A stretch of 38,919 bases of DNA from a virus. Position 1 is the first letter of the stretch; each line of letters begins with the position of its first letter. The translations under genes were made by a program, and so were the position numbers. The stretch spans positions 1 through 38,919 of IMG/VR virus record IMGVR_UViG_3300027899_000031; one strand, 5' to 3'. The notes under the pieces were generated by a model. The model did not search any database. It was not told the origin of the DNA and saw only the letters and a program-made list of their open reading frames with translations. This document shows, piece by piece, positions 1-38,919 of this stretch.

Positions 1-959
1 TCACCACCGACACCTTTAGACGGATCAACTGTCATTACATAGTTTCTGCCTCTTTCAGGCGCATCAAAAACATCTAATCCTTCTCTTGTATATTCAATAA
101 CACTTGGAGTTAGTTTAGATAAAGTATCAGGCGGTATCAAAGTTAAACTAGAACCTAAGAAAGAACATAATACTTCTTGATTAAACTTTAGTTCACCTAA
201 TTGTCTACGTTGTTCTGAAGCCCAAGTTTCATCTCTTCCAGGAATATCTGTATATGGAATGAATAATGGTACAAAATCATTATGTCCTTTTTCAGCATCA
301 GTCCAAAACTTCCAAAAATGGTTATAACCCAATGGAGTAGAACTCAATAATATCTTAGTTGTTTTACCAGATGATATAGTAGGAAATGTTGAAGTGAAGA
401 AAGCTTCTGCAACTGTGTTTGGAATAAATGCTGTTTCATCGATGTATAACATATTAACTGTTTTACCTCGAATACCTGCGCCAGTAGTAGCTGCAGTAAA
501 CACCTTAGACATATTTTCTAATTCAATATCACCTTTATTCCAGGTTTTAACACCTTGTTGTAACCAAGGAGGCAATAATTCAAACATCATTTGGTATCTA
601 GACATTACCTCTCTAGCGGCAGACGCTTTATTAGCAAGAATAGCAACATTCTTTGCATCATGGAAATTAGTATACCAAAGAATATATGCGGCAGAAGTTT
701 GCGTCTTTCCCTGTTGTCTGCCTTCCATGAGAATAACTTTTCTATTCTCATGGATAATCTTTATTTTATTCTTTTGACAATCATATAGTTTGAATGGTAT
801 AATACCATAATCAACATGGATAATATGACAATAAGTATCAATAAAATAAATGGGATCATTTTTACATTTAATATACTCTTGTATTTGCTCCTGAGTATAC
901 TGAACAGGCACATTCGCTGCTTTTAATTGAGGATTGCTGTTATATGTTAATGCAGCCAT
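1..959 (-). CDS. 17: Terminase large subunit, gp17-like (partial, C-terminus beyond window)
   Basis: This is the ATPase/nuclease motor that packages DNA into the prohead. The first 319 residues are present; the frame is still open at base 1. The Walker A motif GRQQGKT is at about residues 80-86. The Walker B motif is MLYIDE, with D174 and the catalytic Glu E175. A TAATTGAGIRGKT stretch precedes it and LLSSTP (coupling motif) follows. The last residues seen, YVMTVDPSKGVGG (D312), match the first metal-binding Asp strand of the RNase H-like nuclease domain. The N-terminus ahead of Walker A is about 80 residues shorter than in T4 gp17. The ATG at 957-959 follows the gp15 stop by 15 bases and has no recognisable Shine-Dalgarno (the leader is only A and T), so translation may depend on coupling to gp15. 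Confidence 0.96.
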   Translation of the reverse strand, partial: MAALTYNSNPQLKAANVPVQYTQEQIQEYIKCKNDPIYFIDTYCHIIHVDYGIIPFKLYDCQKNKIKIIHENRKVILMEGRQQGKTQTSAAYILWYTNFHDAKNVAILANKASAAREVMSRYQMMFELLPPWLQQGVKTWNKGDIELENMSKVFTAATTGAGIRGKTVNMLYIDETAFIPNTVAEAFFTSTFPTISSGKTTKILLSSTPLGYNHFWKFWTDAEKGHNDFVPLFIPYTDIPGRDETWASEQRRQLGELKFNQEVLCSFLGSSLTLIPPDTLSKLTPSVIEYTREGLDVFDAPERGRNYVMTVDPSKGVGG

Positions 960-974
960 AATAAAAATTTAAAT

Positions 975-1715
975 TTAAAAATGTTCTAGCCATGATTCTG
1001 ATGTAATACTACCATCAGCAGGATCACCAATAGCAGTATAATTACTAAGTGGTTGTTGAGTAATAATATCATTAATATTTGCATTAACAGTAGTAATGAT
1101 ACCACTTGTAGAAGTATTACCAAAAAGATTTAATTTTAATGTAAAAGTTAATGTATGTGTTACAAATCTTCTAGTAGTAAAATCTCCATCATAATCATCT
1201 TGAACAGAAATACTATTTAAAATAATAGGAATATCTTGAACCACATTCATTTCAGGAACAGCATTAATTGATAATGTATATTCAGGAGTAAAGGTGGGTA
1301 AAATTTGTTCTATTATTTGTAATGCATCTTCTTGAGTTTTTGTCAAAATATATAAAGAAATATCAAGATTATATGGTACTGGTGAATTCAGAGTATTTAA
1401 AGAACTTATACCATCTCCACATTTTATTTGTTGCATTCTATTTGTTTTTCTTACTGAATCATAAGAATACCCAGTAATTTCAAAGGATATTCTAGGCAAT
1501 GATGTATAAGTATGATTTTCAAGAGTAGGATCAGAATCTATTCTTACTATCCATTTTTCCTTTGGTGCATAACCTATAGGTACTTTTAAAGTTTGAACTG
1601 TTGTTCCATTAACAGAACCACCTTCTTTTCTTTCTATTTTTATATTAGAAAAAAGACTACCAAATCCTACAATAGTTTTTCTTATAATTCCGTGATAAAA
1701 TGGAGTTTCGTACAT
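975..1715 (-). CDS. 15: Tail completion and sheath stabiliser protein, gp15-like
   Basis: In T4, gp15 forms the hexameric ring that caps the contracted or extended tail and joins it to the neck. This 246-residue protein is near the T4 size (272). It has recognisable family landmarks: an N-terminal FYHGIIRKT...FGSLFSNIKIER, then VPIGYAPKEKW (T4 VPITYASKEH), SLPRISFEI.GYSYDS..KTN, and IIEQILPTFTPEY (T4 IVEQILPYFQPH), followed by D..DG...TRR. The start overlaps the gp14 stop by one base (TAATG), which gives tight translational coupling. It sits in the conserved order 13-14-15-17. The C-terminal 40 residues (after LNLFG) are not recognisable and are probably phage-specific. Confidence 0.93.
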   Translation of the reverse strand: MYETPFYHGIIRKTIVGFGSLFSNIKIERKEGGSVNGTTVQTLKVPIGYAPKEKWIVRIDSDPTLENHTYTSLPRISFEITGYSYDSVRKTNRMQQIKCGDGISSLNTLNSPVPYNLDISLYILTKTQEDALQIIEQILPTFTPEYTLSINAVPEMNVVQDIPIILNSISVQDDYDGDFTTRRFVTHTLTFTLKLNLFGNTSTSGIITTVNANINDIITQQPLSNYTAIGDPADGSITSESWLEHF

Positions 1716-2620
1716 TAAATATCTCCGAACGGATTATTAGTATCAAATACAATAGTAGAGGCTTCATCTAAAAATGAATTATTATCTCCATATGAATCTA
1801 CTTTATCAATATCTACTGAAATAGTGGCTTCAATAAGTGCACCTACTCCATTTCCAATTATTTCAACATATGGTATAGATTTGTATCCTGTACCAGGATT
1901 GGTGATAATAATATCAACAATTTTTCCTGCGTTACTACCAGTGCCTATAACTGCTTCTGCTGTAGCACCATATCCAGAAGAATTTGTAAATTCTACCGTA
2001 GCAGTTGAATATCCAGATCCAACATTTGTAATATTAATTGCAGATACCCGTCCATAAATACTATCCGTAACATCAGTTGAAAATGTCTTTAGTGATTCAA
2101 ATACATCAATATCATCATGTCCAGTATCAATTCTTTCAGAAGCATATTGAAACAATTCTACTTGAAGTTTATAGACATATAGTTTGCCTAATTGGTAGAA
2201 AGGATCTTGATGTTGGACAAATTTGATTTCAAATAAGCCTTTTGATAAAGGAAAGTAAATCAAATCTCCTTCATTTGGTCTAGTAGGTACGGTTGTTACC
2301 CCATATCTACCTACAAATTGTTCCCATCTTCTACGAGCAACAACAAGAGTTGCTGATTGTTCTACCATTAATCCAAACTTTTGAATCATGAATCCTTGAC
2401 CAGCAAATGAATCAATGTTTTCAAAATACATTTCAATAGGAAATGCAGTTTTGAATTGGGATAATCTATCTTCTCCTAAAATATTATCTTTTGCGACTAA
2501 TGTTCTAGGGATATACATCACTTCATTTCCATACATACGAAGTGATTCAATGATCAGATCTTCTACAAGATACTGTTCATTTTTTATACCGTGTGTAAAA
2601 TATACATTAGTAGTTGTCAT
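1715..2620 (-). CDS. 14: Neck protein gp14-like, with inserted GxGY beta-repeats
   Basis: Neck (head completion) protein of the T4 family. Landmarks are VYFTHGIKNEQ.LVEDLIIES near the N-terminus, EVMYIPR (T4 ECYYVPRE), ILGEDRLSQFKTAF, FGLMVEQSATL, EGDLIYFPLSKGLFEIKFV and DPFYQLGK (T4 DPFYQVGK). At 301 residues it is longer than T4 gp14 (256). The extra length is largely residues 193-270, two repeats with GSGYSTATVEF and GTGYKSIPYVEI cores followed by glycine/alanine-rich turns. These are inserted between the core and the conserved acidic tail FDTNNPFGDI. The gene follows gp13 after three bases and overlaps gp15 by one. The inserted repeats are of the type seen in gp8 and the DUF4815 protein of this window. 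Confidence 0.94.
   Translation of the reverse strand: MTTTNVYFTHGIKNEQYLVEDLIIESLRMYGNEVMYIPRTLVAKDNILGEDRLSQFKTAFPIEMYFENIDSFAGQGFMIQKFGLMVEQSATLVVARRRWEQFVGRYGVTTVPTRPNEGDLIYFPLSKGLFEIKFVQHQDPFYQLGKLYVYKLQVELFQYASERIDTGHDDIDVFESLKTFSTDVTDSIYGRVSAINITNVGSGYSTATVEFTNSSGYGATAEAVIGTGSNAGKIVDIIITNPGTGYKSIPYVEIIGNGVGALIEATISVDIDKVDSYGDNNSFLDEASTIVFDTNNPFGDI
1811..2044 (-). repeat. Two GxGY beta-repeats inserted in gp14
   Basis: These encode gp14 residues 193-270. Each unit reads roughly I.I.N.GsGY....V.I...G.GA.AeA.I, and the second begins at IIITNPGTGYKS. The T4 gp14 sequence, as recalled, has no counterpart at this point. A surface-exposed decorative beta domain on the neck is inferred. Confidence 0.75.
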
Positions 2621-2623
2621 GAT

Positions 2624-3601
2624 TTATCCCATGAACCAACTTAGTGGAGCAGATTTTGTCATTAAGTCATCTTCTAAATCTTTAATTTCATCAATGGCTT
2701 CTCTATATAAAGAATCGCCATCTAATGTGACACCACCTGGTAATTGTATACCAGAAAACTTTTTGATATTTGTTGCCCACATCTTTTTAAATAATGCAGT
2801 AGTATAATGTTTCAACCATAATTCTCCCCATATTCTAGGAGCATTGGCAGGATCTATTGCTCCATATCCATCAACCATAAAGTATTGACCAATATGAGTA
2901 TCTACTTGCCATTTAATATCAAGATATAATTTATTTGTGAATCTATTAAATCGGATATCAGGTTTTGCATTAAGTTCAAAATCCAGCATTGATAAATGAC
3001 TCATAACTGTTTTATAATAAATCATTGATGTTGAGGTTACATCATACAAATCATGCAAACGTAATTGATATTGCAAGTCAAACATATTCTTAGATGAAGA
3101 TGCTTGAGCCATAGGAACAACTCTAGTTACACCATACATCAAATCGGGTAATGTAATATACCTATTATCATATACACCTTTAACAACTGGAGTTGTTGAA
3201 CTTAAAGTAGCAGAAACTGTATCATTTGAAATAGTTTCACCAGCAAGAAAATCTCCGGTTATATTAACAACAAGAAGGACATTTCCTGTAGATGTTCTTG
3301 ATTCTAATCTAGTACCTTCATCTATTGTTACAAAAGCAACTGCTCCAGATGTTAATCCAGATACTTTTGAACCATCTTCAAAAGACTCAGCATTATTAGT
3401 TGTAAGATTTAATACAGAAGCAGTAATCATATATTTGGCATATACTTGTTCAATACCTTCTGGATGATATAATCTCCAATATTCAAGTGCCTCATCAATA
3501 CGATCTTCCAATTGATCATCATCAACATTTATCTCAAGCACAGGTGCTCCTAGTGCTCTCAATGCATATTGTTTGAGTCCTTCTCTGCTTGTTATTGCCA
3601 T
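2624..3601 (-). CDS. 13: Neck protein gp13-like
   Basis: Head-completion neck protein of the T4 family, 325 residues (T4 gp13 has 309). Family landmarks: SREGLKQYALRALGAPVLEI near the N-terminus (T4 LKDVILRRLGAPIINV), DQLEDRIDEALEYWRLYHPEG, a central region ending in the DPANAPRIWGELWLKHYTTALFKK stretch, and the conserved C-terminus LPGGVTLDG from about residue 287, followed by a charged helix. Residues about 66-142 (SGLTSGAVAF...GDFLAGETIS) form a beta-rich insertion that resembles a segment of the DUF4815 protein. The gene begins 30 bases downstream of a perfect late promoter box and leads the 13-14-15-17 transcription unit. Confidence 0.93.
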   Translation of the reverse strand: MAITSREGLKQYALRALGAPVLEINVDDDQLEDRIDEALEYWRLYHPEGIEQVYAKYMITASVLNLTTNNAESFEDGSKVSGLTSGAVAFVTIDEGTRLESRTSTGNVLLVVNITGDFLAGETISNDTVSATLSSTTPVVKGVYDNRYITLPDLMYGVTRVVPMAQASSSKNMFDLQYQLRLHDLYDVTSTSMIYYKTVMSHLSMLDFELNAKPDIRFNRFTNKLYLDIKWQVDTHIGQYFMVDGYGAIDPANAPRIWGELWLKHYTTALFKKMWATNIKKFSGIQLPGGVTLDGDSLYREAIDEIKDLEDDLMTKSAPLSWFMG

Positions 3602-3631
3602 CTTACTATTCCAATAATTAGTTTTATATAC

Positions 3632-3639
3632 TATTTATA
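3632..3639 (-). promoter_or_regulatory. T4-type late promoter ahead of gp13
   Basis: The minus strand reads TATAAATA, the exact T4 late consensus recognised by the gp55 sigma factor. It lies 30 bases before the gp13 ATG and abuts the stop codon of the 2OG oxygenase gene. It separates the enzyme cassette from the neck/terminase genes. Activity is inferred from motif and spacing. Confidence 0.85.
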
Positions 3640-4212
3640 TTATTTCCATTTTGGACCATCAAACCAACATGCAAGACTATATCTAGTGCCTTTTGTTACT
3701 GCAGTTGCTCTATGTTCTAAGAATGACGGAAAAAATGTTACAGTTCCTTGAGTTCGAATATCATTAAAATTAGGATATTCTTCTAAATTAAATAATTCAA
3801 AATCACCGCCATCATATTCTAATGGATCAGTCAATTGTATTATAGCAGTTAATTTTCTATGATATATAGGATCATTATTCATCCAAAATACATCATGATG
3901 TCTTTTATATTCACCTTGATATGATGCATCATATTCCGCTAATTGAATATATGACAATTTAGAAAGATGAAAATTAAACCATAAATCATTACATTCTAAT
4001 GCAGTATTCATCAATTTATCAAATAACCAAGTAAATGCAGGATTATCTTTTTGTATGAATCTAATTTTACTTTTTCTAATATCAGAATTATTAGAACTAC
4101 CATCAACTCCCAATTTAGCATTTTCTGCCGGAATTTTTAGTCCTTCTTGTAATATAAAATCACATTGTTCTTTACTAAAATAGTTTTTATAGTAACACCA
4201 TTCACCCTTCAT
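3640..4212 (-). CDS. 2OG-Fe(II) oxygenase (PKHD/prolyl-hydroxylase-like)
   Basis: A 2-oxoglutarate and Fe(II)-dependent dioxygenase of 190 residues, a single double-stranded beta-helix domain. The iron ligands are visible as H105-H-D107 (EYKRHHDVFW) and the distal H167 (FPSFLEHRAT). R177 in TRYSLACWFDGP is the expected 2-oxoglutarate anchor. GGDFELF and GTVTFFPS are typical core strands. Such oxygenases are widespread in T4-like aquatic phages, but their substrates are mostly unknown; hydroxylation of a protein side chain or small molecule is possible. The start overlaps the DUF2061 gene by 11 bases, so it is the last gene of a four-gene overlapping cassette. No cofactor-independent variant is suggested, because all ligands are present. 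Confidence 0.9.
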   Translation of the reverse strand: MKGEWCYYKNYFSKEQCDFILQEGLKIPAENAKLGVDGSSNNSDIRKSKIRFIQKDNPAFTWLFDKLMNTALECNDLWFNFHLSKLSYIQLAEYDASYQGEYKRHHDVFWMNNDPIYHRKLTAIIQLTDPLEYDGGDFELFNLEEYPNFNDIRTQGTVTFFPSFLEHRATAVTKGTRYSLACWFDGPKWK

Positions 4213-4408
4213 TAATTCCCCATTTTATATTTAACCATACTCTTTCATGTATATAGTAGTCCACACTTAATAGAATATGCAGTAATGTTGCAAATCCAGT
4301 ACTCTTTCCTATATCACCAATAAAAATATAAGTCCATAATATTGTGAATACCCAGGCAGTTATTCTATAAGTCAGCATTCTTACTATAGTTCTTCTATGA
4401 GTCTCCAT
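4202..4408 (-). CDS. Small membrane protein, DUF2061 family
   Basis: A 68-residue protein matching the DUF2061 pattern. It has a basic N-terminus (ETHRRTIVRMLTYRI), a first hydrophobic helix (about 15-31, AWVFTILWTYIFIG), a second (about 38-50) and the family-typical end YYIHERVWLNIKWG. Two membrane-embedded helices are predicted. Function is unknown in the family. It overlaps the halogenase gene by 14 bases and the 2OG oxygenase gene by 11, so it is made together with two redox enzymes. A role as membrane anchor or transporter for the cassette is inference only. It is too small to be an obvious holin, and no lysis partner is adjacent. Confidence 0.83.
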   Translation of the reverse strand: METHRRTIVRMLTYRITAWVFTILWTYIFIGDIGKSTGFATLLHILLSVDYYIHERVWLNIKWGINEG

Positions 4409-6002
4409 AGATAGTTTCCTTCAAGAATTCATAATGTGTAGGTAATTGATTTACTATTTCAACTGTTTTTGCTCTATGTTTTAACCAAGTATCCCAAGTA
4501 TCATATACGTCATTTAATCTACCAAATTCTCCTAATATAAACTTAACTCTACTTTCATCAACTACATTTTGTCCCATTCCTGCAAAAATATAAGATATAC
4601 CTCCAACATCATTGCTCATAACTCTAGACCTATGTTTTCTATATGAAATTTCATTATAAGCATTCAATACACTAGCCTTAAATTCTGTTAGATTTGTAGA
4701 GTATGTAGTTTCTTCAGAAACATGGTTCCAATATGGAGTATCATTTCTCATTGATAAAGCATAATGTTGACTTATAAATTCTTTAAATCCAAATATCTGT
4801 TCTCTAAATGCATAATTGAAACAATCAATATCAAATTTAGTTACTCTACCATTTCTAGTTTTTAAAAGGTTTACGACTTTTATAATACACTCGTGAGTCA
4901 ACATTAATCCAGTAGATTCTAATGGTTCAATAAAACCATTTGAAAGTCCTATACCTATAACATTCTTTTCCCAGGTGCGCTCGTGTACACCATGTTTAAT
5001 TTTGATATGGCGAACTTCCATCTCATCAACTCTTACATCATCCTGACATATCATTCTATTAGATTTTAAATGGTTTCTAAATTGTTCTTCTGCTTCTTCT
5101 TCGGTTGCAAATTTACTCGAATAGACATATCCAGTACCAATTCTGTCCCAGAGAGGAATATTCCATACCCAACCAGATTCTATAGCAGTACAACTAGTGA
5201 CACACTCCATTTCTTTATCTTTATCGACATATGGAATTATACCTGCAACTGCTCTGTCATTATGTAAAGTATCATGAAAAGAGATAAATGGTACTTTTAA
5301 TTTATCTTCAAGTAAAAATGATTTAAATCCTGTACAATCAATAAACAAATCAGCAGTTAATATACCATTATTTTCAGATATAATATGTTCAATATTGCCT
5401 TGAGAATCAAGCGTGGCATCTATTACATTATCAAAAATATGGGTCATTCCTGTAGGAAGACATACATAATCTCTAAGATAGTTGCCAAATAATGTTGCAT
5501 CCATATGATATGCTGTATCACTATTAAAATTAAATCCACGTATTAAATGATTTTCATTCTTAGTCATTTTATTTGCATCAGTCATAATAACTGAACTATG
5601 AAAAAACTCTGCAAATGTATATGGGTCTAATTCTGGATTTAAAGCCTTAATACTAAACCACGACATTAAACCACCTGACTTATCTGTAAAGTCATACATA
5701 CCAAAAGGATAATGGAATACATGTGGTTCTTTACTTGGGGTTTCTCTAAAATCTAAAAACTTAATTGAAGTTTTATAAGTAGCATTGCAATGTTTCATCC
5801 AATCTTCATCTTTAAGTCCAAGATACAGTAAGAATTCATTTATTTGACCTATAGTAGATTCTCCTACTCCTATTGTAGGAATATTAGGAGATTCAATTAA
5901 TGTCAAGTTGACAGATGGCAGTTGTTTTGATATAGCAGCAGCCGTCATCCAACCAGAACTACCGCCGCCCACTATCACTATATTCTCAATTTTATTTTTC
6001 AA
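4395..6002 (-). CDS. Flavin-dependent tryptophan halogenase-like enzyme
   Basis: 535 residues, full length for the family (PrnA/RebH about 530). The FAD-binding Rossmann motif is IVIVGGGSSGWMTAA (residues 8-22). GESTIGQINEFL follows at 48-57. K77 in YKTSIKF corresponds to the catalytic lysine that carries the haloamine. The diagnostic WxWxIP motif is W278-V-W-N-I-P283. FIEPLESTG (357-365) matches the substrate/chloride-site segment of PrnA. All signature residues are intact, so an active halogenase is likely. The substrate cannot be deduced. Close relatives occur in cyanophages, including the characterised broad-substrate halogenase VirX1 of phage Syn10 (recalled, not checked). The gene overlaps both neighbours, by 4 bases upstream (ATGA) and 14 downstream. 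No flavin reductase is seen, so host FADH2 would be needed. Confidence 0.93.
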   Translation of the reverse strand: MKNKIENIVIVGGGSSGWMTAAAISKQLPSVNLTLIESPNIPTIGVGESTIGQINEFLLYLGLKDEDWMKHCNATYKTSIKFLDFRETPSKEPHVFHYPFGMYDFTDKSGGLMSWFSIKALNPELDPYTFAEFFHSSVIMTDANKMTKNENHLIRGFNFNSDTAYHMDATLFGNYLRDYVCLPTGMTHIFDNVIDATLDSQGNIEHIISENNGILTADLFIDCTGFKSFLLEDKLKVPFISFHDTLHNDRAVAGIIPYVDKDKEMECVTSCTAIESGWVWNIPLWDRIGTGYVYSSKFATEEEAEEQFRNHLKSNRMICQDDVRVDEMEVRHIKIKHGVHERTWEKNVIGIGLSNGFIEPLESTGLMLTHECIIKVVNLLKTRNGRVTKFDIDCFNYAFREQIFGFKEFISQHYALSMRNDTPYWNHVSEETTYSTNLTEFKASVLNAYNEISYRKHRSRVMSNDVGGISYIFAGMGQNVVDESRVKFILGEFGRLNDVYDTWDTWLKHRAKTVEIVNQLPTHYEFLKETIYGDS

Positions 6003-7228
6003 AATGTTTTCCTAAATTGCAAAGCAGAATCTATATCTTGTATACCAAATGTTCTTTCGCATTCATGACAATCCCAACATTGATTTTTACATGTACTTAA
6101 TATCTTTTCTAATCTTTTACCTTTATCGGTAGACCATATTCCATTGTAACCTTTATATGATGATTTATAATCATTTTTAGTGAATCTAGTATCAATCCAT
6201 CCTGGGATCCAATCATGTACAGGTATTAGATTATTTTCTATAATATCATTATAATCATCAGCATACACAGTATCAATAACAAACGTACTTTGTTGGTCTA
6301 TTTTTTGTGTTTTAAGGAACCAAACTGCTTTTACATTTTTGATATCTTTTGCAAGAAAAGGCGCATGTGTTAATCTACCAGAAAACTTAAATATATCTAC
6401 TAAGTCTAAGAATTGATTAATTGTGTCAGCATCAGAAGCAACTAAGTCAATACCAACTCTAGGTAAAGATTTAAATTCTTCAGAACCTCTCCACCCATTA
6501 CAAGATAGATTGGCAGGAGCACCAAAATATTCTGTACTAATAACTTCTCCAACAGAATCATGTTCTTTTTTGAACGGGCAACTGTATACACAAGATTCCG
6601 CAATCAGTAATGAAGTTAATAATTTCTTTTTTGGGTTTTTAGCATTTAGATAATCTTGTGCTTTTTTAATTTTTCTTAGTTCTTTAATATTTCTATTAAG
6701 ACTTCTATCTAATAAAATTGTATTATAACCAAGATAGGCATAATCTATAAATTGTTGTGCATCGGATACAATCTGATTAACGGTACTTTTCCAACGCATT
6801 TCGGGACATCTAATTTGTAACTCGCCTGTTCTAAGTATATGCTCAGAACTCATTGTACACGAACGAAGCCCTCTATCATAATATGAACCAATCCATTCAA
6901 CAAATTGTGTTCTAATTTCATGATTAAAAATTACTTCATGCGGCACTTCTACGGTATTGAATGTAAGTGATATTTCAACACCTAATTCTTCCTGTATTCT
7001 GAATAGATAATCAATATGAGTGTCTGTAGCCTCAACACCCATAGGGTTACCGCATCTTTTATCTATTCCATTATACGTATAATAAAAATATTTACCAAAA
7101 TAAATGTCATGAATATTATTTAGAAATTTAGGTGATGCATTTTTAAACATTGTATAATACGCATCACCATATTCTTCTGTTAATCTATCCCAGTGCGCAG
7201 TTGAAAATCTCTTTGTGTATTTTTGCAT
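5999..7228 (-). CDS. Peptidase U32 / UbiU-UbiV-like Fe-S protein
   Basis: A 409-residue protein resembling the COG0826 (U32) TIM-barrel family. Landmarks are a repeated barrel-strand pattern, YLGYNTILLDRSLNRNIKEL at about 165-184, then LLIAESCVYSCPFK (C213, C217; U32 relatives have NEGCLYxCPFR), C243, and a VGIDLV...VDIFKFSGR segment at 258-285 (typical IDxL...KIxGR). A cysteine-rich end has C380, C384, C387 and C390 (CxxxCxxCxxC). Modern members act as Fe-S-dependent, O2-independent hydroxylases (UbiU/UbiV, RlhA, TrhP) rather than proteases. Here the substrate is unknown. The C-terminal cluster suggests a second Fe-S site or a radical-SAM-like maturation partner. The stop overlaps the halogenase start by four bases. 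The assignment is by motif pattern only. Confidence 0.55.
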   Translation of the reverse strand: MQKYTKRFSTAHWDRLTEEYGDAYYTMFKNASPKFLNNIHDIYFGKYFYYTYNGIDKRCGNPMGVEATDTHIDYLFRIQEELGVEISLTFNTVEVPHEVIFNHEIRTQFVEWIGSYYDRGLRSCTMSSEHILRTGELQIRCPEMRWKSTVNQIVSDAQQFIDYAYLGYNTILLDRSLNRNIKELRKIKKAQDYLNAKNPKKKLLTSLLIAESCVYSCPFKKEHDSVGEVISTEYFGAPANLSCNGWRGSEEFKSLPRVGIDLVASDADTINQFLDLVDIFKFSGRLTHAPFLAKDIKNVKAVWFLKTQKIDQQSTFVIDTVYADDYNDIIENNLIPVHDWIPGWIDTRFTKNDYKSSYKGYNGIWSTDKGKRLEKILSTCKNQCWDCHECERTFGIQDIDSALQFRKTF

Positions 7229-7258
7229 ATAATATATTCATAATAAATTGTTGGTATA

Positions 7259-7663
7259 CTATATATTCTGATTTTCTACAAGGGCAATATTCCAAGCCAA
7301 TACTACTGCAGGATCATCCTTAGGAATATTAGCTTTAACTTCAGTAATATGAGTAGCCCACGGACCATCAGCTGATATTGAGCCTGTCGCTTGTAGTTCT
7401 TTATATAACATGTCAAGTTGATTGCCTATTTCAGTATAAGCAATTCCTCTTGCGACCTTATATGCATTTTCAGCAAAACCGGGAGATGTTAATATGTCAA
7501 ATGCTTTGAATTCTCCTGTATCTGGATTGTAAGTGTGTGAACTAATTACATCATCAGGACAATCTATCCATGTAAATGACGGTGATACTTCAAATTCTTG
7601 TCCTACTTCCACAACTTCACAAACTCTGCCTATTTCCGCCTCGTGTAATAACGCTCTTTTCAT
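7259..7663 (-). CDS. Small fibre-associated protein, possible tail fibre assembly chaperone
   Basis: 134 residues from the preferred start. The N-terminal part (MKRALLHEAEIGRVCEVVE.GQEFEV...WIDCPDD) and the C-terminal part (YTEIGNQLDMLYKEL...GPWATHITEVKANIPKDDP) match small proteins often encoded directly after phage tail fibre genes. The QLDxLY...W..HI..VK..IPK pattern is typical of them. A longer reading from an ATG at 7684 is possible. The ATG at 7661-7663 is preferred because it follows the fibre stop by one base and has a GGGAG sequence about ten bases upstream, whereas the upstream ATG has none. A role in folding or attaching the adhesins is inferred from position. Confidence 0.65.
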   Translation of the reverse strand: MKRALLHEAEIGRVCEVVEVGQEFEVSPSFTWIDCPDDVISSHTYNPDTGEFKAFDILTSPGFAENAYKVARGIAYTEIGNQLDMLYKELQATGSISADGPWATHITEVKANIPKDDPAVVLAWNIALVENQNI

Positions 7664-7664
7664 T

Positions 7665-8951
7665 TTATTTGTACTCCCATACAACTACTAAACCTGCCTT
7701 TCCTGAATTACCAGGGAAATTTTGATCTGTTGATCCGCCACATCCACCACTTCCTGGTGCAGCCGCTCTTTCCCCACCTGGATTTTGATGTCTTCCTGTT
7801 AAATTGCTACCCCCACCCCAATAACTTGGGCCACCCTTGCCTATAGCACCATTACCCAAACTATTTCCGTGGCCTGTTCCCATGCCACCGTATAGATTTA
7901 TATCGCCGCCTGATCCAATTCCTCCGTGGCCGCCTGTGTGAGTATAATTAAGATTAGATCCATATCCCCCGGACGCCGAACAATATGACCCAAATGAACT
8001 AGCACCACCAGAGATTCCTGAAGAATATGTAGTAACTGCTCCACCGCCGCCAACTGTGACGGCAACTGTAGAAACTTGTGTGACATCTATTCTCATTTCA
8101 GAAAACCCACCGCCACCGCCTGATTCACAATATGATGTACCTCCTCCACCGCCGCCAACCACCTTTACAACAACATTTGTGCAGCCAGAAGGTTTAGTCC
8201 AAGTTCCAGTAGCGGCAAATGTTGAAATTGAAAGCAACTTACCAGTATCAGTAGTTGATGTAAATGGTGCCACTTGAACAGAGCCATCACTATAAGTAAC
8301 GCCTAACGCAGCATAATTTGACGCAATCTCCGCCTGAGTTAGTGTTCTATTGTAGATCGATACATTTGCAATAGCGCCTTTGAATAACCTATCAGTATTA
8401 AACCCACCACCAATAGTAACTGTAGGCATTTGTGTTGCCCAATAAGTATTAGAAATTGATGCTTTTTGTACACCATTTACATAACTTATCGCAGTATTGG
8501 TCGCTGTATTCCATGTCACTGTTAAGTAATACCAAGAATTAGGATTAAAGCCAGCATCTAATATATATAACCCACTTGCTGTTCCAGCATCATTGCCTAC
8601 AACAATACCAATCGAACCTGCGGTAGTTTGTTCAAATCGAATGCCAAAATTATTAGCAGTGCCATTGTAGTGTGTATGGAATGGGTTTCTGTAGTTCTCT
8701 ACTGCGGTAGAATTCAATAAAAAAGATATTGTTCCGTTAGTTGGAAACACACCAAAGTTTCCCAATGAAACATAATTAGTTCCATTAAAAACAAATGAAT
8801 TGTTAGAAAATGTTGGCGATCCAACTAATGTGCCATTTCTACCATTTCCACTTAAATCCGACCATGTAGTTCCAGATCCAGGATACGTAGAAGCATCCAA
8901 ATAACACATTAAGTTGGTTGTATTCCAAGTTCCGCCTAGTGTGATTGCCAT
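7665..8951 (-). CDS. Adhesin-like tail protein: LamG head plus glycine-rich domain
   Basis: 428 residues. The N-terminal half (about 10-215) is a LamG/concanavalin-like jelly roll: YLDASTYPGSGTTWSDLSGNGRNGTL, an FNGTNYVSLG strand, YLTVTWN..TN..ISYVNG, GGGFNTDRLFKGAIANVSIYNRTLTQAEI. A short GVTYSDGSVQ linker leads to a glycine-rich domain starting at GTWTKPSGC, with CESGGGGGFSEM, VAVTVGGGG and long GG-rich turns. Such glycine-rich domains are found in phage receptor-binding proteins and may pack as polyglycine helices. It is one of three tandem paralogues (with 8963-9634 and 9644-10900). AAGGA lies ahead of the ATG. Base composition is richer in GC than neighbouring genes, largely from glycine codons. 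Confidence 0.8.
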   Translation of the reverse strand: MAITLGGTWNTTNLMCYLDASTYPGSGTTWSDLSGNGRNGTLVGSPTFSNNSFVFNGTNYVSLGNFGVFPTNGTISFLLNSTAVENYRNPFHTHYNGTANNFGIRFEQTTAGSIGIVVGNDAGTASGLYILDAGFNPNSWYYLTVTWNTATNTAISYVNGVQKASISNTYWATQMPTVTIGGGFNTDRLFKGAIANVSIYNRTLTQAEIASNYAALGVTYSDGSVQVAPFTSTTDTGKLLSISTFAATGTWTKPSGCTNVVVKVVGGGGGGTSYCESGGGGGFSEMRIDVTQVSTVAVTVGGGGAVTTYSSGISGGASSFGSYCSASGGYGSNLNYTHTGGHGGIGSGGDINLYGGMGTGHGNSLGNGAIGKGGPSYWGGGSNLTGRHQNPGGERAAAPGSGGCGGSTDQNFPGNSGKAGLVVVWEYK

Positions 8952-8962
8952 ATTAAAATTCC

Positions 8963-9634
8963 TTACTTATATGCATAAACAATAACCAACCCTGATTCTC
9001 CATTGGAAATACCTGCTGCACCTGCGCCATCATTTGTTCTACCTCCTGGACCACCTGTACCTGGAGAACCACTATATAATTTAGTGCTAGTAGTACTTCT
9101 ATTGACAGTGCCACTAGACCCAAAAAAAGAACCTCCGCCTTGTCCTCCTGGAAAATGATTTCCGCCATTAGTATGTCCAGTTCCAACGCCACCATAAAGA
9201 TTTATACCACCACTAGAACCTACGCCAGCATTACCACCGCAGTGACTTCCTCCTGTATTTGCACCACCGCCGCCAGTAGCAGAACAATAGGCTCCAAATG
9301 AACTGGTGCCTCCAGAGGCACCTGCTGCATAATAGGCAACTGAAGCCCCACCGCCGCCAACTGTGACGGCAACACTAGCAACTGCGGTTACATCAATAAC
9401 CTTTTCTGTGTAACCTCCTCCGCCTCCAGACTCGCAATATCCTGCCGCGCCGCCGCCGCCGCCAACCATTTTAACTAAGACGGAAGTACAGCCAGAAGGT
9501 TTAGTCCATGTACCAGTAGCAGTAAATGAAGTGATGTTAATGATTCCCCCAGTTTCAACTGAAGAATCATACTTCGTTGCTTGGCTAGAAGAATTATTAA
9601 AAGTGACCCCAGATGAATCTAATGTAATTGCCAT
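8963..9634 (-). CDS. Short glycine-rich adhesin-like protein (no LamG head)
   Basis: 223 residues. It begins like its neighbours (MAITLDSSG) but goes straight to the linker (GVTFNNSSSQATKYD) and the glycine-rich domain: TATGTWTKPSGCTSVLVKMV, GYCESGGGGGYTEKVIDVT, VAVTVGGGGA, SFGAYCSATGGGGAN, ending GLVIVYAYK. It looks like a paralogue of the flanking genes that has lost, or never had, the LamG half. The conserved cysteines of the three paralogues (PSGC, YCES, YCSA) are kept. Stop and start of adjacent genes are nine bases apart, and AGGA precedes the ATG. A tail-tip adhesin or its alternative tip is inferred. Confidence 0.78.
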   Translation of the reverse strand: MAITLDSSGVTFNNSSSQATKYDSSVETGGIINITSFTATGTWTKPSGCTSVLVKMVGGGGGAAGYCESGGGGGYTEKVIDVTAVASVAVTVGGGGASVAYYAAGASGGTSSFGAYCSATGGGGANTGGSHCGGNAGVGSSGGINLYGGVGTGHTNGGNHFPGGQGGGSFFGSSGTVNRSTTSTKLYSGSPGTGGPGGRTNDGAGAAGISNGESGLVIVYAYK

Positions 9635-9643
9635 ATTTAGTTC

Positions 9644-10900
9644 CTATGAATATGAATAAACAACAACTAAACCACCTCCGCCGGCGCCGCCTACCCAAGC
9701 CTGCATAGCCCCACCTGTTCCTCCGCACCCAGGAGAAGTGTATCCCACGGCAGAATTTTGAGAGTGTGATGCTCTTCTTGGTCCTCCCCAATAACTTGAA
9801 CCACCAGTTCCAACTGCTTCTCTACCTCCTGTATTGCCATGGCCAGTTCCACAACCACCTAGAAAATTGACATCACCACTAGAACCTACTCCGCCATGAC
9901 CACCTGTATGACCAGCGTGTTGATTTGCCCCATACCCACCTGTTGCAGAGCAGTAAGAACCAAATGAACTGGTGCCTCCTTGAGTTGCAGCCGCATAATA
10001 TGTTACAGCAGCTGCACCTCCGCCAACTGTGACGGCAACAGTAGATACTGAAGTTACATCAATTACCTTTTCACTATATCCACCTCCGCCTCCAGACTCG
10101 CAATATGATGCTCCGCCGCCGCCTGCGCCAGTTACCTTTACAATTACTTTTCTACATCCAGAAGGTTTAGTCCATGTACCAGAAGCGGTAAAGGTCTGAG
10201 TTGCAAGTAATTTTCCGGTATCGGTGGTAGCATCATAAGCAGAACCTTGAACTGAGCCATCAGAAAGGGTTATGCCTTGTGTAAGATATGCTAAGTTTTG
10301 TTGAATCTCCGCCACTGACAAGACCCTGTTGTATGCCATAACATACCCGCATTGACTACCTGATTGTTCTGACAATACTCCAGATTGAGACCATGCTCCA
10401 ATTGTAATTCCATTAGGACCAGCGGTTCCTCCTGTCCCAGAAGCAATTTGAGTTCCATTTTCATACAACTTATAATCGTTCGTAGTGCCTGTCGCAGCCC
10501 AATGTCTATAAACAGTATCAAATGATCCAATTGATGGTGTTACCCACCCCATAGAAAAATACATTTTTACAGCATTGCTCCAATGACCCATAAGCCAGTT
10601 GTTACTCATGCCCGTAACAATTCTTCCTCCGGTTGAGCCGGTATAACCTGACCCTGCTAAAACCGTAAAAGCACTAGCAGATAAATTTACACCTGGAATA
10701 GTAATACATTGGGTCGAACCATTAAAATTAAATTTACCATTACTAACTGTCGGGCTTGCTACTAATGTGCCATGATTTCCAGTACCACTTAAATCCGTCC
10801 ATACTGTTCCAGACCCTGGATACGATGATGTTTTATTAGCATCTAAATAACAAATCAATCCACTAGCAACATAACTATCAGTTCCTATAGTAATCGCCAT
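9644..10900 (-). CDS. Adhesin-like tail protein: LamG head plus glycine-rich domain (paralogue)
   Basis: 418 residues with the same two-part plan as the gene at 7665-8951. The LamG-like head occupies about 1-210 (ICYLDANKTSSYPGSGTVW, DLSGTGNHGTL, FNFNGSTQCITIPG, NDYKLYENGTQIASG, YVMAYNRVLSVAEIQQN). The linker is GITLSDGSVQGSAYD, and the glycine-rich tail begins at TASGTWTKPSGC and contains CESGGGGGYSEKVIDVT and VAVTVGGG. The last residues GGGLVVVYSYS match the paralogue ends. The start is supported by an AAGAGGT sequence overlapping the end of the upstream fibre gene; the two genes are one base apart. Sequence between the two LamG heads differs strongly, so binding targets probably differ. 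Confidence 0.8.
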   Translation of the reverse strand: MAITIGTDSYVASGLICYLDANKTSSYPGSGTVWTDLSGTGNHGTLVASPTVSNGKFNFNGSTQCITIPGVNLSASAFTVLAGSGYTGSTGGRIVTGMSNNWLMGHWSNAVKMYFSMGWVTPSIGSFDTVYRHWAATGTTNDYKLYENGTQIASGTGGTAGPNGITIGAWSQSGVLSEQSGSQCGYVMAYNRVLSVAEIQQNLAYLTQGITLSDGSVQGSAYDATTDTGKLLATQTFTASGTWTKPSGCRKVIVKVTGAGGGGASYCESGGGGGYSEKVIDVTSVSTVAVTVGGGAAAVTYYAAATQGGTSSFGSYCSATGGYGANQHAGHTGGHGGVGSSGDVNFLGGCGTGHGNTGGREAVGTGGSSYWGGPRRASHSQNSAVGYTSPGCGGTGGAMQAWVGGAGGGGLVVVYSYS

Positions 10901-10901
10901 A

Positions 10902-12215
10902 TTAATTACCTCTTAATTCTTTAACTTCTGCTCGTAATTCTTTAATTGCCTCAATAAGCAATGGCACTAACTTTTCATATTGCACTGTTAGGTAGTTCTC
11001 ACCAGATTTACTATTACCATCGCCATCCATATCGAATGGTGCGAGTTTAACTGCTTCAGGTAATACCTTTTGCACTTCTTGTGCAAAAACACCAACTTGT
11101 TGATCCTTGTCGGTATAACCAAATGATTCTGCTAATTCGTTCTGTGTGAATAACATACCAGTTAAAGTATCAACTTTATCTAGTGCATTGGTAATCGGTT
11201 TAATATTCTCTTTGAGTCTCTTGTCAGAATACATGGCAGTAATAGAACCTGTTGCCAGTATCTGTCCGGCAGCACCAACTGCTGTTGTACCAATACTGAG
11301 ACACCCTGCGGAGGTTAATCTTGCTTTTTCTGTTGGGGCTAAATTTAATGCTGTCGATGTAGCAAAGATTAATTGCCCTGTGGGGTATTGCCCATTGGTT
11401 CTTGCACCATATTGACAAGCAATCCAAGCAGCTGAATATTGATTTGTTGATGCTCCAGTAATTGTAGCAAAGTTTAATTGTGAAAGATTATTAGTAGTTG
11501 TGTTGGAATTTGAAATGGTAATAGCATTTGTACTTGATCCTGCGGTTATAGCTGTACTAGAACTTTGAACTACTAAGGGTCTTGCAGCATTTACACTGTC
11601 AAGTACAGAATTAACACTCGTCCCAATCCCCACGTTGCCTCCTGATGGATTGAGTGCTAAATCTAAACCACCTGCTGAATCATTGAGATATGTTTGTATT
11701 ACTTGAACACCACTTGTTGTGGAACTAAATCCTGTTGCATACCCAATATCGGCACCTCTCATGTATAGATATGAGTTTGCTACAGTTATGGCTGTATTTC
11801 CAATAATATTTTTGGCAATATATAACTTTTGACCACTACCGCTAGTAGCACCAAGTAATAAGTTGCCTGATGATATAGTAATTGCTGTAGACCAACTTGC
11901 AGTAGAACCGTCTGTCGTCAATAAACGACCACCATTACCTGTTTGAGTTGGTAAAGATACGGGTGCTGCTTGCCAACTTGGTGCCGCTCCAACTCCATTA
12001 CTTGTAAGTAAATATCCAGCAGTAGAGGTTGCTAACATTGCTGTAGTATTAACAGCAGATTGATACGGTATAGTACCTAATGAACCGCCGCCTAAATTAG
12101 TAGAAACTGAAGGTGATGTAACTTGCCATTGAGTTTTTGCTAAGTTGTAAGTATATTGGTTCCCACCTAATGTTACAACCTGACCGTTTGTAGGTGATGA
12201 AGGAAAATCTATCAT
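10902..12215 (-). CDS. Tail fibre with C-terminal S74 intramolecular chaperone
   Basis: 437 residues. The N-terminus (MIDFPSSPTNGQVVTLGG..YTYN...TQWQV) is a common phage fibre opening. It is followed by low-complexity Ser/Thr/Gly-rich beta sequence. From about residue 328 the Peptidase_S74/endosialidase chaperone domain is clear: YSDKRLKENIKPI, VGVFAQEVQKVLPEAV, YLTVQYEKLVPLLIEAIKEL, then a short coiled coil. In characterised fibres this domain drives trimerisation and cuts itself off at the Ser of the SDxRLK motif (here S330). The ATG abuts the upstream stop (TAAATG) with TAGGAG ahead. GDGNSKSGEN is an insertion in the S74 domain, absent from the neighbouring fibre. Confidence 0.9.
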   Translation of the reverse strand: MIDFPSSPTNGQVVTLGGNQYTYNLAKTQWQVTSPSVSTNLGGGSLGTIPYQSAVNTTAMLATSTAGYLLTSNGVGAAPSWQAAPVSLPTQTGNGGRLLTTDGSTASWSTAITISSGNLLLGATSGSGQKLYIAKNIIGNTAITVANSYLYMRGADIGYATGFSSTTSGVQVIQTYLNDSAGGLDLALNPSGGNVGIGTSVNSVLDSVNAARPLVVQSSSTAITAGSSTNAITISNSNTTTNNLSQLNFATITGASTNQYSAAWIACQYGARTNGQYPTGQLIFATSTALNLAPTEKARLTSAGCLSIGTTAVGAAGQILATGSITAMYSDKRLKENIKPITNALDKVDTLTGMLFTQNELAESFGYTDKDQQVGVFAQEVQKVLPEAVKLAPFDMDGDGNSKSGENYLTVQYEKLVPLLIEAIKELRAEVKELRGN

Positions 12216-15200
12216 TTATTTTGCTCCTAGTTGAATTTTCAATTCATCAATTTGATTCTGTTGTTCTTTAAATCCCTGTATCAATAATGGAATAAGTTTA
12301 TCATAATATACTGTAAGATACTTATCATCTATAGGAGCAGGTACAACAATTTCAGGTAACACTTTCTGAACTGATTGTGCTGATACCCCAACTTCACGTT
12401 TAACTGTATATCCTAATTCTTGAGCAGTTTCATTTGCTTCATAATAAAAACCATCAAGAGACATAATCTTTTCTATTGCATTTTCAATTATACCGAGTTT
12501 AGTTTTTAATCTATCATCAGAATAGTATGCAGTAATGTTATTAGTTGCACGTATTTCACCTGCTACAGCAGATGCTGGTGTACCTATACCCAGCGAGTTT
12601 AATTGTACGTTAGATGCAGTTGTATATTGTGTACCTGTAGGACCAGTAGGTCCGGTAGGTCCGGTAGGACCTGCCACAGTAGATGCTGCACCTGTAGGTC
12701 CGGTAGGTCCGGTAGGTCCGGTAGGGCCTGCCACGGTAGATGCTGCACCAGTAGGACCAGTAGGTCCAGTAAGTCCGGTAGGTCCAGTTGGCCCTGTAGG
12801 ACCAGGAACGGTAGATGCTGCACCAGTAGGTCCGGTTGGACCGGTAGGACCTGCCACAGTAGATGCTGCACCGGTAGGACCAGTAGGTCCCGCAGGTCCG
12901 GTTGGACCAGTAGGTCCTATTGATCCAGGCAAAGAAGGCGAAGCATCTACCCATTGTGAAGATGTACCATCATTAAAATAGATATATGTTCTTGCTGCAA
13001 GAGAATCCCACCATAATTGACCTGCAACTGGAGATACTGGAGCAGTATCACTTACAGATATACCTCCTGAAGAAGGTGTTGACCAAGTACCATCTCCACG
13101 CCAAAAGGTTGAAGCAGATGCACTTGTACCACTATTAAGTCTTGCTACTGCTAAATTTCCTGATGTAATATTTGTAGCATTAGTTGTATCTGTTGTTGCT
13201 GATGCTGCTAATCCAGAAATTTTTGTAGAAGCAATAGCAGCTGAAGCAGAAATATCTCCATTAACAATTGTGCCATCCGCAATCATTGTACTAGTTACAG
13301 TACCTGTATCTCCTGTAGTCACTATAGTACCATTTACATCAGGAACTGTTAATGTTCTAGTAGTTGCTGTAGTTATACTTGATAATTGAAACTGTAATTT
13401 TTTAGTAGCATCAGTTTCATCAATGAAATATGTTGTGCTATCAGATAATGATTTATTTGTAAGAGTCTGCGCAGTGGTTGTATATACTCCATTAGTCACA
13501 GTTCCAGCATTACCGCCAATACTTAAATTAGCAACTGCAGTAGTTGATGTAACAACAAATGGGGCAGTTCCAGTAGCCACATTTGATATAAGTACAGGTG
13601 CAGTAAAATTAACGTAAGATGTAGTGCCTGTAGTCATCATTGTTTCTACAGTAGTAAGACCTACAGCAACTCCAGAACTTGTTGCATTACCTATTTGAAA
13701 AGATAAAGAACCTGTAGAACTATCAACAGTTGATACAATTCGAGCAGATGAACCTAAACCTGCACCCACAGCGGTATTATCAGGTGTTCCATTATAATGA
13801 TTGAAACATACATTAGCATTGCCATAACCATCATTAGTAGATAAAGCTACTCCTCCACTACCAACTCCTACATTAACTAAACTGAAATAACCTAAATTTG
13901 GTGTTGTTGCACCAACTGTTCCATTAATATTAATAGAAGCAGTACCAGTTAGATTTGTTACTGTTCCTGAAGATGGAGTACCTAATGCTCCACCTGTAGA
14001 ATATTTGCCATTAAATGTATTCCAATCAGTAGATGTTAAATATCCAGAAACAGAAGTAGTTGCGGCAGGAATACTTAAAGCAACTGCTGTTGAACCATTA
14101 TAACTTGTCCCTACTAAAGGTGCACTAATAGTTAAAGCATTAAGATTAGATCCTAAAGATACACCTGAAATAGTAGATGAGGCAAGTTTAGTTATTGCAA
14201 TCGAACCTGCAAGCATGGTATTTGTAACAGAACCTGTATCTCCTGTAGTTACAATTGTTCCTGTAATAGCAGGTATTGTAAGAATTGTTCCAGTACCTAC
14301 TGCAGCAGTTGGTACCAATTGAACTGTACCTGATGTAGAACCGGGTAATGTAACTGAACTAATTCCTGTTAGTGCAAGATTAGCACTTGCTCTATTTAAG
14401 GTGACTGCAGTTGTACCAATATAATGTGTAGAATTACCTAATACTGTACTTGAAATAGTACCAGTTAAATTTCCAGCAGTAGTATAGTATGATCCATGTT
14501 GCCCATCTAAATAATCTGAATTTAAATTAGATACAAGAGTAGTAGAAGTAACTGTTAATGGCGCAGTACCAGTAGCAATTGTAGAAGTTAATGAACCAAC
14601 TTGTAATGGAGCATATGTTACACCTGTAAAATCTAATGTAGATGAACTAGGTTCTCCAGTCATCCCACTAAATAATTTCCACACACTATCAGAAGCATCA
14701 CGTACTAATCCAGTATGTAAATGGGTACCATTATTATACGCCCCAACTATACCTAAATCAGTAATATCTGCAACATTATTATCACCAATATAAATTAATG
14801 GATCATTAACAACAAGTTGTGTCGCCGATAATTGTGTTGAACCACCACCAAAAGTAATATTACCATAAACATATAAATCATGTTGAATTGATGTTGTGCC
14901 AGTATGGGCAGTATTACCTATGGATATAGCAGTGGATGCTCCGCCAATATTAATAGTTGTAGCAGTTGTGTTTAATAAATCAAATGATGTACTTCCGGTA
15001 GTTAAACTAGTTGTAACTGCCGGTGAGGTAAGGGTTTTATTGGTAAGAGTTTGAATACCGGTAAGAGTTGCAACAGTTGAATCTATGGCAATAGTAACAC
15101 CAGTAGAACCATTATAACTTGTACCAGATAATCCAGTTCCAATAGTTAGAGTATTAAGATTAGAACCTAATGATATACCTGATATTGTGCTATTTGATAA

Positions 15201-15830
15201 TTTTGCATTTGCTATAGAACCGGCAAGCATGGTATTAGTAACAGTACCAGTATCACCAGTAGTTACAATTGTTCCAGTAGTAGCAGGTATTGTAAGAACT
15301 GTTCCAGTTCCAACTACTGCTGTAGGTACCAATTGAACTGTACCAGAAGTAGGACCAGGTAAAGTAACAGAACTAATTCCAGTTAATGCTAAATTTGCCG
15401 AAGTACGATTTAATGCTACTGATGTTGAACCAATATAATGAACATCTGCTCTTAATGCAACGGTAGAATCAATTGCAATAGTAACTGCAGAAGAACCATT
15501 ATAACTTGTTCCAGATAATCCGGTACCAATAGTTAAAGCATTTGGATTTGACGCAGTAATTGTTGCAGACCCACCTAAACTAATAGATGATCCATTTACA
15601 GTAATTGAACTATTTGTTAATTTAGTGTTGGCAATAGATCCTGCCAACATTGTATTTGTGACAGAACCTGTATCTCCAGTTGTTACTGCAGTTCCAGTTA
15701 TGGCAGGTAATGTAAGCGTATTTGTTCCTGCAGTAGCAGTTGCTAAAACAGTAATAGTACCAGATGTTGATCCAGTTAATTGAAGATTAGGTGTGATTGC
15801 CCCATTCTTTACTACAAACTCGTTTGCCAT
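12216..15830 (-). CDS. Long tail fibre with collagen-like stalk and S74 chaperone
   Basis: 1204 residues. The first 900 residues are Ser/Thr/Gly-rich fibre repeats ([55 protein letters not shown]). They include two copies of a module of about 118 residues shared with the gene at 15858-17408. Between about residues 968 and 1066 is a collagen-like GPTGPTG stalk broken by GAASTVAG interruptions. The S74 chaperone starts at about residue 1102 ([40 protein letters not shown]), with a terminal coiled coil. A trimeric, self-maturing adhesin stalk is inferred. The ATG has GGGAAATG-type weak pairing upstream, and a late-promoter box lies 53 bases before it. Confidence 0.9.
12632..12930 (-). repeat. 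Collagen-like GPTGPTG tandem repeat
   Basis: About 33 GxT/GPx triplets, encoded by a 9-bp unit (plus strand ggtccggta and variants), are interrupted four times by a GAASTV[AP] hinge. It is collagen-like in sequence and expected to form a trimeric stalk in the fibre. The repeat keeps several other frames open and so generates spurious ORFs on both strands. Confidence 0.92.
14073..14426 (-). repeat. Fibre module, copy 1 of 3
   Basis: Encodes [12 protein letters not shown]...[15 protein letters not shown]...[19 protein letters not shown]...[21 protein letters not shown]...SYNGSTA. It is clearly homologous at protein and DNA level to 15087-15440 and 16266-16619. The last 20 codons diverge from the other copies. 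Confidence 0.82.
15087..15440 (-). repeat. Fibre module, copy 2 of 3
   Basis: Residues 131-248 of the 1204-residue fibre, in the same order of motifs as the other two copies ([50 protein letters not shown]). It shares long near-identical DNA runs with 16266-16619, an adjacent gene. Confidence 0.82.
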
Positions 15831-15857
15831 CTCATTTCCCTATCCACGAGATTAAAA

Positions 15858-17408
15858 TTATACAACTATTGTTGTTCTTGTTATATTTATAGTTGCTGAA
15901 GTTGCTGATCCCATTGTTACTAGTAATCTAACATTACTTGCACTAATATCTGTAGCAAATGTTCCAAGAGAACCTCCCGTGTTCATCATACCATATTCAG
16001 TAGTAGTAGTAATTGTACCATTATGAATAACAAGAATTTCTGAAACTTGATAATTTGTTCCTTGCGTAATTTGTACAATGTATTTTGCAGATCGATAAGT
16101 GGCAATAGCAAATGTATCTACTGCAGTTTGAGATAATGTAGCAACTGTTGCTTGTATTACATTTTCATTGGCAATAGTTATAGAACCGGTTTTCTTATCA
16201 AATGCATTTAATGATTTATTTGATAGTGCTTGAGAACCAGTTAAAGTAGCAACAGTAGAATCTATTGCAATAGTAACACCAGTAGAACCATTATAACTTG
16301 TACCAGATAATCCAGTACCAATAGTTAATGCATTTAAACTATTACCAAGTGAAACACCTGAAATGGTACTTGCAGCCAATTTGGTAATTGCTATAGAACC
16401 AACAAGCATGGTACTAGTAACAGTACCAGTATCACCAGTTGTTACAATTGTTCCAGTAACTGCTGGTATTGTTAATATTGTTCCAGTACCAGCCGCAGCA
16501 GTAGGTACCAATTGGACGGTACCAGAAGTGCTTCCAGGTAATGTAACTGAACTTATACCAGTTAATGCAAGATTAGCGCTTGATCTATTAATAGCAACCG
16601 ATGTAGTACCAATAAACATAGTTTGAGAAGGAGAAGCATAATCAGTACCTGCAGTAGCCGCACTAATTGCAGTTCCATTTCCTTTCAATAAACCAGTAAT
16701 AGAAGTTGTTAAAGTAATAGCAGGTGTAGTTGTATTAGTAGCAACAGTACCAGCAAATCCATTAGCAGACACAACAGAAACAGAAGTTACAGTACCTGTA
16801 CCAGCACCTGATAATAAATTTGAACCTACTCCAGCAGTGGCGGATGTTAAATCAATATAAACACCGCGATTAGTTCCGCCATCTTCCCAAATACGCAACT
16901 TGTTTTGATAGACATCTATTCTCACCCCTGAACCGCTAATAGTGCTATTGGTTTGAGGTTTTGTTAATAGAATTTCACCGCCTTCATCGCCACTAGAATA
17001 TGAACTAACAAGATTTCCTGTAGAAGTTACAGAAGAACCAGTAATATCAGCGGGAGTAGTTCCACCAATAATACAGTTGTTTAATGTACCACCAGAAATG
17101 GTACCTGTATTAATTGTGGGAGAGGTAAGAGTTTTATTTGTGAGAGTTTGAATACCAGTTAGTGTACTAACTGTAGAATCTATGGCAATAGTAACTGCAG
17201 AAGAACCATTATAACTTGAACCAGATAATCCAGTTCCAATAGTTAAAGAAGATGGAGTTACATTAAATGATTTGATCGCATTAGATGCATTTTTAAAATA
17301 CAGTTTTTCATCTGTATAATTTAATGCTAATTCACCATATGATAAATCAGTAGTTAATGGAACTTTAGAAGCAACGGAAGACTTCTTTAATAGAACTTTA
17401 TTTGCCAT
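15858..17408 (-). CDS. Tail fibre protein without S74 domain
   Basis: 516 residues. The N-terminus (MANKVLLKKSSVASKVPLTTDLSYGELALNYTDEKLYFKN) is the opening widely used by T4-like aquatic phage fibres. The middle carries [16 protein letters not shown] and one copy of the 118-residue module shared with the next fibre. The C-terminus does not have an S74 chaperone. It has a different, recurrent phage C-terminal domain from about residue 400 (FDKKTGSITIANENVIQ, VDTFAIATYRSAKYIVQI, YQVSEILVIHNG, TTTEYGMMNTGGSLGTF, NVRLLVTMGSATSATINITR). AGGA lies upstream of the ATG, and a terminator hairpin lies just ahead of the gene. Confidence 0.86.
   Translation of the reverse strand: MANKVLLKKSSVASKVPLTTDLSYGELALNYTDEKLYFKNASNAIKSFNVTPSSLTIGTGLSGSSYNGSSAVTIAIDSTVSTLTGIQTLTNKTLTSPTINTGTISGGTLNNCIIGGTTPADITGSSVTSTGNLVSSYSSGDEGGEILLTKPQTNSTISGSGVRIDVYQNKLRIWEDGGTNRGVYIDLTSATAGVGSNLLSGAGTGTVTSVSVVSANGFAGTVATNTTTPAITLTTSITGLLKGNGTAISAATAGTDYASPSQTMFIGTTSVAINRSSANLALTGISSVTLPGSTSGTVQLVPTAAAGTGTILTIPAVTGTIVTTGDTGTVTSTMLVGSIAITKLAASTISGVSLGNSLNALTIGTGLSGTSYNGSTGVTIAIDSTVATLTGSQALSNKSLNAFDKKTGSITIANENVIQATVATLSQTAVDTFAIATYRSAKYIVQITQGTNYQVSEILVIHNGTITTTTEYGMMNTGGSLGTFATDISASNVRLLVTMGSATSATINITRTTIVV
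15884..15891 (-). promoter_or_regulatory. Possible late promoter ahead of the 1204-residue fibre
   Basis: Perfect TATAAATA on the minus strand inside the last codons of the upstream fibre gene, 53 bases before the ATG at 15830. The distance is longer than for the other boxes here, so it could be a chance match in AT-rich coding sequence. Confidence 0.45.
16266..16619 (-). repeat. Fibre module, copy 3 of 3
   Basis: Encodes [21 protein letters not shown]...[15 protein letters not shown] in the 516-residue fibre. It is the same module as at 14073-14426 and 15087-15440, which suggests duplication or gene conversion between neighbouring fibre genes. Confidence 0.82.
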
Positions 17409-17428
17409 TGTGATTCCTAAAAAGGATT

Positions 17429-17454
17429 AATAAAAGGGGAGTAATAACTCCCCT
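17429..17454 (-). terminator. Intrinsic terminator between two fibre genes
   Basis: On the minus strand a perfect 8-bp stem, AGGGGAGT / ACTCCCCT, closes a TATT loop (17435-17454) and is followed by TTTTATT. It sits 12 bases after the stop of the 769-residue fibre and about 20 bases before the ATG of the next fibre. It is the only clear GC-rich hairpin with a U-tract in the window. No late box lies between it and the next gene, so read-through or 3'-end stabilisation is possible. Confidence 0.8.
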
Positions 17455-17466
17455 GAATACTATTAT

Positions 17467-19776
17467 TTAGTATGTACCGCCGTCAATATCACCCCAAGTA
17501 GGAACACCTCCACCATTCATTTGAAGAACTTGGCCAGATGTACCAGCAGCAAGTGTTGAAAGTGTATTTGTTGCAGAAGAATATAATAAATCACCAAGTG
17601 TATAACTTGATAAACCAGTACCACCTTTAGTAGAAGCAATAGCAGTACCAGACCAAGTACCAGTAGTAATAGTGCCTAATGTTGTAATAGATGATTGACC
17701 AACATAGGTAGAAGCAATATCTATACTATCAGCATTAGCAGTAATTCTATTTGTAGTACCAACAACATCTAATACACCGGATGTTAATGTTAAACCTGTT
17801 CCAGCTACAGTAGATTTTAACTGAATATGATCAGTTGCAATTTCTAAACCACCATTAGTAGCAACTTGTACAAAGAATGTAGTACCTGTTATTCCTAAAC
17901 CATCTCCAGCACCGTATGCACCCGCACCAGAGAATTGTACCCAGTTTTGGCCTGTAAAACTTGTTAAATATGTATTTGACTGAACCCATCCAGTATTGGC
18001 ATAACTTGTACCTTCTTGGATGAATATAGACGCGCCAATTAACTCGGTATATGTATTAGCATCTTCAGTTCTTATTAAAGTATAGTTTGATCCACTTTCT
18101 GTATATTCGTAAATACCTTTATCAGCAACAGTTGATTGACCAAGCAATAATAATCTATATCCAATATCTAAAGCACCATGACCATCTATATTAAGAGCAG
18201 TCATAGAAGCAATTGTACCGGTCAATGGTACATTTACAGTAGCTAATAAATTAGCCGCGGTTTTCCATGTTAAACCTGTAACTTTATTATCTACATAGTC
18301 TCTATTAGCAACATCAGTTCCAGTTGATGGAGAACCAACATTTACAATTCTAGCACCATTAACATCAATAGCACCGGTACCATTTGGATCAAGAGAAATA
18401 TCACCATTAGTATCAGTTGATGTAATAACATTACCATTAAAATTCAAGTTATCAACTGTTAATTCTGTTATACCAGCAATTGATGTAGATGTATTACCTA
18501 ATGATACCGTAGTAGAACCAAAAGTAACAGAACTATTAGTTAAAGAACTATTTGCAATATTTGATAATGTATTATCCGCAGCATTAATGGTTTTATTTGT
18601 AAGTATATCAGTAGTTGCTTTACCAACTAAAGTATCAGTTGCTGCAGGTAATGTAAGTGTATTTGTTCCTGCCGTAGCAGTAGCTAAAACTGTAATAGTT
18701 CCTGTCGAAGAACCATTAAATTTAGCACCAGTTCCACCTATTATAGGTAATGTTAATGTTTTATTAGTAAGTGTTTGCGAACCTGTTAATGTAGCAACAG
18801 TTGAATCAATATCAAATGTTACAGTATTATTTGTTATTGCCGATGTAAGACCTGTTCCACCAACAAATGATAATGTATCAGTTAATAATCCTACAGCATC
18901 TGTTCCAGTATCGCCTGAAATATTTAAATTAGATGCTACAGATGCAGTAGTTACATTTGTAAGTTGACCTTGAGCATTAACAGTAATTACAGGAATTTCT
19001 GTAGCAGAACCATAAGTATTAGCACTTACAGCAGTGTTTGTAATAGAAATTGTAGTTGTATTACCACCGTCACTATTTGTAACTGTAATACCTGTTCCTG
19101 CAGTAACTGCTCCACCTACAGTATCATAAATATATTCTGCAAGAGAAGTAGACGTATCTCCAATATATGGATTACCAAGTACGGTTTTCCCAATACCATT
19201 AGGCGTAAGAACAATATTACCATTACTTAATGTATTGATAGTTCCTGGTATAGTTAATGATCCATCATTATTTAATGTTAATGTACTAGTTATAGCGCCA
19301 CCAGTACCAACTTTTAAATTGATTACACCATCACGATCTTGACTTAAATTAACAGCATAAGAATCTAGGTGTAATGAAGAACCTGAATAAGGTCCTGAAA
19401 CTATTTTACCATTACCACCAAGTTCAATATTAGTTGTAGCGGAAAGTTTTATACCAGCACTTGAACTTAATTCATTAGTTTTTAAAGTAAAACCACTGAC
19501 TCGTAACTCATCTAAACCTTTACTAGAGTCAACAACTAGAGCAGAAGATGCAGTTAATATACCTGGAGTATGATCCAGCATATCAGTGAAATATTTACCA
19601 CCTATAACATAGTGATTTGTAGCATTTCCTGCTGTTTCTGTACCTATACCAATATAAAGTCTATCGCCACCATTACTACCACTATCGGTTAATGCTGAAT
19701 ATGCTAATTCGCCAGCAGCTAGGGTACTTGGATTACCACTGACGGTACTTCGTTTAATTCTTATGGTTGATGCCAT
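17467..19776 (-). CDS. Tail fibre / virion structural protein
   Basis: 769 residues. The N-terminus (MASTIRIKRSTVSGNPSTLAAGELAYSALT, then GGDRLYIGIGTET...HYVIGGKYFTDML) is the standard head of T4-like aquatic phage fibre proteins. The middle has beta-repeats ([36 protein letters not shown]) shared with the next two fibres. A distinct segment at about 480-650 (GARIVNVGSPSTGTDVANRDYVDNK, LLLLGQSTVADKGIYEY, WVQFSGAG) is a module common in phage structural proteins. It ends with GGTGLSSYTLGDLLYSS and a GGTY terminus and has no S74 domain. GGAG lies nine bases before the ATG. The gene ends at the terminator hairpin. Which tail appendage it belongs to is unknown. Confidence 0.85.
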   Translation of the reverse strand: MASTIRIKRSTVSGNPSTLAAGELAYSALTDSGSNGGDRLYIGIGTETAGNATNHYVIGGKYFTDMLDHTPGILTASSALVVDSSKGLDELRVSGFTLKTNELSSSAGIKLSATTNIELGGNGKIVSGPYSGSSLHLDSYAVNLSQDRDGVINLKVGTGGAITSTLTLNNDGSLTIPGTINTLSNGNIVLTPNGIGKTVLGNPYIGDTSTSLAEYIYDTVGGAVTAGTGITVTNSDGGNTTTISITNTAVSANTYGSATEIPVITVNAQGQLTNVTTASVASNLNISGDTGTDAVGLLTDTLSFVGGTGLTSAITNNTVTFDIDSTVATLTGSQTLTNKTLTLPIIGGTGAKFNGSSTGTITVLATATAGTNTLTLPAATDTLVGKATTDILTNKTINAADNTLSNIANSSLTNSSVTFGSTTVSLGNTSTSIAGITELTVDNLNFNGNVITSTDTNGDISLDPNGTGAIDVNGARIVNVGSPSTGTDVANRDYVDNKVTGLTWKTAANLLATVNVPLTGTIASMTALNIDGHGALDIGYRLLLLGQSTVADKGIYEYTESGSNYTLIRTEDANTYTELIGASIFIQEGTSYANTGWVQSNTYLTSFTGQNWVQFSGAGAYGAGDGLGITGTTFFVQVATNGGLEIATDHIQLKSTVAGTGLTLTSGVLDVVGTTNRITANADSIDIASTYVGQSSITTLGTITTGTWSGTAIASTKGGTGLSSYTLGDLLYSSATNTLSTLAAGTSGQVLQMNGGGVPTWGDIDGGTY

Positions 19777-19792
19777 TTTTTAGTTATCTCCG

Positions 19793-20035
19793 TTAAAATT
19801 CGCCAGCTTCCATATCTTGTAAATCAAGATGTATGGTGGATGTCCATTTATTTGTAGTAGAATTAAATACAAGCACCGAACCATTTTGTAAAATCGAAGT
19901 ATCAACATTACCTATATCAGACATAGAACCAAGTATTGCAGGATTGGCTAAATTAGTCGAAACATATGGGCCCGAATCATATCCAATCGATGCAGTTAAA
20001 TGGTTTTGATCTACTATTGCTATAATATCTGCCAT
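19793..20035 (-). CDS. Small virion-associated protein of unknown function
   Basis: 80 residues: MADIIAIVDQNHLTASIGYD, then LGSMSDIGNVDTSILQNGSVLVFNSTTNKWTS and an acidic end DLQDMEAGEF. The S-D-I-x-x-V-D...L.NGSVLV.N..TNKW pattern recurs at the ends of phage fibre proteins, where it marks a short beta segment. It lies between two other small structural genes, two bases from the upstream one, and before a fibre gene. It may be a fibre adaptor; this is inference from position. No catalytic motif is visible. Confidence 0.6.
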   Translation of the reverse strand: MADIIAIVDQNHLTASIGYDSGPYVSTNLANPAILGSMSDIGNVDTSILQNGSVLVFNSTTNKWTSTIHLDLQDMEAGEF

Positions 20036-20036
20036 A

Positions 20037-20375
20037 TTATATCTGTGTTATTTGAGGTGTTATTGTAACTATCCCTTCGATGACTCTTGTTTTTATTCCA
20101 GTGCTTGTTTTTGTTATCTCAATATCATAAAGGTATCTTCCAGGAGGTATTGCTCCTGACTCAGATGAAGTTAATTGGATACGAACTTTACCTGCAATAG
20201 CATCATAAATAGTGGTGTTAAAGTTAAAGGCAACAGATGAATTATACGATTTACGCATCTGCGATTTTGCTGTATAACCTGTTAAATCAAGTGGTATAGT
20301 TGTTGATGATGCAACAGTAATTATATTACTATAATCTGCGCCAGCATCAACAAATAGATTAGCTACTGTTGCCAT
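20037..20375 (-). CDS. Small beta-rich virion protein, BppU-like
   Basis: 112 residues: an N-terminal VDAGADYSNIITV, then IPLDLTGYTAKSQMRKSYNS, IYDAIAGKVRIQLTSSESGAIPPGRYLYDIEI and GIKTRVIEGIVTITPQIT. The LTGYTa.sqmRk...s and pGrY.YDiei...g...rv.eG.v.v.p patterns are shared with the N-terminal domains of phage baseplate upper (BppU) proteins and with small structural proteins of T4-like aquatic phages. It probably connects a fibre to the baseplate (inferred). It is packed two bases from the next gene and 16 from the previous one. Confidence 0.68.
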   Translation of the reverse strand: MATVANLFVDAGADYSNIITVASSTTIPLDLTGYTAKSQMRKSYNSSVAFNFNTTIYDAIAGKVRIQLTSSESGAIPPGRYLYDIEITKTSTGIKTRVIEGIVTITPQITQI

Positions 20376-20391
20376 TTAAATTCTCTTTTTA

Positions 20392-20847
20392 TTAAGCAAT
20401 ACGAATTAAACCAGTTGTACTGTTATTTGTAGGCATTGTCAATGTAAAAGTACCTGAAGTAATACTTTGTGATGAAAATGTAAATACACCAACAGCATTT
20501 TTACCTGCTACGGTTGAGTTATAAATTAACATTGTATCAAAACCAGTAATAGTAACACCTGTCCAAGTCATTGAACCAGATGGAGTCCAATAAGTTGTAC
20601 CACCAGTATTTGCTGGAGCAGAAGCATTAGTAATTGCTTGTCCGCCTGCAGCATAAGTACCTGTTGCAGAAACTTCACCAAGTGTTGTATAAGCTCCAGA
20701 AGCTGAAGATAATGTAGCAGTTGCTAAGTATAATGCACCATAAAATGTATCTGCTGCAGCTTTACCGCCTGTAGAGATAGAAAATGCATGAACACCGTTC
20801 ATTAAATCAGTTTTAAAAGTATTGCATAAACCTGCAGTATTTGCCAT
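20392..20847 (-). CDS. Virion structural protein of unknown role
   Basis: 151 residues: MANTAGLCNTFKTDLMNGVHAFS, TFYGALYLATATLSSASGAYTTLGEVSATGTYAAGGQAITNA, TTYWTPSGSMTWTGVTITGFDTMLIYNST, and FTFSSQSITSGTFTLTMPTNN. This is a common phage structural protein family recognisable by its N-terminal FK.dLl.G.HaF and a central YttxgEvsxtgtYaaGG. It is alanine- and threonine-rich with no catalytic motif. It lies among small structural genes between two fibres. Aquatic T4-like phages carry relatives in the same setting (recalled). A virion location is likely; the exact place is unknown. Confidence 0.7.
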   Translation of the reverse strand: MANTAGLCNTFKTDLMNGVHAFSISTGGKAAADTFYGALYLATATLSSASGAYTTLGEVSATGTYAAGGQAITNASAPANTGGTTYWTPSGSMTWTGVTITGFDTMLIYNSTVAGKNAVGVFTFSSQSITSGTFTLTMPTNNSTTGLIRIA

Positions 20848-20865
20848 TTTTGTATTTCCTTAAAT

Positions 20866-21111
20866 TTAAAAAGTTGATTGTTCTACGCCAAGTTGTCCAA
20901 ATGGATTATTTGTGTAAGTATGAGCATTTGATTTCACTAATTCTTCACCTAAAAACCATTTTTCACCGAACAAAATATATGCAGAATCTACAATCCACTC
21001 GGTTTTATATGTTAATGCTGCTTCAGGGATATTACCCTTTGAAGTATATATTAATGGTGCATCAGTTGGGTTTGCATTAGCAATCGCATCAGAATAGTCT
21101 ATTTCAGCCAT
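20866..21111 (-). CDS. Hypothetical small protein in fibre block
   Basis: 81 residues with no recognised domain: MAEIDYSDAIANANPTDAPLIYTSKGNIPEAALTYKTEWI, IFGEKWFLGEELVKSNAHTYTN, ending FGQLGVEQSTF. It is charged, aromatic-rich and soluble, without signal peptide or membrane segment. The KGNIPEAALTY...W segment resembles the short fibre-adaptor proteins that precede fibres in related phages, but this is weak. It leads a set of four small genes plus a fibre, directly after a perfect late promoter box 28 bases before its ATG, which supports it as a real late gene. Confidence 0.6.
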   Translation of the reverse strand: MAEIDYSDAIANANPTDAPLIYTSKGNIPEAALTYKTEWIVDSAYILFGEKWFLGEELVKSNAHTYTNNPFGQLGVEQSTF

Positions 21112-21139
21112 AGTATTTTCTCTTTATATAATTATAGAT

Positions 21140-21147
21140 TATTTATA
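21140..21147 (-). promoter_or_regulatory. T4-type late promoter
   Basis: Minus strand TATAAATA, 28 bases before the ATG of the 81-residue gene and outside any coding sequence. It begins the transcription unit covering 20866-21111 and probably the small structural genes and fibre that follow. Confidence 0.85.
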
Positions 21148-21169
21148 AGTTTTAAATCTCAATACAAAA

Positions 21170-22927
21170 TTATTTGTTAGAAATTAATTCTCTTAATTCA
21201 TTTATTTGTTGTTGTAATTCTTTTATGGCGCCAAATGATAAAATACCAAGTTTAGTATAATCTACGGCAAGAGAACCATCTTCACGTTGTTTTACCGCTT
21301 CAGGAAATACAGTTTGTACATCTTGTGCAATTATTCCAAAATCTGATTTTTGAAGAAAATAATTATCTTCTCCACCTCGTTCATTTATATATTCATCTGT
21401 CCAATCAAAATATTTAGAACCTATTGAAATAACTTTTTCTAAAGCATTATCAATTTCTCTAATATTATTTTTATATTTTTTATCAGATGAAACATATCCT
21501 ACTATATTACCAGAAGCTCTAATTTCACCTGCTACACCAGATGCTGCAGTACCAACACCAATTGAATTAAATCTTGAATTTTGAGTTGTACTTGTAAATG
21601 TTGAAGCACTAGTTGCACTAGTTGCAGTTGTAGCATTTCCAGAAATTCCAATAGGCCAATTTGTACCAAAATCTGTACTATCAACTTGTACTCTTAATAG
21701 AGATCCAGATGACCAACCTATGTATATTTTATTGCCTGTTTGACTTGTTCCGCCGCCTTGTTGAATAGGTGTATAACCTAAAGCAGTTGTTACCGTACCA
21801 CTAGTAATTCCAGAAATATATCCACTAGGATTTGATGCGTTATATGGTGTATAACCCAAAGCAGTTGATATGTTACCGCTAGTAATTCCAGAAATATATC
21901 CACTAGGATTTGATGCGTTATATGGTGTATAACCCAAAGCAGTTGTTACAAGTAATGATGATAATGCTGAACTAGTCCATGTAGTACCATTTGATGTTAA
22001 TATATTTCCACTTGAACCAGGAGAAACAGTTTGAAATGTATTTGTGCCATTTCCAAGTAAAACTCCATTTGTAGTAAATGAAGATCCTCCAGTTCCACCT
22101 TGAGAAACTGCTAAATCAGTTCCTAATAATAATTGCGGTATAGTTATACTATAAGATCCGCTGACACTTGAAAAAGTTAAATTCGAATTCAAATACCAAG
22201 TTTTATTTACAGTACTTTCACTATAAATATCACCTTTATTTAAATATAAACTATAATTAGTAAGACCATTTTCAGCAGAACAATATAAACCTATATTAGA
22301 ACCACCTGCATGAGTATCACTAGAATATCCTTTAACACCAATTGCCTTTGCTGTGGATCCAGTTGTATTTACATGGGCTTCACCTATTATACCAATACCT
22401 TTAGATACACCATAAGTATATCCAACTCCATATACACCTACTCCATATGCCATAATATAGGCAGTACCTGAAGGAGTGCCTATATTAGCAATTGATAATG
22501 TAATTACATTTGTTCCAGTATTAATATTTGTTATAATAGCATCTGTTGCTACACCAGTTGCAAAAACAACTTGACCAATATACATTCCTATTACATCACT
22601 AAGTGTAATAGTAGTTCCACCTGATGAACCTGTAACAATAGTTTTAGCTAAAAAAGATCCTGTATTTTCTGATGCTAAGCCAATATTATGTGATTCGTTT
22701 TTTTGAATACCAGACGCAACACTTGAAAATACAGTAGTTGAATTTGGAAATCTTGTAGAATTTGCTTGACTACCAATATATAAGTTTGTATCCCCGGTTT
22801 TTAATAATCGGGTTTGTATATCAACATTTAAATTAATAAAGTTATTATCAACTTCAGCATTAGTCAATGTTGAATTTTTGACCGTTGCACCTGTTCCTGC
22901 AGTTGATCGAGTAGTTATGGCAGCCAT
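21170..22927 (-). CDS. Tail fibre with S74 intramolecular chaperone
   Basis: 585 residues. N-terminus MAAITTRSTAGTGATVKNSTLTNAEVDNNFINLN, a standard fibre opening. The middle has beta-rich segments and a GVGVYGVGYTYGVSKGIGIIGEA stretch like phage fibre capping repeats. Two and a half ALGYTPYNASNPSGYISGITSG units follow, then HSSNYSSG-like fibre repeats. The C-terminal S74 domain begins near residue 478 (VSSDKKYKNNIREID, SDFGIIAQDVQTVFPEAV, SLAVDYTKLGILSFGAIKELQQQI). The canonical SDxRLK motif is altered to SDKKYKNN, so the Ser and one Lys are kept but Arg-Leu is changed. A late promoter box lies 29 bases ahead of the ATG. Confidence 0.88.
   Translation of the reverse strand: MAAITTRSTAGTGATVKNSTLTNAEVDNNFINLNVDIQTRLLKTGDTNLYIGSQANSTRFPNSTTVFSSVASGIQKNESHNIGLASENTGSFLAKTIVTGSSGGTTITLSDVIGMYIGQVVFATGVATDAIITNINTGTNVITLSIANIGTPSGTAYIMAYGVGVYGVGYTYGVSKGIGIIGEAHVNTTGSTAKAIGVKGYSSDTHAGGSNIGLYCSAENGLTNYSLYLNKGDIYSESTVNKTWYLNSNLTFSSVSGSYSITIPQLLLGTDLAVSQGGTGGSSFTTNGVLLGNGTNTFQTVSPGSSGNILTSNGTTWTSSALSSLLVTTALGYTPYNASNPSGYISGITSGNISTALGYTPYNASNPSGYISGITSGTVTTALGYTPIQQGGGTSQTGNKIYIGWSSGSLLRVQVDSTDFGTNWPIGISGNATTATSATSASTFTSTTQNSRFNSIGVGTAASGVAGEIRASGNIVGYVSSDKKYKNNIREIDNALEKVISIGSKYFDWTDEYINERGGEDNYFLQKSDFGIIAQDVQTVFPEAVKQREDGSLAVDYTKLGILSFGAIKELQQQINELRELISNK
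21801..21945 (-). repeat. Near-perfect 78-bp tandem repeat in a fibre gene
   Basis: A 67-base block at 21801-21867 recurs identically at 21879-21945, a period of 78 bases (26 residues, TALGYTP-YNASNPSG-YISGITSG). A partial third unit (ALGYTPIQQGG) lies downstream in the reading direction. Identity at DNA level implies a recent duplication. Confidence 0.9.
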
Positions 22928-22951
22928 TAATTTGTCCTGTTAACAGTATAT

Positions 22952-23188
22952 TTACTTATTTATAAGTGTTAATAACATTTGTTTTATATCACTAATATCA
23001 TTCTTCAACATCTGTATTTCATTATTTTGGCGGGCAACTAAATCTCTTTGATATAATTGCAAATTTCTTTTATTCATATATTCATTATATCCATTATCTG
23101 ATGTATTGATTATAGCACGGGACTCTACATCCCGTACTAAATCACTATTTCCAGTTACTTTTAAATATTTAGTATTATGCACAAGCAA
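22952..23188 (-). CDS. Small conserved virion-region protein with C-terminal coiled coil
   Basis: Up to 78 residues. It contains KVTGNSDLVRDVESRAIINT, GYNEYMNKRNLQLYQRDLVAR and a heptad-like C-terminus (EIQMLKNDISDIKQMLLTLI). Small proteins with a G.sdLVRD..s.AIiNt start and coiled-coil end are recurrent in T4-like aquatic phages next to DUF4815 or baseplate genes. Their function is unknown. The first in-frame start is TTG at 23186-23188, overlapping the DUF4815 gene by 14 bases; a GTG at 23180-23182 is an alternative. Neither is an ATG, so the exact N-terminus is uncertain, but the frame and family match support the gene. Confidence 0.68.
   Translation of the reverse strand: MLVHNTKYLKVTGNSDLVRDVESRAIINTSDNGYNEYMNKRNLQLYQRDLVARQNNEIQMLKNDISDIKQMLLTLINK
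22957..22964 (-). promoter_or_regulatory. T4-type late promoter ahead of the S74 fibre
   Basis: Minus strand TATAAATA, 29 bases before the fibre ATG at 22927. It lies inside the last codons of the small coiled-coil gene. The spacing matches the other intergenic boxes. Confidence 0.8.
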
Positions 23189-26100
23189 TAATTCTCAAAT
23201 CTTTAATAGTTGGTACTGCACAAGTATTTGTAGATTGCATTACTAACTTAACAGCAACAGTATCAAATTGTCCAGTAGTTGAATGGATATTAACACTACC
23301 TTGAACAGTACTTTCATTAACTACAGACATTGTCAAAGTAGATTTACCTACATCTGCACCTGTACCATCAACAATAGCAGTAATAACTGCAGCAGTACCT
23401 ACGCCTATACCTGTTACTAAAGCTCCAATTGAAACGCCTGTAGTTGTTGGAATTACAATCGTACTTGCTCCAGATACACCACTTATTGCATCTACAGTAA
23501 TAATTTTATCAGTTTCTACATTGTAGTGATAATCGGTAAGTGCAAAATCTCCTAAATCAGTTTTTATTACTGGAGTAGGTGGTTCTATTTTAATCCAGTT
23601 TAATTCATCAATATTGCCAGATTTTACCACTTTATAATAAACAAATACATCAGAACCAACAGGAACATTAGCTACAAAATTTATTTTTAAATAACCACAA
23701 ACTTGATTAAGCATAATGTTATTAGAAATATACTTGCTAATAGTTGAACTACCGGCAGGAGTAATTTCATCTTTAAACATTACTTTATTTACTAATGTTG
23801 TGCCAGATACTGAAGATTGGCTTGTAAAATCTTGTATTGAACTGTCATTAAATGTAAAGAATAATTTCCCAGTAGTACCATCATCAGTAATATGAGATAC
23901 AAGTAATGTACCGTTATTTAATGATGAAGTTGTTCCTGCAATAGTAATATAAGATCCTATTGAAACTGCTTTTATATTATCCCTAAATGTAGAATTTGTA
24001 CTGCTAATAGAAGCATTACCATATACTGTATCAGATGATTTAGGACTAAAAGTTAATTCAGTACCAGTAAATACAGATACTTCATCAATTACTGCAAGAT
24101 TTGTATTACTTTCAGATGGTTTATTAATCTTATTTGATACCAATACAGAACTAACTCTATGAGTATCAATAATAGGAGATAAACTATCTTTTGTAGTTTT
24201 CATAACTGCTGTAATAGTTAATGGTTTTATTCCACTCAGTCCTGCATTAGTTTCATTAACTTCAGATACAATCATTCTTGGTGTATCAAAATAATTTGTA
24301 TCATTAGTAACGCATGCAACCGATGCAGCATCAATAGTATATGGCGTTTCAGAACCATCAACAGATTTTCCAGATGCAGTTCTAATATTATAATTAATAC
24401 TAGTTTCAGGGAAATTCAAATTAGCAAATGAAGGTTGAATAGCATCATACTGAATATTTTTAGACAATAACCATGTTTCAGTTGTGCCTGCAGGTCCACC
24501 ATATCCAGAAGATGTAGCATTACCGCCCGCTGTAATTGTATAAGAATCCATATCAACATTTGCTATAATTCTATCACCATTTAAATTTGCTGCAGTGATA
24601 CCATTTACAGTATTAACAATACCTGAAATTCTAACAGTACTTCCTGTAGGCATACCATGATCTTGATGCCATACTCTAACAATAGCAGATCCACTAGTTG
24701 TTTGGAATGGATAAGCATCCACAGAATCTTTTGTAACTTTTGTAGTTGGAATTACATCATTAATAAACTCTACTGTACCAGTTGCAGTTACATCAAATTT
24801 AGCTCTATATACAGTAAATTTCATATCCTGAGTATCACATGGAGTCCAAGATTGTCCATTTTGTGATTTATATAATACTCCAGCGTATGGTTGTTGTGTT
24901 ATAGTTTGTGAAGAATCTGGAATAAGGTTACCCATTTCAGAAATCCAAACTCTATAAATAACAGAATCACTTAATAATACAATAGCATAATCAACAGCAT
25001 CTCTTACATATACTGGACTTTTAAATACAAAAGTTGTGGGTGTATCATATTTAGGATATTGTACATTTCCGCCCTCTTCACTAGTTACAGTAACAATTGT
25101 CGAAGACAAATTAACTTGTTCTGGCATTAATGTAACTGTACTAAATGGTAATATACTTGCTCCAGGATAACCATTAACTGTTTCCCGAATTTGTAAAGTT
25201 ACCGGAATATTAGGATCTTTTTTAGCAAAGAATATATCTACTTTAGTTAAGAAACAACCACCTGGTTGATCTTTAATATTAAATGTTTGAGCAAGAGGAT
25301 CATACCAAGCAGATCCAGAAACTACTCGTTCAGAAGTTTCTGTAATAACTCTATTATCTGCTAAACGTTCTTGTACTAATTCACCATTTCTTGTAGCAGT
25401 ATACGTAGCTTGCTTAGTTTGCAATACCCCATTTGCTTCATAAGTTCCAGTACCTCTAGAATTAAATGATCCTAATGGTGTTATACTATCTTGTAGTTTA
25501 AATTCACGTTTACCAGTTCTAAATCTAACACTATCAGTATTAGGAATATTAAATAATAAATTAACACTACCATTAAAATTAGTTATTAATGAATTTCCGG
25601 CAACTGCAGTTGTAGGAGTAGATGTCAAAATACCTGTAGCAAGACTTATATTTCCTGTTATTGTATCACCAGATAAAAATGAGCCTTTAACATTAACAAC
25701 ATATATTGATTTATGTCCAGTAGTTGGATTATATTCTACATCAACAATAACTGCCGTTGCAGGACATCCAGATGAATCAGGTGTTTGATATGAAGTAGAA
25801 CCTCGATGTGATACAAATACAGTATCACCCTTTGTTAAACAAATTTCAGTATCACCATTTATTCTACGTTGTGTAGCAGAAGAATTACCACCAACATTAG
25901 ATATATAATCAAATATCCCACTAACTGAAGTACCAAAACTTAATTTTGTAGCAGGTGTACAATATTGAGCAATATCAGCATTTTCGAAAAATGGATAAAA
26001 TTGTGTTTCAGGTTTTAATGCTTTTGCTTGAATTAATACATTTCTAGTACGAATATATGGAATAACTGCTGAAGAAACAATCCTATCTTCAGTTAATTCG

Positions 26101-29100
26101 GTATCTACTTTTGCAACTAAAGTTGTATTAACACCTGTTCTATATTGACCTTTTGTAGTTGCGGTTGTAGTTGTTAAATTGTAAGATCCAGCATAAATAC
26201 TCCAATGACCATTTAATGAAAAATTCTGTCCGGTTAATCCTCTAGCTTGGGCTTGGGCAGCATATGCGCCACTATATTTATTAGTAACTACAGGCCGACC
26301 TGTCCATTGAGTTTGCCACGAATTCCAAATAGTACCAAGTACTCCTGCTGATTCTGCAAGAGCTTTAATAGTATTATAATTACCTTCAACATTATTAATA
26401 ATATCAGGTTTACGATTTGTTTCAAACCAATCATCAGATGAAGGAGTTAATTCCATTTTGCCAAGAAAAGTAAAAATCGCAAATGGATTTATACGTTCAG
26501 TTCTTGAACCTAAAGTTTGTTCTGCTATTTTAACATGATCTACAATAGGTAAAGTTACAACATCACCGTACATTTTATAATTACTAGATGTTCTAGCTCC
26601 CTCTGTTTTATTTTTCTCAATCATATTAATATTTTGCATCGTAAAAAACGGAAGCAATTCATTATTTTCTTGATCAATAGCACACAAATAATCAGGAGAT
26701 ATAGTATTACCTACACCATGCCCATTAAAACTATCAACAATAAATCCATTTTGGTATCTATCCAAACCAGAACTATCTAATACTTTCATTGATGTTGTTT
26801 CTTGTTCCAACAACGATAAAGATGTATAATATTCTAGATTTTCAATACGTTTTTCTAATTTACCAATATCCCGCATAGTATAACGTTTATTTTCTGCTTT
26901 TGAGAAAATAACATTATCAATAGTAGTGTCTAATGTATATGGAGCAAGAGTTAATGAATATAACTCCATGCCAGTAGACATTGTAGGTGGTTGTGAAGGT
27001 GGTATATTTGGAGTTCCTTTAATATCTATAAAATTTCCTGTATAATCAATAAAGATTTTATCAATTCTAGGTAAATAATAATCGTAATCTATACTTACAT
27101 CAATAGCTCTTTTTGGTAAATATGTAGTTGAAGTCCAAGAAGAACCATTATATGCTGGACGGAAATCAATAGTATCTCTTAATGGAAAACCATTATATGA
27201 TGGAATTTCATTATATCCAATACTTGAATATGATTCTACAGTAAAATAATCACCTGTACCATGCGCAAAATATTCAAAATATACCTGAACTGGAGCAGTA
27301 GGTGGAGAGAAAGATGATTTTAAAGTTAAACGACTATAGTCATAATGGGTTTCTCTTTGCCCATTATCAAAATCATATCTATCTGAAATATCTATATCAT
27401 AACCTCCAGTAGGAGAAGCAAATGTTCCTGCTTTCATTTTAATAGACAAGATTCTAAATACATCAGCATAACCAAGATTTAAAATTGTTGCTTGTCCTGC
27501 CGCAGCAGTTGTATATACAGTATTAGAAATAGTTGCAGTCTTAGTTCTTCTAGTTGAAGTAGAACCTGTTTTATTAACAGCGGCAGATAATGAAACACTT
27601 TGACCATTATAAGAAGTATTTACAGATAGTGTCACCTGATTTCCTGCAACAACTATACCTGTAATTGGAACAACTGCTGATGTTGTAGATAATAAATAAT
27701 TTTCATATGCTGCGGCAGAAGCAAATGTTCCAGTGTCTGTAGTAGAAAATGCAACTTGACCTGCAGATATAGTTAAAGGAGAAAATCTTTCAAATACAGT
27801 ATAACTAATATCAGACGATGTTTTAATAAATGAATTTGGTAATGGAAAAATCAATCCTAAATTATTAGGTTCAATAATATCAGTAGATAATAGATAAAAA
27901 GTTGTTCCTACAGTAATATTTGCAGATAATGCAGAATTTATAGTTAATGTATTATAATCTGTAATAGCAGTAACTCGCTTAACTTGACTCGCTATAGAAA
28001 TATAATCACCTACTTTTAATACTGTATTAAAATTTGTTCCAGTGCCTTCAATTGTTGTAGTAGAACTTGTTACTGTTCCAGCTAATTGTGTTAAAATAGG
28101 ACTAATGTCAGCAACAAATCCTGAAATAGCAAATGATTTTGCATCTCTAGCAAAGTTTTTACTAATATTCATAACAATATCAAAAATAAACAATTTGTAT
28201 ATTGTTGAAGTAGTATATACTAAACCATTATCCCACTGTAAACCTCTAACTTTACAAGTACCAATTATTGTACCGGCTCCAGCAAGTTGGTCATAGATAT
28301 TAATAGTTACATTGTTTTTATAATCTGGTATACCTGCTAAATTTTTAACTAAAGCATAATTACCTACAGTTGTTGAAACTTTAGCATTATTAACAGAATT
28401 ATATGTTCTTGCTTTATCTACATCTACAAATTCAGTAGATGGTTTTTGAATTTTATATCCTTGAACGTATGCTTTACCTGCTTCCATACCAACAGCAAGT
28501 TTTGATTCATTACCAAAATTAGCATATGCAAGTGCTTCAGCATTTATACCACTATCACTTGTTATAATAACATTTGGATTCGAAGTATATCCAGAACCTT
28601 GATTAATAACATCAATGGCAATTAATTTACCTTCACTATTAATTTTAGCTGCCGCAGATGCGCCTGTTCCATTTCCGCCTGAAAAACTAATTGCAGGAGC
28701 AGTTAAATATCCAGAACCTTGTTTTGTTACTTGGATAGAAATTACCGAGCCAAACGCGTCATATACACCTCTATTATAGTTTGGTTTTGGTGTATATTCC
28801 CATTGAACTCCTGTAGTAGTACCATCATATACTTTACCTACAGTATGGGTTGGGCCTGTAGCTCCAGCAGATGTACCTGTATTTCTAGCAGTATATAGTT
28901 TTGCACTATTTAAAACAATATCACCTAGCAAATATGCTCTATCTGATATCCAACTACCCCTATCATTATTTCTATGTTCGCGTACATCTATACCAAAAGG
29001 AACAACTGTGTAGTCTCCAGATTCATCATATGTTCTTTCTGCTAATGTTTTTTCTAATTGAGCATAATCTGTACCACTTTTTATGCTCAATATTTTACCA

Positions 29101-29888
29101 TTAATAACCCGTGCTAATTCAATAAAATTAGAATCAGTAGTTGTACCAATAGTTATTTTAGATAAAACTAAATCTATAAAATGTCTATGTGCTCCTGGAG
29201 CAGAATAATTATAACTATTTTGAGCATTGTCTAATAAAGATTCATCATCATATTCAGTAATAATAGATTCATTAATAGTTAAACCAATTCTATAAGAAGG
29301 AATATTTGAATATTTGTCTAATATAACAGTTTGACTATCTGCTAAAACAAAATATCCATTAATATAATACACACCTCTTTTAATAATACCGGCAGAACCA
29401 ATACCAGTAGCATCTGAAGAGATAGATTGTACAGAATGCGTTTCATCCGCAAGAGATATTACTTCTGAATTACTAAATGGTACAGATGCCGCAGAATTAT
29501 CAGATGTTATATACCGAACAAATAATGTTGCTGGATCAATATCATCATGAGTAGTAGCATATAGAACTTCAGCAGTAATACCACTAGTAACACCAACAAT
29601 TTGTTTACCAATAAAATCATTTATAAAATCATTTACGTCTTCTCCACCATAAGTAGGATCTACTTTTACATAACTATATTTTGTATCAACTGCAAATTCA
29701 CCAGGTATGACCATCGCACCTTGTTTAAAAATATGGTCGCCATGTCTTTTAACTTGTTGTTGGAGAATTGTTTGAAGTTGTGTTAATTCTCTTGCTTGAA
29801 CAGGATATCCTGGACGAAACAATATTTTATAGAATTTTTTATCTTCATTGTAATCGTCATAGTACGGTTCTGTATTAAAATCTAACAT
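23175..29888 (-). CDS. Giant DUF4815 virion/baseplate protein
   Basis: 2237 residues, the largest gene here. The N-terminus is the DUF4815 signature: MLDFNTEPYYDDYNEDKKFY, then FRPGYPVQARELTQLQTILQ, HIFKQGAMVIPGE, RGVYYINGYF and RTYDESGDYTVVPFGIDVREH (about 286-305). Residues 313-366 carry a W...PTH repeat, and 383-455 two GxGY repeats. A helical RDIGKLEKRIENLEYYTSLSLLEQ follows mid-protein, then FNGHGVGN. The C-terminal third contains PLAQTF...GCFLTKVDIFFA..DPNIPVTLQIRE, typical of these proteins. It lies directly after gp8 in the place of T4 gp9/gp10, so a baseplate periphery or fibre-anchoring role is inferred. GAGAG precedes the ATG. Confidence 0.85.
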   Translation of the reverse strand: MLDFNTEPYYDDYNEDKKFYKILFRPGYPVQARELTQLQTILQQQVKRHGDHIFKQGAMVIPGEFAVDTKYSYVKVDPTYGGEDVNDFINDFIGKQIVGVTSGITAEVLYATTHDDIDPATLFVRYITSDNSAASVPFSNSEVISLADETHSVQSISSDATGIGSAGIIKRGVYYINGYFVLADSQTVILDKYSNIPSYRIGLTINESIITEYDDESLLDNAQNSYNYSAPGAHRHFIDLVLSKITIGTTTDSNFIELARVINGKILSIKSGTDYAQLEKTLAERTYDESGDYTVVPFGIDVREHRNNDRGSWISDRAYLLGDIVLNSAKLYTARNTGTSAGATGPTHTVGKVYDGTTTGVQWEYTPKPNYNRGVYDAFGSVISIQVTKQGSGYLTAPAISFSGGNGTGASAAAKINSEGKLIAIDVINQGSGYTSNPNVIITSDSGINAEALAYANFGNESKLAVGMEAGKAYVQGYKIQKPSTEFVDVDKARTYNSVNNAKVSTTVGNYALVKNLAGIPDYKNNVTINIYDQLAGAGTIIGTCKVRGLQWDNGLVYTTSTIYKLFIFDIVMNISKNFARDAKSFAISGFVADISPILTQLAGTVTSSTTTIEGTGTNFNTVLKVGDYISIASQVKRVTAITDYNTLTINSALSANITVGTTFYLLSTDIIEPNNLGLIFPLPNSFIKTSSDISYTVFERFSPLTISAGQVAFSTTDTGTFASAAAYENYLLSTTSAVVPITGIVVAGNQVTLSVNTSYNGQSVSLSAAVNKTGSTSTRRTKTATISNTVYTTAAAGQATILNLGYADVFRILSIKMKAGTFASPTGGYDIDISDRYDFDNGQRETHYDYSRLTLKSSFSPPTAPVQVYFEYFAHGTGDYFTVESYSSIGYNEIPSYNGFPLRDTIDFRPAYNGSSWTSTTYLPKRAIDVSIDYDYYLPRIDKIFIDYTGNFIDIKGTPNIPPSQPPTMSTGMELYSLTLAPYTLDTTIDNVIFSKAENKRYTMRDIGKLEKRIENLEYYTSLSLLEQETTSMKVLDSSGLDRYQNGFIVDSFNGHGVGNTISPDYLCAIDQENNELLPFFTMQNINMIEKNKTEGARTSSNYKMYGDVVTLPIVDHVKIAEQTLGSRTERINPFAIFTFLGKMELTPSSDDWFETNRKPDIINNVEGNYNTIKALAESAGVLGTIWNSWQTQWTGRPVVTNKYSGAYAAQAQARGLTGQNFSLNGHWSIYAGSYNLTTTTATTKGQYRTGVNTTLVAKVDTELTEDRIVSSAVIPYIRTRNVLIQAKALKPETQFYPFFENADIAQYCTPATKLSFGTSVSGIFDYISNVGGNSSATQRRINGDTEICLTKGDTVFVSHRGSTSYQTPDSSGCPATAVIVDVEYNPTTGHKSIYVVNVKGSFLSGDTITGNISLATGILTSTPTTAVAGNSLITNFNGSVNLLFNIPNTDSVRFRTGKREFKLQDSITPLGSFNSRGTGTYEANGVLQTKQATYTATRNGELVQERLADNRVITETSERVVSGSAWYDPLAQTFNIKDQPGGCFLTKVDIFFAKKDPNIPVTLQIRETVNGYPGASILPFSTVTLMPEQVNLSSTIVTVTSEEGGNVQYPKYDTPTTFVFKSPVYVRDAVDYAIVLLSDSVIYRVWISEMGNLIPDSSQTITQQPYAGVLYKSQNGQSWTPCDTQDMKFTVYRAKFDVTATGTVEFINDVIPTTKVTKDSVDAYPFQTTSGSAIVRVWHQDHGMPTGSTVRISGIVNTVNGITAANLNGDRIIANVDMDSYTITAGGNATSSGYGGPAGTTETWLLSKNIQYDAIQPSFANLNFPETSINYNIRTASGKSVDGSETPYTIDAASVACVTNDTNYFDTPRMIVSEVNETNAGLSGIKPLTITAVMKTTKDSLSPIIDTHRVSSVLVSNKINKPSESNTNLAVIDEVSVFTGTELTFSPKSSDTVYGNASISSTNSTFRDNIKAVSIGSYITIAGTTSSLNNGTLLVSHITDDGTTGKLFFTFNDSSIQDFTSQSSVSGTTLVNKVMFKDEITPAGSSTISKYISNNIMLNQVCGYLKINFVANVPVGSDVFVYYKVVKSGNIDELNWIKIEPPTPVIKTDLGDFALTDYHYNVETDKIITVDAISGVSGASTIVIPTTTGVSIGALVTGIGVGTAAVITAIVDGTGADVGKSTLTMSVVNESTVQGSVNIHSTTGQFDTVAVKLVMQSTNTCAVPTIKDLRIIACA
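28524..28952 (-). repeat. Decoration repeats inserted in the DUF4815 protein
   Basis: Residues 313-455. First comes one W.SDRAYLLGDIV...LYTARNTGTS...GPTH unit, then two GSGY units (KQGSGYLTAPAISFSG, NQGSGYTSNPNVIIT). Both types also occur in gp8 of this window, and the second type in gp14. Confidence 0.75.
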
Positions 29889-29922
29889 GATTCTCTCTTT
29901 TTCCTAAAGGTATTATTATCAT

Positions 29923-29930
29923 TATTTATT
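29923..29930 (-). promoter_or_regulatory. Possible variant late promoter ahead of DUF4815 gene
   Basis: Minus strand AATAAATA, one mismatch from the late consensus, 34 bases before the ATG at 29888. It overlaps the end of gp8 by about two bases. The same variant occurs upstream of gp25. Confidence 0.4.
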
Positions 29931-32490
29931 AGAATCCAATTATTGTTCTAAGAGTAACTGTTTGTTGTTCAGTAGGGGTAAACGCTTGTCTATTATCTAT
30001 ATACATTAAATCACCTGAATATTTATCTATAGTAGGTGGAGCAACATCAAGCATAGTAAATGTTTGTGCTGAATTTGACACAAGATACATAACTTTACCA
30101 ATATCTAATGTATAATTGTCTAATGATTGTAATAACATTGCACTTCCTGTATTTGTTACAATCCTGAATCTTGAATTAGTTGAAAATTCAGCAATCATAG
30201 AATCTGGAGCAAATATAGTTGTACTTGTATTTGCATAAACTACCCAACATGCAGTTTCAAATACTGTAGTAGCAATATATGTAGTACCATATTTATACAT
30301 ATTACGTATGATACCAATTTGTCTATAATCATTATTAACTGTAAATCCTTGGTTTTTATAGTTTGATATATCACTAAAAAACATTAAACCACTTGCTTTT
30401 AATTCATTCAAAGCATTTTTACCATGACCACCATATGGAGAAATAATTGCTCTAGCAGTAGCTCCAGTACCTGTTCCAGATATAGTAATATTGGCCCATG
30501 TGTATCCATAACCTTGAGTTACTATATTTATTTTTGAAACTCTACCTGCAGTTACCGTTACTGTTGCAGTAGCACCAGTACCATCTCCTATTATATCAAC
30601 AGTTGCTGTTGTATATCCATATCCTCCTGAAACTACTTGGATATTCATTAATTTACCAGAAACAGTTAATAATTCAACATTGGCTTGTAATGAATTAATA
30701 TCACCAATTGATAATGAAGGAGTTAATTGTGCTCCTGTTCCATCACCATTTATATCTATAGTAGCAACAGAATATCCTATCCCGCCATCAATGATTTGAA
30801 CACCAGTAATTTGACCACTTGTTATTATAGGTACTAATCTTGCACTTGATATTGTAGTTGTTGCAGTTATTAAACCATTCACTCCTGAAGGATCACTAAT
30901 AGTAATAACAGGCGCTTTAGAATACCCTGCACCGCATTTCATAGTTGGTGCTGCTGTTGCCGTTATACCAGCATAAGTTAAAGTTGCAGTTCCATTTGTA
31001 GCAGATCCACTTTCATGAGTAGGTGCTGAGGATCCTGAAGTTCCACCAATTGTTACTGTATACAACCTATTTGCATAAAATATCTGTTGATTAGTTGTAT
31101 ACAATGTAGTCGATGTCCATTGAGTACCTATAGTAACAGTAGGTATAGTTGTGTATGATCCTGATCCTGTAACAAGTACATTAATTAATGAACCATTTTG
31201 TAATACTGCACTAGCAGTTCCTCCACCAGAACCTGAAATAGAAACAGAAGGTGTAGTAGTATATCCTGATCCTATATTTGCTACATCGATTGTAGCAAGT
31301 TTTTTATTTAAAGTAACAGAATTTAATTGTCCGCTGCCATTTTTTGTTACAGTCCCTGTAGCACGAGCTCCGGCAAATTCTAAAGCTGCAGTTCCATTTG
31401 ATACTATACCACTAGTATGAATAGGTCCAGTAGTTGTAAGTGTTCCAGGTATAACTATAGTATAATAATTGTTATTATAGTCTATAATTTGACCTAAAAT
31501 AACTTGGCCACCTGAAGACCATGCAGTTGAATTACTAAATGGAGGTTCAATAGATATGGTAGGAGCAGAATAACCTGAACCAACTTCTGTTATATTTGCA
31601 CCTAATACATAGATAGGATCTGCTTCTAAATATCCATCACCTATAACATTTAAAATAGCACCGGTATATCCCGTACCTCTAGCATCAATTTTAATTATCT
31701 GTATATTACCTTTAGAATAAAATTGTTGTTGTAATGCTGTAAGAATAGGCATATGAGATCCAGTAAGAAATTTATTTCTTAATGAAATTGGTATACTGTA
31801 TATGAATTTCCAAATATAACCATCTGATGTAGTTATTGTATCAGCACTTGCTCCATATGGTTGAGCAGTTGATTGTGCTCCATTATTATTATCAATACAC
31901 ATATATACATTAAAATTATCAGACATAACATAATAACTTGTATCTTCTAATCTTTGTATTTCTTCTTGACCCATAATAACAACAGCAGTAGCATCAGCTC
32001 CGCTGCCAACTCCATCAAAAGATACAACAGGAGTTTCTGTATATCCATATCCTTTATTTGTTAATGCAATACTTGTAATTACTCCATCAACTACTGTAGC
32101 AGTTGCAGAAGCACCTTGACCTACTCCAGTTATAACAACTGTGGGTGCTACAACATATCCACCGCCACCTGAAATTAAATCAATTCCTTGAACTTCAGCC
32201 GAATAACAATCATCATATTGATCATAAATTGTACCAGATATCCAATCAATCCTAGGTATTACATATGAAATATCATTAGGACTAATAGCCTTCAATGAAA
32301 TAATTTCATTTCTTGTATCATGTTCATATGATGGAGAATCGATTGGTAATGGGGGACTATTTTCATCGCCCCATGATAAAGTTTTACCCAAAAAGTAATA
32401 ATAATTTGAACCTTTTGTTATAACATCATTGTATACACTATCTGCTACTGAGTTGTGTAAACTTGATTTTATTAATGCTGTGTCTGCCAT
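29929..32490 (-). CDS. 8: Baseplate wedge protein gp8-like, greatly enlarged by beta-repeats
   Basis: 853 residues against 334 in T4. The T4 gp8 frame is visible in separated pieces: YYYFLGKTLSW and VIPRIDW (residues 78-83; T4 VIPRRDW), then NVYMCIDNNNGAQS...TSDGYIWKFIYSIP (194-234; T4 VYRCLD...GDGYVWEYLFEIP), and the C-terminus YSGDLMYIDNRQAFTPTEQQTVTLRTI (T4 SGEMIYMENRPPI...). Two insertions explain the size: residues 103-172 and 262-685, built from about nine GxGY units and two W...PTHxSG units. gp8 dimers form part of the baseplate wedge. The insertions would project from the wedge (inferred). Neighbours are gp6, gp25 and DUF4815. Confidence 0.85.
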   Translation of the reverse strand: MADTALIKSSLHNSVADSVYNDVITKGSNYYYFLGKTLSWGDENSPPLPIDSPSYEHDTRNEIISLKAISPNDISYVIPRIDWISGTIYDQYDDCYSAEVQGIDLISGGGGYVVAPTVVITGVGQGASATATVVDGVITSIALTNKGYGYTETPVVSFDGVGSGADATAVVIMGQEEIQRLEDTSYYVMSDNFNVYMCIDNNNGAQSTAQPYGASADTITTSDGYIWKFIYSIPISLRNKFLTGSHMPILTALQQQFYSKGNIQIIKIDARGTGYTGAILNVIGDGYLEADPIYVLGANITEVGSGYSAPTISIEPPFSNSTAWSSGGQVILGQIIDYNNNYYTIVIPGTLTTTGPIHTSGIVSNGTAALEFAGARATGTVTKNGSGQLNSVTLNKKLATIDVANIGSGYTTTPSVSISGSGGGTASAVLQNGSLINVLVTGSGSYTTIPTVTIGTQWTSTTLYTTNQQIFYANRLYTVTIGGTSGSSAPTHESGSATNGTATLTYAGITATAAPTMKCGAGYSKAPVITISDPSGVNGLITATTTISSARLVPIITSGQITGVQIIDGGIGYSVATIDINGDGTGAQLTPSLSIGDINSLQANVELLTVSGKLMNIQVVSGGYGYTTATVDIIGDGTGATATVTVTAGRVSKINIVTQGYGYTWANITISGTGTGATARAIISPYGGHGKNALNELKASGLMFFSDISNYKNQGFTVNNDYRQIGIIRNMYKYGTTYIATTVFETACWVVYANTSTTIFAPDSMIAEFSTNSRFRIVTNTGSAMLLQSLDNYTLDIGKVMYLVSNSAQTFTMLDVAPPTIDKYSGDLMYIDNRQAFTPTEQQTVTLRTIIGF
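30436..31707 (-). repeat. Large block of GxGY and W-PTH repeats inserted in gp8
   Basis: Residues 262-685: GTGYTGAILNV, GSGYSAPTISI, GSGYTTTPSVSI, AGYSKAPVITI, GIGYSVATIDI, GYGYTTATVDI and GYGYTWANITI, with glycine/alanine turns. These are interleaved with two longer units (about 324-374 and 458-508) ending in PIHTSG and PTHESG. All lie between conserved gp8 segments. Confidence 0.8.
31975..32184 (-). repeat. First GxGY repeat pair inserted in gp8
   Basis: Residues 103-172: SGGGGYVVAPTVVITG...GASATATV and NKGYGYTETPVVSFDG...GADATAVV. The pair lies between the IPRIDW and NVYMCIDN segments, which are contiguous in smaller gp8 proteins. Confidence 0.78.
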
Positions 32491-32520
32491 TATTTTTCTC
32501 TTTTTGAGTAATTTTTATTG

Positions 32521-32961
32521 TTAAGCAATTGTAATAGTCCAATTAATGGAAAGTGTATCATTACTTGCTTTTGTTATTGCAGGAAATGTTGTATGAGCCA
32601 ACATTGTACCATTTGTACTCGCATTTAATAAACCTGCTTCTCTTAAAGTACCTATACCTACACCTGCTGCAAATGTTGCAGTTGCTTGCACAGTATTATT
32701 AGTATTTGTATAAGTCGATAGTGCAGCTCTTGCAATTTCTGTATTTAATGCTAAATCACCTACAGTAGGAGTAGTTGCATTAGTGCCTATTGCCATATAT
32801 GACATAACACCTTGGGAAGTACCTTGCATTCTTGCTGCAATATGGTTTTTACCAACTGTAACAATTAAATTAGGTATTGCCATATGTTGTTTGATATTTC
32901 CTTTATCATCTAATAGAGTGATTTCAAGATCACCCTTAACTGACAGTATATCACTAATCAT
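32521..32961 (-). CDS. Small virion structural protein
   Basis: 146 residues. MISDILSVKGDLEITLLDDKGNIKQ, then NLIVTVGKNHIAARM, GVMSYMAIGTN, ALNTEIARAALSTYTNTNNTVQATATF, IGTLREAGLLNA and a beta-rich end NDTLSINWTITIA. The GKN.iA.rm...m.yMAiGt....t..Dt.L..Ei.R pattern identifies a small structural protein family found in many tailed phages, often near baseplate or fibre genes. Its role is unknown. AGGAG lies about eight bases before the ATG. It is placed between the gp7-position protein and gp8. Confidence 0.78.
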   Translation of the reverse strand: MISDILSVKGDLEITLLDDKGNIKQHMAIPNLIVTVGKNHIAARMQGTSQGVMSYMAIGTNATTPTVGDLALNTEIARAALSTYTNTNNTVQATATFAAGVGIGTLREAGLLNASTNGTMLAHTTFPAITKASNDTLSINWTITIA

Positions 32962-32982
32962 TTATAAAACTCCTAAAATTTA

Positions 32983-35238
32983 TTAAAAACTTGTTTTGCC
33001 TTCGAAATATTCTGTAGAATCACTGAAATATACATCAGGACCGAATATATAAGCGTTGTATGCCACATAACCACTATCACTTGGTGTAGCAATATCTGTT
33101 AATGTATTATTTATTATTTCGCTATATGTGCCGAATCCAGAAGTTAAACCAAATCCAGAAATAGAAACAGTAATATATTTAGATACAGATCCTATACTAG
33201 TTATTGATGAAGCAGATAATAAAGGTTGTTCTAAAAATACTCCAACAGAAGGAAATGTGCCTATACTAGTAGTTGCACTAAGTCCAACAAGTGGTTTAGT
33301 TCCCGACATAGAGGTACTTTCATTACCTAACGCGGTTAATAATGAATCACCTGATAAACTTTGATTAAATGCTGCAACAATTACTCCATTTGATAAAGAA
33401 GAACTATTACCACTTAATCCCTTTATCATACTTTTCGATACAGCACCAATACTAGATAAAGTTGATGAAATACTAGGTATTGCAAGATTAATTACTTGTT
33501 GAGGTAAAACTATATTAGTACTTAATGTTATAGAATTACCAATATTTGCAATATCAAATTTCTTATCTAACTGACCAATACTACTTGTTATAGATTTACC
33601 TGATGCAGTAAAATCAAATTTCTTATCTAATGATCCAATACTTGAAGTTACTTGTTTACCTGTTTTTGCAATTTGTATCCATACTCCAAGTGATCCTTTA
33701 GATGTAGTAGCTTGTTTACCAACTAGAGCAATATTAAATTTTACACCATTGGTTCCATCTGGACGGGTAACCCAATCATTATTAATTGCAGTAGAAAATG
33801 CATCATTAGGACCGCTTTCTCCAGTTAAATATTTACTAAAATGCAACCATTTACTATCACTTATTGTAATCTTATCATCTAATACAAGATTAGAGAACTT
33901 TATTAATGATTGTAACGATTCAGTTAAATTAAATTCATTAGTAATAGAATATTCACCAAACAGAGAAGTACCTGTTGGATGAACTAATGTTTTAACAAAT
34001 GATTCATATTTACTAAGTTGTTCATCAATTTTAAGAACATATGCAAACTTTTGAAAATATTTACTATCTTGAATATAAATACTATCACTAATAAATCCAT
34101 CATTAGTTTTAAAGTATCCTGTATATTTTGCTTCTGCACCTATAGTAATATAAAGAATAGAAATATCTTCAGCATCAATTACACTTGTGGAATACGTCGT
34201 AGAATTATTAAATGTTTGTACAACATCTCCAACATATAATGCACCAATAGCAGAAGACACTGTATCTTTATTATAGTTTGGTCTTGTAATAACACCATAA
34301 TCTATAAACTCAGTAGTATTATCACGAATTGTAGCATCCCAATCTATTGGATCAGAACCTGAAGAAGATACCATAAATGGTAACTGAGTAAACGTTATCT
34401 TTTTTGCTTGATCTGATGTTATATAGGCATAAAAATTACTTTCATATCCAACACCAAAAGATATAAATTCTGCTGTTTTAATTGCTCCAACATTATCAAC
34501 AGATTTAATTTTTACAATAGATCCTATACCATTACCTGAACTTACAGGATATACTTGTCCAGCTTTAAATCCTTTACCACCTGAAAATACATTTATTTTA
34601 GTAGTTGTATATAATACATCTGCAACAAATTCATTTTCATAAAATATTTTATTATTTTCAGATATATTATTAAAATAATCTTTATCATAAAACAATTCTA
34701 CTATTTGTGTATCACCACTAATACTAGGATCAATAGGTTTAAAACTTTTTATAGTAATTAAAAATGTGTCTGTAGATGTTACAACACTTACTTTATTGCC
34801 AACAATAAGATCGGCAGAACCTTTTGATATACGTACAAATATGGATTTATCTTGAATCCATTTACCATCTGAAGGAATTAAAACACTATTGTATGGATAA
34901 TCTACAACAACATCTTTTTGAAATAAAATTCTGAATAATAATTTGAAAGATGCTTCTGTTCCCTTTGCTCGATATAATTCTCTTATATGTTGTAAAAGGA
35001 ACCTTTCATCTATAGGTAGATTAGGTAAATTTATTGCAATTTCATGCTTGAAATATTGAATAAAAGAATCTAATGTGTTATCAATATCTTTTAAACTTTT
35101 ATAATCTGTGTTTACATTAGATTCAAGAAATTCATAATATGCTTCCAAAAATGCAACAAATGTCTGGTAATCTCCCCGAATAAATTCAGGGAGTTGTCCA
35201 GATACTAATGATGATAATTTTGGTTTAATATCTGACAT
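32983..35238 (-). CDS. Baseplate wedge-associated structural protein (gp7 position)
   Basis: 751 residues. The N-terminal third is the conserved part: LSSLVSGQLPEFIRGDYQTFVAFLEAYYEFLE, DIDNTLDSFIQYFKHEIA, LPIDERFLLQHIRELYRAKGTEASFKLLFRILF, SDGKWIQDKSIFV. This is the usual protein following gp6 in aquatic T4-like phages, usually annotated only as virion structural. It occupies the place of T4 gp7 but is shorter, and homology to gp7 is not visible by eye. A GxGY-like segment occurs near 220-280. The C-terminal 250 residues are beta-repeats, including four 20-residue units. The ATG overlaps the gp6 stop by one base (TAATG). Confidence 0.78.
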   Translation of the reverse strand: MSDIKPKLSSLVSGQLPEFIRGDYQTFVAFLEAYYEFLESNVNTDYKSLKDIDNTLDSFIQYFKHEIAINLPNLPIDERFLLQHIRELYRAKGTEASFKLLFRILFQKDVVVDYPYNSVLIPSDGKWIQDKSIFVRISKGSADLIVGNKVSVVTSTDTFLITIKSFKPIDPSISGDTQIVELFYDKDYFNNISENNKIFYENEFVADVLYTTTKINVFSGGKGFKAGQVYPVSSGNGIGSIVKIKSVDNVGAIKTAEFISFGVGYESNFYAYITSDQAKKITFTQLPFMVSSSGSDPIDWDATIRDNTTEFIDYGVITRPNYNKDTVSSAIGALYVGDVVQTFNNSTTYSTSVIDAEDISILYITIGAEAKYTGYFKTNDGFISDSIYIQDSKYFQKFAYVLKIDEQLSKYESFVKTLVHPTGTSLFGEYSITNEFNLTESLQSLIKFSNLVLDDKITISDSKWLHFSKYLTGESGPNDAFSTAINNDWVTRPDGTNGVKFNIALVGKQATTSKGSLGVWIQIAKTGKQVTSSIGSLDKKFDFTASGKSITSSIGQLDKKFDIANIGNSITLSTNIVLPQQVINLAIPSISSTLSSIGAVSKSMIKGLSGNSSSLSNGVIVAAFNQSLSGDSLLTALGNESTSMSGTKPLVGLSATTSIGTFPSVGVFLEQPLLSASSITSIGSVSKYITVSISGFGLTSGFGTYSEIINNTLTDIATPSDSGYVAYNAYIFGPDVYFSDSTEYFEGKTSF
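33541..33740 (-). repeat. 60-bp tandem repeat in the gp7-position gene
   Basis: Three clear units and a fourth partial one, each 60 bases (20 residues): GKxxTSSxGxLxxxFxxxxx, for example GKSITSSIGQLDKKFDIANI and GKQVTSSIGSLDKKFDFTAS. More diverged units (SxxxTSIGT/SV) continue toward the C-terminus down to about 33110. Confidence 0.85.
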
Positions 35239-37073
35239 TATGTTCTACTCGAAGCAAAGATGTAGTTTGTACCACCAGCTGTGTTACCATTAATTGTTTT
35301 ATCGGATATTACAGTTACATTAACTCGAGCAGAATCTATTTGCACAATCTGAGTATATGCTGAAACTATGTCATTAGATTGTGGTTTAATAGATAATTCT
35401 AAAACAGAACCTACAATCATAGATATATTTAGATTGTATATATTAATAATACCATTTTTATAATCTACCGTTCCTATTTTAGGATTCGTAACAATTCTAT
35501 TTGTTTGGTTATAGTAAAATAAAACTATATTACCTATACCATCATCAACAAGATAATACACTTTTGTTGTATCACCTGAAAGATAAAACCCTGTGCTTAA
35601 AATAATATCTTCAGGTACACCAGAATAATATATTGGAGTAATTAAATTTACAGTATATTGCGCTGAGATATTATATTTTGGAAAAATATTACGATATAAA
35701 GTTACTGTTGTAATATTATTTAATATAGATGATTCAGAATTATCTATTAATTTACTTAATTTTGAATATCTTAAAATACCATCAAATTTTTGTAATTCGT
35801 TTTGATTATACGTTTCTATTTCATTTTTTACAATTGTTTGTAATTCAGAAATTGATCTAGTTGTTTCTAATTCATTATAATATACAGTAGTATCTAATGC
35901 TACATTTATATAATCAGCATCAACTATTACAGGAGTAATAGTTGTAACTTTTTTAGGTTTTAGAATATCATATAACAGATAGTCTTTTTGTTGCTGTGTT
36001 AAAAAATTACCACTTTGGGGTTTGACACAAACAAATATTTTTCCATATATGGGAGGATTAGCATCTTCTCCACCCCAAGCTGTAACAGAATCTACATCTG
36101 GTAATTGAGAATATATTAATGCTTTATAATCATCTACTGTTACTGCCCTATCTTGAGCAGAATAAACTCTAGGCGCATTAAATTTAATTGAATCTAAATT
36201 TTCAGAAGCCATTCCACCTGATGCATAAAAAACAGTAGTTATATTAGGTATAGTAAAACCTGAAAACAATGAATTTCCATTATACGTAAAAATCTTAGCA
36301 TTATTTGGTGCATCTAAATTAGATACCATATAATCAATTTCAACTATATTTCCATTATCTAAAGCAACTCCAATATTATTATCGCCAAAAGTTAATTCAT
36401 ATAATCCATCATCTATTTCTTTTATCCAATATATATGTGAAGTGCTATTAACATTCAGTATTGATTCTGCTAATGTATAAGTAGTGACATCTGAACTATT
36501 AACAGATTTATAAACCTTAATAATTATAGAACTTGTATCTACATTTGTATTTGGTATAATATATCTTATACCAGTTGCTACTGTATACTTGTATGTTAAA
36601 GGAATACCTTCATATAATTTTATATTTGTAAATTGATAAACATTTCTAGTATTTTTTGATGCTGCATAGGCAGATCTATTATAAAAAGTATATGATTTGT
36701 TATTAACAATTGTAGAAAACGGTGAATAAGCAGGTAGTACAATAAGACTAGGAGAATCTACATCTCCTGTTGAAGTCATATCTATTGTTGAACTTGAACT
36801 AATAGCAGATTTTGGTGTATACCCTAATGTTTTTGCTAAAGAAACAACACTATTTCTTTTTCTTGCCGAATCCAAGAACATTTCATTAATAGAAAGGTTA
36901 TTGTAAATAGCATTATAGTGTGTATTATATGCTAAAATATCAAGCAATACAGATAACCCAGATCCATCAAAATCATAATCCTGGAATGTTTCTTGACCTT
37001 TTAAAAATTCTTTTAAACTAGTTTTTATTGTATCAAAATCTAATTCAGACACATTTATTTTTTTACTTGACAT
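35238..37073 (-). CDS. 6: Baseplate wedge protein gp6-like (Baseplate J)
   Basis: 611 residues (T4 gp6 has 660). The N-terminus INVSELDFDTIKTSLKEFLKGQ...YDFDGSGLSVLLDILAYNTHYNAIYNN and LNEMFLDSA-like SINEMFLDSARKRNSVVSLAKTLGYTP are diagnostic for gp6 and Baseplate J proteins. The middle has FTxPxGTxF-like strands, and APRVYSAQDRAVTVDDYKALI (about 299-319) and KIFVCVKPQSG are further family landmarks. gp6 dimers form the inner ring of the baseplate and join wedges. It follows gp25 directly (abutting) and overlaps the next gene by one base, the conserved gp25-gp6 order. Confidence 0.95.
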   Translation of the reverse strand: MSSKKINVSELDFDTIKTSLKEFLKGQETFQDYDFDGSGLSVLLDILAYNTHYNAIYNNLSINEMFLDSARKRNSVVSLAKTLGYTPKSAISSSSTIDMTSTGDVDSPSLIVLPAYSPFSTIVNNKSYTFYNRSAYAASKNTRNVYQFTNIKLYEGIPLTYKYTVATGIRYIIPNTNVDTSSIIIKVYKSVNSSDVTTYTLAESILNVNSTSHIYWIKEIDDGLYELTFGDNNIGVALDNGNIVEIDYMVSNLDAPNNAKIFTYNGNSLFSGFTIPNITTVFYASGGMASENLDSIKFNAPRVYSAQDRAVTVDDYKALIYSQLPDVDSVTAWGGEDANPPIYGKIFVCVKPQSGNFLTQQQKDYLLYDILKPKKVTTITPVIVDADYINVALDTTVYYNELETTRSISELQTIVKNEIETYNQNELQKFDGILRYSKLSKLIDNSESSILNNITTVTLYRNIFPKYNISAQYTVNLITPIYYSGVPEDIILSTGFYLSGDTTKVYYLVDDGIGNIVLFYYNQTNRIVTNPKIGTVDYKNGIINIYNLNISMIVGSVLELSIKPQSNDIVSAYTQIVQIDSARVNVTVISDKTINGNTAGGTNYIFASSRT

Positions 37074-37466
37074 TTACCGAGTCCTTTCCAGTACTAAATC
37101 TAATTGTATTGGTTTTGTTGTATTTAAAATCGTAAAGTAGATAGAAACATATACTGAATTATTATCAGGTGAAATTGTCACGATAATATCATTTAAACTT
37201 ACTCTTGGTTCATGATTAATAATAAGATCTACTAGAACCTGTTTTAAGGTATAAGTTAATAAGGGTGTTGCTAAATCAAATAATAATCTATGTACTGGAG
37301 AACCCAGTTCAGAATGAAATGGTCTTTCATAGTTTTGTGTTAAAACTAGATTTTTTACTGAAGCCTTTACGGCATTTTCATCATACCGAATAGACACGTC
37401 ACCGGTATTTGGATTAGCAGTAAAGTTTAAATCTAAATCTGAGAAAAGCCTAGTATTCCGTGACAT
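37074..37466 (-). CDS. 25: Baseplate wedge protein gp25-like
   Basis: 130 residues, matching T4 gp25 (132). MSRNTRLFSDLDLNFTANPNTGDVSIRYDENAVKASVKNLVLTQNYERPFHSELGS contains the family core (LNF..NP.TGDV, DE.AVK.SV.NL..T...ERPFHPE.G). The C-terminal part, INHEPRVSLNDIIVTI..D.NSVYVSIYFTI, matches the end of the fold. gp25 is a wedge component that initiates sheath assembly with gp6. A frame reading from a TTG four codons upstream (37478) is open, but the ATG at 37464-37466 matches the family start and is preferred. It abuts gp6. Confidence 0.94.
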   Translation of the reverse strand: MSRNTRLFSDLDLNFTANPNTGDVSIRYDENAVKASVKNLVLTQNYERPFHSELGSPVHRLLFDLATPLLTYTLKQVLVDLIINHEPRVSLNDIIVTISPDNNSVYVSIYFTILNTTKPIQLDLVLERTR

Positions 37467-37489
37467 TTTAATTTCCAATTAATATGTAT

Positions 37490-37497
37490 TATTTATT
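37490..37497 (-). promoter_or_regulatory. Possible variant late promoter ahead of gp25
   Basis: Minus strand AATAAATA, one mismatch from TATAAATA, 23 bases before the chosen gp25 ATG. It touches the inverted repeat at 37497-37530. The position is right for a late promoter, but the motif alone is weak in such AT-rich DNA. Confidence 0.45.
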
Positions 37498-37530
37498 CAC
37501 AAAACAGTTTACAAACGTTTACTTTTGTGA
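37497..37530. repeat. Inverted repeat between small gene and gp25
   Basis: TCACAAAA (37497-37504) and TTTTGTGA (37523-37530) form a perfect 8-bp inverted repeat around an 18-base centre that itself contains AAACGTTT. It lies in an 86-base non-coding gap directly upstream of the gp25 promoter candidate. Neither strand has a U-tract after the stem, so an operator or RNA structure is more likely than a terminator. A second small hairpin, CTGGT-TAT-ACCAG, follows at about 37535. Confidence 0.5.
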
Positions 37531-37552
37531 TATACTGGTTATACCAGGTTTT

Positions 37553-37732
37553 TCAAAGATATTGTTTATCTCTTAAGTCTTTATTGATTAAATCATTAAC
37601 TAATGTTTCAAATGTATAACCATTAGTTAATTTTATATACATGTTATCTGTTAGGAAGGTTGCCTTTTTAACAGCTTCTTCATAAACTCTTTCATCTACT
37701 CTTGGTCTAAAGTAATTTTGGTCTGATATCAT
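37553..37732 (-). CDS. Small conserved-looking protein of unknown function
   Basis: 59 residues: MISDQNYFRPRVDERVYEEAVKKATFLTDNMYIKLTNGYTFETLVNDLINKDLRDKQYL. It is charged and mainly helical by composition, with no membrane segment or recognised domain. The frame can start at a GTG (37741), but the ATG at 37730-37732 is preferred because GGTGA lies six bases ahead of it. It is divergently placed against the plus-strand gene at 37797 and shares the palindromic late promoter, which supports it being expressed. Its location just before gp25-gp6 suggests a baseplate-related role (inference). Confidence 0.6.
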   Translation of the reverse strand: MISDQNYFRPRVDERVYEEAVKKATFLTDNMYIKLTNGYTFETLVNDLINKDLRDKQYL

Positions 37733-37757
37733 AATATTCACCGTTGTTAATCTTTTA

Positions 37758-37769
37758 TATTTATAAATA
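37758..37769. promoter_or_regulatory. Bidirectional palindromic T4-type late promoter
   Basis: TATTTATAAATA contains two overlapping perfect late boxes: TATAAATA on the plus strand at 37762-37769 and TATAAATA on the minus strand at 37758-37765. They lie 27 and 25 bases from the ATGs of the plus gene (37797) and the minus gene (37732). The perfect palindrome extends to 14 bases (37757-37770). Divergent late transcription is inferred. Confidence 0.8.
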
Positions 37770-37796
37770 TTATTTTAATAATTGTGAGAACTTAAC

Positions 37797-38363
37797 ATGG
37801 CAAATTGTAAAGGCGAATGTAATAAACAACTTCAAGGTTTAGCGGCAAGATTATCTCATGCTGAAGATAATATTACAAATCATTTTATGGGAGTATCTAC
37901 CTTAGTAGAAGGACTTCTAGCCAATCCTCTTACTATGGGTAGTGCTGCTCCTTTATCAGCAATTTATAATAGTCTCCCTTCTGGAATGGAACTAGTACAA
38001 TTATTAAAAGATGCCTTGCCTGATATAGATGCTATCACTATGAAACAATTAATGTTATCAGCAAGTGAAGCAGCTATGGATACTCTTGCAGCAACTATGG
38101 ATGAAGTAGGTGCTGCTATGATTGCAACTGCTACTGCCGCTGTGTCAGCCGCTGAAGATGTTGTAACATCAACTGCAGATTCTTTAGCAGCAGCTATACA
38201 ATCTGGAAATCAAATAGCAATAGATGCTGCCCAAGCAGCCCATAATCTTGCTAACATAAACTTAAGCAGTGCCATTACTTCAAAACTTTCTATTTCAGGT
38301 TTTATGGAAGGCCAAGCGAAAATTTCTAAATGCAAAAGCAAAAGTTTTCTTTTAGGTGATTAA
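37797..38363 (+). CDS. Unknown protein, only plus-strand gene; possible hub-associated structural protein
   Basis: 188 residues, not recognised with certainty. It has a cysteine-bearing N-terminus (MANCKGECNKQL), a central SLVxGLLANPLTMGSAAPLSAIYNSLPSG-like segment (34-62) with LVQLLKDALPDIDAITMKQL, and then an alanine-rich amphipathic helical region (about 88-150). The C-terminus KISKCKSKSFLLGD again has a cysteine. No signal peptide is seen; the helix is not hydrophobic enough for a clear membrane span. GAGAA lies eight bases before the ATG, and a perfect late box lies 27 bases before it. Its stop directly abuts the stop of the convergent M15 gene. Position next to the putative hub gene suggests a virion component. 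Confidence 0.68.
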   Translation: MANCKGECNKQLQGLAARLSHAEDNITNHFMGVSTLVEGLLANPLTMGSAAPLSAIYNSLPSGMELVQLLKDALPDIDAITMKQLMLSASEAAMDTLAATMDEVGAAMIATATAAVSAAEDVVTSTADSLAAAIQSGNQIAIDAAQAAHNLANINLSSAITSKLSISGFMEGQAKISKCKSKSFLLGD

Positions 38364-38919
38364 TTACACATAAAAAGTAAGTAAACCGTTTGATCCAGAT
38401 GCTGGTTTACCTGATGCATTAACATTCTTATCATCAATATAAGTAGTACAAAGTTTCATACTTCCTTTCATTGAATAAGATAAATGGATCCAAACACTAT
38501 TACCCTTGTTTCTATATTCTAATATAACTTGATTATATGGAAGAATCTTTTCTAGTTTAACTGCAAGTTCATAATGTTCAGTTATATCTCGCGATGTTAA
38601 CTGAATATCGCAAGCCTCGCCTTTATTATGAAAGGATCCTCCAGTTTCATTTCTTAAACCAGAATTGATATTCCATATTCCATTAGAGTCTTGTTGCCTG
38701 CATGGTCCTATTTCTGCATAAACCTTTTCTAATATATTAACACATAGTGCCGAAAGATTAGCAACTAATTGTTGTTTAGAATATGTTCCATCCGGCAAGG
38801 TAGTACTTTTTAATACTTTACCTTGAGCACTTGTTAACATACCAAGAGTAAAGTTATCACTTAACTTATAACTAGTTGGGAAGTCTGTCATGTTATTAAT
38901 TTCGGCAAGTTTTTCGGCA
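38364..38919 (-). CDS. M15 peptidase domain, probably C-terminus of a gp5-like baseplate hub lysozyme (partial)
   Basis: A zinc DD-peptidase domain that would cut peptidoglycan cross-links. SFHNKGEACDIQL provides the HxxGxAxD zinc-binding motif, and WIHLSYS the downstream zinc His. YKLSDNFTLGMLTSAQGKVL is the usual domain start. An ATG at 38889-38891 gives a 175-residue protein, but it has no Shine-Dalgarno. The frame is open upstream to the window edge, coding AEKLAEINN before the Met. The domain is therefore probably the end of a longer protein. In T4 the neighbouring gene 5 encodes the hub with a built-in lysozyme, and aquatic T4-like phages often carry a different peptidoglycan hydrolase there. 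A stand-alone endolysin is the alternative. Confidence 0.78.
   Translation of the reverse strand, partial: AEKLAEINNMTDFPTSYKLSDNFTLGMLTSAQGKVLKSTTLPDGTYSKQQLVANLSALCVNILEKVYAEIGPCRQQDSNGIWNINSGLRNETGGSFHNKGEACDIQLTSRDITEHYELAVKLEKILPYNQVILEYRNKGNSVWIHLSYSMKGSMKLCTTYIDDKNVNASGKPASGSNGLLTFYV

Follow-up and report, generated by a model that had tools for sequence, protein, structure and literature searches.

RiPP tailoring halogenases, such as MibH, are encoded adjoining the ribosomal peptide that they modify. The cyanophage halogenase VirX1 possesses an unusually open active site (PMC8407142), and QhpG, a flavoenzyme of halogenase fold with a large pocket, dihydroxylates tryptophan inside a protein (PMC7876137). 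In the part of its description considered here, the fibre of cyanophage Pam3 bears glycine loops that end in a proposed receptor-binding tip (PMC9608196). Here, we analysed a 38,919-nucleotide stretch of viral DNA (IMG/VR record IMGVR_UViG_3300027899_000031; hereafter, the window), in which a VirX1-like halogenase gene lies behind a tandem array of glycine-rich fibre-tip genes. We propose that this locus is probably a tailoring cassette, whose predicted enzymes would halogenate and hydroxylate the receptor-binding tips of the phage's own fibres.

The initial annotation had described four overlapping genes, and the ORF list of the window bears this out. All four are located on the minus strand, with successive overlaps of 4, 14 and 11 bases between the genes of the U32-like protein, the halogenase, the DUF2061 protein and the 2OG oxygenase. 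The cassette borders on gp13-like, gp14 and gp15 genes; its opposite flank holds a phrog_1787 gene and glycine-rich fibre genes (Gly_rich_2, phrog_863). The features are as follows.

2624..3601, minus strand: gp13-like head-tail adaptor, downstream border (phrog_211, E 3e-35)
3632..3639, minus strand: TATAAATA, possible T4-type late promoter, about 30 bases ahead of gp13
3640..4212, minus strand: 2OG-Fe(II) oxygenase, 190 aa (PF13640, phrog_61); variable cassette add-on
4202..4408, minus strand: DUF2061 small membrane protein, 68 aa (Pfam E 3e-5); clade-restricted add-on
4395..6002, minus strand: VirX1-clade flavin-dependent halogenase (HAL), 535 aa, TTG start (PF04820); core
5999..7228, minus strand: U32-fold protein with seven invariant Cys, 409 aa; core partner within one large lineage
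7259..7684, minus strand: TFA, fibre-assembly-chaperone-like gene (phrog_1787), likely ATG start at 7663
7665..8951, minus strand: FIB-3, LamG-like domain and glycine-rich fibre tip (Laminin_G_3 E 2e-19, Gly_rich_2 E 5e-11); proposed substrate
8097..8132, minus strand: fibre-tip motif YCESGGGGGFSE in FIB-3 (motif scan)
8963..9634, minus strand: FIB-2, glycine-rich fibre tip (Gly_rich_2 E 3e-8; phrog_863 tail fibre); proposed substrate
9404..9439, minus strand: fibre-tip motif YCESGGGGGYTE in FIB-2 (motif scan)
9644..10900, minus strand: FIB-1, glycine-rich fibre tip (Gly_rich_2 E 2e-6); proposed substrate
10070..10105, minus strand: fibre-tip motif YCESGGGGGYSE in FIB-1 (motif scan)
10902..15830, minus strand: two long fibre genes (10902-12215 and 12216-15830) preceding the tips, the second collagen-like with a Peptidase_S74 end

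A new late promoter had also been suggested to close off the cassette. While the sequence at 3632-3639 is present, its motif is not enriched in the window, with 10 occurrences versus 12.1 in shuffled versions.

The halogenase belongs to the Trp_halogenase family (Pfam PF04820, E 1.3e-104) and has retained the motifs GGGSSG (from residue 12), K77, WVWNIP (278) and E359. Its closest solved relative is VirX1 (6qgm, E 2e-141), which matches residues 4-534, while halogenases of free tryptophan mostly align to only about residues 1-430. By its motifs and the full-length VirX1 match, the protein is a VirX1-clade flavin-dependent (tryptophan-type) halogenase of predicted activity. The 2OG oxygenase (2OG-FeII_Oxy_3, PF13640, E 7e-14) displays an intact HxD...H...R arrangement (H105, D107, H167, R177); iron triad, arginine and family profile place it among the 2OG-Fe(II) oxygenases, again with predicted activity. 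At this position, the window type of oxygenase is shared by a single near-identical contig (L002) and no other; in L026/L027, a similar gene comes after the halogenase. This oxygenase is a local variant; oxygenase position and family vary among the relatives. The reading of a gene adjacent to the halogenase in relatives as 'DNA endonuclease V' was rejected, since that gene matches 2OG-Fe(II) oxygenases. Outside the window, DUF2061 was only found after the halogenase in L002, L003, L007, L008/L029 and L009/L030, that is, beside halogenases of about 78% identity and within a small clade. The small genes following the halogenase in L015 and L021 were considered as further DUF2061 candidates and rejected. 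Both DUF2061 and the particular oxygenase are optional additions to the cassette.

The first gene product had been taken for a U32/UbiU-like Fe-S protein, of which the fold stands. It gave no match to the U32 profiles of Pfam (40 members, E<=1) or NCBIfam, nor did a sequence search of the PDB return one, and its match to E. coli U32 proteins is weak and collinear (hhalign E 0.12), including a collinear K-x-x-G-R motif. The AlphaFold model (pLDDT 90.5) has the U32 peptidase Mk0906 as its best PDB match (5d88, E 3e-8, TM 0.68 on target), so that the U32 identity is supported by the predicted TIM-barrel fold and not by profile recognition. C213, C217, C243, C380, C384, C387, C390 and H223 are invariant among its relatives. 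The seven cysteines suggest that the protein may bind an Fe-S cluster; their spacing differs from that of the four-Cys [4Fe-4S] site of UbiU. Genes for U32-like proteins are also carried by two bacterial MAGs, with no recognised halogenase nearby.

The fibre-tip motif occurs three times in the window and was absent from 100 shuffles. A model of FIB-2 (AlphaFold, pLDDT 85) has the Pam3 fibre 7ypx as its best PDB match (E 2e-8). FIB relatives have E68, E77, Y101, F113, N126, H131 and H154 in common, and most also possess Y66. Among these, Y66, Y101, H131 and H154 are without counterpart in a control glycine-rich consensus and are the proposed target residues in FIB-2. By analogy, the conserved Tyr/His residues mid-way in the glycine loops would be located at the receptor-binding end; they may instead have a role in folding or metal binding. 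All 18 phage records matched by TFA recur among the halogenase matches.

Comparison of the neighbourhoods recovered the four-gene set nowhere but in the window and L002. Together with the restriction of DUF2061 to one clade and the variable position and family of the oxygenase, this leaves the proposal of the initial annotation that the four proteins act together without support. Its suggested neighbourhood check had a divided outcome: the four families are rarely together, but the halogenase recurs with U32 and/or 2OG genes near fibre tips. The recurrent order, present in dozens of divergent contigs, is FIB x3-TFA-[U32]-[2OG]-HAL, and a series of 2OG oxygenase genes often comes next. Of the 117 distinct halogenase genes whose upstream context sufficed, 86 had FIB within seven genes; a 2OG oxygenase was equally near in 96/117. 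TFA directly precedes U32 in 43 of 67 distinct cases, and in 40/67 the halogenase follows U32 directly or one 2OG gene later. The VirX1 gene of Syn10 has equivalent fibre-tip, TFA and oxygenase surroundings, as have the halogenase genes of syn9, S-CREM1, S-RIM44 and P-RSM6. VirX1-clade halogenases without FIB alongside were observed in 27/43 contigs, a sample picked partly because FIB had not been seen near the halogenase. Eight FIB-less loci were examined: a second tip family was present in four and glycine-rich proteins in three, and some were without obvious partner. At loci of the second tip family the halogenase is often convergent with the tips and therefore not in one operon with them. 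The halogenase gene lies among replication genes and away from the fibre in S-B64 (about 87 kb) and S-H35, and is also away from the fibres in S-MbCM6; the FIB protein of S-B64 lacks the YxES motif. The neighbours do not resemble a RiPP cluster, as they encode fibre tips of 200-430 aa, chaperone-like proteins and oxygenases with no set of short leader-bearing precursor, protease and exporter. The position of the halogenase, mostly beside tandem fibre-tip genes, strongly supports the earlier idea that a virion protein, perhaps a fibre, is the target.

A tblastn search of phages with the glycine-rich tip gave no match, probably owing to low-complexity filtering, and the tips were therefore traced by profile searches and by a degenerate DNA motif. 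In a halogenase-blind design, the degenerate FIB motif was scanned across all IMG/VR viral contigs, in which the halogenase was then sought. It was encoded in 66 of the 67 contigs with the FIB motif, and the remaining one stops inside TFA, short of the expected halogenase start. A control glycine-rich motif was accompanied by a halogenase in 1/39 contigs (Fisher p 2e-26 versus the FIB set), where the control contigs represent a different phage mix and the counts include many related contigs, hence not independent events. For the second, unrelated fibre-tip family the halogenase was present in 23/27 contigs, all four misses ending before it could lie. Among 23 cultured genomes, a VirX1-clade halogenase occurred in 11/11 with FIB and in 1/12 without (p 1e-5). 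Thus, the halogenase was found in every contig with the FIB motif save the truncated one, as expected for fibre-tip tailoring, and fibre tips found only with a halogenase back the virion-protein option of the initial annotation.

Could the enzymes serve another purpose? As auxiliary metabolic enzymes, halogenase and oxygenases would act on host small molecules (tryptophan, indoles, pigments or signals) to yield a compound that protects or acts like an antibiotic, and the site next to the fibre genes would only be where late cargo is inserted. Antibiotic protection has been raised as speculation (PMC2984593), effects on host metabolites have been proposed (PMC10452541), and VirX1 acts in vitro on many small aromatics (PMC8407142). 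The displaced genes of S-B64/S-H35 and S-MbCM6 fit this as well. However, an enzyme of metabolites need not track one fibre-tip protein, and its presence should be independent of particular virion genes, whereas the halogenase is tip-linked (66/67, 23/27, 11/11) and depends on the tip motif (1/39 in the control); we therefore consider this explanation rather unlikely. Phage fibre modules are exchanged as blocks, which counts for hitchhiking in a host-range module, where tips and enzymes would be swapped as a linked block and the target of the enzymes would be the host surface or receptor, not the fibre. The partner class tracks the halogenase tree, with 10 changes versus about 25 when shuffled (three classes), and two between FIB and the second family of tips. 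Linkage alone leaves unexplained that FIB was never found without the halogenase across large divergence, that the halogenase accompanies two unrelated tip families and is sometimes convergent with the tips, and that Shandvirus keeps both FIB and halogenase though they are unlinked. We thus regard hitchhiking as unlikely.

The constant company of fibre and chaperone-like genes would also suit a halogenase without catalytic role that helps fibres assemble or forms part of the virion, with the flavoprotein fold as a scaffold. This is very improbable, as K77, the GxGxxG glycines, the WxWxIP Trp and Pro and the catalytic Glu region vary little or not at all across 34 divergent relatives, and VirX1 is an active enzyme. 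We give hardly any credence to one obligate pathway of the window's four genes, membrane-anchored by DUF2061: the overlapping reading frames and the U32-HAL-DUF2061 order retained in a few close relatives favour it, but the set is confined to the window and L002, and most relatives are without DUF2061 and this oxygenase.

For the preferred fibre-tip tailoring, the substrate assignment is drawn wholly from genomic context, and we infer from it the FIB proteins as substrate, the residues hit, the identity of the halogen, the role of the U32 protein, the late timing and the benefit. A late module would produce the fibre tips that bind the receptor and then finish them chemically. The three glycine-rich tip paralogues would fold with the aid of the TFA-like chaperone and be altered post-translationally by the enzymes encoded immediately behind them. 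The VirX1-type halogenase, using host FADH2, O2 and halide, could add Cl, Br or I to the conserved Tyr or His rings at the ends of the glycine loops, while 2OG-Fe(II) oxygenases and/or the U32-fold protein may hydroxylate side chains within those loops. The outcome might be a changed surface chemistry at the receptor contact, or a stiffer tip. A more far-reaching version, which we advance tentatively as somewhat short of an even chance, is a phage assembly line that decorates the tip paralogues with halogen and hydroxyl groups at invariant Tyr/His residues and whose enzyme set follows the tip even when an unrelated family replaces it.

If true, this would provide a natural role for VirX1-type halogenases. 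It would also be the first case of a virion protein halogenated by a virus-encoded enzyme, as far as the searched literature shows, in which we found no report of phage fibre halogenation. Host recognition by phages would then have a new layer, in the form of non-standard amino acid chemistry on the surface that binds the receptor. Cyanophage 2OG oxygenase clusters have so far been without agreed role.

Among known systems, the predicted fold of the window fibre tip resembles that of Pam3 gp24/gp25 and gp38-type adhesins, and a fibre chaperone is common to both. In the part of the Pam3 description considered, the loop ends are described as hypervariable and no tailoring enzymes are named, whereas the FIB loops carry conserved Tyr/His. 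The window U32-like protein has a predicted fold like that of the U32 family (UbiU/UbiV, TrhP, Mk0906) but a different Cys pattern and an extra C-terminal CxxxCxxCxxC. QhpG (and LodB) share the halogenase fold and a weak profile similarity with the window halogenase, and QhpG has a dedicated protein substrate; it differs in that it hydroxylates rather than halogenates, builds an enzyme cofactor, has a radical SAM partner and involves no phage. RiPP systems, which have leader and export genes, act on small peptides that are secreted, while the window encodes large virion adhesins and a folding chaperone. VirX1 has catalytic motifs and gene neighbourhood in common with the window halogenase, which is about 45% identical and, unlike VirX1, preceded by a U32-fold gene. 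VirX1 has been regarded as a broad small-molecule iodinase, and the reviews considered name no natural substrate for viral halogenases, whereas the association described here points to the fibre tips of the virion.

The window belongs to a T4-like myovirus (38,919 bases, IMG/VR record). Here, a set of four minus-strand genes lies between the gp13-, gp14- and gp15-like genes and the fibre genes:

975-3601: gp13-, gp14- and gp15-like genes
3640-4212, minus strand: 2OG oxygenase
4202-4408, minus strand: DUF2061 gene
4395-6002, minus strand: halogenase
5999-7228, minus strand: U32-like gene
from 7665 upwards: fibre genes, with more structural genes past them

The overlaps of 4, 14 and 11 bases and the intact motifs, on which the initial annotation had based a redox cassette, hold. 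The U32 label stands at the level of the fold and not beyond it; of the proposed late promoter, one TATAAATA is present, a word that is not enriched in the window. At the window's end, a gene resembling by eye an M15/VanY-type peptidoglycan peptidase (38364-38891) adjoins a plus-strand gene (37797-38363).

Searching 2.9 million viral contigs with the halogenase and with the U32-like protein yielded 27 and 65 loci, respectively. Comparison of their neighbourhoods did not bear out the proposed linked set of four: the full order occurs only in the window and one near-identical contig (L002). Behind the halogenase, DUF2061 recurs only where that enzyme is about 78% identical (L003, L007, L008, L009), and the place of the window's 2OG oxygenase was not occupied by it in the other loci compared. 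In about half of the relatives with both U32 and halogenase, these genes are separated by a different 2OG oxygenase. The unit of conservation is not the four-gene set.

Tracing with one profile per family revealed a recurrent order, fibre - three FIB - TFA - (U32) - (2OG) - halogenase, where FIB stands for glycine-rich proteins (Gly_rich_2; phrog_863 tail fibre) and TFA for a phrog_1787 protein. This order is kept down to about 40% halogenase identity, with or without adjoining gp13 and in contigs of up to 354 kb. FIB lies within seven genes in 86, and a 2OG oxygenase in 96, of 117 distinct halogenase genes whose context was sufficient. VirX1 of Syn10 lies in the same setting, as do its relatives in syn9, S-CREM1, S-RIM44 and P-RSM6; there, several 2OG oxygenases follow the halogenase. 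Each of the 18 phage records matched by TFA was also in the halogenase match list.

Other genes recur around these halogenases. A family of about 230-260 aa (phrog_7084, weak DUF6065) is found inside halogenase/oxygenase clusters (L087:9574-10362, Syn10; L121:7168-9324), and an opposite-strand gene, Nudix-like by eye, downstream of the halogenase in a large group of relatives (for example L034:6129-6578 and L039:13587-14009; 27 clustered members). A 'DNA endonuclease V' (phrog_274) beside the halogenase (L040:11215-11793, L047:11221-11814 and many cyanophage records) matches 2OG-Fe(II) oxygenase profiles, and its name looks like a mis-annotation spread through cyanophage genomes.

As the loci had originally been found via the enzymes, the test was reversed, and the FIB tip motif [YF]xE[STC]GG[GA]GG[YF]xE was scanned as a DNA pattern over the whole collection. 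A halogenase was encoded in 66 of the 67 contigs carrying the motif; the remaining one stops inside TFA, ahead of the expected halogenase start. In contrast, a control pattern for glycine-rich domains without xES gave a halogenase in 1 of 39 contigs, which represent a different mix of phages (Fisher p ~2e-26, the contigs being related rather than independent trials). Among 23 cultured complete genomes, a VirX1-clade halogenase occurred in 11/11 with FIB compared to 1/12 without; two of the former, S-B64 and S-H35, keep both genes though unlinked.

A second tip family (phrog_15750 and tail fibre matches), unrelated to FIB in sequence, was first seen as triplets beside FIB-less halogenase clusters, with a GRxPHxIxxH ... 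GYLIG ending and some strongly conserved W, Y and H residues:

L121:15757-18659: second tip triplet
L150:13827-16650: second tip triplet
L113:2703-4489: second tip triplet

Its motif, RxHxxHxx[FW]xGYL[IV]G, scanned without reference to halogenase, occurred in 27 contigs, again related ones, 23 of which encode a halogenase. In three halogenase-less contigs (G147, G151, G153) the last motif lies less than 200 bases from the contig end. In the fourth (G148) the distance is 2.04 kb; in G146, which has an identical motif, 2.18 kb separate it from the start of the halogenase that follows.

VirX1-clade halogenases also exist without a recognised fibre-tip neighbour, and distant cyanophage and pelagiphage halogenases (S-MbCM6, HTVC008M) are located elsewhere. 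On a quick halogenase tree, the partner class changed 10 times, compared to about 25 in shuffles, with two changes between FIB and the second tip family. A distant PrnA-type halogenase (NC_006883.2:174587-176697, P-SSM2; L415) has as its neighbour a gene with the annotation 'L-shaped tail fibre assembly', which hints that an association with fibres may extend even to remote phage halogenases.

We lean towards the reading that the enzymes tailor the phage's receptor-binding fibre tips. In the predicted FIB model (pLDDT 85), Y66 and Y101 of FIB-2 occupy the middle of the loops between strands 51-57 and 75-81 and between strands 87-91 and 111-113, respectively, and H131 and H154 lie inside the next two loops. 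Y101, H131 and H154 are invariant across 29 FIB proteins and Y66 is mostly retained; the control glycine-rich consensus has no counterparts of the four. Tyr and His rings could be open to attack by an electrophilic halogenase, and we infer that these residues may sit at the fibre tip and be targets of modification. Elsewhere, two U32-fold genes flank a number of proteins about 300-370 aa in length, some of them Gly-rich (L085:9965-17403), a possible further substrate family.

UbiU/UbiV and TrhP carry out oxygen-independent hydroxylation, and by analogy the U32-fold protein may do likewise. In cyanophages without the VirX1 clade (e.g. Syn19), a larger relative of this protein (L091:7776-9497, Syn19_046, T4-GC 354; 123 cyanophage records in all) is preceded by fibre-region genes and followed by a 2OG-type gene. 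Two bacterial MAG contigs (L183, L184) carry relatives about 50% identical to the U32-like protein itself, with no recognised halogenase nearby.

Across 34 relatives, the catalytic residues of the halogenase are conserved. In tryptophan halogenases, the C-terminal region helps bind the substrate. The phage enzyme aligns to VirX1 through to its end and to free-tryptophan halogenases mostly only to about residue 430; its C-terminal region therefore differs from theirs.

The enzymes belong to known families, and the proposed tailoring would be a new use of them. In the literature searched, no paper linked phage halogenases to fibres as substrates, and the roles given for viral halogenases are metabolite-related or none (PMC10452541, PMC8407142, PMC2984593). 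The closest match of the FIB model is the fibre of cyanophage Pam3; the Pam3 report describes glycine loops parallel to the fibre axis, whose distal ends, the less conserved part, are proposed receptor binders (PMC9608196). VirX1 has an open, accessible active site (PMC8407142), and QhpG, a halogenase-fold enzyme whose target is an aromatic residue within a protein, provides a precedent for this fold acting on such a substrate (PMC7876137).
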